Source: Termitomyces sp. T153
Taxonomy: Eukaryota; Basidiomycota; Agaricomycetes; Agaricales; Lyophyllaceae
DNA: 64,000 bases
Direction of reading: 5' to 3'
NCBI GenBank assembly: GCA_018296165.2
Contig: JACKQL020000045.1
Coordinates: 372,001 to 436,000, forward strand
Numbering within the stretch: the first letter of the stretch is position 1; every line of letters starts with the position of its first letter. Below, one piece after another: positions 1 through 64,000 of this stretch. The notes under the pieces were generated by a model. The model ran no database searches and was not told where the DNA came from. It saw only the letters and a list, made by a program, of their open reading frames with translations. Made by a program: the position numbers and the translations under genes.

Positions 1-746
1 GATAAGGAAATCACCGTCATTGTTGCAAAACGCCTTGTTTTTCATTGATGTATTGGCAAGATACATATGGATCGCAAGGCCTTCCCTAAATGTGGGATCA
101 CCATTTCCGGCTAGTGTTTTCAGGCCGTCGACAAAATCGACCGAGATCGTATCTTTGGGAATGTCGAAGGGATACCAAGCGAGTTGTGTAGGACTAGCGT
201 GGACCTTCGGATTGAGAAGAAGAAAAGTAGATTCAAGCTAGATTGGAAACGAGAATGCATTGATTGTATTTGTAGTCATACTAGATAGGCAGATACATAC
301 GTCAGGGTTGTCTGGAAGTTTGGTGAATCCTTGATGAGCAACAGAGGGCCGAATACGATACATCCACCTTAAATTTTCTCCATGAATTCGGTGAGTAGTA
401 ATATTTAAGTGGAAACTCGTACGAGTGAAGACACTGAGCACGAGGCGTGACAAAGGGGGAACCATTCAGCTTCATTTTACATTTTAAGTTTGTCGGCATA
501 CGATATCTAACTATATAGACTCACCTGTTCTGCATAAAGACCATATTTGCATCGCTGAGGACTGTTTTGATCCCGTGGAAGCGTGTCTGGCCTTCCTGTC
601 GGTCAGTCGATGGTATGGCGACACCAAAAAGTAAGGACGTACAACGCTTCGCTCGCAAAGGAATTCCCGAAACCCACTTGGTAGCTGTAAGGATCTTGTT
701 TGGTAGGCTTCGTAGAAAAAGACGTCAACGCAGTTGCCTGTGTCAT
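1..746 (-). CDS. hmgA: Homogentisate 1,2-dioxygenase, N-terminal part (runs off left edge)
   Basis: The enzyme opens the ring of homogentisate to maleylacetoacetate in tyrosine and phenylalanine breakdown. I read five exons: complement(<1..237, 301..367, 423..469, 525..591, 643..746), giving the first 174 residues. Family landmarks appear in order: QDPYSYQVGFGNSFASEA near residue 20, then NSPQRCKYGLYAEQ, LNGSPFVTPRAQ, SWMYRIRPSVAHQGF, and QLAWYPFDIPKD, VDFVDGLKTLAGNGDP and IHMYLANTSMKNKAF in the last exon. Introns are 51-63 bases with GT-AG ends and phases that keep the frame. The start at 746 puts about 17 residues before the conserved DPY block. The metal-binding His/Glu residues lie in the C-terminal half, outside the window. 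What is seen looks intact. The family assignment is very secure; the exact first codon less so. Confidence 0.93.
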
Positions 747-1480
747 GTTTGTAAGTGCTGATGCAGTCGGAGGAGGTTCGTTTTTGATCTTCAGCAAGCG
801 GACGTATATATATATTAATTTAAGCAGAATGGTCGACCGCAAAAGGAGCCTCTTTCTCTTGATTGCAGTGAAATCTGAAACTTCGTGGAAGCAGAAATAT
901 CTCCATTTGGCGTTCGAATTATGAGAGACGGTTGGAACCTGAGAAAGCCAAGAGGAGACCGAAAATTACCTACCAAGAGCTCAAATAGTGGATAAGGACA
1001 AGGATAAGGATTCCGGCGTGGTTCGCGAACAAACAGCTGGGGCCCGTACTACATACAACATAGGTCGCGTACCCACGGGCGAGACACTGATGGCTATTAC
1101 CTCGGGACTGCCTATAACTACCGATGGGAGTTGCTAGCACATCCTGCAAAGATGTTACCATATGAAAGACAGGCAGCCGATAGTTCGAGTGAAGATATCG
1201 CTTGATTTGTAGCATTGGGTCGAGTTTCACAGGCAAAAACAGGAGATCAATTTCACAATCTATCTTCCTGTATTATGCGACGGACGCGGGAAAGTGGCTG
1301 CGTGTATGCGACGACTCCCTGGGAATGAAGGTGATGAGTGACCAAGAACCTTCTTTTTTGGATACTTAAGTGTAACGGTAGACCACCTATCAGGGCAGCG
1401 TCAGGCTATACCGTCCATTTATTATAACAACAACCTGTACTCACAGCATAGTCGTAATATAACCAGCGTTGTAACTACAG
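747..1480. other. Region upstream of HGD, no recognised gene
   Basis: This stretch has host-like base composition and holds the presumed HGD promoter. A minus-strand reading frame at 970-1236 (88 residues) has no recognisable domain and no convincing extension, so I do not call it a gene. Confidence 0.4.
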
Positions 1481-1489
1481 CATCACCAA

Positions 1490-1600
1490 TTTTCAGTCAA
1501 ATATTTCGCCAAATGGGAGAATCGAACCTGTGACCACTATCCCAAAAACAACGATTGATACAACCATAACCAGTTAACCACGGATCCTTGATTACAAGAC
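1490..1600 (-). repeat. tRNA-like sequence, probably the head of a tRNA-derived SINE
   Basis: On the minus strand an A-box-like TGGTTAACTGG (1570-1580) is followed 52 bases later by a near-perfect B box GGTTCGATTCT (1518-1528). The spacing is longer than in an ordinary tRNA and the T stem does not pair well, so a tRNA-derived SINE head fits better than a functional tRNA gene. Confidence 0.4.
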
Positions 1601-2046
1601 AAACTTGTTGTAATAAGGGGAGCAAGCTCCCCTTCAACATATCCCTGGAACCCTAAGCATGTTAACAAAACCTTAACAGAACATTAACAGAACCTAACCA
1701 AACCACTAACTCCCTAACTGTAACTCTAACTGAACACTAACCAGGCTAACCATGTGCTCAACAGGCAGGCCTCATGGGTACATAGGCCTTAATGTGTTGA
1801 GATTATTATTGAGCCTGTTTGTTCAATGGTTGTATTGTGTCTTCCTTCCAATTATGTGTATTGGTATCAAGGTTGTTGGTTCAATTCTCTTTGGTTGATT
1901 TCTTTTTGTCCAGTTCAACATTTGATGCTGTTGACAATTATCACACATGATTGATGTAACAAGCAGTGCTGTAATTACAACTGTGGTTATATCAGGCTTA
2001 TCCTGTCATGACAGGGGATGTTATATCATCCTGTCAGCATCAGGTG
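1601..2046. other. Unassigned repeat-like DNA
   Basis: It contains a short inverted repeat GGGGAGCAAGCTCCCC (about 1617-1632), a run of degenerate CTAAC/TTAAC motifs (about 1650-1755) and the 14-base palindrome CCTGTCATGACAGG (about 2006-2019). There is no open frame worth calling. It may belong to the SINE-like unit before it or to an older insertion. Confidence 0.35.
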
Positions 2047-2275
2047 GCAGCATACAGTCACACTAGTTAGTCTCTCTGTATAGAACTGTTTCAAGTCCTA
2101 TATATTATCAAGACTGTCCTCCTACAACTATTCCTATCCTCTTATATAGCTAGGGATATCAGGGAGATTTGGAATGGAACTAAATAGGATGATGACAGTA
2201 CAGTAAGTTTTCTGGCAGATACTTCCAGCTATCACCAAGCCCAGAAAGTGATGTAGGTGTCACACATGTGCTACA
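2047..2275 (-). repeat. 3' LTR of the gypsy element
   Basis: It matches 10937-11172 over nearly its whole length, including the TATATAAGAGGATAGGAATA core, apart from a small indel near 2170-2195. The end towards 2047 does not match the TG edge of the other copy and seems to have been replaced or truncated. Confidence 0.85.
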
Positions 2276-3196
2276 TACACCCTCCAAGTTGGATAGCAAG
2301 AGCATACAGCTTTTATCAATATTAGAGTATAGTAGAAATTGAAATGAACTTTTTTAAGATCAAATGATATTCATCAAGTAGAGGGATCAGCATTGGATTG
2401 GGGCTCTGGTAAGTCAGGGTAGTCTTTGAGCTCACTCTCCACATCATCTCCTGGGAGTGGAACATCCTTGGGGTCTACTGCCATTTCCTCTTTGTCTCAG
2501 GCTTTCTCCTCCCCCTTGGGGTCAGAGTCTTGGATCACGACTCCTTTTGCAGTGACAGCAGTGCTGGCAGAGTGATGGTAAGTTCAAGTAGGTGCAGTGG
2601 AGGGGAGATTTGGTCAAGTGTCAGAGTGACTAGCAGAAGTAGAGGTGGTGGATATGCTTGCCCTTGGCAATGCCATGTAGTTTTTGCATACCTCCAAATA
2701 GAAATGTTTTTGAAAACTGGTGGGGTAACAGGGTCCTGAATAAGGCCTTGATTGACATGTGTGGTACTGTTTAATTTGCTGGACTAATTGTCTAGAGGGA
2801 GCATGCCTAGTGCATATGGCATCTTTGACAGTCTGCTTGTCCACATTGCCTTGCTTAGAGATGAATTCAAGAGTCACAGGGAGGTCAGGACAAGGGTTGA
2901 CATAAGAGCTTGGGAGGTAACCATTAGGGAAGGGTTATTGATGTGGGACCAGGTCTGGTTCTCAGGATTGTAGAGAGAGAGTCTGTATTGACATTCAGTC
3001 TCAGGGCTGGTGAGGTTGAAGATCTCTGCAAATAAAGAGTAGCTGACTGGCATGGGGGAGCTGGGGTGACCATGAGACTGATGGACCCTCAAGTCATACT
3101 TGAAGTAGAGCTGAATCTGGAGGGGATGGATGGTCATGACACAGTCTGGGTTCTCTGGATCACAAAGAGTGACTATGTGAGTGATGGGGTTGACAG

Positions 3197-4027
3197 TCAG
3201 GAATGCCCTAATCTGTCCACAGGGGGTCCACAGTTGCTGTATGGATTGGGGTGGCCCATAGAGAGAGATTGATGGGGTGTTGTATTGAGAGCTAGGCAGG
3301 AAAGTTGGAGGTTGGTTATGGGCTGATCAAGCTCAGAGGGGTGGTTGAAAAGGGTCACTCCTAGCCTGTCTCTGACTTGTCCCAGGAAAATCTGAGGGTT
3401 GTTCTGAGGTGGCTGCCTGATCCCTTTGTCTGTCAGTTCCTTGATTGTTTTAAAACCTAGGAGCTCCAAATAAGGAACTAGTAAGTTGAGATATTTTACC
3501 TGCTCATAACTCATCCAGGACTTATCTCCAGCTTTCCATAGTACTTCAAACATAGCATTTGACTTTGTTCTGTGATGTACCACAATTTGCTCTGCAGCCC
3601 ATTCATTTATCTTGGGCTCCTTGATTTGTTCATTCAGTCATCCTGGGAAGAGTTGATCATCATTAGGCTTGTGTATTCTGAGTAGAGCTGCATGGAAGAC
3701 ATTATGTATTCCTTGTCTCTTCATATTATGGGAGATAGCAACTTGACAAGAGATATTCCCATAGTCTTTGATCATTTTATAAGGTCCCTTGTAATTAGGA
3801 ATGAACTTCTTTGGAAACCCTTTTGAGTAGTTAAAATTCTTAGTGGAGACATATACCATGTCTCCCTTGATAAATGGAGCCAGTTGTCTGTGGCAATAAG
3901 CATTGTGGATCTGTTTCACTCTGGCTGCTAAGATGCAATCATGGGCAGCCATGAGTGCCAGCTTTAATTGTTGCACAAAAACCCTTACTCCTGCAACCTC
4001 ATTAGGTTTAGCATTGTTCCAGATCAT
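3197..4027 (-). pseudogene. Gypsy integrase C-terminus and chromodomain-like tail
   Basis: Two minus-strand frames continue the integrase. The first (3638-4027) has the typical post-core block KGDMVYVSTKNFNYSKGFPKKF followed by a GPYKMIKDYG stretch (an SH3-like GPY/F module). The second (3197-3583) includes VLWKAGDKSWMSYEQVKYL, which fits the chromodomain that ends many fungal gypsy integrases and steers integration to chromatin. A stop and frame change separate the two. Confidence 0.8.
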
Positions 4028-4106
4028 GGGTCTAGGTATCCTTCCAGTGTTGAGGAAGAATAGTGAGTATCCAGTTGTTTCTGACCTTGCAGAATTTATT
4101 GCAAAC

Positions 4107-5021
4107 TCAATTGCTGGGAGTTAATCCAGTCCTTGAGTTTGTCCCAATGCATTGTTGGATTATCTGGACTATAGTTTTATTTGCTTGTTCAATTGATTTG
4201 TCTGATTCTGGATGGTAAGCCAAAGACATTCTCAATTGGGTACCAATCAATTCATGTGAATGTGTCCAGAAAGTGCTTGTAAAATAGGAATCCTGATCAC
4301 TAACTATTGCTTTTAGTAACTTGTGATGCTTGTATACTTCTGAGAATATAAGTTCAGCTACTTGTTGTGCTGTGTAATTAGTTTGACTAGGCACTATGTG
4401 TACCATAGCTATAAGCAAGTCAATAATGACAGTAATTGAACTGTACAAGCCATATCTATCCTTTGTTTCTGGCAGAGGACCCACAAAGTCAATACCAATT
4501 ACCTCCCATGGCTGTGTTGGAACTTGTAGAGATTGTAGTAACCCATAGGGTTTCTAGTTCAAGTACTTGTTCCACTGACAGGTTGTACAGGTTTTGCAGT
4601 AAAGCTGGACATCATGCAACATTTATTCCAACTATACTTGATCATATAAATAAAGTAATGTTTTTCATGGGCCCAAGTGGGCTAGAAGTGAGTGAGCTTC
4701 TGAAACTATTATTTCTCTGATGCTTTGGCCACATACTATAATAGCAGGTATGCATGATAACTTTCTCCTGTTGTTTTTTAGGTAGAACATGTTATCTTTT
4801 GTGACTTCAGAGTTACAAAAACCCTTTGGGTTGTTCAGGATACTGGCAAACAGTTTATCCTCCTGATATCGTCCCTTAAGTGATTCTAATAGATCAATTG
4901 GGTTCTTATCAGCATTCAAGAATTCTTCCAGTGTTAGTGGGGTCAAGTTTTCTGATTGATTGTCCAACTGTTGGGATCTCCTTGCTAAGACTTTGTCATT
5001 GCTACATTCAATGATGGTCAT
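4107..5021 (-). pseudogene. Gypsy integrase zinc-binding and DDE core (broken)
   Basis: The core frame at 4107-4484 shows the three catalytic positions: Asp in VIIDLLIAMVHIVP, Asp in IVSDQDSYFTSTFW and Glu in SDKSIEQANKTIVQ. Upstream (4665-5021) lies the HHCC-type region with EAHSLLAHLG. Several frame changes between the parts make the copy inactive. Confidence 0.82.
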
Positions 5022-5201
5022 GGGTGGATCATCTATTTCTGGCTGTAGAGCTGGCCCATCATTAGGTAATGGCTGCTTCTTTTTTTCTGGCAGCTTGATA
5101 ACCAGCTTCTTTCTGCCTGCTTCTTTTTCATGTGAGGTTTTGTGTGAGTGTTTGGGTGTAGCTAGACTACTTTCCTCCCCCTGATTTTGTTTCTTAGGTC
5201 C

Positions 5202-6560
5202 TCAAAGGACAAAATGTGGTGCTATGTGAGCTGCAAATTCTTTTGATGTCTCTGGCCACTCAGTTTCAGCAGGCTTGACTACTTTCCTGTGGTATGCTCT
5301 CTTCTTTTTTACAGGGTCCTGCATACTGACCATGTCTGTCATTGGATTGCCTGGTGTAGACAAGCTCTTGCCCTCTGCCCCAACCAAAACTGGCATCAAA
5401 ATCATCTGTTTTTCTAACCCATCAGTATCTATAACATCAAAGTAGGTATATTCACTTGGTGCCCTTACTGTCCCTGGCTGATCATTTGAGTACAGTTGAG
5501 ACAGCACATCCAAAAGTAAGTTCTCCACACCAGGTACATAAATAATCTCAAAGTCAAATTCCAAAACATTTTCTAGCTATTGTGCCTATTGGCCTGATAA
5601 ATCTTTTTAATCCATCAAATGTATCAACCCTTTGTGGTCCATAAACCATTAAAATTTTACACCTTGTAGTATGTCTCTGTGGCACAGCATGGTCTCAATC
5701 CCTGCTAATATATCAATTTCATGGACAGGATAATTTTGTTGTGCTGAATTGAGCTTAGCAGAGAAAAATGCCACCACCTCTGCTGTTTTCCAATCTTCTC
5801 CTTGACTTACTACACCTGCTATTCCTGTAATACATCCATCCATTACCATGTTTACTGGGGGCTTGTTTTGCCCATATTCCAATGGTCTTTGGTGATGCTT
5901 GTGGCAGATTGATGCCAGTTTCTTTACATCCTCAAAGGCATGCTGGTGAGTAAACTCCTAATGAAATGGCACTGTGTCTCCCGTTAATCCATGTAAAATT
6001 CCCATAGGTACTCTTACTCAGCCAATGTTATCTGCTAGGTACCTAGCAGCACCAAAAAACCCTTGCAGCAAGTCTCTATTTGTCAGAACCTTCCATCTTA
6101 TTAAAGCATCACCTTTGCATCACCTTTGTCACAATCCATTTGGATTTCTTTGTCATCCACAACACATGCTAGAATTTTCATCTCTCTGCACAAAAATTGT
6201 AGTTTTTGTTCATTCAGGTACAGTTTTTCCTTCCTTAATATGTCCAACACCAATTGAACATGTTCTACATGTTTTTTTAGTGTATCTGAGTAGATTATTA
6301 TGTCATCTAGATAAATGTCTATAAATTGACTCAAGTATGCAGTAAACAGGTAGTTCATCAAGGCTTTATAAGTTGCCAGAGCATTACAATCACCTTGTTG
6401 AATGACATGGCTTACCATGTTTCCATTGAGTGTTGTCATTGTCATATGGCTGATGTGTTCTGGTTTATTTCAGATCTGCTTGTATGTGTCCTGGCCATCT
6501 ATAATGGATTGATACTTTGCCCTAGCTGCTCTTCTCAAAATTCCCTCCATATCAGGCAAC
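5202..6560 (-). pseudogene. Gypsy reverse transcriptase and RNase H (broken)
   Basis: The RT palm block at 6101-6445 reads NMVSHVIQQGDCNALATY, then FIDIYLDDIIIYSDT, where YLDD is the catalytic box. RNase H follows at 5649-5882 with MVMDGCITGIAGVVSQG and a later Glu (YPVHEIDILAGIE) and CHRDILQG. The 5202-5564 frame starts with EIIYVPGVENLLLDVLSQLY, the RNase H to integrase connection. Stops and frame changes separate each part. Confidence 0.85.
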
Positions 6561-6999
6561 AGTGAGGATTTCTTAATTGTGTTAGTGTTTTGTGCTCACA
6601 AGTCATTTACAATTTGCAGGCACAGTGGCTCACCTGGCTTCCCTGGTTTTTTTCAAGAACATCATTGGTACTGCATTTCCCAAAGCTGTGAAATCCCATT
6701 GTCCTGATCTGATGTAAGCAGCCCTTTTTTCATCCCATTGAGGTTTTAATGCTTCTGGACAGTTTGAAAGTCTCTAAGGGTATATCTTTGTCTCATCAAT
6801 GAATGGAATTTCATGATTAATGGCTCTTAGTGGAGGTAAAGGAGTGTCTCCTGTTGCTCTACATAATGGAGTGGCATACTCACTTAACACCCTTCTTAAT
6901 TGTACTAGGTTGTTGTGATATGCTTCCAATGCTCACAAACTCAGTCATGCTACATTGTTCTCTTCTACCATTGGTACTGCCTCTGTACTGCTAATCATG

Positions 7000-7345
7000 A
7001 CTCAGGATGGGTTCAAATCAAAGGTGATTTTGTATTGGTATATCCAAGGTGTTTCTAGAATGACATTATATCCTTGCAGGTTCATGACATTACCATTTGC
7101 CAGAAATTTGTTGGTACTTAACTTTGTTACAGTCCCATAGTTTATTCTAGACCTCAAACCCTGCACTGCAAGTTGTACTGGAACTGGTTCATCCAATTAA
7201 CACAATCTTGTTCAGTTTTGATTGTTTCATTGTTGTAATTAATATGAAGTCTCCTAAGGATTCTGGGTCAACCAAAGTGTGTACTGGGTGCCTGTCCAGT
7301 TTCACAACTACTACCAATGGTTTTGGTACAGTACAACTCACATTC
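7000..7345 (-). pseudogene. Gypsy retropepsin (catalytic motif altered)
   Basis: The minus strand reads VVVKLDRHPVHTLVDPESLGDFIL and, after a stop, a block ending YNVILETPWIYQY. The fold pattern matches fungal gypsy proteases (usual form LLDSGSxGDF...ILGTPF), but the active-site D-S-G reads D-P-E here and the second conserved Gly is Glu. The domain is dead. Confidence 0.75.
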
Positions 7346-8639
7346 TTTTTCCTCACATTGTTTTGTTGTATGGCTGGGTTGATGTCTGTTTACTTCTAAT
7401 TTGGTTAATATTCTTCCTTCCTCAGGGCCTTGTTTACTTCAGCCATACTTAGCAGATGGAAGTTTGAGTAATTCCCTTAATTCATTCTTCATCATGCTTA
7501 TTTCCTTCAAGAGCAGACTACAATTTTTTACTTTAGAGTTTCCATTGCTGTCCTTCCCATTTAGATTGAATGATCATTGTATTCTAGTCAAACACCAATT
7601 GCACAAGTCAAACATTGGATGCTTAGAGGCCTTTTCCTCTATGTGGGTTGTGAACCATAACAATTTACTGAGAATTACCCATGATCCAGCCTCATGGCTG
7701 TATAAGGTTGAATCTTTTGAAATTGTTACTATAGTACTCATGTTCATTGTCTAGGTATGGTGTTTCCAGTTCCAGGACCTTTGCCATGTTCCAGGCCCAT
7801 ACATCTTTTGATATGGTGGTCTGGTATCAAGACAGCCTAGTGATAGGTAGCCCACTATGCTTGCTTTGCTTGAGGGCATACTATAATCTAGCAGCAAACC
7901 CTTGTTCCACTGTTTCTGTAGGTAATATTGTTTCTCAATCCCATACATGATCCCAAAGACAACTATTACCTCCAGCAATTTTGTATGAATAGAACCATTG
8001 TCCCTTCAACTGAAGGATGTTTGAGGGGTCTCCAGGCTAAGGTTATAGAAATCTGAGCAAGAAGTCAAGTTTTCATGCTGCTGTATAACCAGTCTGGTGA
8101 GGTCTTCCAAAGGCCAACTCCTCTTTCCAAACTAATTCCATTCTCTCTTCAGTGTTTGATACTATAAAATCATATGTTTCTCCACCAAAATCCTGTTCTG
8201 TAGTAAGTAATACCTCATTATGATAATCAACTACAGAGTTGAGGCCCATTGTCTTCTTTCACACTTATTCCTAGATTTGAGCTGGTGGGTGGTGGGGAGT
8301 CTATGTAGCTTGCACTGTCTTTGGAGTATCTATCAGATAGGGTAGGACTACCTTATATGGAAATTCTGTCATAATCCTCATCTGATCTCCATGCCCTATG
8401 CTTCTGTTAATGCTGGTAAGTCAATGCATTGACCTCCCACTTCTCTATCCAGTACTAGTATGGTTTCCTCCTAGAGTATCATATTATTGCTTTCTCTTAA
8501 GTTTTCTTCTATAAGTGGTAAAACTTTCATACTATGAACACACCAGTAGTGGTTTGGCCTAGTGCTTCCTCATATAGGCAATCAGTTTTGTCTAAGTCTA
8601 CTTTTATGCTGTATGACTTCAAGCCTGGGGGTTTTCCTG

Positions 8640-10640
8640 GGTTTGACAACAATACTGACTTCCCTTTTGGACAGTTTTGAGACATGTGTCCTACCTGACT
8701 GCAGTTGAAACATTTGTTTTGGGCACAATATTTGTCTTCCTCTTTCTTGGCAAGTTGTTTATGTTCACTATGCTTCTTATATTAGGGTTCTCTTTCTTGC
8801 TCTTCCAGTGAATATCCAAGTTGCAAGAAGTCCCTTGTTTAGCAGAATAAGTGGGCATCTGGTTAGTCCCCTTTCTCAATCTGGACAGTGACTTACTCCT
8901 TCATCAGCCAGATTCATTTTGGGTAGTTCTTTTATCCTTATAATATCAATTTCATTTAGAACCACCATAGCAATGTTTGTGATCCTCTTGGTAGCATGTT
9001 CCTAACCCCAAGAGTTGCCCATTGCCAAATTTGAGGTCAATAGATTCTGCCATCTCAATAAATTCAGCCTTGGACACTACCCTTTTCATTTGGAAGTTTC
9101 AGAGTTCAGTCCTGAATGATATAATTCCCACTGAATTGAGGTGTGGAACTCATTGAATAATTTTACCACCTTCTCCTTACAACTTGTATATTCTACAATG
9201 GTAAAGAGTTCTTGTAACTCTCCTACATAGTCACATCACAGTCATCTTTTCTTGTCATAAGTACTGTAACCTATTTCATGGCTTATTATAGTAAAGTCAT
9301 TAGATAGTTTCTTAAAATCATTCCAAAGTCCATTCTTCCAGCACATGAGAGGCTTCTTATGAATAGAAAATCCAGGACTAGCCAGTCAAGAACTCCAACA
9401 CAACAGGTACTTGTTGTTCCTTCTGCATGATCCTATACTTGACATAGGACATGCAATAGCTTATGAACTGTAGGAAAGCTTGTAGGTCTGGTACTCCAGA
9501 ATACTTAGCTGGAGGGGTAGGTTGAATTAATGATCTTGGTGCTCTTTTGCTCTTTTTTTTTAGGTAAGTTTTTCCTTTTAGATTTTGTTTTTCTTCTATT
9601 TACTTTCTAGTCAGATGTAGAATTTGATGAGTTAGATTCACTATTATCAGACAAGGGATAAGGACTATCCTTGTTGTCTGAGCTGTCTGATGGGTCTGAC
9701 AATCTTGAGGACTCTGAGGAGGAGTCTGAGGAGCCCAATCCCTCTCCTTTCCTAATACAGTCAAATGCCCATCCCAGAGCATTGCTCTTTGCTACCTAGT
9801 TCACCAGTTTCAATTTCTGAGATGATTTAGTTTTAGTGTCTGGTCTATTGGAGCTGTGGGCCCTATTTGTGACTCTATTTATCATTTCTTGAAGTTCATT
9901 TGAGATTCTGACCCTGCATGCTTGTAACTTTTTTTGTTGTTATTTTTGTTCCTCAATTTTTTTGTAACTGACAAATTTCCTTTTCTAGTCTATGCTTAAG
10001 TTGAAGTCTTTCATGAAGCTCTTTGCAGTGCAGTGGTCTTCCCATCCCTCTTCAGGCTCATTTTTGTTGCTGTCTGGGGTTGCCATTTCTGCAGAAGTAT
10101 CATCTACAGTAATCATTTCATTGGGATAGTTAGTACATTCTTTTAGGATTTGTTGCTGGATTGCAGGGCCTAACCCATCTTCTGATAGATTAGCATCTCC
10201 CCAGTCATGTGGATCTGGTCCCTTGCCCTTGTCCAGTGCTATTCCATCATTTCCCTTAAATTGGTTGATTCTTGTGTTGAGTTGGCAATTCCTCAATCTC
10301 ACCAATTCATGCTGAGCTTCTGTCAGGCTATTTATGGCTTGTTCTACTGTTTCAGATTGCTCTCAAGATAGACCAACATAGTTGACTTGGTTTTGGTCAT
10401 CTTACATTATTATCCTACAAGTTTTCATTGTCAATGTGCAGGGTAGAATATATATTAGCTACTGAAGTATCTTTATTTTCTATACTAGTATCACTAGACT
10501 GATTTTCTATCTCCTTAAGTAGTTTCTTTGAACTCAGGTTTAATTCTTTATCTGAATTTAAATCTGTAAGGGGGGTTTCTGCTGGGGCAGAATCCCTATC
10601 ATTTGCCAAAGCTTTCAAAGAAGAATCCACTGCCATGGCA
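8640..10640 (-). pseudogene. Gypsy gag with CCHC zinc knuckle (broken)
   Basis: A perfect CX2CX4HX4C knuckle, CFNCSQVGHMSQNC, lies at about 8671-8712. Upstream frames at 9985-10305 and 10415-10636 are acidic, Asn/Asp/Ser-rich N-terminal Gag sequence. Several stops lie between them. Confidence 0.75.
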
Positions 10641-10936
10641 GTGGAGATATCAGATGTGTCCAGATTCTGGGGGTGGCCTCAGCTGTAGCCTGCCTGGTCT
10701 ACAGAGGCTGGTAAATAAGAGGGAGCCATGCAGGATATGCTGCTCACCAAGTCTCCAGTCCTAGAGGCCTATCCCATGTATTGCATGGCAGTAGAAGTTG
10801 TATCTTGATTCTGAATTAGTAGACATAGAAATTTTCCAAGACTCATGATTAGGATGAGCATGGTTGATTAGACCAAGAGTAGCCCATGGTATGGGAGTTG
10901 AGTTTTTAGAGTTAAGAACTTGTAGAGGTTAAAATA

Positions 10937-11172
10937 TGTAATAGTAGACTACTTATTAGGGCAGCATACAGTCACACTAGTTAGTCTCTCTATATAGAAC
11001 TGTTTGAAGTCCTATATATTATCAAGACTGTCCTCCTACAACTATTCCTATCCTCTTATATAGCCTGGGATATCAGGGAGATTTGATGACAACAGTACAG
11101 TAAGTTTTCTGGCAGATACTTCTGGCTACCACCAAGCCTGGAAAGTGATGTAGGTGTCATGCACATGCTACA
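10937..11172 (-). repeat. 5' LTR of the gypsy element
   Basis: The LTR is 236 bases and bounded by TG and CA. On the minus strand it carries a TATA-like TATATAAGAGG, the probable core promoter of the element. Confidence 0.85.
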
Positions 11173-11179
11173 TTAAGTC

Positions 11180-12290
11180 TTTTGTGAACTTTGAACAGGG
11201 AAAAAAAGGGTATAAGATACAGTTTTAGTTTATAGTATGTATACAATGAATCCAATGTTTTTTGAGCTATCAAAAATAGGCAATATTTGATTATTTGCAG
11301 CCTTTTTAGGCATCACCTGTGTACTATCATTTACTACACCTCTTCAAGCAACATTTCTGGTTGTTCTTTGGGAAAGAAACATGTCCTATGCATGTATTTC
11401 TTATCAAAAAGTTTCAAGACAAGAAATGGCCAAAGAAATGGCATAAGATGTGTCTTTGATTTTCTCTTGCTCATAAACAGCCTATAAAAGCTTCTACTTA
11501 TTCTTTAGAAAGAAGAATAGTTGCCCTGGGGTATATTCCTAGTCAACTATAGTTTCTGATGGTCTATGACATAGAGTATCTTTTGACTATAAACCTGACT
11601 TGAATTGGATTGACTTGGATTTGATTGCTGACAATTTCTGACTTGAAGGTATGAATTTTGTGATGTTAGTTGTTACTAACATTGAATTGTAGAATGTAAT
11701 CTCTAACCAAACAAAGTGAACTTGGACTGGATTGCTGATAGCTGTATGCTGGCTTTCTGATTTTGAGGTGTATGCTCTGTGATATTAGTTGTTATACTCT
11801 TTACAGTCAGTCACAAGGATCTGTTCTTATCATGTTCAGGTCAACTTATTCCTGACAATCTCCAAATTTTCCTACTCTCAATGGATATTTGACTACATTA
11901 TGACAGCTTACAAAAAAGGATTGTGGGTTGAATTCATTATGCTAATGGATCCATTAGTGAAAATAATTGAATATTGCTTTGAGATGGAAAACACTTATTA
12001 AGGAGGCAGTATTAATGTAGCATGTAAAGTAGATAGTCCTCTATTAAGAGAATTGAATGGGAGGTTTTGTACTCACTACTATGACATATATGTATGTTTT
12101 GATAGATTGAATTGCTGATACTAGCTCCTGTTCTTGAGGATCCACAAGCTTGATTTGAAGGTGTGTGGTTTGTGAAAAGAGCAAGTTTTCTAAAATTCCT
12201 GCAGATTGCCATGGATTCCTGGAATAATTGCTGCATCTGTTGATCACTTCCAGTCCTGGCATCAATTTCAAACTGTCAATTTGCCAACTT
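11180..12290 (+). repeat. Unclassified repeat A, copy 1 (inverted relative to 59080-60060)
   Basis: Blocks such as TTTGACTATAAACCTGACTTG and CTTATTCTTTAGAAAG recur as reverse complements around 59650-59840. The two copies run in opposite orientation about 48 kb apart. No coding domain was recognised; short frames here have no family features. Confidence 0.6.
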
Positions 12291-12331
12291 ACCTTTCCTT
12301 ACTCATTGTGACTCCTCCAACTATACTCTAA

Positions 12332-12691
12332 ATGTCTTCTGTCATTGTCACCACTACCCTAGCTAATCATGAGCATGCCCTCTGTGTTTACTTGGGCAAA
12401 ATTGATCAAATCCCAGTGAGAGTGCATGAGGTGATGGTGGCTGATCCTGAATGGGCCATTATGAGGTTCTTCAAGACATATCTCTGGTGGTTTGAGATGG
12501 CAGGAAGTGGGGTAGAGTGGCTGGGAAGTGCTACCATGGAAAAGGAGTGCTGCAAGCTGTATGCTCATTATGCTAGCAAACCATTAGTGGCATCTTATGC
12601 CAAGAACTTTGTAAGTGTTTTTACCTTCTTTGCACCAGTTGCTAACATTGTTGCTAGGCTCCTCTTTGACTTTCACTGGAGTATGAGATAG
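12332..12691 (+). CDS. Unrecognised 119-residue open frame in repeat DNA
   Basis: One uninterrupted frame, rich in aromatic residues (MRFFKTYLWWFEM), ends at 12691. I recognise no domain. It lies between repeat A and a Tc1 end, so it may be a fragment of a mobile element or captured gene rather than a host gene. Function unknown. Confidence 0.25.
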   Translation: MSSVIVTTTLANHEHALCVYLGKIDQIPVRVHEVMVADPEWAIMRFFKTYLWWFEMAGSGVEWLGSATMEKECCKLYAHYASKPLVASYAKNFVSVFTFFAPVANIVARLLFDFHWSMR

Positions 12692-13249
12692 AGGACCTAG
12701 TGTCACTAGGAATTCAGCAATGTTGCTAGATGTCTTCTTAGTTGGTGTCTGACCTGACTCCTGATGAACTTTCTGGTTTCAGCATACCCTTCATGATCTG
12801 GCCATCACTAGGTGGTTTGCTATTATTTCTTGATAAGCCATATTTTCCCTTGTATGACCATTGACATGAGGAACATTTGGTCTTGCTCTTTCAAGTGCAA
12901 AGGAGCAGGTAGAGGAGGCCTCATTCTACAGTGGTTCAAAAAACTGTCCCAATGTTTTATACTTTTTGAAAGATGACATTGGCATGAAGGACTGGAAGTA
13001 CTTAAAATTCTAGTTAGATCATGTAGGGTACTATGTAATCATAGCTACCAATTACACCTAAGCTCATGTAATTCAAATCAGAACTGATGGAGTAATGGCC
13101 ATTTTAAAATATTCACTTTATTGGGATAGTTTTTTGAGCATCTCTAATTATGGTATTTAGTACTTTGTATGTCCTCCATTTGCCTTGATAACTGCTTGCA
13201 TCCTTCTAGGCATGCTTTCTATCAGTGTTTGGCATACCTCTGCTGATAT

Positions 13250-14142
13250 TGATATGCCTGTCTCGAGTACGAGACAGGTTGAATATACTTAAAAAGAGAG
13301 ATAAGGGAAATACCAATCAAAACAAGCTGAAAACTGTAAGCTTGGGTAAATGTCGAAAACTGTAGACATAAAAACCTTACCTAGTATAAAACAAATATCA
13401 CCAAAGAACCCAAGAAAGCACGCATTGAACGACGCCAGCAGGACCTATGATGTCGAGAACAGCTGGTCATGCATTTGATCAACGATCAATGGCTGTGCTT
13501 GGCAAAAACCGGCTAGAACAGCTAACCAATGCCAAGGACAGCCATAGACATCTGAATGCATAGCAAAAACCCTGCCTCCCCTCAACCCTGCACACCAGAC
13601 CATCCAGAGACCAGACCTAGCCACCATACAAACTACGCGGAGCCTGCTAAGAGAGGAGTGGGAAAAGAAAAGAATGAGAAAAAGAGGTTGGACAAATGGA
13701 TAACCGAGTAACACCGACCCAGCACGTCATTGCAAACGGCCAACCAATAACAGAGGAAGGCCAAGGAAAACCACGCGGTACACCCACGGGAGCGCACAGA
13801 AAACAGCCTGGTCCGTGCGTGTACGACAAGCTATAAAGAGGAGAGCAGGATTGGAGGAAAAGGGCAAGCAATGACGTACTACAGCTCGGCTAGCCCCAGG
13901 GAGTGGCTAACTTAGGCCTACAAGTATTTAGTTGTTTCGGGTTTTAATTATATATATTTGTTTGGACCCATTCAATAGTTTGAGGCTGTCTCAGCTAACA
14001 AATAAATCAATTTAAAATCTATACCTACAACTGTAACGTCTAAGTGAGCTTTTGTGTAATTGAAGCCTCCAAAACTCTGTGAAAACAAAGTTTGATCCGT
14101 TGATCCAATCAATTGACGGCATCAAGCTTACATTTCACATCA
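13250..14142. mobile_element. Solo LTR inserted in the Tc1 relic
   Basis: The sequence starts TGATATGCCTG, ends TTTCACATCA and interrupts the transposase code. ATAT flanks both sides (possibly a 5-base duplication). Its right half resembles the solo LTR at 47728-48536: both have a TATAAA-type motif, AGGGAGTGG, the AATCAATTTAAAATC block and an end in ...CATCA. No internal domain was seen. Confidence 0.72.
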
Positions 14143-14764
14143 ATATTCCATCCCACTCCTTTGCAACCCTCTCCCACAATTCGTGCACATCATGAAGGAG
14201 TGTTTTATATTGCCTAAGCTGCTTCTTGAGGTACTCCCAGAGGTGTTCAATAGGGTTAAGATCAGGGGATTGGGCTGGCCACCAGAGGACATTAAAGTTG
14301 TTGTCTTCAAACCACTTGTTAGCTCTCTTGGAGTTGTGTTTGGGGTCATCATCCTGTTGAAAGTAGTGGGCACCCTCCTCCATCTCCAACTTTTCAAAGC
14401 TCTCCTTTGCTCTGTCATCCAAAATCTCAAAATACTGCTCTACATTCATAATTTCCACCACCTCTACCAGCTTTCCTATCCCATTTCAACCCATACAGCC
14501 CCATTCCATGATATTATTCCCTTCTCCATGTTTCACAGTAGGTGTAGTGGTTTAGTTTGAAATGCCCTCTCCTTGTAGCTTCCACACATACTGCTTCCCA
14601 TCAGACCCAATCCTGTTAATCTTTGTCTCATTTGTCCACAACACTCTTTTCCAGTCCCCCACAGTCCAGTTTTGATGCTCTTGAGCCCATTTAAGTTGTA
14701 GTTGCCATTGTGTAGCAGTTGTTGAGTTGTTGCATAGGCACAGCCACTTCCCCACATCTGTCAT
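14143..14764 (-). pseudogene. Tc1 transposase fragment (DDE)
   Basis: Two overlapping minus frames hold NETKINRIGSDGKQYVWKLQ (first Asp replaced by Asn here; the other copy has TDETKI), HYFQQDDDPKHNSKRANKW (second Asp) and SPDLNPIEHLWEYLKKQL (catalytic Glu). Second-Asp to Glu spacing is 34 residues, as in Tc1-type DD34E transposases. The final ~25 residues lie beyond the LTR insertion. The catalytic box is better preserved than in the full-length copy, but the N-terminal half is missing. Confidence 0.88.
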
Positions 14765-14779
14765 TGCATACTATATAGG

Positions 14780-15200
14780 GATGAGCTATAGTCTGTGCTT
14801 TCAGCACAGGCCTATAGTTCTTGCTAAGACCTAGACCAAACCCTCACTTTGTTTGTTAAGTCCTTGATATCTTAACCAATGCTAAGATCCAGACCCAATC
14901 TCACTATGTTTGGTTAGGTCTTTGTATTTTGTTAAGTCCATGCTAAGATCCAGATTCAATCTTACTACATTCAGTTAGGTCCTTGATATTATAACTCAAT
15001 GCTAAGATTCAGACCCAACTTCACTATATTTAGTTAGGTCCTTGATATTCTAATTCAATGCTAAGATCCAGACCCAACCTCACTACATTTGGTTAGGTTT
15101 TTGTATTCAATTAACTCAATGCTGAGATCCAGACTCAACCTCACTATGTTTGGTGAGGTCTTTGTATTTCATTAACTCCATGTTCAGAACAAGATCTAAT
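14780..15200 (+). repeat. 61-bp minisatellite, array 1
   Basis: About six imperfect units follow the pattern AATGCTAAGATCCAGACCCAACCTCACTATGTTTGGTTAGGTCCTTG... A leader (GAGCTATAGTCTGTGCTTTC) precedes the array, as at 57365. The same motif forms array 2 at 57400-57780 and a short array at 58700-58860. Confidence 0.8.
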
Positions 15201-15259
15201 CCTATTTTGGTCTGATTTTTTTTGGTGATTTTATTAGCCATTAGGCATATCTACATTCA

Positions 15260-16100
15260 TTGTTAGCTCCTAGAGGCCAGAAACAAGAAGTTGTTCAAAA
15301 GCTCTTAGTTGTTTTATGATTTATCAGTCCACTGCAGAGAAATGCAGTTATGCACAATGTGTGGGACTTGGGTCTACTCCCTTTGGTCAGAAACTTTAGC
15401 AATTCCTGCCTGGGGGGTGTTTTGTCCCCATACAAACCAAAAACCCACACATTGATCTCTGTGCTTGGTATGATCTTTTCCCTTTGGATAGTCATCCATG
15501 TATCAGCCACTAGGCTCTTGTTTAGGGCCTTATTGCCATACCTCATCTCATTTGAAGCCAGACAGTCCAGTTTTATTCTCTGTACTAGCACATTGTTCCA
15601 TTTTGCTGCCACTTCTTCATTTGCTGGTCTGAATTCTAAGTCTGAGCCCCATTTTATTCTCCATTCAAATCTTAGTTGCCATATCAGGCATGCAGACTCA
15701 GATACTATGATTATACATTCTTGTACCTGCCTTTGTCATCTTCCTCTTTTCAAATTTGAGGATCATTAGGTGGCAGCCAAGAATCAGCCCTTCACTTGAT
15801 TTCTCCCAGACAAGGCCCCTCATTTTTCACAAGGCTTTTGCCTGTTTTCAGACCTCTCTTTGGCCTAATACAGTGCACTCAGTTAGTATATGTTTCATAC
15901 TTTCTGTTGTTTCATATTCACTGTACTTGCTTCTGTGCTCATAGTGAGGTATGTTCTTGCTGTAGGCATCCACCTTATAAGTACTGTAAAATGCTTTCCA
16001 GAGGAAAGTTCTTGCCTCTTCTGTTAGTCTTTGTTTATCAGTGATTTCCAGAGCCTCTCATTTGTAGGTGTGCTCTCTGTAGTTTTACTGCCCACCTTGC
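15260..16100 (-). pseudogene. C-terminal tail of a non-LTR type reverse transcriptase (broken)
   Basis: The minus strand reads ARTFLWKAFYSTYKVDAYS, then YEHRSKYSEYETTESMKHI and LTECTVLGQREV before a stop. This fits the zinc-binding region that follows RT/RNase H in fungal LINE-like elements (W..F..., a C-x-x-C replaced here, E...H...C). A further frame at 15295-15612 continues it. No RT core is present. Confidence 0.5.
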
Positions 16101-16199
16101 CATGTCCAGGTTCATGACTATGCATTTTCTATAAGGTTGATTCTTTTTCTCTATTATTTCCCTGTATAAGGGGGCTTAGGATGCATTGCATAGTCTCAC

Positions 16200-17140
16200 C
16201 CCACTGAATACATAGCCAGGGACTATTTCCAGAGTTTCATGTCTGTTACTAACAATCCCATCTGATTGGTCCTTGATTTTTATTTGTAAAAGTTCCAAGA
16301 GTTCCTCAATAGAGTAATCAAGATTGTCATATAAATAGAACTTTTCCACTCATCTCTTTAACTGTTTCTTTTTTCAATCAATGTACTTATAGTCCTGTCA
16401 TTGTTTCAGGATAATGAGCTTTTGTAGATGATAGTTGCCAGGCCTAATGCAGACAAGACCACATTCACTGCTTGATTTGAAGCCAATGCCAAATTCCCTA
16501 ACAACAACACTTATTAGAGCTTTCCAGCCAAGTTTATCTATGAAGCTTCTAAAAGGACTTGGAAGGAGAGGCAAAGAGGAAGAGCTACTCAGGCTACTTT
16601 CTAATTTCTTTCTCTTTAGTATATCTTGGTGTCATAAAATTGTCAAACATGCTCTTGAAATTGTATGACCAAAAAAGGGGACACAAGGTGGAGGAGGTTT
16701 AATTCATGAAGAATGATAATTTTTCAAGTATATAAAACATGATCTATTGGATAATAATCACTTGGAAGAATTGGAAGATTGGATGCCTTACCAAATGAAG
16801 TGGGGTTGGGTCTAAATTTCAGGATTGTGTTAGAATATCAAAGGCCTAATTAAAGGGATTATTAGAACATGATCACCACTTCTCATGTTACTGTGAAAGA
16901 ATGAAGTTAAGAATAATGATATACTTATAAAAAAAGCTTTATTTGACTGAAAGAGATATTGAAATGATAGTAAAGTTTGCATCTACTGATATAAACAATG
17001 ACAAGGCTATAAGCACATTGATTGAAAAAAAGAAAGAAACAAATTGGAATGGTAAGAGAGAATAAGTGGATAAGCTCCATTTATCTGACAATTTTGATTA
17101 CATAGGATTGTTGACTGACTTTGGGTTCATCATTGATTTT
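16200..17140. repeat. Repeat B, related to 57780-58950
   Basis: The segment 16260-16420 matches 57780-57930 in direct orientation (TCTTTGATTTTT...AATCAAGATTGTCA). The segment 16560-16740 is the reverse complement of parts of 58190-58230 and 58860-58950. A mosaic of nested relics with no coding domain recognised. Confidence 0.5.
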
Positions 17141-20100
17141 ACATGGGAGGTTTTACTATGAGGTATGCCTTATGTTTACAGTTCTCAACATTTTTACCAG
17201 CTTACTAAAGTATATACTTTTATAATATACTTTAACTAGGCTTCTTCCTTTGCCAATCTCATTGTTGAGACCAGTGTATCATCATAACAAACCAAGTCTG
17301 TATGATACATATGCACATCCTCAACAACCCAAATTCAATGTAACAATAAATCATTGTAGAGCATAGACATTATGTCAATTAATCACTGAGGCACATAGTA
17401 TCTTGTAAGTTTGCAACCTATTATCTCAACCAAATTCTGACCAGAACCACAAGTGACCAATGTGATTGAGCAACTTTATGCTTGTCTTGTGTAGCCCATT
17501 GTATTGTGTGCTGATGAACCTGCTAGTTTCCATATGCAAACACAAAAGAGTATGATACAATGTATACTAGAGTTGATACAATGCTAATACATTTCTAAAT
17601 GAGATGGGTTCCTTCTGTATCTCAGAGCTGGAACAAGACAACTGTTGATTCTGAGTTCAGGGAAAGGGTATCCAGAAATACCATGCTTCACTTCAAATCA
17701 AGGAAATTCCAAGTGAATAGATATTTGTCTATGGCAAAAATGGGTATGGGAGACAGTGTACAAAGTATAAAGGTTGGGGCATTCTGAGGTCAGCACACAC
17801 AGCTGCTCAGGGTGTTTGCCACACAGGCCAGGGTAGTCACACAGACAGAAAAGGTGAAGCCACACAGGTGAAAGCACACAGCAAAACAAGAAATCCCAGT
17901 GGAAACTTTAGCACAATAGCATACCACAACATGGAAGTTCCAAATCACACAGAAAGCTACCTGAACATAAAACTTGCTCAGTGTCTAGACTACTGGGCAA
18001 AGAGTGTGGAGCTTGTCAAATCAATTGGTTTCTGTGCTGAGGGTTTTTCTATTCTGAGTCTGAGGCATTTGTATTGGTGTCTCCTATGCTCTAGAGCACT
18101 GCCTGATGCACTGGTACTTGTTTTCTGGGTTACCCAGTGGTTAAATTGTTGTGCCACAACTGGCTAGACAGACTCCCAGTTCCACTGCTCACATGGAAAG
18201 CTTAATTGCTGTGATCTGACAGCTTTGGCCTAAGCTTCAACATTCTAGTCCAAAATTCTACCAAGTTCTCAGTATTAGACAATCTGTGTCTGACTCTCCA
18301 ATACCACATTCACTCAATTGTGAACAATGCACATTGCTGAAGTTCTCTGATCTGGTAGGTACAAGGCCTCCTGAAGTCATTCTCCATTTCTGCTTCATCC
18401 TGCTGGCATATGCACCTTTACACTATCCCAGTAGTCTTCAGTAGTATAGCCCATAATCCCTATACAGCTGGTGATGCACAGCTTTGTCTGATGAGGAGAT
18501 ATTTGAATACCACCCACATCCCTGACATGCATGCCTGGTTGTCAGTATGATCAGAATCACTATAAAGTTATGACTGTCATAGTACTTCATATCTGTTCTG
18601 ATAGCTGTCATAATATAGTATTATTTGTAAAAATGAATGAGTGTATACCACATCAGCACTTGTTATCTTTCAGACTTTGAGTGCCTCTCTGCCCATGCAG
18701 TTTTGCATTTTCTTCATGTCTTTCCATAAACTGAATGTCATCAACAAAATCCATGATGGCACAACTAAACTTGTGATCACCCAGAAACTTCATCAGAATT
18801 TGATTCCTGTATTGGATCTGACTGCAAAGGATGCATGCTGCTTCTTCAAACATTTATGAATGGCAGATTGATATTCAATGTGTTAACTGGCAGTGTAAGT
18901 CAGCATTTGCCACACTTATGATGTGTAGGCCTTGGAGGGTCCATTTAGTACATGCCAGAGAAGTATACACATTGACGTGTTGTGAAGAACATGAACTCTC
19001 AATCTGGTATTATAACACTACCTGAGTCTGTTAGATATGACAAGTATCTACCAATAATATTCTGTCCAATGGGTCATCATTGCCAAGTCATGTGGAGACT
19101 GGCAAGATCCAAGGGGATGTACTGGCAAAAGCCAATAATTGAAACATGGGTAGCGGAGCAAGCCAAATACATGTGGTGGGCCAATCAAAATACAGGTGGC
19201 CAATTGGCTGTGGGTTGTCACAACAATTGGGGCAAAATTTTGAGCAAATCAATTGGGCAAATCTATCTTCCTATCATTGCTTTTGTATTGCGAGATATGC
19301 CTTGTTATTTGACATAAATAAGGTTAAATAGATATATTTCAATTCCTAATAGGTAGATATAGGAGGATGTGCCACAATGTAGTATACTTTCAAAGAATCA
19401 GGCAAGCCACTTAGTCATCTAGACTGCATTGTGAGCATGAGCAAGAGGGAGTGACTAGAAGAGACAGGAATATTGTACTGGGCAAAGTGTTGTCTTCTGG
19501 AGGAGAGAAAAGGGGACTGTTCAGTGAGATTTTGAAGGTTGGAAATAAACACTAGCTGTTTAGTAAGATTTGGATCAAAGATTGAAAGGTTGGGAGTACT
19601 CACTAAATGACAGGGGAAGGTGGCTTGGCATTTTCAAAAGGTCCACAGGATTAAAATGTCAATGCTTTTTAAAGAGCCACACATACATGTGATCCTGGGA
19701 GGATGGTAAACATGATCATGGATCTGCAATCACATGGTCACAGGAGGTTCATACACATGATCACAACTTTTTTGGCTAGTTTTTTGAGTAAAAATGTCAA
19801 TGCTTTTTCAACAGGTAAAGCAAACATACACATGATCCTGGGGATGCATTGAAATGCTTTGCCATGTCAACACTTTCCTTGCAGTTAACACCTTAATCAT
19901 TAAGTATTAAAAGTGAAACTTAATAACTGCAGGATGACATGGATAACATGGTCTTTTGAAACTTAATGATTCAGATCTTAACTGCAGGAGTATTCAAAGA
20001 AGATGAAAAAGGTGGACTAATGTTGACATGGCAAATAATTCAATTGGAGAAAGTGTTGACATGGCAATGAATTGGGGCAAATATTATCTGTAAGTTGTCC

Positions 20101-20230
20101 AAGCAAGTGCATGCCATTTTTTAATTTTCCTGCAAAATTTATGTAGCCTCAGGCATGTGTCATTTTTTAAAATTTCCCCAAATTAGATCCCCACTTCTTC
20201 TATTGTTTTTGTGTATTTGCAATCTCATAC
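17141..20230. other. AT-rich relic DNA without recognised genes
   Basis: Short frames at 17599-17787, 17868-18167, 18641-18859 and 18982-19317 carry no recognisable domain. I see no terminal repeats or RNA genes. Confidence 0.4.
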
Positions 20231-20239
20231 TTTCCCCAC

Positions 20240-20500
20240 TGACAAACTGAAAAGGATCGACCAAAGTCCTAGAATGTCTCATAAGTCAGTAGTGAAATTT
20301 TTAACCCCTTCAATCCCATGCTCACTCACATGTTTGAACAGCTCCTCTCCAGTAGAACTAAACCTCAGTGACAAAGTGAAAAGATGAGGATTGAACAAAG
20401 TCATAGGATGTCCCATAAGTCAGTAGTGAAATCTTCAACCCCTTCAATTCCATGCTCACTCACACTGTTTGAACAGCTCTTCTCCAGTAGAACTATTTTT
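20240..20500 (+). repeat. Direct duplication of about 131 bp
   Basis: Two units begin GACAAACTGAAAAGG (about 20241) and GACAAAGTGAAAAGA (about 20371). Both contain TCATAAGTCAGTAGTGAAAT and CCCATGCTCACTCACA-like text and end near CTCCAGTAGAACTA. Confidence 0.75.
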
Positions 20501-20782
20501 GATTCCAGTTCTAGCCAAAGAGGTTCTAACAACACAAAGATTCAACAACTACCTATTCCTCTTTGTATTCAACATTCCGGCCTAGGCATATATACATTTG
20601 TACTTATTATTACCTGGCAATGTATAAAATGTCAAGCAGCAGGCAAATCCTTTGTCCTGTCTCCACTTCTTTTCTATTGCCTGCTTGTCATTAATGTGTG
20701 ATGGGCCAGATGAGTTTACGATCACAGGCAATATGTGTAAACAATAATATACCATATGTGTATTATTTGTACACTATATATA

Positions 20783-21250
20783 TTCATCTGTAAAGGGTGC
20801 CCTCCTCAGCCACACTGCCTGCTACTAACCTTCATTAAATTAACATCACAATGTTGATGTTTGACTCACCCTCAATCCACAGTGTACCAGCTGTAATTGT
20901 TTTCTATTTGACATTTGTGCAATAAATGCTGTCCAATGAAAAACACAACCAATCTCACTGTAAATATAAGATAATCAAAATTGATCTAGTTTCACATCTG
21001 TTTTAAAGGTGTTCAGAATCTACAATTAGATGTGTATTGATTCAGTGTAAATTGCAGTGTAAATGTATCATGTGATGCAAGTAAATCAGCATGTGATAAG
21101 CATGTACAATAAAATATCCAAGGCAAGTTCAATCCATTTATATTGGAGATTGAGGTCTGACTATGTACTCACTCACCTACTGAAATAATGCTCCCTACAA
21201 TGTTTTCTTCATTTGTATCACTATTTATTGTTGTCTTTATCCATTTGTCA
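20783..21250 (-). repeat. Terminal region of element B (GATGAA end)
   Basis: This is similar to 35148-35560 and, as reverse complement, to 50700-50888. Shared text includes GGG[CT]GCCC next to the end, a GCAGG..GTGTGGC-type stretch, TTTATTGCACAAATG and CAGCTGGTACACT. It defines one end of the family. Confidence 0.8.
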
Positions 21251-22430
21251 ACATTCATTATCACAATCAACATCCTCTAATGTTTAGGATTATCCACTTA
21301 TTTTGCCCTTGCACCCACAACACTTCCATGCTCAACAAAGCAAAGAAAGGACTTTCATCAGTTGTGGCAAAGTATATGGATGTGTTGATGAATTTCAATG
21401 TATTATTCCTTTCCTGGTGGTAAGTTATCACTCAAATCACCTTTTTCCAACTAATTCCAATGTACAGAACCCACAATCATTCTCATTCCCCTTCCAAATA
21501 CCACACCTTGCATGGGTATGGCAACAATAACACAATGACTATGACCTTCCACATGTTGAAGAAGCATGATTGCATTTGGAGTTCTGGTTCAGGTGGGACG
21601 AGTTTTTGTTGGATGGCTAGGTCATCACTTGTTGAGCACACAATGTTATCCATTCCTCAAATGAACCAACACAAATTCAATTTTGAAGAAGAAGAATGGG
21701 TATGTATTTCATTTTTTGCACATTGTTATTTCTCAAGAAGCATCAGTGTGGATTTGTCAAGATTTCCAACAATAGTAAATTGCAAGTCTTTATTTACACA
21801 AAGTAATCATTCATTAAATAAATTCTGTACAAATTTTCTTCTCTTTTGATTTTCTCTAGTGGTATCCATTCAAGACAAATGCTTAAATTGATTTCAGTAT
21901 CAAAATTATACAACATGCTGTATGAATCTGATATTTGGTCATGGCATCTAACAAGATATGTTCTGTTCTTTTTTTCAATACAGTGCCTTGATACTGACCA
22001 TGGTTTTCCTCTGTTTGAATATGTACACACCATGGAATGCCACAATCTACCACTTTTAGCTGTAAACAAACCATAGATTATTATGCAGTGTGCCAAGTCC
22101 CTGTGATCAGAGATTGTGCCTGAACACAATGATTGATTTTGGTAATTTTGACATCTGATGTGAAGGGGGGTTTATATCATTAATGTTACATGTCTAGTTG
22201 ACCATAGGATTGCCACTCTTGACAAACTGTTAAACAAAGGTTGACATCAACAACAAATATGTTGCTCTATCAATGCAGAGCTCAGTTTAGGATGCAATCA
22301 CCACATGTAGTGTATAAGACAAGATTTGGTTCACATTATGATATGTACACACAAGTAAGTACCTGTGTTGTGCATTGAATTTATTCTTCTGCCCCTCTTT
22401 ATCCCACAGTGAATTGATTCTACTTGAGGT
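21251..22430 (+). other. Possible captured gene on the plus strand, unrecognised
   Basis: Plus-strand frames at 21303-21530 and 21460-21849 look like consecutive exons of one protein (ISCGKVYGCVDEFQCIIPFLV, then QSFSFPFQIPHLAWVWQQ, then KHDCIWSSGSGGTSFCWMA) with a GT...AG-like gap between them. I recognise no domain. It is the only cargo that may run opposite to the rest of the element. Confidence 0.3.
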
Positions 22431-23256
22431 TCAATCACCAAACCAGGTTAGTTGAGATATGCTGATGATGGGTGATGCTGACTCTATCTCAAGTTCAACT
22501 GTGTAGATAACATCTAAAGCCGTACCCATCCTGCAGGTTTTGTTTGGTGTAGGAGCATGATGGATCATTGCTGCACACATGGTTTGCCCAATCAGTCCAA
22601 TGGTCCAAGGACATTGCAAAGTTGTAACCCCTTCCATAAAACTTCATAATGGAAGTGGCAAATCAACCTGGAGGAGTAGTGGTTGCCGCTCACATATTGA
22701 TTAAGTTCAGGTATCTAAATGTTAGTTTAGGATATGCACAGTATATGTCATTAAACAAAATATAATTTATTATGACCAAGGAATGAAAATCAACCATGGG
22801 CACTAATGGATTCACCATTGTTGATTCAAATATGTTTACTTCCATGTGACCCTGTCTCAGTACTTCAATTCTCCCAACATGTGGCATTCTTGGAAACCTC
22901 AACCTTATTACTAGTGATTGAGTCATTATGGTCAAATTGTGACTCTTCAATAACGTATCCACAACAGTTTCACATTGACCCAATGGACAGAAAATATCCA
23001 GGTTTTGTGGATAGAAGGTCCATGGGTTTAGTACAAGCAGGACACTTGATCCTCCAATGAGGCTACTGCTTGCTTTCAATAAATCCAGAATTTTCACTCC
23101 CTCCAGTCCAAGGCCATTGAACATCCTTGTAACACTGTTGGCAATATAGACCCACACAACAATTTGCAAACTCTTGCATGTTCTTCCAACATTGTATTGG
23201 TCACAAAGATTCAATTGACACAGGATTTGTTCACCAATATCCACTGTCAGCTGCAT
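22431..23256 (-). pseudogene. F-box-like / nucleotidyltransferase-fold protein, paralogue 2
   Basis: The open part (22690-23256, 188 residues) begins with an F-box-like helix (QILCQLNLCDQYNVGRTCKS). It then has SLIGGSSVLLVLNP and NLDIFCPL, the GG/GS...[DN]hDh pattern of minimal nucleotidyltransferases, and HMEVNIFES as a possible third acidic strand. It ends in NDIYCAYPKLTFRYLNLINM, aligning with ...VCAYPHLTFN...GLIN in the copies at 29449 and 49320. A further frame at 22431-22637 may continue it. It is diverged from the other two and in frame between the GS and DhD motifs. Activity and substrate are unknown; the nucleotidyltransferase call is an inference from motif spacing. Confidence 0.5.
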
Positions 23257-23848
23257 TAGTCTACTTTCTAACGTTTATAATAAGCATGCGCCATCTTCTT
23301 AGTGTTCACAACTTACTTTGATTGGTTCTTGAGCAACAAGCTTTTTTATCTTTGTTCTCTTTTTCTACTTTATTTCCAATGCTTTTGCTGTAAATTTTCC
23401 CTATAGGTTGTTATTGAGAGCTATTACTATAGGAAACCATTACAAACCCTTTTTTTTATGTGAGTCATTCTAGGTTGGTGTATGTAACAGAATACTCATT
23501 CAATGGCAAAAATTAGCAACATATATTAGGGGATGTTTTATGCATTTCACCAGTGAACACATTTCAACCTTTTAGGAGAGAATCAAATCATTGATCATGA
23601 CAAAACACAGTGACATCTTGCCAAAGGTACTGTCCCTTTTTTTCATTCTACATGTCTATTTTTGTTAGAACCATAGCAATCCTCATTCACTTTGACTTAG
23701 TGTACAATCACCCCCAGTTTAGCATATGTCTGAAGACTTGATGTGGTGTCTTCTACATGCTGGTGAATTTGAAATCAAGGTTTAAGATATAATACAAGTG
23801 GCCAACTATATGACCACAATTTTATAGGTTTCATATGTAATTTACACT
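23257..23848. other. Spacer inside element B
   Basis: AT-rich, no open frame of note and no recognisable repeat; it separates two cargo genes. Confidence 0.4.
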
Positions 23849-25752
23849 TTATAATTCCATGCTGTTGCTGTCTTCCTTGTCCTTATTCGTTCTATTTTTA
23901 TAGATCTCCCTCATCTTTGATTGAACTTTTTTATTTCCCAACAGAGGATTGTCAAAAGTGTCTTTGCTCACACTAATGGTGAAGCCACTGGGGGTCACCT
24001 CTGCATCTTTCTTAAGATGTTTGAAAATGTTGAAGCCAGCAAAAGCATTGGTAGCCGCTGTGGAAACAGTGAGCTTACTTGCATTATCACAATTCATACC
24101 AGGCAATGTAGGAATTAAATGTTTGATAGGAGGTCCATCAGAGATGCTGATGATGCAGACACTGTGCGCATTGATTTGATAAACCTCCTCTGTTGTTAGC
24201 ACCCGGCATGCAAAACAATGTGAGAGAGCATGCACCTTTCAGATCAAAGATTTATCCTTCATAATAAAACAATGGAGAGAACAATTCATCAACATTAAGG
24301 TTCCTGGCTTCAATGCTTTGTAAAAGTCCAAGGAGCAACAAGATTGTTATTGGGATTGCAAACGTCTAGTTGTACTAATTTGTTTTGTACAAGGTTGAAG
24401 TAAGGTCCCTAGCAGTCTTGATTCAAATGGGGGTCATAAAATGCCCTGCTTTGTGTCAAAGGTTCTTGAAGAGTGTAAAATCCATATCAATGAATTATAA
24501 TAACAGGTTTACCTTCAAAATTCCCCAATTTACCAGAAGACATTGTCACAACTGAATCTCTGTCTGAGTGTAAATCTGAAAGGGAACACTTGGTTAATTT
24601 TTTAGTGGTGGAACATTCCTTATTTGGATTCTAACAATTAACAATATCAGTCTGGACTGAATACCGAGGGAAAACAATGAATGATACTCACACCATATTT
24701 TGGCAGCATATGAACAATGATATGGTCCTTTGTTGTTATTTTGTCCCCATCTGCATTCTGCACCCATTTGCAAATGGCAACATCCTAAAAAAATAAACAA
24801 ATGTGAACATCTGGAAAATGTCTCCATACCACTGCAGATTCTAATTCCTTCTTTTTGTCTGCATCTTGGATTGCATTCAGCATCCCAATTTGATTGTTGA
24901 AAAGTGTGCACAGTCTTCTTGTTCCACCAGTAGGCACCTTGACTGACAAAACATCCTTTGTTTTTGAATCATCTTCCAAAACTTGGACCTGAGCAAATCT
25001 GTTATTTAAAGGCATCACAGTAATTTATCCTGATGGTTCATACCAGTTCTCCAGAATGTCCTGCATAATGGTTCCCTTTTGCTGCAATGATTGTTCCAGC
25101 CTTTGTTCCTGCAATTTCACCACAAAGGTTGGTTCTAAAGTCTTGTCCATTGACATCCTTGTAAGTGTAGTTGCCCGACCATGGCTCAACATTGTGACAA
25201 AAGTCTACAGGGAAGTTTGCTTCTCCCAGGAATGCACTCCCCATATTAATCAGACTCTCCTCCATTGACTTGTACAGGCCATCATTCTGTTCTGCTATCA
25301 ATTTGGAAGAAATAGGCATGAGAGTGTGGATTGAATAAATGGTAATGGCATTTGTTGTTTCTGTAGTGGTAATTTATACATGGTTTGAAACAAAGAATCA
25401 TGGGACATTCACCATCTGCACACTGAAAATTGAAACAATCAGGAGTGAGTCATCCCATTGTAGTCTCATGCTCCATCCTTCTTTTTTTGTGTTTAGATGC
25501 ACTCTGGCCAATGTCAGGGAGGTGAGACAAATTGTCTGAAATTTTATATTTTTGAATACAACGAGGGGAGAGTTTCTCCATAGTGTGAGATACATACAAG
25601 ATGACTTGTTCGACCTCAGTCAAAACTGCTGATGTGTTTGCTGTACCAGCAAACTCATCCATTGATTGGATGCGATATCTATGTGCTTGATCTAATTCAT
25701 TGATATGTTGTGTTGCCTTCAGTATCTCAATGCTATTGCCATGTTTCAACAA
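23849..25752 (-). CDS. Unknown cargo gene downstream of the helicase, probably multi-exon
   Basis: Several long minus frames follow one another: 25450-25752 (HINELDQAHRYRIQSMDEF), 25038-25319 (NVEPWSGNYTYKDVNGQDF then LCGEIAGTKAGTIIAAKGNH), 24785-25018 (NNRFAQVQVLEDDSKTKD then STGG-like VPTGGTRRLCTLFNNQ) and 23849-24235 (TNAFAGFNIFKHLKKDAEV). The parts read like exons of one soluble protein with low-complexity-free sequence, so the gene was under selection not long ago. It starts 40 bases after the helicase frame. I do not recognise the family and assign no function. Exon borders are not resolved. Confidence 0.4.
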
Positions 25753-25791
25753 TGTACTTCATTGCAAGATTTCTAGACATTTTCTGTCACA

Positions 25792-26889
25792 TCACATGTC
25801 TTTGGACAGAGAACAAGTAATCCTCTTTTTGAGGAAAAAACATAGAACAGTGACTCCATTGAGAGAATGCACTCTCGACAGCATAACATATAGTGATTCT
25901 GTACCACTGCAGGATTCCAAATCAACAATGACATGGTCCAGAGTCATCCTCTGCACTCTATGGGCTGTCATTGCAAATGCTGGTACAATGGAAACTTGAG
26001 TGCACAAGATTGTCCACTTTGATTTGTTATATGGATGTTCAAACTTCAATGTTACTGAATTGGCAATTATAGGATAATATCCTGCAGGTAGATTTTGCAT
26101 TGGTGTTTGGTCCACTTCTGGACAATGGATGATGACTGACATCAAATGCTGAATTCCATGAACATCCACTGTATATGTGATTTTCTTGATTGTACCTCTT
26201 GTACCATTTGTGATTCTGCCACCCACATCAAAGTTGTGTGCCACTAGTACTGGCATTCCCAGCACCAGAGGTATTTTGCCCAAACATTGCTTTGTCTTTC
26301 CTGAATGCAAGCATTGTAGCTGTTCTATCAACACTTTGTCTTCAATAACCCCCCCTGAGTTTGTATTTTTTGTACTGATATGATCAATGGCATAATACCA
26401 GTGAAGCTCTTGCCCTGTGTTGAGAGCAAATTGTTTGGCCATGCATTCATTTAATGCATCCTTTGCAGCATTTGTAGCAACTATGATTGGTACAGCCCTC
26501 CAGCCAGGATCTTCATTGACATCCAATAATGACAATACATGCAAATGTAGAAGGTCATTGTCTCTATTGTTACATCTACCCTCCCTCAACCTAGATAACA
26601 ATTCTACAAATCTACCATTATTGTCACCCATCTGCCAATGCTGTTGTGTTAAGAAAACTACTGTCTGCACTGATAACCAGAGCAATTTCCCAAAAATTAT
26701 ATCCTGTCCCACACTTGATTTACTACATTTTTCCCCATCAATTCTCCCATATAACCTTGCATCAGTGGGGGGAGGAAGTTGTGCAAAATCACCTGCAAAA
26801 ATGACATTCATACCTCTAAATGCAGATGGATTGCCTTTTGCCACTGACAGCGCATGACTGATTTGTGTTAGACACCAACAGCTTAGCAT
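25792..26889 (-). pseudogene. PIF1-type Helitron helicase, C-terminal part
   Basis: A 365-residue frame starts inside motif II (MLSCWCLTQISHAL, usually preceded by DEISM) and continues FRGMNVIFAGDFAQLPPPTD (motif III, Q-L-P-P), then the later motifs LGKIPLVLGMPVLVAHNFDV (motif IV/V area, GMPV) and VSIVPAFAMTAHRVQRMTLD with YVMLSRVHSLNGV near the end (motif VI, the usual Y-V-A-L-S-R form). Length is far below a full Helitron Rep-helicase. The ATP-binding GKS motif I and the whole Rep domain are absent. The remaining part is open and well conserved. The fragment cannot act as a helicase by itself. Confidence 0.88.
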
Positions 26890-28740
26890 GCAGCATTATC
26901 TGGTTTGTCATAACAAGATTGTAGACTTTCTTGATTTACATCTGGTTTGACAAGTTCAATGTGGTAAGGTAGGAAATCCCAACTCTCAATGTCCTCCAAT
27001 GCTGGTTCATTTATAACTATATGATGATACAAAGGGTTATGTATCTTTAACCACTTCAAGGCAGCACAGATGTGATCTGCACAAACAATTAGAGGTCTTG
27101 CATGTTCTTTCAACCATTTTGTAGATGGTTGCTCATTTCTGACAAACAACACACACACACACAGGGGTTACAATCTCTTCAACTGAAGGAGGTAATATAC
27201 TTGCAATGCTTCCAGGATCCTGAGGAAATATTATAGTATGTCCATGCATTTTTTTCTGTACACCAGGTAAGTTTTTGCCTGAACCTTTGTTTTGAATCTA
27301 CACTATATATTGACTGGGATGATGCAATGAAATGACAGATTCCTCTACTGTGTTCAGATCCTGCAGGACTTGTGGCACCTTGCCCAAATACATTTTATTG
27401 GCCAAAGCAAATTTTGGTAGGTGATTTTTCCTTATTCAGATTCAAACACTCATTACATAGTTGAAGAAATGGAGTCCCATCCAGACTTTGTATTATGCCA
27501 TTGGGATCAATAAGCAAATTCTGCAGAGGTCCAGTGTGTACTGGCAGTAAATGTTCAAACTCTTGTCTTTGCATGTCATCTACACTACCATCAACTGATT
27601 TGTTGTACTGCAATCCAGATAAAGGCATATTCTGGATATCCTCAGTAGAATCAAGTCCGATAGTAAATGGAGTAGTACATCCTGGGTAATGGAGAAGGGC
27701 AAGATGTAACGAGTGACATGAAATACATGCAGTGTCAAACACAGGCATATTTCTGGAACAACAAGCACAGAGTAATACATGCAAACAATCTGATGAGGTT
27801 GCTTCTCAAAACATTTCAGTGAGCTTTGACTTGAGATTATGCAAAGCACATGATGGCTAAGATGAATCTAAATGTTTTTTGGAAAATTTCATCGATGGCA
27901 AGTTGTCAATTTTGCCTTTCCCTTTAACCAAGTGATGAGCATATTTCTTCAATAAAGTCTGCATTTGACAAAGCAATGCACCAGGCTTACAGGGAATACT
28001 ATACATACTCAGGAGAAGCTGAGCAGCTTTTGAACTAAGCTTGGGTATTATGTGAGAGAATAAGTGAGATTAAATTTCATCATTGGAGGTGTTGACACTG
28101 CTACAATTTTCTGTCTGATTCTGATGAACAGCTTGCATCCCATCTGAAGATAACACTTCATGTGAGAATGCACAACATGCAACGTTCCAACCACCTGTAG
28201 AACAAAGACCATTAAATGTATGTGCCATAATACCTGCTGCAATCTGCTCATCCGACCCTACACATGAAATTCCATGGGATGCTGCAAGGTCTAACAGTTC
28301 ATGCTGCTTTAATCTTGTGGAAGCCAAAAAGATACTAGAGGGAATGATGCAGATAGCTCCCATATCCCATTTATGCAACAATTCATGCAGACATTTTAAA
28401 TGTTGTAACCTGTTGAACCCAACTTTATTGAGACCCAAACAGGAACAGTACAATTTCAGATCATCTGAGGATACTGCAGCATAGGACACAATACCATCCA
28501 AGAGGTGATACCAAATCAGCAAGGAATCAGCATCTTCAGCCAGATATCCACATGTATCTGTAGCATGATTAGTGCAGAGTCCATTTAACAAATGATGGAC
28601 CAACAAAAGGATACTTTTGTTATCTGATTCACAACAAGTCAGACATGGTTTGTGAGTATGCAATTCATAAGAGACTTGTCCAGAAAAAAAGTTGCATGAA
28701 AACTGTTTGTCTGAAAAAGCAACAAATTCAACAGATCGTT
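26883..28740 (-). pseudogene. DUF6570-like N-terminal part of the Helitron protein
   Basis: The frame 26883-27158 reads RNEQPSTKWLKEHARPLIV then ICAALKWLKIHNPLYHHIVI and DFLPYHIELV, the pattern of the DUF6570 domain of fungal Helitron proteins. Upstream frames (27395-27784, 28070-28663) hold Cys-rich sequence with HSLHLALLHYPG and GISCVGSDEQIAAGIMAHTFNG, usual in the N-terminal part of these proteins. Its 3' end runs straight into the helicase motif II at about 26885, so the Rep domain and helicase motif I have been deleted. Confidence 0.7.
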
Positions 28741-28980
28741 AATCCTGGGTTTGTTAAATGAAGACAAAGATGATCTATCAGAGTAGATATGCACAGATTC
28801 AGATCTCAAAACATTGGGTCTACCTATTGGTGCAGGCAGAACAACACCTTTGAAGATATGTAAAATATATCAAAAAGACAAAATATAAAATAAGCAGTTA
28901 CCTTGAAATCTAGATTGAGTTGATGTTAAGCAAAAATCTGCTGCTGCTGTAGGAGACAATCTGAAAAGCAAACAATGCTC

Positions 28981-29232
28981 TCAGAAAAGCATGAACCAAT
29001 CAAGTCCCAAAACAATGCCAGACACATCTGCAATACAAAAAGTCAACACAGTAGAAAATTCAATCCCTTCAGCAGTTGAGAACACAGGTAGACAAAGTGA
29101 TTGAGAGGACAATAACACAGAAGTCTCAAAGAGGCGTCGAGGCAACTGGCTAATGGCCACGTTGGGATCAAACAAGGCATCAAAAGAAAGATCACCAAGT
29201 AATACCACTATAGAGGATGGAATAGTCATCAA
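28981..29232 (-). CDS. Small retropepsin-like cargo protein (D-P-N in place of D-T-G), copy in B
   Basis: An 83-residue frame with LLGDLSFDALFDPNVAISQLP near the start and FCIADVSGIVLGLDWFMLF at the end. The order (G-x-x-h-x-A-h-h-D-x-x at the N side, h-h-L-G-h-D-W-h at the C side) is that of retroviral-type aspartic proteases, but the catalytic Thr-Gly reads Pro-Asn. A homologue with the same D-P-N is at 50310-50675. In both elements it lies directly downstream of the nucleotidyltransferase-like gene. It may be a protease-fold protein without catalysis, or the fold call may be wrong. Confidence 0.5.
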   Translation of the reverse strand: MMTIPSSIVVLLGDLSFDALFDPNVAISQLPRRLFETSVLLSSQSLCLPVFSTAEGIEFSTVLTFCIADVSGIVLGLDWFMLF

Positions 29233-29448
29233 ATATGAGGAAAGGAAACAAAAGTCTCACATGCTTAAAAAGCTGATACTCTGTATTTTATAATGTCTCA
29301 TGAATCATGAGTGAATATCAAAATACTATATCCAATGATGGTAATATTCTAAATAAGGTTAATTTTGGAAATAGTATATATCTTTAAGGGAGATGAATAA
29401 TGGAAGCCAAATGAAACATACAAATTGTAGAAGGATATCAGAAAGGTT

Positions 29449-30290
29449 TTAACCAAAAGCAAGCTTCCAATGTGTATTTCTATTGACACCCATTTCAGAG
29501 TGAGGACCATGAATAGGAATCACATCTGCAATGCAGAAGGTGAAGATGTGGGAATCATTAAACATATGGAAAGTAAGCAGACAGTTCCCATCAATGCCAC
29601 ACTCATGATGACTAAAGATATCCCAATGCTTGATATTCAAAGCAAGGTCAAACCTCCGAGCTTGATATTTGGCAATGGCTTCAACAAGTGTCAGTGTAAT
29701 TGAACCATCAGTGAAATGCAGACAGTTGATGAGACCACAACAATTGAAAGTCAAATGAGGATAAGCACAGACAATGTCAGTGTTGGACATGAAATTCATA
29801 ACTGGGGTTGAATGGAACCAAGTAATGGGATGAAGTGTGTTATTGGTGGATGAAAGGATGACATCAATAGTGTGACCCTGGAGAGCAAAGTGAACTACAT
29901 CTTCAATGCATCCATCATGATTGTATCTGTCTGGCAAGGACCCCTCCTCCAATTGATATCCATAGACAAGCGTGAGTTCATCCATGATTATATTGCACTT
30001 GCAGGTGGGCACATAGATGTCCATATCAGTGAATTCAATGTCACCAGAGGGAAACAAAAGAGAGAGTATAAGGAGCCTGACACAACACTCTGTGTTGCAT
30101 TTAACAAGCATAAGAAACTATTGGGATGAAGACCAAAAAGTGATAAATGCTCATGAATGTTGTTGGCTACAAAGTTTTGGACATCAACTTGAAGGGATGT
30201 GCCTGCAAGAATTGCAAGATTGTGCAAATCAAGTTTCTTCAATATGTTAATCAGTTTGTTGGTGGACATGCCCTTAGGAAGATGGGGCAC
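29449..30290 (-). pseudogene. F-box-like / nucleotidyltransferase-fold protein, copy in B
   Basis: The N-terminal frame (29988-30290) carries LINILKKLDLHNLAILAGTS, an F-box-like helix, and SVVSGS. The frame then shifts by -1 into 29449-30111, which continues LLFPSGDIEFTDMDIYVP, then GHTIDVILSSTNN and VCAYPHLTFNCCGLIN. The triplet GS / DMDI / TIDV is the acidic pattern of minimal nucleotidyltransferases. It is highly similar (about 220 residues) to 49320-50127, including the -1 shift at the same place. Substrate unknown. Confidence 0.6.
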
Positions 30291-31292
30291 TGTAGATTAA
30301 AATTGATCAATGTGAGTGAAAAAATTTGTAAGAAAAAGCAAACGTGTAATTCCAAACATATTGATCATGATTTGAGTGAATAAGAGTGGGCCTATGAATT
30401 AAAGGAGTTTAATAGCAACATGAATTTAAGTTATATTTTACTTTTGCATGTAAGACTAGCTTCACCAAGATGATACAAACTCAGTGGAACCAAGAGGGGT
30501 GAAAAGGGAGTAATATTAACACAATAATATATATGTGAACTGAAACAATGAGAATGAGAAACAAAAAAAGGAGTTATTATCCACAACCATAAAGGGGTTA
30601 TTGTTGACAATAAGATGACATCACAAATCAGACAAAAAAGTGATAACAATGAGATGTTGAAAGAAAGACAGACTACAGATTTGTATTGCAATGTTCATAT
30701 ACAAAAGCAGGATGAAAATGCTGCTGGAGGATAATGAGCAACTAGCAAGAAAAAGAAACACACAGCATACCACATCCTCAGATGCTTTCAGTGCATCCCA
30801 TCCAGCCAAACCAAAATATAAAGGTAACATCTGCCACACATTTTTGTGCTGTTCTGCATGTGTCACCACGACCTTGGCAGCACACCATATACAAAAGAGC
30901 AAAGACCAGACAGGGTTCCATATGGTAAGTGCCTCAAGAGTGGTATAGCATGAAAGAGTAGCTTTGCCAAAGAATGAGCGACTGATTTCATCTTGGGCAG
31001 CAAGACAAGAGGTAGGGTGTAAACAACAACTGCCAGGAGTCCAATTAAACAACCAAGATCATGTATGCTCTGTCTGGGCTGACAATAACCACTGCCTACT
31101 GACACACACTCTGATGATGTCAGCTGGGTTCATACACACAACTGTACCATCTACCCGGGTGATGCCAGACTGAATTTTATGCTTGAATTGAATCAAAAGA
31201 AGGTTAAAGAAAAAAAACTGAATGTTATGAACCAACAGATAACATTTACAGATATGGTACAACAGTGCAGGTACACAAGATTGAAGACCAAA

Positions 31293-31964
31293 TGTCAGGA
31301 CCACAGTCCTGGAGGGGGACTCTTACAGGAGCCAAAACCACCTTGGGGAGGTGATGCCAACAGCAAGTATGTAAATAGGGAAAGAAACTAAGAAACTAAG
31401 AAATGAGAGCGAGTAATGAATGAAGAGAAGATCAGATAACAACAGAACACAAACAAGATATCAGGTAATGTCAAGGCTGGGGTGTAGCTACAGACTAAGG
31501 GACCTTATATAGCTGTAGGACACTGCCAAAAGGAGAAGATGGAAGTGATCTAAGTCATAGCAGGAAGTGATCTAAGTCATGAGAAAGCAATCTGGAACAA
31601 GGAAAGCAATCCTGGAAGTGATCTTGGACAGGTGGAAGTGATCTGGAACAGGTGGAAGTGAGCTGGAACCTGTGGAAGTGATCTGGAACCTGTGGAAGTG
31701 ATCTGGAACCTGTGAAAGTGATCTGGAACCTGTGGAAGTGATCTGGAACCTGTGGAAGTGATCTGGAACCTGTGGAAGTGATCTGTGCCTGTGGGAATGA
31801 TCTGGAACAGGAAAAGCGGTCCTAGAGGTGGCTAAAACCTGGATGTGGCTGAAACAGGACTGTGGCTAAGATCTGGGGGTGTGGCTGAGATCTAGAGAGG
31901 GACTGTGTAGAATCTGAGGTTGGATAATAGTGAAGGGAAAGGAGGAATGGAATGGGTCATGACA
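31293..31964 (-). repeat. TRIM LTR 1
   Basis: 672 bases. It contains CCTTATATAGCTG and an array of the 20-base unit GGAAGTGATCTGGAACCTGT (about eight copies, 31630-31790). Confidence 0.9.
31630..31790 (+). repeat. 20-bp minisatellite inside the TRIM LTR
   Basis: Units GGAAGTGATCTGGAACCTGT repeat head to tail; equivalent arrays lie at about 32755-32910 and 33900-34050 in the other LTRs. Confidence 0.9.
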
Positions 31965-32438
31965 GTACTCCCCCTTCAAGCATCGAGCCCTCGAGATGTG
32001 TGTGTAGTGATTCTGAGATTCTGAGGAGTGTGGAAGAGTGTTGGGAAGGGAAGAAGCATGGGGAAAGACCAGGAGGGTGTCCAAAGTGAGTGCCAATCTG
32101 TACTTGCAATAACCACTGTGAAGAAGGTGCAAGAGTCACCTCCACAGATACTGGAGCCATCCTATTACTTCCCAACTAAGGCTGAAGCAAAGGGTGGACA
32201 GTGCTGGAGCATGTAAATGCATCCAAAATCAACCCCATGGAATACCAGTGCCACCCCAGTAACTCTGAGCCTGGATAGAGGTGTGGGGGGAATAGAAATG
32301 GGGGAGCCAACTCTATGGGATTACTGGTGCCATCCTCAAACTCCTCAATGAAGGCTGAAGTGGAGGAGGGATAGAAATAGAGTGGGTAAGATATACAAGC
32401 TGCCATCACAACCTGGGGGGTGGTGCAGCCTTGACATT

Positions 32439-33088
32439 TGTCAGGACCACAGTCCTGGAGGGGGACTCTTACAGGAGCCAAAACCACCTTGGGGAGGTGA
32501 TGCCAACAGCAAGTATGTAAATAGGGAAAGAAACTAAGAAACTAAGAAATGAGAGCGAGTAATGAATGAAGAGAAGATCAGATAACAACAGAACACAAAC
32601 AAGATATCAGGTAATGTCAAGGCTGGGGTGTAGCTACAGACTAAGGGACCTTATATAGCTGTAGGACACTGCCAAAAGGAGAAGATGGAAGTGATCTAAG
32701 TCATGAGAAAGCAATCTGGAACAAGGAAAGCAATCCTGGAAGTGATCTTGGACAGGTGGAAGTGATCTGGAACAGGTGGAAGTGATCTGGAACCTGTGGA
32801 AGTGATCTGGAACCTGTGGAAGTGATCTGGAACCTGTGGAAGTGATCTGGAACCTGTGAAAGTGATCTGGAACCTGTGGAAGTGATCTGGAACCTGTGGA
32901 AGTGATCTGTGCCTGTGGGAATGATCTGGAACAGGAAAAGCGGTCCTAGAGGTGGCTAAAACCTGGATGTGGCTGAAACAGGACTGTGGCTAAGATCTGG
33001 GGGTGTGGCTGAGATCTAGAGAGGGACTGTGTAGAATCTGAGGTTGGATAATAGTGAAGGGAAGGGAGGAATGGAATGGGTCATGACA
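32439..33088 (-). repeat. TRIM LTR 2
   Basis: 650 bases, nearly identical to LTR 1 and 3 but lacking about 22 bases (one AGTGATCTAAGTCAT unit) near 32700. It carries the same 20-base tandem array. Confidence 0.9.
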
Positions 33089-33562
33089 GTACTCCCCCTT
33101 CAAGCATCGAGCCCTCGAGATGTGTGTGTAGTGATTCTGAGATTCTGAGGAGTGTGGAAGAGTGTTGGGAAGGGAAGAAGCATGGGGAAAGACCAGGAGG
33201 GTGTCCAAAGTGAGTGCCAATCTGTACTTGCAATAACCACTGTGAAGAAGGTGCAAGAGTCACCTCCACAGATACTGGAGCCATCCTATTACTTCCCAAC
33301 TAAGGCTGAAGCAAAGGGTGGACAGTGCTGGAGCATGTAAATGCATCCAAAATCAACCCCATGGAATACCAGTGCCACCCCAGTAACTCTGAGCCTGGAT
33401 AGAGGTGTGGGGGGAATAGAAATGGGGGAGCCAACTCTATGGGATTACTGGTGCCATCCTCAAACTCCTCAATGAAGGCTGAAGTGGAGGAGGGATAGAA
33501 ATAGAGTGGGTAAGATATACAAGCTGCCATCACAACCTGGGGGGTGGTGGAGCCTTGACATT

Positions 33563-34234
33563 TGTCAGGACCACAGTCCTGGAGGGGGACTCTTACAGGA
33601 GCCAAAACCACCTTGGGGAGGTGATGCCAACAGCAAGTATGTAAATAGGGAAAGAAACTAAGAAACTAAGAAATGAGAGCGAGTAATGAATGAAGAGAAG
33701 ATCAGATAACAACAGAACACAAACAAGATATCAGGTAATGTCAAGGCTGGGGTGTAGCTACAGACTAAGGGACCTTATATAGCTGTAGGACACTGCCAAA
33801 AGGAGAAGATGGAAGTGATCTAAGTCATAGCAGGAAGTGATCTAAGTCATGAGAAAGCAATCTGGAACAAGGAAAGCAATCCTGGAAGTGATCTTGGACA
33901 GGTGGAAGTGATCTGGAACAGGTGGAAGTGAGCTGGAACCTGTGGAAGTGATCTGGAACCTGTGGAAGTGATCTGGAACCTGTGAAAGTGATCTGGAACC
34001 TGTGGAAGTGATCTGGAACCTGTGGAAGTGATCTGGAACCTGTGGAAGTGATCTGTGCCTGTGGGAATGATCTGGAACAGGAAAAGCGGTCCTAGAGGTG
34101 GCTAAAACCTGGATGTGGCTGAAACAGGACTGTGGCTAAGATCTGGGGGTGTGGCTGAGATCTAGAGAGGGACTGTGTAGAATCTGAGGTTGGATAATAG
34201 TGAAGGGAAGGGAGGAATGGAATGGGTCATGACA
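33563..34234 (-). repeat. TRIM LTR 3
   Basis: 672 bases, nearly identical to LTR 1, ends at TGACA before the target duplication CCAAA. Confidence 0.9.
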
Positions 34235-35124
34235 CCAAACAAATGACATGATGCAAAAAGATCAATTTCAAAACCAGCATCCACTGCCAGAGTGGTATCA
34301 ATTTCATTGAAAGATAAATCAAAACCATGTAGAAAGGAAGGGAAACAATGATGAATGTGACCAGCAATGGTAGTGTAGACCCCAGATATTGAATATTTGT
34401 CCCCCATGTGTAACAATGAATGGATGATATCTGCATGCAACAGCTGGCAGCTCAAGGAAGATCCAGAGTAGTCAATGTATGTACAACACTAGACACAAGA
34501 GAACATACAAGTTGAGATAATAAATAGCCCTGATAAGAGTATAAAAATCAACAGAATCCTCACTCATTATATGGATGCTATGAGTCCATTGATTTCCATG
34601 CAAGGGACGTGAATGCCACATGTCCTTAAAGACTGGAGAAAGCCTGGTAAAAACAGAAGCATGAATATGGAATATTGAATCTCCAACCAACAAAACTAGA
34701 TTCCCATCAGAAAAAGAAACAGAATGGATATTGGATAACATTGGTTCTGAGGCCAAAGGGTAATAGCATGCAGGTAGAGGAAAGATGGACATTGTTGCGG
34801 TAGAAAATTGAGTCAAAGGAGATGTGCATGGGAAAAGGGGCATATGAAACAATGGATAAAATCACATGCGATGCACAGACAAGACAAAAGACATTACATT
34901 TGAGGAGATCAAAACAGGGAATTAGATAGATAGACAAGTGCAATTATTGAACAGTGCATTGCAGGTCAAGAAACAGCACAGACTGAAAGGCATATAGAAA
35001 CAAAAACCAACAAGGAAAACAATGAGCACATGAGAAGAAATGGGCCAGGCAGATCAACAGTCTGGAAAGCATGACTTTTTATCTGAATAAACCTTTGAGA
35101 TTTTTTTTGATAGAGCCACAAGAA

Positions 35125-35147
35125 ACCCACTACATAGTAGTGGGAAT
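35125..35147. other. Hairpin end of element B
   Basis: CCCACTACATAGTAGTGGG forms an 8-bp stem with a 3-base loop. Equivalent hairpins lie at about 36126-36144 (one mismatch) and 48722-48741. Confidence 0.85.
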
Positions 35148-36146
35148 TTCATCCATGAAGGGCGCCCTGTTTGGCCACAACACCTGCTACTATCTGGACC
35201 TCCATTCCATTGTGACAATTCTGTTGCAGCCCTATACATAACATCTTCAAGTTGCTCTGACATTACTCACCATTTCTTATTCCTGTTCAAAAATTGTCAT
35301 TTAATAGTTATCATTTAAAAATCACATTGTAAACATAAGCTGTTTAATTCATGTTTGCATTTGTTTCTCTTTCTGTTCAGGGGCAGTTGGCTTTAAACAG
35401 GTCTAGACTACAGTTCTATGAGCATGTGACAGGCATGTAGAGTAAATTATTCAAAGCAAGTTCAATCCTTCTACATTGGAGCTTGCACCCTGCCTATGTC
35501 CACAATCACACATCAACATAATGTTTTCTATAACATATACTGCACTTGTTTACTCCAGTTTAAACTTGTCATTCCATTCAGCCAAGCCAAAATAGAAAGG
35601 TAACATCTGCCACAGATTTTCGCAGAGAGCCTGGTAAAAACAGAAGCATGAATACGGAATATTGAATTGCCGACCAACAAGACTAAATTCCCATCAGAAA
35701 AAAAAAACAGAATGGACCTCAGATAACGTTGGTTCTGAGGACAAAGGGTAATAGCATGCAGGTAGAGGAAAGATGGACATTGTTGCAGTAGAATATCGAG
35801 TCAAAGGACATGTGCATGGGCAAAGGGGCATATGAAACGACGGATAAAATCACATCTGATACACAGAGAAGACAAAAGACATACCATTTGAGGAGATCAA
35901 GACAGGGCAATAGCAAGGGAAACAAATCCAAATTTTCTATTGAACAGTGCATTGCAGGTCAAGAAACAGCACGGACTAATGGGCATCATAGAAACGACAA
36001 AAAGAAAACCGATGGAAAACGATGAGCACACGGGAAGAAATGGGCCGGGAGGATCAACGGTCCGGAAAGCGTGACTTTTTATCTGAATCAACCTTTGAGA
36101 TTTTTTTCGATAGAGCTACAAGAAACCCACTACATAGTAGCGGGAA
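35148..36146 (-). mobile_element. Helitron-like element, copy A (1.0 kb deletion derivative)
   Basis: It abuts copy B: B's hairpin end (GTAGTGGGAAT) is followed at once by A's end TTCATCCATGAAGGGCGCCC. Its right end has the same hairpin (CCCACTACATAGTAGCGGG, near 36124-36144). Inside are fragments of the BTB gene: a C-terminal piece near 35570-35620 joined to an N-terminal piece at 35630-35970, both matching copy B. No helicase. A non-autonomous derivative with both ends kept. Confidence 0.78.
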
Positions 36147-37073
36147 TAACGTATACACGGATCCGAGAGTCACATGTCTGTGAAACAAGTGCTGGGTCAA
36201 TCACTCGCTCGGCTCACGAGCCGCCAAAGATATAGGTGGATGGGAGGAAGACAATGCTACCGTCGGGCCTATTGCTTTTGCAACCCAAACAATCCCTCTT
36301 GCGCTATGACCACAACATGTCAATTACAACAGATGTCAACGGGCCACCTCTTGTGACGTCTCTCTACGACTGGGAAATGAGCCACACAGCACTAGCCATT
36401 CCATCCGATCCAACGATGGATGTAACATTATACTGTTTGCAGACGAGAATGCTGCTCCCTCAATTCATATTTCGAGACGACACCAGTCTAGATGACTGCG
36501 CTGAGTTCTTGTCATGGGTGGGGCAGTACTTCAAGGTCAGACCTTGACCAACACTTCTTGCCCTCGCTGAACGAATGAAAAACCAATCCTCCGCATGTAC
36601 TTTATAGCTTCGCTCCTGATTACTTCGACCAGAAGGAGACGCACGTTATCTTTGGTATGCGTTGCGTGGCTGGGAAGGTGGTACCGCAGAAGAATCAGAA
36701 TCCTTCGGGAAATTCGGAAGTTAGGCTGGAAACAGGATGATGAAGCTTGGTGTCACCACGCATAATTCAACCTGATTCTGATGATTTTGCCATCAAAATC
36801 ACTACCAACCGCATTTCGACTTGGCCACACCTACTACACGACCCGTCATACAGGGGATATACAGCCATAACATTTGATCAATCATCGTCGTGACGAAGAA
36901 AGTGAACCCAACTAAGTACAGTACAGCAAATTGGGAATCACTTGTATTCGTATAAACCGTTTATTTTTATTGTCACGCAGGCATAAAAAAATGTATCAAA
37001 GTACAATATATAAAGATGGCTGGGTTGCACGGCGTGGCCGGCACGCTGTTGTTTTCGAACATCGAGTACATCT
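36147..37073 (+). other. Host DNA flanking element A, unrecognised frame at 36236-36547
   Basis: Base composition returns to host level. A plus frame (36236-36547, 103 residues, ...TLYCLQTRMLLPQFIFRDD) has no recognised domain; it may be a truncated host gene next to the insertion. The rest (36550-37070) shows no clear gene. Confidence 0.3.
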
Positions 37074-38489
37074 CTAGAATAGGGCTGTGGCCTTGGAAGA
37101 ACTTGCCCCACAGTGAGGCACTAAATTTAGCGTCTGCTGTACATCGTCATGAATGATCACAGGTGAAGTTCGACGGCCCGTGGTGGGTGATCTGGAAGTG
37201 AACCATTGAAGCGGCTTCTTGCATGCGTTGAGGAGAGGCGAATGAAGTCGTTTCAATTTAGAAAGACCAGACACAGCTGGAGACAAAGTTGAACGAGAAG
37301 AGCGGGACTTGCTTATGGCCATAGTCTTGCAGCCGAACCTGGGCGAAATGTGCTCTGGAATATCATACAAGCGACGCCTAGGGTATTGATGGGTCTTCAA
37401 GAATCGTCGCGCTCCTGTAATGATGCCTAGTCCCGCGCGAGTAGAAAACGACTCCTGAACATAACAATCGTTTGATCCCTCGAAAATTTCGAGTCGTCGC
37501 GTGGGATGCTGAAGACAACAGTAACTTGATTCCTCTGGAATTTGGTTCTGTTGCAGGGAAACATCAATCGAAACCAGACGTTGATTTCCTTCTTTCAAAA
37601 CGTGTGGTCGACAAAGCACCGACGGTAGTCCGAGTCCAATGCCGCTGATCGCCTTTTTTGCTTTTGGAATGGACGATAGGTCACAGGAGTTCCAGATGTC
37701 GACTTTTTCGCTATCACTATCGGACGTGTTTGCTTCAGCCCAGTCGATGTTTCCCCGACGCGAAGGATAATCACGGTCGGCCAAATCGGAACCTTGATAA
37801 TTGTCCGAAGACGATGTTACTTCTTCGTCCTTACATCGAAGCTGGTGTATCTCCATACCAGAGCGATAGATAGGACTTGGAAGAAGGATAGGAGACGGAG
37901 AATCCAGGTCAGTGATAGGTAGAATCTGAGGCTGTAAGGGACAAATGGTGGATGTATCGATGCGAGGCTCGAGCTGTGCTGATCATACGTCATAAATGAA
38001 TTAGACCTCGGAAACAATATAGGAGCTGACTTCTTCGGGGATGTCTTCAGGCAGTGCTGGATGAACTCGTCGCAGACCATGACGTCGGGACTTAGGCCCA
38101 TCCTTACAGGTACGCCTGACGTTTTTGAGCGAAGATTCCGATACATCGTGATCTTCCCTCTCAGAATCATAACCAATATCATGGCTGACGTCGAACAGAT
38201 TCGTTATTCGTTTGTATGAAGGCTGACGAGGAGTGGCGTCACCAACTGAAAGGGGCGAATCACAAGGGGTTGAAATTGTTCTATGCTTTGGATAGACAGA
38301 AGGCTTTTCGAGGTGCTGAGTAGGCGATTGAGGTGGTGAATAATCGGTCTGTGAACTTGAGGAAGACAATCCAGAACTGAAGAGCGAGGTCGAGGAAGAA
38401 GAACAAGAGTTTGAGATGGCCAGCATCTCCGTAGTAAGGACTGACGAATAAAAACAGATCGAAGAAGTCATGTTCAACAGGCAAAACAA
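37074..38489 (-). CDS. Hypothetical Ser-rich protein, two exons
   Basis: I read complement(37074..37973, 38031..38489), 452 residues if translation starts at 38489. The intron has a branch-site-like CTAAT and a GTCAGC donor and keeps phase 0; the alternative donor would make an intron of only 33 bases. The N-terminus is Ser-rich (SNSCSSSSTSLFSSGLSSSS) with Pro-Ser stretches; the middle has an acidic patch and basic RRHGLRR; the C-terminus has SKSRSSRSTLSPA. No signal peptide, membrane segment or known domain. The pattern suggests an intrinsically disordered, phosphorylatable protein. Function unknown. Confidence 0.55.
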
Positions 38490-38693
38490 GGAAGAAAGAA
38501 GGATAAAAAACCAGGAGGACTATGACGCGTACGGTTATGACCTTGAGAAAACCCTTGGTAGAATTCATGACTATTCAAGTTGACCAATCACATTGATTTT
38601 GATTTAGTCGGAGTTCATTTTGCCGTGCGGCAAACGTTAACGGGCGAACATCAAATTGTCCTGAGCGACAGAGCCAGTAGGGTTCTTCAATCA

Positions 38694-40223
38694 TCATATC
38701 CAGTGGTAATCGACCCACCTCATGATAATGCAGCGTCCGCCCACGGAAATGTGATTCAATTTGCGACAGTGATCACGAATTGGCTCAAGTGGCCATGAAT
38801 CGTTATTCGTATAAATAACCACAGTAGAAAGGCTGTCTGTGATTTTAGACCATCGCTCCTCTACCATTGATACGAATGTGTCCCAGGCTTCCTTGGACCG
38901 AATGAACACGTGGATTTCCTCCACAATGGGGAGCAAAAATCCGCTCGTGATATGTCGCAATAAACTTGTAGACAATTCTGAAGGAGAGATATCAAGAACA
39001 CGTATGGATGGAGAAATGGTGTAGATCAGACTGTCGATGAGGTGAGGTGGTATTTCAAACCAGTGAGTCAGGCATTCAAGCTTGCATTGCCACAGACGGA
39101 TGAGCTTGCCCAGGTCATACTGTGCAAGGATCCTGGTGGTAATAGCGGCATGAAGATAATGTACTCCAAGGGATGTCAATGATGGAAGAGCAAGAGGTTG
39201 GAGAAGTGGAAATAATGCTTCCTCGGCGTCTACGTGGATTTCAAACGTGAAAAGTGATTGAAGCGTGATTACATGCATTCTTTTGTCGTGTGTTTTCGCA
39301 ACTCGTTGCCTGTCGAGTGAAAGTCGGCGAATGTGCATTGTACAGGTCTGAAGATTTTTACACGCTGAGAGGAGCCAATGAGTTTCTGTAATGGTGAGAA
39401 ATGTTTTCCCTCGTATGTCGAGCCTCGTTAGCTGGCTGAATGGAATGGAAGTGGCATGTAAATCAGCCATCGGCTGAGCTCTTCTGAACTCGTCATAGTC
39501 CAGTGATTGGACATTTTCTAGTACGGAGCTAATGCTTAACTCGTGAAGCTTAGGAGCCTTCGTGAAGACGGAGAAACCTGAAATCAAGGAACGTCGAGGC
39601 TGCGTTTGATATACTGGTAAAACTCGGTGTCCAAGTCCAGGAGGACCTTGAGGTACTTGGAATGACATGATAAGCTCCACAGACTCTAATTCTGGGAAGG
39701 AATACGGTGCTGAGGAGAGGAAACGATCACTGAACATGAATGGACAAGCAATTGTGACGCGCGTGATACGAGCGGCACAGGCGGCAAGGATGTCTAAGAG
39801 GGGATCTTGGGTCTTGTAGGAACTGGTCCAGTTCAGCAAGCGGAAGTCCAGAATATGTGTTCCTCTCGAGAGAACATCTTTAATGGAATTCTGGATAAGC
39901 AATTTGTATGACTGATTGTTGCCGAGACTGCGATAGAATATTCGGATTGATTTCCAATTGCCCTGAGTGCTGTAAATAATTTGCCTCCATCTTCCACAGG
40001 TCCGCGCTAAACACCATGGGTACTCGTGAGCGGGATTACGTGGAGGTAGATCGACAACAGAATCTAGCGAAAACACACTTGAGAAAATCAGGATCAGAAT
40101 CTCGGGCGGGAGCTTCTTCTGCGGGGAAAGTACTGCATTGATTTCCGTCAGACGATTGATGAGTGCTCGGCGGTGGTCCTTAGAATCATTATTGAGCGCT
40201 GGAAGTTTGTCAAGATCGGACAT
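38694..40223 (-). CDS. F-box protein with leucine-rich C-terminus
   Basis: A 509-residue frame. Residues about 12-55 hold a heptad-like helix and RLTEINAVLSPQKKLPPEIL followed by ILIFSSVFSLD, the typical start of basidiomycete F-box proteins (L-P-P-E-I-L core). A CRWRQIIYSTQGNWKSI block follows and the rest looks like irregular LRR sequence with many ITRL/LTRLDI patterns. Such proteins usually serve as substrate receptors of SCF ubiquitin ligases; no substrate is implied. A minus frame just upstream (40148-40402, MPHPDEILTSAASV...) may be a real 5' part, but I find no intron that joins the frames, so the start at 40223 is provisional. Confidence 0.8.
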   Translation of the reverse strand: MSDLDKLPALNNDSKDHRRALINRLTEINAVLSPQKKLPPEILILIFSSVFSLDSVVDLPPRNPAHEYPWCLARTCGRWRQIIYSTQGNWKSIRIFYRSLGNNQSYKLLIQNSIKDVLSRGTHILDFRLLNWTSSYKTQDPLLDILAACAARITRVTIACPFMFSDRFLSSAPYSFPELESVELIMSFQVPQGPPGLGHRVLPVYQTQPRRSLISGFSVFTKAPKLHELSISSVLENVQSLDYDEFRRAQPMADLHATSIPFSQLTRLDIRGKTFLTITETHWLLSACKNLQTCTMHIRRLSLDRQRVAKTHDKRMHVITLQSLFTFEIHVDAEEALFPLLQPLALPSLTSLGVHYLHAAITTRILAQYDLGKLIRLWQCKLECLTHWFEIPPHLIDSLIYTISPSIRVLDISPSELSTSLLRHITSGFLLPIVEEIHVFIRSKEAWDTFVSMVEERWSKITDSLSTVVIYTNNDSWPLEPIRDHCRKLNHISVGGRCIIMRWVDYHWI

Positions 40224-40839
40224 TGCTTCTTCAAAACGTCGCGCATCTCTCGAAATTCCTCCTGTGCGGTCTCGGGAACCATGAAATCGGACCGTTGAGC
40301 GTCAGGCTCCAGGGGATGCCATGATTCAAGCGGATTTTGAAGATGGTCGAAGATTTGGTTAACGCTGGCAGCGGACGTCAAGATTTCGTCTGGGTGAGGC
40401 ATTATAGGATTAGTGCGTTGGGTCTGACCTTAAGTATGTATACGGCATGAGTTCAGAGCTTAAGTGACAGCTGGCGCTAGACCCGTGACAATCGACTGAA
40501 GTCTGAAAGCGCTCAAGGACTTGTTGCTCAAAATGATGTTGAATATGCATGGATCCCAGTACTTTCCATAGTTGGAGTCGATCTGGTTGACGATCCACAA
40601 GGCTTCACGACTTCACAGATGATAATTGGTGACCACTGGAGGGGTAAGAAAAACATAAAGGAAAAATGAAAACGATTCAGGGTACACTGTGGCATATTAA
40701 TATTGGTAATATACAGATCATCTATAAGTGATTAGAAAGTACAATTACTAGAACGATATTCATGGATCGAAAACCTCCCCCGATGATATGTTAACAAATG
40801 AACAGATCAACGCGAGTGGGTAAACTCAGGATGAATTGC
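40224..40839. other. Gap between F-box gene and C2H2 gene
   Basis: It holds the possible upstream exon of the F-box gene (40224-40402) and an otherwise gene-free stretch. The C2H2 gene's 3' end lies at 40840. Confidence 0.4.
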
Positions 40840-42141
40840 TCACAGCTCACTGATCTCATCAAGAAAACCAGGCTCAAGCCACGGGGGAGGACGCAGCGCA
40901 AAGTTGATGAGACCTATGCCCCATTCCGATTGACTGCCAGCGTATGATCTGCACTCGACATTTCGCGGGCGCTTGAGATGTCGAGCAAGGGAAGAGCTGC
41001 GGACAAAGACCTTGAGGCAGCTAGGATGTGGGCACTGGAAGCGGCCAGGGAAGTGGGTCTCGCGATGCTTGAAACACTCAAAGCGGGTTTTGGAGATATG
41101 ACGGCATCCGTTGATGCGGCACACAACTTCGGCATCGACCTTTTGGCGCTTTGCGTCGTACGTCTAGAAGACACAACGAGCGAGAGACACAACGAGTGAG
41201 TGTTGGTAGATGTCGGAGATAGAACATTAACCATACCGATGCTGGCGTCCTCCTCTTTTGCTTTGTCTTCAACACAGGGCTATCAGGTAAGGGTACAGAA
41301 AACAAATCCATCGGCGTTAAGACCTGTTGACACTGAACTATTTGCTTGTTTACAGACTTCTTTCGTGGAGCCCCGCGGCACTCATTACGAGTCGCAAATG
41401 GTTGGAAATTACCATTCTTGAATTGATCATCGGCGGTTTCGTTGTCCCAGAGATCAAACCAAGAAGTGGAAACATCCCTCTCTAGGGCTGGACAGTAACA
41501 AGCGAATTTGAAAGCGGGTGGCGTCGATACAGAAAGTGAGCTCGCTGTTGAAGTCGAATCAGTTGTTGAAGTTGAGGGGGAAGGAGAGGCGGCAAAGTGA
41601 TCGGAGGCACTACTCATCTGTTCCCAGAGATCATCGATGAAGGTATCAGGCAATGTATATGCATCCTCAAAGATGGACTCTAGGGTAGCAAGAGGCAATG
41701 CGGGCTCTGGAGAAAGAACCACTAGGGGCTCTTCAATGACAGGTTCGACGGGCTATGAATGTAGATCAGCCGACAGTTGCGCCGCATCATAGAAGAATAA
41801 AAATAGACCTTGGCCTTTGCCTTCTCTGAAAGTTCTTTGATCACAGACAATTTTGTGTCCATAAACTCATCGTAACATGGCTCATACTTAGTTGTGTCGT
41901 CCTCAATCTCGAAGAAGGAAAGACACGGAGATGAAATAGGACTTGCAAGGTCACACTTCAGTGCGTCGAATTGCGCCTGCGTGAAAGCTTGAGGTTGTAG
42001 CGGGGTGGGCTCTCCGTATGTTGGCCGGAGCCTGGGGCTGAGTGCCCATGAAGGGGGAGTAGGTCCGAATGGGTCAAAGAATGTGGTACTTGGGTCCATA
42101 GACGAGATCATGGTCATTAAAGGATCGTTGTACACGTCCAA
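40840..42141 (-). CDS. C2H2 zinc-finger transcription factor
   Basis: Three exons, complement(40840..41163, 41237..41752, 41809..42141), total 390 residues with GT-AG introns of 73 and 56 bases. The N-terminal half is acidic and Pro/Ser/Thr-rich (EPVIEEPLVVLSPEPAL), a likely activation or regulatory region. The C-terminus carries two C2H2-type fingers: CRINGCRHISKTRFECFKH with HRETH, then FQCPHPSCLKVFVRSSSLA with RHLKRPRNVEC. The second finger is the better match. It probably binds DNA in the nucleus; the target is unknown. One more intron within exon 2 near 41300 cannot be excluded. Confidence 0.8.
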
Positions 42142-42738
42142 GGCATTAGTCTGAATCCATATTGATATAAGTCTGAAACAACCAATAGAATCCGTCTTAC
42201 CATTAGATAGTGATTCATGTTAGCACTAGGCCGTGTGGGGAAAGTGATTAGAGATCGTGATAGAGGATAACGGAGGCGAGAGATACACGACTGATCAACA
42301 GTGTGTGTAGGACGTTGAGCGGGGTCTATGTTGCCCGACCAGGATTTGGAGCTTATTATAAATGACCAAGGCAGTCACCCGGGTCAAAATCGCTTTTGCT
42401 TTCGAACATAGTTCTTTGTCACCATTGGCGACAGACATTTGTAAATGGATGAGAATACCGTCCACGTGGCCAATCCCTTTGGCGACACCTTTCTTTGAAT
42501 TTGATGGGGCAGCGGAAAAGAAACACGAGGCAGAGCGTGCGGCGCAAGTTCTCAATGGACAGGAGACAAAGGAATTATTATGTCGGGTAAGAGACACTTC
42601 ACTTGGCATTGAGCACGGTATAGAAAACATATCGTTGATCTTCGTATCTGCTACATTGTGGTGTTCACCAAGTTTTATATGGTAAGAATTTTCCACTGCA
42701 TGGTCATTAGAATCAAGAGGCATAGGACGAGGGTAAAC
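42142..42738. other. Intergenic: C2H2 promoter side and cyanase 3' side
   Basis: Frames on both strands (minus 42295-42723, plus 42362-42685) overlap each other and show no domain, so neither is called. Confidence 0.4.
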
Positions 42739-43467
42739 TTACTCAAAAGTGAGCACCACGCGGTCACCTTTCGGGTCAGGCTTTTTCAAGACATTGACAG
42801 TACAGTCAATCATCGACATAATGCCATCTCCAAACTATAGCAAGTTCAGGAGGCTAGGCATAGTAAGGACAGCAAAAGCACACCTTCTCGTGAATGACGG
42901 CTTTGATTGCTTGACCGTATACGAGGACACCCTGCAGACAGCTAAACTCGATGCCTACAGGCGGCAAAAGAAATTAAGCCCACCTCATAAAGACGATAGA
43001 TAACCGGATCGGTCGGAGGCATAGGTCCAATACCACGATTAGGCCACCAATGGTCTCCCAGGGCACCAAGGGACGCTGCAACTGGTATTTCCAAGATCCG
43101 AGAAAGTCTCGCCAATTCGTCGTCAGTGAACTTCGCCTGTTAGAAAGTTAAAGCTAGTCACAACGACCCGATGTATGGACGCACCTGAGCATAGAATGCA
43201 GCGGCGACCCAGACTTCGTCCTTACCGAGAGCTTTCGCAATCTGATCAAAAGTCAAACCTAAGAAAAGCTTATGAGGATGACGCAGAAATAAACTGGAGA
43301 TACGATACAACCTTTACGCGCTTTTGCCTCGAAGAGTTTGCTACAAATCGGCGGAAGATCTGAGTATGGAGAGATGTTGGAGACCACGGTCTGTTGAAGA
43401 GACAATAAGAGACAAAAGGTTTGGAAGACAGGACTTCGTTGTAACGCACTACAGATGCTTGATCCAT
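42739..43467 (-). CDS. cynS: Cyanate hydratase (cyanase)
   Basis: Cyanase decomposes cyanate with bicarbonate to ammonia and CO2. Six exons: complement(42739..42834, 42884..42931, 42984..43136, 43185..43258, 43312..43390, 43435..43467), 160 residues, the family's usual length. The N-terminal helix-turn-helix part reads [20 protein letters not shown] then [17 protein letters not shown]. The C-terminal catalytic part has [35 protein letters not shown] and [17 protein letters not shown], containing the active-site Arg (YR), Glu (YE) and Ser (IMS), and ends [13 protein letters not shown]. Introns are 44-53 bases. The first donor (GTCCTG) is unusual, so the first 11 residues are less certain. No damage seen. 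Confidence 0.95.
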
Positions 43468-43698
43468 GGCGGGGACGATGGGAAAGAAGATCAAGCAATA
43501 GGATCTGATAACCTCTTATAAAGAAGTAAGACACGTCCATGTGACATATGACATCGACATGAGAACAAGGGCAGAGGCAGAGGAAAAGCCAGTGGCTTGG
43601 CTGCTCAAGAAGATGGAGGAAAATTCAGCAGTCAAGCACGACAATAACCAATTTCTATGCACCCAGACTTGAAGTTTGAAGACACAACGAAAATGCAG

Positions 43699-44131
43699 TT
43701 ACGAGTCTTGTTCTGGTATAGGTTTCCAAACATCCTTTGTAGCATGCATAAGTTCGTAAAGCTGCCCGAGCTGTTCCGCAGACATCTAGATAAAATCGTG
43801 AGTTGTCGGACGAGACCGGCACGGTTTTACATAGCCCTCACCTTCTCAAACACCGTGGGGTCTAATTTCTTCCCAGTAAAATTCTTTCCATTCCCAGCCT
43901 TAGGGAGACCATCTAGATACACCTTCCACTGCGACAAGAACCCAATGATATACGCTGGATTAGTAACTTCTTTGTGCCGGCGAAATTCTGCAAGCACAAC
44001 ATCTAATCGTTAAATACAGGATGAAAAGCACACGACCACTTACCAGCCTTAATGTAATTATCCCCTAAGCTACGCATTTCCCTGGGTAATGAGCGGTGGG
44101 CTCGTAAGAGCTGACGATACAAGCTGTTCAT
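43699..44131 (-). CDS. SDHAF3: Succinate dehydrogenase assembly factor 3 (ACN9/Sdh7 family)
   Basis: Three exons, complement(43699..43785, 43842..43987, 44044..44131), 106 residues. The N-terminus has the LYR motif (MNSLYRQLLRAHRSLPREM), then GDNYIKAEFRRHKEV, NPAYIIGFLSQWKVYLDGL, KAGNGKNFTGKKLDP and a C-terminal ...LGQLYELMHATKDVWKP. These match SDHAF3/ACN9, a mitochondrial matrix LYR protein that protects the iron-sulfur subunit during complex II maturation. Introns of 56 bases are GT-AG with correct phase. Length is in the family range. It lies tail to head with cyanase on the same strand, 232 bases away. Complete. Confidence 0.93.
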
Positions 44132-45014
44132 GCCATTCCAGTGAAGATATGAATTACAAATACTGTATAAAAACGTACGGGATGGGAGGAAGGAGAGTGG
44201 CGCTTGCCTCTTGCAAATTCAAGGGCTGCGTTGTCACTGATTGGGCAAGGCGTACCAAGGAGTGGCGCATGGTCACGGCCGAATAGTACGTGAACAAAGA
44301 CTCGAGTTTAAGAATTTCAAGTTAACTCGTTCTTTTTTTGAATGTTTGGACACTATTCGTTTGCCAAATAACCCAGTCCACATTATTCAGCAGATTTCTT
44401 GGATCGGTAATCGCCGATGATTGATTTGGAACACTCTTCACATCTTTTGGGCTGTTTTCTGCGTCGATACCCAATTACACCTCAAAGTACATTATTTCTA
44501 GGCCTCGTTTGCATAAAACTAAATTAATACTGGATCATTTACTATGAAACTTTGTTTCAAAATATCTTCAATTCAATCTGCTGACATGTGGGGCATTTCT
44601 TTTGCAAAAAAATGCTAGAGGATAAACTTGAAACAACATTAGTACACAGAAAGAGTAAGAGTATGTGCTTGATACAGTCAGAACTCTGTCTTTTTGCAAA
44701 GCTTTCACAACCTATCAAACTTCAAGATCTCCTGCTAATAATGTTGGCAGACTGTGATGGCAAAGCAAATTCCACAAGTGTAGACCTGACACACCAAGCC
44801 AACACAAGCAGCAAGCAAGAGTCAAAGGGCTGGAGTGAGTAGTCCCAGCTAACCAGGTCCAAAAGCAAGGCAACTAAGAGTCTGGCAAGAGGTGAGTGTA
44901 GCAAGCTAAGTGAGGGGGCAATGCTAGAGGCACTTACAGTCAGTTGAATGGATAGACCTGATGAACACTGCTATTGTTTGGTTGGAGGAAATTCTATCCT
45001 GCAGACCACTCTAT
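44132..45014. other. Spacer grading from host DNA into repeat DNA
   Basis: From about 44500 the composition turns AT-rich. A plus frame at 44588-44842 has no recognised domain. I see no RNA gene. Confidence 0.4.
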
Positions 45015-45016
45015 TA

Positions 45017-46552
45017 CAGTGGCTCAAAAAACTGTCCCAATGTTTTATACTTTTTGAAAGATGACATTGGCATGAAGGATTAGAAGCATTTGAAATTCTG
45101 GTCAAATCATGTAAAATACTATGGCATTATAGCTACAAATTGTATTTTAGTTTATGTAATTCAAATCAAAACTGATAGAGTAATGGCCATTTTGTATATT
45201 CACTCATTGGGACAGTTTTTTGAGCCAGAGTCATATGACCATGTTTGGTTATATTTGGGAGTGGTTCAAGTTGGTTGGACCACATCTTGACCTTCTACCA
45301 CCATCATGATAGCTACTTCTCCTGCACAATGCTCCACTGTTGCTTCTCTCCTTGCTCAAGGGTATTCTCTGCATCAGATTGAGGCTAAAACTGGTCTAGG
45401 GAAGTCTACTATTGGGAGGATTGGTAGAGAGTTGGAGGTGGACAAGGAAAACCATCCTGGAGGCTGTCTAGCTAAGCTTACTCCATGTGATAAACAGGCT
45501 ATTGTTTGACAAATTTCAACTGGGAGACTTGATACAGCTGTTCAGGCCACCAATTTTATCAACAATACTATTTCCAACTTTCCAACCCTGTCTCTCCTTG
45601 GACTGTCCAGAATGTGCTGAAGGAGGAGGGTTATTGGTCTGCTATAAGAGGAAAGTTCCTATGCTCAAAGCTAGATATTAGCAACTAAAACTTAAATGGG
45701 CTCAAGAGCATCAGAACTGGACTGTGGAGGACTGGAAAGAGTGTGGTGGACAGATGAGACAAAGATTAACAGGATTGGGTCAGATGGAAAGCAGTATGTG
45801 TGGAAGCTACAAGGAGAAGGTATTTCAAACCAAACCACTACACCTACTGTGAAACATGGAGGAGGGAATAATCTCATGATATGGGGCTGTATGGGTTGGA
45901 ATGGGGTAGGAAAGCTGATAGAGGTGGTGGGGATCATGAATGCAGAGCAGTACTGTGAAATTTTAGATGATGAAGCAAAGGAGAGCTTTGAAAAGTTGGA
46001 GATGGAGGAGGGTGCCCATTACTTTCAACAGGACAATGACCCAAAAGACAACTTCAAGAGGGCTAACAAGTGGTTTGAGGACAAAAACTTTGGTGTCCTC
46101 TGGTGGCCAGCCCAATCCCTGATCTTAACCCTATTGAACACCTCTGGGAGTATCTCAAGAAGCAGCTTAGGCAGTATAAAACACTTCCTCATGGTGTGTA
46201 TGTGGAAGAGGGTTGCAAAGGAGTGGGATAGCATATTAGCAGAGGTATGCCAAACACTGATAGAAAGCATGCCTAGAAGGATTCAAGCAGTTATCAAGGC
46301 AAATGGAGGACATACAAAGTACTAAATACCAAAATTAGAGATGCTCCAAAAACTGTCCCAATGAGTGAATATTTCAAAATGGCCATTACTCCATCAGTTT
46401 TGATTTGAATTACATAAACTAAAATGCAATCTGTAGCTATGATGCCATAGTATCTTACATGATTTAACTAGAATTTTAAATACTTCCAATCCTTCATGCC
46501 AATGTCATCTTTCAAAAAGTATAAAACATTGGGATAGTTTTTTGAGCCACTG
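45017..46552 (+). mobile_element. Tc1/mariner element, full length
   Basis: 1536 bases between TA dinucleotides (45015-45016 and 46553-46554). Long inverted terminal repeats (over 200 bases) begin CAGTGGCTCAAAAAACTGTC; the right end is the reverse complement. It encodes one transposase on the plus strand (listed next). Confidence 0.93.
45308..46325 (+). pseudogene. Tc1 transposase, inactivated
   Basis: The N-terminal helix-turn-helix is clear: SLLAQGYSLHQIEAKTGLGK then STIGRIGREL. After an in-frame stop (about 45508) and frame changes the catalytic half runs 45696-46325 with WWTDETKINRIGSDGKQYVW (first Asp) and HYFQQDNDPKD (second Asp). The third block should read SPDLNPIEHLWE, but one missing C near 46118 shifts the frame and destroys it. 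The DD34E Tc1 spacing is visible in the sister copy at 14143. This copy makes no active enzyme, yet its ends are intact and could be moved in trans. Confidence 0.9.
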
Positions 46553-47722
46553 TACATATATCTACAAGTGGACCTGCAGATGTGACTACAGTCCAGTATG
46601 CATCAACTTTATATTTGTGTTGACCATGTGACAAATGAGTACATACTGTATTGTATAAATGCATTATATACTAACAATGACCATTCACATTCAAACATGT
46701 TCAATTGCATGTTAGTCAACCCTCAATTTGTAGAGCTCATTGGCATGCCTAAACCACCCTATGAATATTCCATCACCTTGTGTATGAACAGACTACAGGC
46801 TGCTAACTGCTTTTGATCCCTCATAACTGATATACAATCAGATATGAAGTGAACCAACATTGATATGTGGTACTTGACATGCCATCACTATAGGTCTTTG
46901 CAAATGAAACCTTCCTATCATATTGACATAACCAGATGCCAAAGAACATATGCAGATACTGTCAAACTGGTCTGTCTACTGCAGGTACTTTATGGTGTAT
47001 CAGATGCAACATGATATCATACTGTGTAAGTTCTGTCAACCACAATTAGCTTATCAATAGTGAACAAAGTAATGTTCTGTAGGATGATGGCTGCCAAAAT
47101 GTTGCATTCACCTGTTCACACTTTGTTGTGCAGACCCATCAATTTACTTGAGTTATCTTTGCCTCAACAAATCATGTTAAGGTGGAACCACACATATTCT
47201 TATCATGATCCTGTTTACCAGTGCAAGAACCCTATACTGACATTCATCTCACATGGAACTTGAAGTTTTAGCATATATCAAGACTAATAATTTGCATCCA
47301 CTCATGATACACAATTATCTTGATGTGAGTCAAGAGAGAGAGCTCAAATGCAAGCTCCTTATCAATGGTTATCCCATCGACAATTACAATATTATGTACA
47401 GACATTATGTAACAGCCTACCTTCCAAATACTGTTGAAATTCACATGTCAAATCTCATGGCACTCCCCATGTCCTGCATGCATTACCACTTGTTGGTGTG
47501 CAATTCTCCACAGCTTTGTGGAATGGACTGGTTGTAGATCTGTTGGATTTCTGGTAGGCTTTGATGAACATGTGACTAGAAATCTGTTCATCTACCATGT
47601 CAAAAGCAGCAATAATGCTACAATGCAGGACATATAACTCATCCAATGGTGTTATGCTGTCTCTTACCACAAAGAAACAACAAAATGGGTAGAAAAACAA
47701 TCCTCCTCAATATACCAATAAA
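46553..47722 (+). other. Unrecognised relic between Tc1 and a solo LTR
   Basis: Plus frames 46598-46816 and 47253-47537 (IKTNNLHPLMIHNYLDVSQE...) have no recognised domain. They may be pieces of one decayed protein. Confidence 0.3.
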
Positions 47723-47727
47723 ATGAT

Positions 47728-48536
47728 TGCTCAAAACTGTAAGCAGTTATGCTGAAAACTGTAAGCAGTTATGCCAAAAACTGTAGGCAGAAGGGGGACT
47801 TACAAGATATACCAATGATCCCAGAAAAACACTAAAAAAACACCTTAGCAGAAGGACAAACAAAGGATTTGAGATTTGTCCATGTCAGTGATTGAGACTA
47901 TGATCACACTGATGGCCAAACTTGCCTAACAAGGTGACAGTGCCAGCTTAGGTCAGTTACTTCCTAACTGACACCAAGATAGTGCTCCCCCTCCTCAGCA
48001 CAACAACCACCTCCTTCCCTTGATTGACATATGGAGACCAACCACAGACTGGATTTAGAAGGATCAGAAGGTCAGGGGAAGGATTTTGGATGGAAGGGAT
48101 GGTAAATGGACAAGGGGAACAAGGGCCAAGCCTTTGCTAGCATGTGGAGCCATGAAAATTGTCAGCATTGGGCAATGAAAGGCTGAAATGACAACAGGAG
48201 CATGTACAGGACATTGTGGTCCATGCACAGAGATGGCAGTATAAAAGGGAGGGGGGGATTTTGAGACTAACAAGCAATGTTTGGCATGTGGCTTGAAATC
48301 CCCAGGGAGTGGATTACCTAGGCTTACAACATGAAGTAGGCTTCATTATTAGGTTTTATTGATAATTGGACCTATTTTATTTGGTTGAACTCATCTTAAA
48401 ATCAATTTAAAATCAATCTACTCTCTATTATAAAAGTTGTGTGATTTTGAGTGTATGAGCCCCCAAACTTGCTGATTTGGCACTGCTTGGTTGAGTCTTT
48501 GAGACAAACAAAACCAGATAGTTTTGTTTTGCATCA
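47728..48536. mobile_element. Solo LTR with perfect target duplication
   Basis: 809 bases, TGCTCAAAACTG...TTTTGCATCA, flanked by the exact 5-base duplication ATGAT (47723-47727 and 48537-48541). It holds GTATAAAAGGG as a TATA-like box (about 48239) and three CTGAAAACTGTAAGC-type direct repeats at its start. Related to 13250-14142. No interior domain remains. Confidence 0.85.
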
Positions 48537-49319
48537 ATGATTGTGCCAGTTTAGACATTCTTATAGTTGTTTCATTTTTTTTGTAGGGGACTGTAATACT
48601 TGGCCATTGTGAGGCTACATTCTTAATTTACATTGATCTCACCAATGACATAAAGTTGCATATCAATATTTCTCTTGTACAAAAAGCATCATATGACATC
48701 CAACAAGGAGGTTGATAAATTCCCGCTACTTTAGTAGTGGGTTCTTGGAGATTCTATCAAAAAAAAATTGAAAAGGTGGATTCAGATAAATCTTCACGTT
48801 TTTTGGTCTGGACAGCCCATTCTAAATTATTCGTTTTTTTTTCTATTGCTACCATCCCCCATGGCACTCTAGACACATGACCTTCCCTACTCTTTCTATT
48901 CCAGCATTCATTTTTATTTTGCTTATGCATGTGTTCCTCTTTTATTGGGCTCCTCAATTGTTGGCTAGATTTTCATAACATCTCCTTTTTTAAAAATATT
49001 ATTCTTTCATTCATCTTTCTGAGACTAATGGTCACTAAGGTGTTTCAGTGTTCCTTTACTTTGCCTTTCTACAGCATTGTTCTAGCTTTTTACAGTGATG
49101 TCTCTTTTCCCAGTTCCTGCATGCCATTTTCCTTTGTCCTCTGACCCAATACTATCCAATGTCTCTTCTGTTCAATTCTTCAATGGCAATTTAATCTTGT
49201 TGGTTGGCAATGCTACTTTTTGTATCCACGCCTTGGTGTGATCCACACTACAACATTAACATCTTCATAAGAAAGCATGTATCTGGGCAATATTTATATT
49301 CATCAGATTGTTGATTGTT

Positions 49320-50127
49320 ATGAAATGAACCTTTTTAAGAAACTCAATTTGCATGATCTTGCAATCCTCACCAGCACATCCCTCCAGGCTGATGTCCAGC
49401 ACTATGTAACCAATAGAATCCATGAGACTTTGATGGCTTTTGGTCTTCAACCTAACAGCTTTCTTTGTCTGTTGAATATGACGCAAAGTGTTTTATCAGG
49501 TTCATTTGTGCTCACCCTCCTTTTTCCTGTGGGGACATTGTGCTGACTGATCTGGATATCTATGTGCCCACTTGCAGTCGCAAACTAATCACAGACAAGC
49601 TTACTCATGTGTATGAGTATCAGCTTGAGGATGGTTTTTCACCAGACACATACAATTGCTATGGTTGCATCGAGGATGTAACCCATTTCTCACTACAGGG
49701 GCACACTATTGACATTGTTCTTTCCTCTACCAACAATGCCCTCCATCCAATCACTCAGTTTCATTCGACTCCAGTTATGAACTATATGTCGGACACCACC
49801 ATAGTGTGTGCCTATCCCGACTTAACATTCAACTATCATGGTCTCATCAACCATTCCCGCCTTGTTCATGGTTCTGACAATCCAAATATTGTCAAAGCTC
49901 TTTCCAAGTATTGATCTCGGGGATTCGATCTTGCTGTGGACTTGGAGCAGTGGGACATTTTCTCTGCGCACAAATGTGGCATTGACAGGAACTGTCCACT
50001 CACTCTTCGCAGTTTTAATGATCCACATATATTCACTTTTTGCATTGCAGACATGTTTGGAGGAAGAGAACGTTGCACTCAAGGGAGAAACAATAGAAGT
50101 ACAGTCTGGAAGATTGCCTCCATTTAA
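49320..50127 (+). pseudogene. F-box-like / nucleotidyltransferase-fold protein, copy in C
   Basis: The N-terminal frame (49277-49546) has NLFKKLNLHDLAILTSTSLQ and SVLSGSFVLTLLFP. The frame then moves by -1 to 49465-49914, continuing GDIVLTDLDIYVPTCSRKL, GHTIDIVLSSTNN and CAYPDLTFNYHGLIN. It stops at ALSKY and, after that stop codon, continues to 50127 (GFDLAVDLEQWDIFSAHKCG). GS / DLDI / TIDI are the expected nucleotidyltransferase acidic positions. The copy in B shares the -1 shift, so the common ancestor probably had it. Function unknown. Confidence 0.6.
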
Positions 50128-50309
50128 ATATAACTTTTCACATTATTTTGGTTCATCTATTTCGTGAAATCATGGTATTCCATATGGATAGTTCAAATTT
50201 TGAATATTTTTGAGACTATTTGTCTGATTTTTGTTCTTTTGTATTGGGTTCCTGTTTCATAATTCTCGAACTTTTTGAATGTGAGATTTAGCAAATCCTG
50301 TGATTTTGT

Positions 50310-50675
50310 TTGATCTTACAAATGGGCGACTACTGCACTCCAAACCTTCGTTTTTTGTTTTCATCAACAATGACTCTCCTACCTTCCATGGTGATATCAT
50401 TAGGCGGTCTGCCATTTGATGCTTCCTTCGATCCTAACGTACCCGTCAGCCAGTTACCTCGACACCTTTTTGAGTCCTCTATGTCAGCAGCATCTCAGAC
50501 TCTCTGCTTGCCTGTCTCTCTACAGACCAAAGGGCTAGGTTTCACTACAGTGATGTCGTTTTGCATTGCAGATGTGCCTTGCATTGTTCTGGGTCTTGAT
50601 TGGTTTGCGCTGTTTCGAGAACAGCACCTGCAATACATTCTAAACCCATTTAAAACGGACACGGACCTAGATTGA
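50310..50675 (+). CDS. Small retropepsin-like cargo protein (D-P-N), copy in C
   Basis: The open frame is 121 residues; the part homologous to 28981-29232 begins near MTLLPSMVISLGGLPFDASF and has FDPNVPVSQLPRHLFE, LCLPVSLQTKGLGF and FCIADVPCIVLGLDWFALF. Order of elements resembles a retropepsin monomer: DTG replaced by D-P-N, closing ILG-D replaced by VLGLDW. The frame is intact. Not recognised as any named family; the fold is inferred from pattern only. Confidence 0.5.
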   Translation: MILQMGDYCTPNLRFLFSSTMTLLPSMVISLGGLPFDASFDPNVPVSQLPRHLFESSMSAASQTLCLPVSLQTKGLGFTTVMSFCIADVPCIVLGLDWFALFREQHLQYILNPFKTDTDLD

Positions 50676-50888
50676 TTTCGATTATCTTATGTTTACAGTG
50701 GGATTGGTTGTGTTTTTCATTGAACAGCGTTTATTGCACAAATGTAAAATAGAAAACGATTACAGCTGGTACACTATGGATGGAGGGCGAGTCAAACATC
50801 AAGGCGGCATTTAAATACATTGTGATGTTAATTTAATGACGTTTAGTCGCGGGCGGTGCGGCCGAAGAGGGCGCCCTTCACGGATGAA

Positions 50889-51402
50889 ATCTATTATGCA
50901 CATATATAATGTGTCATTACCAACACCCTAGATCTCAGACATGCCGTGCGGACCAGCGGCCCATACTAGCTTGTATTCTATAAGATCACAAAAAAAGACT
51001 GGTGTGTTCCACCAAGCTGTGCAGCTTAGTAGAATGTCTCCCAACATAAAGTAAACCTCAGGCGGGACAATAATTGTTTGCGTTTCACACTCCTTTTTAC
51101 CAGTTTTAGAATTTTTTTTGCGTTCTTGGGCGCGGAGGTAATGCTGATACTATCATCCTGTATCTTAACTCCACTTGCGGTTTCGCCCCTGAAAGAAGTT
51201 GTAGCTCAATGGGGATAGGTGAGGGAGCACAGATACCCTTTCCTTCTCCATGGCGTAATTACAGTATCTTGAGGTGTCATTCAAAACAGAGATGTCGACA
51301 CGAAAGTGGTGAAAACCGTCCATTCAGGCTGTGATCACCCGAGGTGACGAGATGAAGTATTGATTCACTTGAATAGTCAGTAGTTTGACACTTTGTAACA
51401 TT
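50889..51402. other. Host DNA right of element C
   Basis: Composition returns to host level. No gene or repeat recognised; it is the 3' side of the DUF1479 gene. Confidence 0.4.
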
Positions 51403-53143
51403 TTAGGCAACTGAGATAGGCAATCCCATCGCTCTTCTTCCAATCGGCGAAAGAATATCATCCGTCTTCCCAACTCCAGTAAAGGTGGCTTCGCCAGGTC
51501 CTTTAGGGAAATCGGGAGGGCATTGGCTGTTCAAAAATGTTTCCCTCTGTCGCTCGACATATTTTTGGTTGAGTGGTGTAAGGGGAACAGCTGGAATATA
51601 CATAACTGAAACGGAAGTTAGTTTCATGCAATGTTGATTTATGAGATCAATGAGATCAATGTACCTGCAGAATCTCCAGTCCCTGTGTGTTCAAGTTCTA
51701 CTGAATGGACGACATCGCAATGCCAAAATACGGTGTCCCCCGGATACACCTTAGGTACCGATGTCATCGTTTTCTCGAGTTCGAGGTGAGGATGCATTTC
51801 CGGTGTCGGCTCAGGACCATAATAACCGCCATCTTTCGGATAAATTCCTGGGAATTCAGGACTGGAGATATCTGACAAGGGATGTAGAATAAAGACAGTA
51901 GAACAAGATATTTTTTGAGGCATACCAAATTCCCAGTTATCCCGATTCAGGAAATCAAGAGAACCAACAGGAACTTTGGGCCGGAAGAATGGGCGTAGAA
52001 TTAGATACGAATTTGACAGGAGGACATCGGGGTAGACCCTGAGTGTCCCTTGTGTTGGTGCCGTCTCACTAAGCATTTTCAATCACATTGGAACTCAAGG
52101 TCCATTCAAGACCGTGATCTCACCTCATCGCCAGCCAGCCCTGGAAAGTCCTGAAGACACTCGCCTGAGCCAGATATTGAAGCCAGATCATCATGGGTGA
52201 AAGATGATGGACTTACCTGGCTCGGACGGTCATACCTTGAGGTTGAAGCGTTAAGACGTCCTTTCAATTCGTACGGGTCATGTGAGCGCCAATTACCAGA
52301 CAAGATATCGGAGAAACACTCTCTGAAAGCAGGGTCTTCCCATCGTTCGATAGTGCCACCTTTTTTTTTTTAGCAAGGGTCAAGAATGAGGATCAAGCGT
52401 TCCCTCACCATCGACATGCGGAGGATGAAGTACCCAGGAAATACCTGGGCGCCTGATACGGAATCGATCGGCGTATGTGAGAGGCGTGGAAAGGTCAACA
52501 CCTTCAATAGGCCCATCGTTTGTCTTGGGATGATAGAGATTGTTCAGCCACACTGAGACTTTGAGCATGTTGGGATGAGAACGTGCTTCCACTTGCGGCT
52601 TCGTCCAGCTAGAAAAAAAAGAACAATCAGTGTCTTGCAGCAGGTTCTAGATTTCAGCAAAACGAACTAGAGCATGAAGAACTGTTTGTCATTCTCAGGG
52701 ACACCTAGAATGTTCCAAGCGCGTCAGCTTCACGATATGTACATTTCGAAATTATATATACCAATCACATCAGGATTAGTCTTGACAAATTCTTCTAGCT
52801 GAGTCTTCCATCGGATTGCTTCAGCGTCATGCACCACATCTCGTATGATGACGCTTCCTCTTCTCCTGATCTTGTTAACCTCCTCTTCTTCAAGCTTGTC
52901 TAGATCTGCGAAATTTACTTGAGGAATGTACTATGTACATTGAAGATTAGACGAGAAAACACTCGAATGAGTTTGACGACTTACATCAGGGCCCGCTTGG
53001 GCAATATCTGCGTTGACAACTTTGAGCTGAGCGATTATCTCACCCCACGCCTGAGTCACACGTTCTTGAAAATCAGGATACAAGTCTGCGATCTGGCGTT
53101 TTAAATCGGCAAAGCGAGCAGGGAGACGAGCAGATGTCGACAT
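51403..53143 (-). CDS. DUF1479 family protein (Fe(II)/2-oxoglutarate dioxygenase-like)
   Basis: Nine exons: complement(51403..51605, 51665..51871, 51926..52068, 52124..52164, 52217..52359, 52409..52608, 52668..52704, 52762..52930, 52985..53143), 433 residues with consistent phases. Landmarks: FADLKRQIADLYPDFQERVT, LRRRGSVIIRDVV-like block, WTKPQVEARSHPNML, HPPHVDGG (His and Asp of a facial triad, about residues 186-188), ILSGNWRSHDPYELKGRLN, TAPTQGTLRVYPDV, PKVYPGDTVFWHCDVVHSVE (distal His about 353) and a C-terminal ...RRAMGLPISVA. Related to bacterial YbiU-like proteins. It is likely a soluble oxygenase; the substrate is unknown. It looks complete. One intron has a long T-run before its acceptor (52360-52371). 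Confidence 0.9.
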
Positions 53144-53382
53144 GGCTGAGCGTTGGTTATGGGAAAAGTCACTTGTTTTTATGGTATATACAAAACCTCA
53201 ATTTATCTAGTTTTCATGTGAATCTCTGGTCATGCTTGGGCCATGCGGCGAGGGGACTGGTCAGCTGGCACAGCCCGCAATGCCAATTCGAGTGCGTAAT
53301 AAAATTGAACAATCGACTTCCCCGTGAGACACCCGACGGAATGTGATCTACGCTCTAAAGATGGATAATATCTCGCGGATGA
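53144..53382. other. Intergenic spacer
   Basis: Promoter side of the DUF1479 gene; no gene or repeat seen. Confidence 0.4.
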
Positions 53383-53751
53383 TTACAATGCCACCATGAG
53401 CGAGAGCGTGGTGCCATCTACGAATCCTTCCTGCAGGGGATTACTAAACAAGAAGGCTGAATATGAGATAAAATCACGTTCTGTGCCAGAAAAAGTTCCA
53501 GAATTAGAATTGGCGCTTTCCCGAGGCAAAACATCGGCAAAACTCGCCAACCCATAAGGAAGATAAGGGATCAGAAGTCGATCTTGGGATTCGAAAACTT
53601 CAGAAAGTTCATAAACAAAGGCATCATGATATTCTAGAAAACATGGCACAAAACAAACTTCAGATGAGATCGCAGAATTATAGATCAGTTCTAGAATAGT
53701 CGTTCGCTGGCACAGGAGCAAGGAAGAATCATCTATGAGGTCCAAACTCAA
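53383..53751 (-). CDS. Hypothetical 122-residue open frame downstream of beta-tubulin
   Basis: An uninterrupted frame with mostly hydrophobic and acidic residues (ILELIYNSAISSEVCFVPCF). No domain recognised. It begins 16 bases beyond the tubulin stop and could be part of that gene's 3' region or a short independent gene. Confidence 0.3.
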   Translation of the reverse strand: MSLDLIDDSSLLLCQRTTILELIYNSAISSEVCFVPCFLEYHDAFVYELSEVFESQDRLLIPYLPYGLASFADVLPRESANSNSGTFSGTERDFISYSAFLFSNPLQEGFVDGTTLSLMVAL

Positions 53752-53766
53752 TTTGACCAGCGTGTG

Positions 53767-56556
53767 CTATTCAATGGCCTCCTCTTCCTCTTCCTCTGCA
53801 TCCTCTTCAACAGTCGCCTCTTGATACTACAGTAAACGAAAAAGTCAGAGGTCAAATAAGATATGAGGAAAATAGGCTAACTTGTTGGTACTCGGAACTA
53901 TAAACAACCTTGAATCAGGTTTCCAGTTAAAAAAGGTTTGATGACAACATACATCAGATCATGTGTGTTGCTTTCAGCCTCACTAAATTCCATAATGTCC
54001 ATGCCTTCTCCAGTATACCTGGAGGAATCAAATAAGTAGGAAGAGAATCGTTAGCAGGCGACAAGTTCACCAATGCAAAAAAGCCTTCCGCTTGAACATT
54101 GAGGCAAACTAAAAGAAGAAAAAAACAAAATGACAAAGACGAATCAGATATTTATCGAGAGATGAAAGGTCAAGAGAAAGAATTAAACCGCACCGTCTGA
54201 GCAGTACGCTTGAAGACTTCTTGTATAGCTGTAGAATTGGACAAGCCAGTGGCCGACTTAAAGGGGAAACATGAGCATTTACTACTAAACTGGTCCGAAC
54301 AAAGCCGTAGACATACTTGACTCTGGCCAACAGGGGGGACAGATACCAGCGACACAGAGACATTGTCAGGTATCCACCTAAGACGTAAATTTAACCCAAT
54401 TCGTTTTCAAATAAATCAAAAGCGAGACCCACTCTACGAAGCGAGAAGAGTTCTTCGTCTGCAAATCATGTACAGATACCTATATGCCACGCGCACACGC
54501 TATCAAAAAGTCGAGACAGTGCCAATGTAGGTATTCAACCTACTTCTGCCTAGAGGACAACGAATGACATCGGGGCTTATGCTTGGAATTTCGCCACTTA
54601 CTTCTCGAGACGAGATTTTGCCACGGAAAATGGTGGCAGCAGTCAAGTAACGACTAGGTTATAAATTTCAATCTCAGTTCGTTTCTGTGTGATAAGTTGT
54701 ATGAGATACCCATGTTCTGGACTGCATGCCACCAGGAGATTCTTCCGGTCAAAAAGACTGTTGGAAAGCTTAGCTGATCCTAACAGAATCAAAATTTCTG
54801 ATACATACGCCTTAGTAAGTTCAGGCACTGAAAACCTCTCGAAAGCTCTGGACTGGGCATTATAGAACGGCGCATAGCTTGGCATGAGAAAGTGAAGCTT
54901 GACAGCACATTATAAATCAGTCCGGCCAGTGAACATCAAGACCGGAAGACATACCCGAGGGAACGGAACGAGATTCATCCCCAGTTTCCTCAGGTCGCTA
55001 TAGGGGTAATTGTAAATCACTCAACACGGGATCCAATGGTCACGACAAACCCGTTAAGTTGGCCAGGAAACCGGAGGCTAGTGCTAACTCCACACATCAC
55101 TCGTGCGATAAGCTTTCGAATGTTTTATTTTCGTATGAATATAGGCTTTTATACAGGCAGGACAACTCACATCATTAAGGTGCCTGAAGGCGGGACTGGC
55201 AATCTTGAGAGTCTTTGTGTTGATATCATACCTAATCAACATTTACGTGAGTCTTTCATCCTAACCTACGAGGGAAAGGGCTTACAAGGCTTCATTGTCA
55301 ATGCAAAACGTGAGATCGCCATTGTCAACCAGCTGATGCAGAGAAAGCATAGCATTGTAAGGCTGTCGAAGAGATCGATGAGAGATTAATAGAGCGTTGT
55401 ATAGGATAACACTACCTCGACAATGGTTTCAGAAACCTAGAATGATGAAGCTTAGTCTCATCTCATGAGCTATAATCCAGGACCTACTTTGACAGAAGGA
55501 ATGATAGAGAATGTTGACAGCATGCGATCGGGAAATTCCTGTCGTACATACTACATGAGACTTGGATGGATGGAGGCTTGATGCGCGATAATTACCTCTC
55601 GTATCTTGGAAAGTAAGAGACTTCCTAAGCCAGCACCGGTACCACCTCCGAGTGAGTGAACGATTTGAAAGCCTTGTAAAGAATCACATGATTCGGCCTG
55701 TTTCCTAGTGACTTCCTATTATTGCATTTATTAGAAAGGAGGGTAGCAATAGGATTTTCTGCGTACCAAGATCGAATCGATAAGTTCAGCACCTGTGTTT
55801 GGCTATCGTGTCAGAAATGATGCGGATATTGGCAACAGATGTGTGACGTACCCTCGGTGTAGACTATGCAAACCCGCCACGCTCAGCCACAACAAAGGAT
55901 AAACGAAAGTCGTCACGCTTACATCCCTTGGCCCAGTTGTTGCCCGCGCCGGATTCACCAGTTAGAAAGGTGTCTGGACGAAACAAATCACCCAACGATC
56001 CACTACGGAGCTGCAAGCAAATGAGAGATCAAACACGCAAAGCAAGAGTCGTACTCGCTTTATTGCATACACCTGCCTCCAGATCGACCTGGATGCTCCT
56101 CGGTACGAATTTACTGCCCCTGCTACCCATCCCCTCCACTTCAGAAAAGTATACACCAGTCTGGAAATCTCAAAACATGAGCCTATCTGAGTTCCAGAGT
56201 TGAGAATGATATGCCACTGACCCTCGCAAGCTGTAGATCGTCTGATCCTTTGTACATCTATCTCGGTATGAGCATACCAGGTGATACAATTCATCATAAC
56301 AAGACAAGGGAAGCTCACGCCCTGCTCATTGAGCCCGTGCTCCGCTAGAAGCATATTCCAGAATGTCTCCCCGACCTATGCTGATTTTCAGGACATTCAC
56401 AGACGCGACGATCAAAGAGTGGGTCTGTGTTGAATGACACATACTTGGTTTCCTGCTTGACCGGCCTACATTATGCATCAAATACTGCGTTGAGCAGAAT
56501 GAAAAACGCGTTAGACAGACCTGGATATTGATAATTTCACGAGATGACTGCGCCAT
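53767..56556 (-). CDS. Divergent beta-tubulin, about 26 exons
   Basis: Exon 1 56521..56556, then 56445..56465, 56319..56375, 56222..56257, 56059..56160, 55923..56010, 55852..55863, 55767..55792, 55596..55715, 55488..55539, 55416..55436, 55286..55362, 55171..55231, 55051..55112, 54955..54997, 54809..54897, 54710..54757, 54602..54653, 54544..54549, 54433..54479, 54317..54377, 54194..54256, 54071..54108, 53953..54018, 53882..53897, 53767..53826: about 452 residues. Landmarks: [43 protein letters not shown] (usual beta form GGGTGSG), [54 protein letters not shown] and an acidic tail [13 protein letters not shown]. The intron near 56010-56058 begins with GC. Exon 10 has one base too many for the frame (ATTTCC near 55500), a sequencing error or a real break. 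It subdivides into microtubule protofilaments; the divergence suggests a specialised or decaying paralogue. Confidence 0.9.
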
Positions 56557-57360
56557 ATGGATGAGGTTGGAAAACAAGACGAATGACGATTATGGCTGAT
56601 TACTGAGACTTTCACGGCCAAATGTTGAAATTATTTATAAATATCCGCAAAAATATTTTTGATGACGTCATATTCACTCGCCTCGGTCCGACGTTTTACT
56701 CTAGCCAATTGCTTTCACCGACCTACCAGCAAGCATCCAATTTGCTGGACAATAGACTACCTCCAACATAATCTACTACTTCACACACGTTTGCATATTA
56801 TACTGACGTCAAGTACTAGTCCAGAAACTTTGATATTATGAATATACTACTCAGTGAGCAAACGGAATGCATAAACCATCAGTCTAACATGCGCGGTTCA
56901 AGGTCAGGAGTGCAGCAGGACTGCCAAGTGGAGGAGGATCGATAATCGATAAGTACCTGTATCTCAATGGGAAGCTTAATCTGTGGACTTGATACTACAA
57001 CACATTGCTAGACATGTCAGTCCGCAAGCCAGGCCGTCCTAATATCAATTGTTTCCGTACTTTGAATTTTCGAGGATTTCTAGTATCAACGTGCGCTGGA
57101 CGACGTTCTAGCCAAATGTGGAGATGATGGCTGCCATCTTCATATGTAATCACACTGCAATAAGTGGCACATGTAATGATCATATAGAAGCACACAGGTA
57201 TAATATGTGAGTCTGGCCACAGTCAGCTTAGATAAGGCATGTAAAGCACATAGAGACATACATATGTAGTGTGTCATACAGTACAGCAGAGCATGTTTTG
57301 TGTGGTATCCTATGTCACTGGCAGAGTCTGCTACACCATAGCAGATCCCCACCATGTAGC
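56557..57360. other. Promoter side of the tubulin gene, then relic DNA
   Basis: A palindromic TGACGTCA (CRE/ATF-like) lies at 56663-56670, about 107 bases upstream of the tubulin start. From about 57000 on the DNA is AT-rich without a gene. Confidence 0.4.
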
Positions 57361-57780
57361 ATAAGAGCTATGGTCTGTACCTTCAGCATGGGCCTGTAGC
57401 TCTTGCTAAGTCCCAGACCTAAACAAACAAAGTGAGGTTAGGTCCTCAATATTCTAACTCAATGCTGAGATCCAGACCCAACCTCACTTTTTTTGGTTAG
57501 GTCCTTGTATTTTGTTAACTCAAATGCTGAGATCCAGACCCAACCCTCACTTTGTTTGGTTATGTCCTTGTATTTTGTCAACTCAATGCTGAGATCCAGA
57601 CTCAACCTCACTTTGTTTGGTTATGTCCTTGTATTTTGTTAACTCAATACTGATATCCAGACCCAACCTCACTATGTTTGGTTAGGTCCTTGTATCTTGT
57701 CAACTCAATGCTAAGATCCAGACCCAACCTCACTCATTGATCAGGCCCTTGTATTTTGTCAACTTGTGTTTGTCTACTTG
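57361..57780 (+). repeat. 61-bp minisatellite, array 2
   Basis: Six to seven units of CTCAATGCTGAGATCCAGAC... CCAACCTCACTTTGTTTGGTTAGGTCCTTGTATTTTGT, preceded by the same leader as array 1 (GAGCTATGGTCTGTACCTTC). Unit length about 61 bases, with single-base differences between units. Confidence 0.85.
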
Positions 57781-58690
57781 GGTCTTTGATTTTTCTTTGT
57801 AAGAGTTCCACACCAGAATAATCAAGATTGTCAGAGAAATGGAGCTTTTCTGCTTATTCTCTCTTATGATTCCAATCTAGGTCTTTCTTTTTACTATCAG
57901 TGCTTATTATCCTCTCATTGTTTATGTCAGCAGACATAAGTCTTTACTATGATTTCAACTATATTTTCTTCAGTCAAATAGAGCTTTTAACTCCATTTTT
58001 TCAGCAAGTAACATGAGAAGTGGTGATCATGTTCTAATAATTCCTTCTGTTACATCTTTGATATTCTAAACTCAATGATGAAATTCAGACCAAACCTCAC
58101 TTCATTTGGTTAGGTCTTTAATATTGTGACTCTTCCAAGTGATTTCTCATTAAGGAGACAATTCTATACAATTCTATGTTTTATATACTTGAAAAAATCA
58201 TTGAAGAATCAAAATCTCCTCCACCTTCTGTCCACTTTTTTTCTCATAGACTCTATCTATTTTAAACATGCTTGCTGTATTGATTCTTTCTGCCTTCTTG
58301 AGCTGGTTCTATTCCAAAAAATCCATCATCCTTTTTCAGACAATGTAGTGATGTGGTCAAATATCCTTACTTTTCAAGATATACTCCAGCTCCATGTCTT
58401 TGTTTCAAATGCACCTTGAGAAGAATGATAGCAATGGGTCATGATCAATTGTGTTGTCCTACTTCTCAAAATCTATGCTTTATTTTAAGGGAATATCATA
58501 CAGGTGGCCATATCAATCCATGCTCACACAGATTAGGACATGTTGTAGAGTCTATCTAATCCCCAGTGCCCAAGCTGTCTAGGGCTGGAGCCAAAATTTT
58601 GATGGAACCCAGTTTCTTAAATCTTGTCATTGCATTTATATGGAGCACAGCTGCTTTCCCAGGAGTTGTTGCATAGGTTTATGCCTTTCC
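57781..58690 (+). repeat. Repeat B, second copy
   Basis: The left part matches 16260-16420. Parts near 58190-58230 are the reverse complement of 16670-16740. No coding domain. Confidence 0.5.
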
Positions 58691-58860
58691 CATGCCAAGT
58701 CACAGATGCAACCTCACTTTGTTTAGTTAGGTCCTTGATATCCTAACTCAATGCTAAGGTCCAGATGCAACCTTACTACATTCAGTTAGGTCTTTGTATT
58801 TTGTCAACTCAATGCTGGGATCCAGGCCCAACCTCACTACATTTGATTAGGTATTTGAAA
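58691..58860 (+). repeat. 61-bp minisatellite, short array 3
   Basis: Two to three units (CTCAATGCTAAGGTCCAGAT, CTCAATGCTGGGATCCAGGC) separated from array 2 by 900 bases of repeat B. Confidence 0.75.
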
Positions 58861-59079
58861 CTTTGAAGAGCATGTTTAACAATTTTTTGACACCAACATA
58901 TACTAAAGAAAAATGAATTAGAAAGTAGCCTGAGTAATGAGATATCTATAATCTCATTTATAGTATCACTAAGTGGTACTAATACTTAGCTTGGACTTGA
59001 TGCTTTCTTAAAGTAACATGAAAAGTGGTGATGATGCTTTAACCATCCCTTTCCAATACTCTTTCTAATCAAGATTTAT

Positions 59080-60060
59080 CAAGCATCACTCATTTGTTTT
59101 CTTCAACCCAATATATCTGACATATGACAATCTGATCACAAACTATATACCCTTCAAATCAGAAAGCCTGTGGATCCTCAGGAACAGGAGCTAGCCTACA
59201 GCTATCAGCAATCCAATCTATCAAAGCATACATATATGTCATAGTAGTGAGGAAATAACCCTGTTCCAGTCCCTTAACAGAGGACCATCAACTTTACACA
59301 TTCTATATTAATACTGCCTTCTTAAGCTTTTTCCATCTCAAAGCAATATTCAATACTTTCTTAACTAATCATTTCATTAGCATAATAAATTAAACCCACC
59401 ATCCTTTTTCAGAAGCTGTCATGATGTAGTCAAAATATCCATTGAGAGCGGGAAAGGTTGGAGATGATTGGGAATAAGTTGACTTGAAGGTGATAAGAAT
59501 TGATTATTGTAAAACTATAAGAATACACACCTTCAAGTCTGAATAAACACCTTGAAATCATATCCAAGTATAGCCTCACTTTGTTCAGATAGGGATTCAA
59601 TCTTACAATTCAATGTGAGTGCCACCTAACATCACAGAATATACACTTCTAAGTCAGAGGCTATCAGCAATCAAATTCAAGTCAGATTTATAGTCAAAAC
59701 ACACCATATGTCATAAACCTCTCAAAGTTCATCATCAGGAATTATAGTTGTTTATGAATATACACAGGGCAACTGATATCCTTTCTAAAGTTTAAAGAAT
59801 AAGTAGAAACTTTTACAGACTGAAAAAGAGTCAAAGAAACATGTCAATGCCACCTCTTTGGCCATTTTTGATCATGAAAATTTCTTGTCTTGAACTTTTT
59901 CTGATTGGAAATGCATTCATGGGACATGTTTCTTTCTTAAAGAAAAGCTAGAAGTGTTGCTTGAAGAGGTGCATAAAAAACAGTACATTTCACACAAGTA
60001 GTGCCTGATTGCCTGGACTATGAACTCAAAAAACTTGTTAGTCAACATTGATCAATCAAA
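59080..60060 (-). repeat. Unclassified repeat A, copy 2 (inverted)
   Basis: Reverse complement of parts of 11180-12260; see copy 1. Confidence 0.6.
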
Positions 60061-60628
60061 CATACTTTGTCATGTGGTATCCTTTCCACAACTTCAGAAA
60101 CATGCAATGTTTGGTCATATTGTATCAAAAAACATGTGAGGCATGAAAAACAGTGTCCACTAGATTGTGCCTGGCCTTTTTCACACCTGCAGACTATCTG
60201 GCACCTTTCACACACATAGTCAAAGGATAGTTCATATGTACAAAAGCTGTCTACTGTATTCTTTTTATAAAAAAATGTATTTGAAAAGTGACAAAACAGC
60301 CAAGTCTGATTTTACTACCTTAAATGGGTATATTTTTGTCAGTATTGGTCAGTGCTGATAAATTTTAGTCCACACAATCCAAAGACATTGCATATAATAG
60401 CCATACAGCCACTTTCCTAGGAGTTGTTGTACATATTATAGACAATATGGGTGCCATGGAGGCTGTACATTGTGCTGTACTATACATATCCAGCAGAGTC
60501 CTTGGACCAGGATCTGGAGCTGCTGATATGACTGGGTCCATTGCAATGAAATCTTGCAGTAACTGTCCCATTGTGGTTGCTTAATACCACAATTCCACTG
60601 GTATCAGCCAACTGAAAGTGGGTTTGTC
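60061..60628. other. AT-rich relic DNA, no recognised gene
   Basis: Short frames on both strands carry no domain. Confidence 0.35.
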
Positions 60629-61070
60629 ACCAGCTAATGTAATTCCTCATGACTGGCTGCCACCACCTATGACAAAATCTGTCCTTAAGAGTATATCTGT
60701 CCACCACTAGTAGAAACCCACTGAGAAGATGGGGTGTGGCTAAAGCCAGTACCATCAATGGCTACAAGCCACTTAAATGGACAGATTTGAACCAGATTCT
60801 CTCAACATGGCAATGTGGAAAAAGTGATATGAAGATCTATTTTTGTCCATCAGCAGCTAATGTAAGTCCTCATGACCAGCTGCCACTGCTTGTGACAAAA
60901 TCCACCCTCAAGAGCATATCTACTGGCTGCCAGCAGAAAGCTGCTGGAAAAATGGGGTGTGACCAAAGCCAGTACTATCATTGGTGAGAAGCCAGTTCAA
61001 TAGACAGAGTTGGCCCAGATTCTTCCAACATGGCAATAGAGAAAAGTGATATGAAGATCTGTTTTAAACT
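60629..61070 (+). repeat. Direct duplication, period about 224 bp
   Basis: Unit 1 (60629-60852) and unit 2 (60853 to about 61070) share CAGCTAATGTAA, GATGGGGTGTGGCTAAAGCC or its variant and AAGTGATATGAAGATCT. Confidence 0.8.
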
Positions 61071-61226
61071 AAAGAAATAATAATCAAAGAACAGAAGTAC
61101 AGAATTATGCCAGTTGAACAAAAATCAATGGAAACCACATCATATTGGTCATGGTTTTCTGAGATGCTTGAGAAGGCATCAGAATTCTTCATAAGGATCA
61201 GATTTTTTGGAAGGCATTAATCTTCT

Positions 61227-62774
61227 TTGGCAGCCATCAAAATGTCATCAAAGCATCAAATTCCTTGGAAGCTGCAACCTTTTTTGGCAGCCATACTTCT
61301 TTTGGACAGTACACATAAATTGACAAAGGCATGCAACCCTATTTTTGAAATTCTTGACTTTCAAGTCCTCTTTTGCTCATCTGCAGCTGCTCATAATTAT
61401 CTGCTCATTGCTGTCTGCTATGCAATGTCTACATCCACTGAGGCCCCTTTCCAACAGCTCTATGACACTGAGAGCTCTGTGTTGGCCTCTTCTATGAGAG
61501 GAGACTTGTCTGATCTCAAGGGGGTAGAGTTAAGGGATTGGTGAGCAACCCCACTTGTAGGATATTATGCAACATTCACAGATGGTGTTCACAGAAATCC
61601 TTATAAAAACAAATTTCCCAGACCAAGGACAAACAACTTCTCCTACAAGGCCCTCTGAATTTCATCAGGCAAGTTGTCAGATGCAAAGGCAATTGAGGAG
61701 TTGAAAGAAAAGGCATGGGTGTATGTTAAGGGATCACAGGAGAAGGGGAAGGAAGCCTATAAGGTCAACAAGAGCCAGGCAGTGAAATGTCCATATCCAA
61801 TGTTAGATTTGTCACCATCTAAAGTTGTTAAATGGATTTCAACAATGAATTTGCCAATGCCAGCAGCAGCTCTGCTAGCACAAGTGGCCCCAGTCTCCAT
61901 TCTTCCTGAATCACTGAAATTCAAGGATCCCCACAATTTTGGTTGGTCAGAGCTGTTACACCTTCTCAAGTTCTGAAGAGATTGTCAGAAACTACATGGA
62001 TCTAGTGATCCCTTCTGGTGGAGAGTTTATGTCAACAAGAACAAGAACAGGGTTTCTGCTGAGTATGGCACTTATGCAGACCATGAAAAGAGGGCTACTG
62101 CTGCAATGTCACATAAGGCAGCTTGCAAGAAATGAAAACATCACAGGAAACACAAGCATGTTGAGTTACCCAGTGTTGATACTGTGGTATCTTCTCTGGC
62201 CAGCAAACCAAGCATGGTGGGCTACTTGGAATCTGGCTGGCAAACCTAGCATTGTAGCTAGCAATCCTGGCATTGTAGTCCTGGATCCAGTTAGGGATCC
62301 CAGCATTGTAGGCCAACCTGATCTGGCTGGCAAACCCAGCATTGTAGGCCACCCAGATCTGGCTGGCAGTCCCAGCATTGTAGCCCTGGATCAGGCTGGC
62401 AAACCTGGCACTGTACCCATGTCAAATCTTCCCATATCCACTCCAAACTTTGCATCTGGTGTCATCCAGCTATCTAGTCTTGAAGTCATCAATGATACTA
62501 CTATACAACAGTTATGGCAAAGGGATGGAATAACCTAGTAACTCCAATCAATGGCCCAGCAGATGGGTCTCCTTGTTACACAGTTCCTAGATCTGTTCTT
62601 GAAATTCTCCACCAGGAAGAGGACACACATGAAACAGAAACAGAGGAAACACCATCTCATCAACTAGCATGTCACAAGTGCAAGGCTTCATTTGACCTGC
62701 TACCAATCATCTCAAAGAGACAAAGGGGATCTCAAGCAGAGAGATTGAAAGAGGATGCAGCTCATTACATTTAG
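61227..62774 (+). other. Broken reading frames of a mobile-element-like protein
   Basis: Plus frames at 61227-61544, 61674-61976, 61939-62538 and 62514-62774 follow each other. The first is preceded by HNYLLIAVCYAMST-type text and the last has HQLACHKCKASFDLL, a Cys-rich bit. The third contains an in-frame repeat. They resemble pieces of one decayed polyprotein; no family is recognised. Confidence 0.35.
62210..62430 (+). repeat. 36-bp in-frame repeat
   Basis: Three to four units of the text encoding PSIVGQPDLAGK / PSIVGHPDLAGS / PSIVALDQAGK, with GCATTGTAG cores. It reads through in frame in the third plus frame of the previous entry. Confidence 0.75.
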
Positions 62775-63046
62775 GGATCTACAACTCCAACAGGAAGTAG
62801 TAGTCACAACAAATCTGCTTGATCAGCCCAGCAATGTTGACAGACTGTGTATTCAGCAAATTTCACTTTCCATTATTGCTGATGGCTATTTCTGGCACTA
62901 CTTCTAATAGGAATTTCCATCAATGCAACCTTTTTGCTGGTGGTATATTTCTATTCCAGCAATCCTTAGCAGGTTCAATCTGTTGTCTCCAGTTGATCAT
63001 CTGCTCTGAAGTTTGATAAAAAAACTTGTAGGTGTTAAAAAAAAAT
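62775..63046. other. Spacer without recognised features
   Basis: AT-rich, with a stop-rich frame at 62819-63016. Confidence 0.35.
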
Positions 63047-63445
63047 TACAAAAATTGCATGGAATATAGTCAACAATGCAGGCTCTGGGAGTCAAACCCA
63101 CAGTTGCATGGATGCAAAGCTTACAAGCTTCAAAGGCAATTCCACAATACCTTGGAGGTGTGAAAGTCAAGCAATTGAATATGATTATCTGTTGAGGCAG
63201 CCTCAGTTGAGAATGTCAGAAAAATTCCAACAAAAATTATGTATTTTGAGCTACAGGGATTGGCAGGTGTCAAAGAAATTCAAAAGAATTGCATGGAACA
63301 TGGTGGAAAATGCAAGCACTGGGAGTCACATTCAGATTTGCAGGGATGGAAGGCTTACAAGCTTCAAAGGCAATTTTACTATATCATAGAGGTGTGAAAG
63401 TAAAGCAATTAGATATGATTATTTGCTGAGGTAGGTTCAGTTGAA
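63047..63445 (+). repeat. Direct duplication, period about 235 bp
   Basis: GCTTACAAGCTTCAAAGGCA occurs at about 63118 and 63353; both are preceded by AATTGCATGGAA...GGGAGTCA and followed by AGGTGTGAAAGT. Confidence 0.8.
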
Positions 63446-63849
63446 AATGTCTGTCCAAAACCTTTCTGCCATACCAGTAACAGATAGACCACACCACTAG
63501 AGCCTGTCCAGAACCAGGTAAGTTAAGAGCAAGGTTCTGCCAGAAACTGTGCACAAGCCTTTTGATGCTTGTGTTTTACTCCAGCACCTTGCCAGTTTAA
63601 TTATCTTTGACTCTCCCACCATCCCCCAACTCCAGCACTGCACAACCTTACTGACAAACTTAGCACAACTCACAACTCTGTCTTTATTAACAAAATTGAT
63701 GGCCTCTTTGCAGGAGACCACATACCTAGCTTTCTTAGGACACCTCTTTTGCCACTAACACCTCTTGACTCACCTACTTTCTTTCCCAAACTCTATCGGC
63801 TTCTGCCTTCACCAATCCCCCTTCCAACTTTAAATCCAACAATTGTTAT

Positions 63850-64000
63850 GGCCAACAACAAATGTCTGGTCTGCCACATGTGCATGCCACCATGCAACAA
63901 CTCTACCACTCCTAAGTGGGATGAGTCCCATCCTCACCACCTAGCAGAATACTTCTGCAAGATTGAATACTTGTTTGGTAAGTGTGACATTACCAATGAA
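63850..64000 (+). CDS. Start of an LTR retrotransposon gag (runs off right edge)
   Basis: A plus frame starting about 63849 (ATGGCCAACAAC) reads KWDESHPHHLAEYFCKIEYLF then GKCDITNE at the edge. The pattern P...F/W...P..L..Y...IEYLF..C.I is that of the N-terminal Gag capsid of fungal gypsy elements. No LTR is in the window. Confidence 0.5.

What the first reader, a model, noticed from the sequence alone, without database searches (positions are those of the whole stretch)
20783..36146. Helitron-like cargo element family with a hairpin end and non-canonical termini
Seen: three elements (A 35148-36146, B 20783-35147, C 48720-50888) share both termini: a CCC[GA]CTAC..GTAGTGGG hairpin at one end and GGGCGCCCTTCA.GGATGAA at the other. 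None shows a target duplication. B carries a PIF1 helicase and a DUF6570-like domain, so the lineage is Helitron, but the ends are not TC...CTRR. Inference: this is a distinct subgroup, closer to Helentron-type elements, with a stable set of host-like genes.
Basis: partly seen in the sequence, partly recalled or inferred. Interest (0 to 1): 0.88.

Follow-up and report, generated by a model that had tools for sequence, protein, structure and literature searches.

The report
Mushroom Helitron family with unusual ends
These are copies of a rolling-circle jumping gene in what appears to be a mushroom-type fungus; its ends differ from textbook Helitrons and it seems to carry a small BTB-like gene of its own, which makes it a new variant of a known kind of mobile element.

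Summary
A, B and C share both termini. The hairpin-end pattern matches 41 places and the other end 42 places in the 72.4 Mb host assembly, against 0 for reversed patterns. Empty sites fix the boundaries for two insertions and show no target duplication.

Coding copies run from the hairpin to the GATGAAA end, so the hairpin is 5'. Elements read R|TTCCC[GA]CTAC-loop-GTAGTGGG ... AGTAG[CT]GGG-(36 nt)-GATGAAA|T. This is the asymmetric inverted-repeat layout of Helitron2/DINE elements, but the target is A|T (or G|T), not T|T. No endonuclease domain was found, so it is not a Helentron proper.

B is not autonomous: it keeps DUF6570 and half of Pif1, no Rep. A sister copy (C100) encodes DUF6570-Rep-Pif1 behind a near-identical hairpin, with the catalytic residues.

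A, B and C all keep BTB-like sequence about 300 bp inside the hairpin. It recurs across subfamilies and shows purifying selection (dN/dS median 0.33), so it looks like a family gene rather than random cargo. Elements also cluster head-to-tail.

New variant of a known kind.

The parts
20783..35146 (-). Element B, 14,364 bp, non-autonomous; transcription orientation is the minus strand (5' hairpin at 35146, 3' end at 20783)
35147..36146 (-). Element A, 1,000 bp, internal-deletion derivative, head-to-tail directly against B
   Evidence: three near-full-length relatives about 93% identical (L003, L004, L007)
48720..50889 (+). Element C, 2,170 bp, internal-deletion derivative in the opposite orientation
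35126..35146 (-). 5' terminal hairpin of B (subTIR), TTCCCACTAC..GTAGTGGG
36126..36146 (-). 5' terminal hairpin of A
48720..48741 (+). 5' terminal hairpin of C; DNA fold -5.5 kcal/mol on this strand, -3.3 on the other
20783..20826 (-). 3' end of B: 3' subTIR at 20818-20826 and terminal block, last base changed
35147..35191 (-). 3' end of A: 3' subTIR at 35183-35191 and GGGCGCCCTTCATGGATGAAA
50845..50889 (+). 3' end of C: 3' subTIR at 50845-50853 (one mismatch) and GGGCGCCCTTCACGGATGAAA
34523..34861 (-). BTB-like ORF of B (Pfam BTB 21.4 bits, cut-off 20.5, for the ORF 34475-34861)
35592..35849 (-). BTB-like remnant of A, same place relative to the hairpin
49047..49253 (+). BTB-like remnant of C, same place relative to the hairpin
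28930..30296 (-). Second accessory ORF of B, in pieces (tentatively F-box-like, only through its relation to the 22693-23274 ORF)
   Evidence: no Pfam family for its pieces or for its L069 relative
49328..50624 (+). Same accessory ORF in C, in pieces
26997..27429 (-). DUF6570 domain remains of B, two frames
25795..26895 (-). Pif1 helicase, C-terminal part only (profile positions 134-222; below the Pfam cut-off)
22693..23274 (-). ORF with a weak F-box hit (E 0.0099, below cut-off), distantly related to the 28930-30296 ORF

Best explanation
A, B and C are non-autonomous copies of one Helitron-like rolling-circle family, in what is probably an agaricomycete, with Helitron2-type asymmetric terminal inverted repeats. 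The unit is 5'-TTCCC[GA]CTAC-loop-GTAGTGGG ... AGTAG[CT]GGG-36 nt-GATGAAA-3', inserted between R and T of the host. Shown: ends, boundaries and target at two insertions, lack of duplication, orientation of coding copies, and a sister copy with an HUH-type Rep and Pif1 behind a near-identical hairpin. Inferred: Rep supplied in trans nicks at R|TTCCC, the helicase peels the coding strand, the 5' hairpin and the 3' subTIR mark the two ends, and the joined single strand enters a new A|T or G|T site. A resident element's own 5' edge (R|T) is also a good landing site, which would give head-to-tail pairs such as B-A. The BTB-like gene next to the 5' hairpin is an inherited accessory gene of the family; A and C arose by internal deletion that spared part of it.
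For: Ends: 41 and 42 genome matches, controls 0. Flanks in TTCATC-to-hairpin orientation: A at the host position before the element in 29 of 30 distinct starts; T (26) or C (6) after 32 distinct hairpin ends. Empty sites: 8 of 8 for C, 3 of 3 for the C1 copy. 3' subTIR: found in 29 of 30 ends (25 exact), at exactly 36 nt in 27 of 30; exact motif in 0.37% of shuffled ends. Hairpin: -5.5 kcal/mol on the coding strand, z -4.3 (C) and -6.1 (A). Orientation: hairpin upstream of and in sense with helicase in L069 and L070 and with DUF6570/Rep in L071; C100 hairpin at 139812 followed by DUF6570-Rep-Pif1. Rep residues: H209, H211 and Y382 identical in 11 of 11 aligned proteins, Y386 in 10 of 11 (the query plus 10 chosen of the 120 listed). 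BTB-like ORF: A, B and C, 16 of 30 hairpin loci, hairpin found at 5 of 7 BTB places fetched by similarity alone.
Against: No intact autonomous copy with both ends was found. C100 is broken in places, its 3' end was not seen up to C100:156000, and it belongs to a sister subfamily with other sequence next to the hairpin. Of 281 Rep candidates only the best 150 were scored and none of these lies inside a pair of these ends by coordinates; the abundant Rep families of this genome could be the helper. The 3' palindromes do not fold better than shuffles. B has a changed last base and its empty sites differ by a TA unit. One of four joined-flank searches found no empty site (C2). One of 30 ends has no 3' subTIR and two have it at another distance.
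Confidence: 0.87

Rival explanations
1. Canonical Helitrons (Helitron1) with degenerate ends, read in the first reader's direction, the hairpin being the usual 3' hairpin.
For: A|T target like canonical Helitrons; a palindrome at one end.
Against: The hairpin lies 2 nt from the terminus, not about 11 nt; no CTRR; genes run away from the hairpin in L069, L070, L071 and C100; a subTIR lies exactly 36 nt from the other end in 27 of 30 copies.
Confidence: 0.05
2. Helentrons proper (Rep-helicase-endonuclease, T|T target).
For: Same subTIR layout as HINE/DINE elements in the passages read of PMC4067079.
Against: No endonuclease or OTU family at E <= 0.01 in the three coding-strand frames of B or of L072; host dinucleotide A|T or G|T, not T|T.
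Confidence: 0.04
3. The BTB-like and second accessory ORFs are host gene pieces captured separately by individual copies.
For: Helitrons capture genes; BTB and F-box families are large in mushroom fungi (own knowledge); Pfam scores are weak; 14 of 30 hairpin loci gave no BTB-like hit with the two queries used.
Against: Same ORF at the same place and strand in A, B, C and across subfamilies; dN/dS median 0.33 in frame against 0.50-1.16 in the five other frames.
Confidence: 0.12
4. Gap-zero pairs such as B-A come from rolling-circle read-through that made a concatemer, not from insertion beside a resident element.
For: B and A abut with no base between; two further zero-gap junctions, C80 and C7.
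Against: The other junctions seen have about 5 to 35 bases between, which a concatemer does not explain; A and B are only 87% alike over the shared 524 bp.
Confidence: 0.3

Closest known systems
FoHeli1/FoHeli2, non-canonical Helitrons of Fusarium oxysporum (PMC5148889; passages and section 16 read)
   Same: Asymmetric terminal inverted repeat, 5' hairpin, 3' repeat tens of bases inside the 3' end, no CTRR, start TC or TTC with the same one-base ambiguity; nested copies and one copy inserted 2 bp from another described
   Different: Ends ATTTT there against GATGAAA here; target given as TNAT then T or A there against R|T here; Ascomycota against a probable basidiomycete; a BTB gene was not seen in the passages read
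HINE/DINE-1 and Helentrons (PMC4067079; passages read)
   Same: Palindromic subTIR 2-4 nt from the 5' end and 38-60 bp from the 3' end, palindrome near the 3' end, no target duplication, tandem repeats inside some copies
   Different: They insert in TT and have variable terminal T; Helentrons encode an endonuclease, not found here
HELPO1/HELPO2, Pleurotus Helitrons (PMC4289320; passages read)
   Same: Basidiomycete host, AT insertion, Rep and Pif1, cargo genes of unknown origin
   Different: Ends T[C/G] and CTRR or CTTG with a subterminal 3' hairpin; BTB and F-box have 0 occurrences in that text
Helitron2 carrying TET/JBP in Agaricus bisporus (PMC12730594; passages read)
   Same: Helitron2 in Agaricomycetes with an accessory gene
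   Different: Accessory gene is a TET/JBP dioxygenase; termini not given in the passages read

Membership tests
Helitron superfamily | HUH Rep with two tyrosines together with Pif1 helicase | tested here: met
   Sister copy C100/L072: PF14214 E 5.8e-30, DUF6570 2.8e-26, PIF1 3.8e-6; H-C-H 11/11, Y382 11/11, Y386 10/11. Not present as a whole in B
Helitron superfamily | No target-site duplication | tested here: met
   11 of 11 fetched empty sites of two insertions
Helitron1 (canonical) | 5' TC and 3' CTRR | tested here: not met
   5' TTCCC, 3' GATGAAA
Helitron1 (canonical) | Hairpin 10-12 nt from the 3' end | tested here: not met
   Hairpin is 2 nt from the 5' end
Helitron1 (canonical) | Insertion between A and T | tested here: met
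   A|T in both clean empty-site sets; A 26 and G 6 before the 5' end at 32 ends
Helitron2 (ATIR group) | Asymmetric terminal inverted repeat | tested here: met
   29 of 30 3' ends, 27 at exactly 36 nt
Helitron2 (ATIR group) | Hairpin at both termini | tested here: inconclusive
   5' hairpin z -4.3/-6.1; 3' end z near 0
Helitron2 (ATIR group) | Insertion between TTTT and T or C (as given for Helitron2 in PMC5148889, which counts FoHeli as Helitron2-like although its target differs) | tested here: not met
   R|T target
Helitron2 (ATIR group) | Rep-helicase groups with Helitron2 in a tree | not tested
Helentron | Endonuclease domain in the Rep-helicase protein | tested here: not met
   No such family in three coding-strand frames of B and of L072; C100 itself is broken, so a lost domain is not excluded
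Helentron | Insertion in a TT dinucleotide | tested here: not met

The most novel reading that the evidence does not exclude
The family encodes its own substrate adaptors of ubiquitin ligases, a BTB-like protein at the 5' end and F-box-like proteins further in, which it keeps under selection to remove host silencing or repair proteins during transposition; it joins Helitron2-type ends to a Helitron1-type A|T target.
Probability: 0.2. Interest if true: 0.68.

Novelty: new variant of a known kind. Interest (0 to 1): 0.45.

Why it matters
Fungal Helitrons without CTRR ends are missed by tools that look for the canonical hairpin and CTRR. This gives defined end motifs, a proven target and a layout that can be scanned for across Agaricomycetes. 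The pairing of Helitron2-type ends with an A|T target bears on which part of the machine chooses the target. A selected BTB-like gene carried next to the 5' end raises a testable question about how these elements deal with the host.

Tried and rejected
Looking for the helper by coordinates: 150 scored Rep places (of 281 candidates) gave none inside a pair of these ends; the lineage's Rep was found through the DUF6570 and helicase of B. Empty site for the C2 copy: none found. Homologues of two accessory ORFs among 5.8 billion proteins: none at E <= 0.001. BTB ORF in the PDB: the single sequence gave nothing useful; an 8-sequence profile puts BTB proteins first but only at E 0.13. Rep in the PDB: nothing. 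Rfam on the window: no match at gathering scores. Structure of B's BTB-like ORF without an alignment: mean pLDDT 45.4, too poor to use, no fold search made. MITE or TIR transposon: rejected, since there is no duplication and the inverted repeats are asymmetric. Ends as internal repeats: rejected by the empty sites. Rep phylogeny against labelled Helitron1/Helitron2: not done, no labelled references at hand.
Full report
WHAT WAS CHECKED. The window is contig C45:372001-436000 of a 72,369,511-base assembly in 307 contigs. A, B and C exist and share both termini. A hairpin-end pattern (CCCRCTAC, 3-5 bases, GTAGYGGGAA) matches 41 places in the assembly and its reversed control 0. The other end (TTCATCYRTGAAGGGYGCCC, up to one mismatch) matches 42 places, control 0. 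By coordinates 11 same-strand start-hairpin pairs lie within 30 kb of each other. They are not all single elements: one joins B's start to A's hairpin, and those on C80, C51 and C46 hold further ends in between. A, B, C and copies on C1, C2, C11, C24, C80 and C100 have both ends.

BOUNDARIES AND TARGET. In the orientation TTCATC to hairpin, 29 of 30 distinct starts are preceded by AT. The base after GGGAA is T in 26 and C in 6 of 32 distinct hairpin ends (loci were held for part of the 41 and 42 matches, duplicates removed). C lies in a dispersed repeat. Of 21 hits to its joined flanks 17 span the junction; 8 of these were fetched and all 8 lack the element plus one T. The A-type copy at C1 gave 3 spanning hits of 7, all fetched, same result. 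The extra T belongs to the element or is a one-base repeat. In the copy at C2 and the A-type copy at C46 the base after GGGAA is C while the start is still preceded by AT, so I read the T as element. In coding orientation the element is R|TTCCC...GATGAAA|T, without target duplication. For the A+B pair, 5 fetched repeat copies place the insertion at A|T of a repeat end, with one extra TA unit in the window. No empty site was found for C2.

ORIENTATION. B's closest helicase relatives in the genome are C120 (84%) and C26 (69%). In both, and in C3, a hairpin lies upstream of and in sense with the coding region. At C100 a hairpin at 139812 (one base off the pattern) is followed by a BTB-like ORF, DUF6570, Helitron_like_N and PIF1 on one strand.

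TERMINAL ARCHITECTURE. The 5' hairpin begins 2 nt from the terminus. As single-stranded DNA it folds at -5.5 kcal/mol on the coding strand (z -4.3 for C, -6.1 for A) and at -3.3 on the other strand for C. Its arm recurs as AGTAG[CT][GA]GG at exactly 36 nt from the 3' end in 27 of 30 copies, in 29 of 30 at any distance with up to two mismatches, and exactly in 25; one copy has none. The exact motif occurs in 0.37% of shuffled ends. The 3' block GGGCGCCC..GATGAAA is palindromic to the eye, but its fold is no better than shuffles. This matches the passages read on HINE/DINE elements: palindromic subTIR 2-4 nt from the 5' end and 38-60 bp from the 3' end, and a palindrome near the 3' end (PMC4067079). 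It also resembles the FoHeli description (PMC5148889).

CODING CAPACITY. B holds DUF6570 in two frames and only the second half of PIF1; no Rep, endonuclease or OTU family appears in its three coding-strand frames at E <= 0.01. The lineage's best Rep is L072 (C100), PF14214 E 4.8e-29 for the ORF alone. In an alignment with 10 chosen homologues the H-C-H motif and the first tyrosine are identical in 11 of 11 and the second tyrosine in 10 of 11. The named homologues among the 120 listed of 296 found are Agaricomycetes such as Mycena, Suillus, Lyophyllum and Lentinula (class from own knowledge), which is the basis for calling the host a probable agaricomycete. The genome holds at least 150 Rep matches; none of the 150 lies inside a pair of these ends.

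ACCESSORY GENES. BTB-like sequence lies about 290-330 bp from the 5' end in A, B and C, in sense. It is found by two queries inside 16 of 30 hairpin loci (three of them the window's own), and not in 14. Of 7 further BTB hits fetched by similarity alone, 5 have a hairpin-like end, in 4 of them 217-266 bp before the ORF start, the fifth without a readable ORF; 2 have none. The Pfam score passes the cut-off only for B (21.4 against 20.5). Five of the six ORFs and two give BTB as their best hit over the same profile stretch; one of the six (L095) gives no BTB hit. Among six ORFs, dN/dS is 0.33 in the median (13 pairs of 15 with an estimate) against 0.78, 1.08, 0.87, 0.50 and 1.16 in the other five frames, where stop codons were skipped. 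CpG decay could bias these values; the frame comparison controls for much of it. A second accessory ORF is shared by B, C and L069, and a third ORF near B's 3' end is distantly related to it; only the third shows a weak F-box hit (E 0.0099). Neither the BTB-like nor the second ORF found a homologue among 5.8 billion proteins.

TANDEM CLUSTERING. In fetched loci, allowing 3 substitutions per end, 9 same-orientation junctions lie within 40 bp (hairpin end followed by the next start): window B-A, C2, C80, C11, C29, two on C51, C58 and C100. C7 adds a zero-gap one and C46 one with 31 bases between. At C100:139076 an element sits directly in the remains of a hairpin end. The second C51 and the C58 junctions look like one event duplicated. 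No opposite-orientation pair was seen within 40 bp; four places have one at 84-270 bp. Chance would give about 0.0005 same-orientation pairs (an estimate from copy numbers). I infer a preference for landing at or near a resident 5' edge; concatemer formation remains possible for the zero-gap cases.

VERDICT. Works like a Helitron, as ends, target and a Rep-Pif1 sister copy indicate. By structure it belongs with the ATIR (Helitron2) group, though its target is not the one given for Helitron2 in PMC5148889 and no tree was made. It fails the tested marks of Helitron1 (ends, hairpin place) and of Helentrons (endonuclease, TT). The A|T target and the BTB-like gene set it apart from the families described in what I read. 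Paper searches: whose listings are capped (for example 25 of 1,064); I saw no paper there that describes this family, but only four papers were opened, and only in part.

Noticed in passing
window 31293-34234: Inside B a unit of about 1.13 kb is repeated nearly three times (91-100% identical), each with a 20-bp minisatellite of about 10 copies. The block is absent at the same point of the C120 relative L069.
   Followed up: partly
A copies: window 35147-36146, L003, L004, L007: 62 of 102 two-state variable sites among four A copies are CpG transitions, as expected from decay of methylated cytosines.
   Followed up: partly
window 45015-46554: Inverted repeats of 180 bp (94%) flank a 1.2 kb stretch with an ORF that looks like a Tc1/mariner-type transposase to the eye; Pfam gave no hit for it. 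A DDE_3 ORF with similar residues lies at 14138-14485 (E 4.5e-12).
   Followed up: partly
window 3200-10700, minus strand: Decayed retroelement pieces: reverse transcriptase at 6104-6469 (E 2.4e-14), Tf2-1-like SH3 at 3641-4120 (E 1.7e-8).
   Followed up: no
window 38694-40223, minus strand: 509-aa ORF just beyond A with an F-box-like hit slightly under the cut-off (E 9.1e-5), a possible host gene.
   Followed up: no
window 51642-52082, minus strand: Open stretch with a strong Gig2-like (PF07350) hit, E 9.8e-30, near element C.
   Followed up: no
L087 (C7:225500-234500) and L075 (C32:524500-527300): Short elements of the same family, about 1.3 kb, that keep a DUF6570 fragment and gave no BTB-like hit.
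   Followed up: partly
genome, PF14214 hits: At least 150 Rep matches, apparently from other and much more abundant Helitron families, some with open frames of 650-1,020 aa; their ends were not studied.
   Followed up: no
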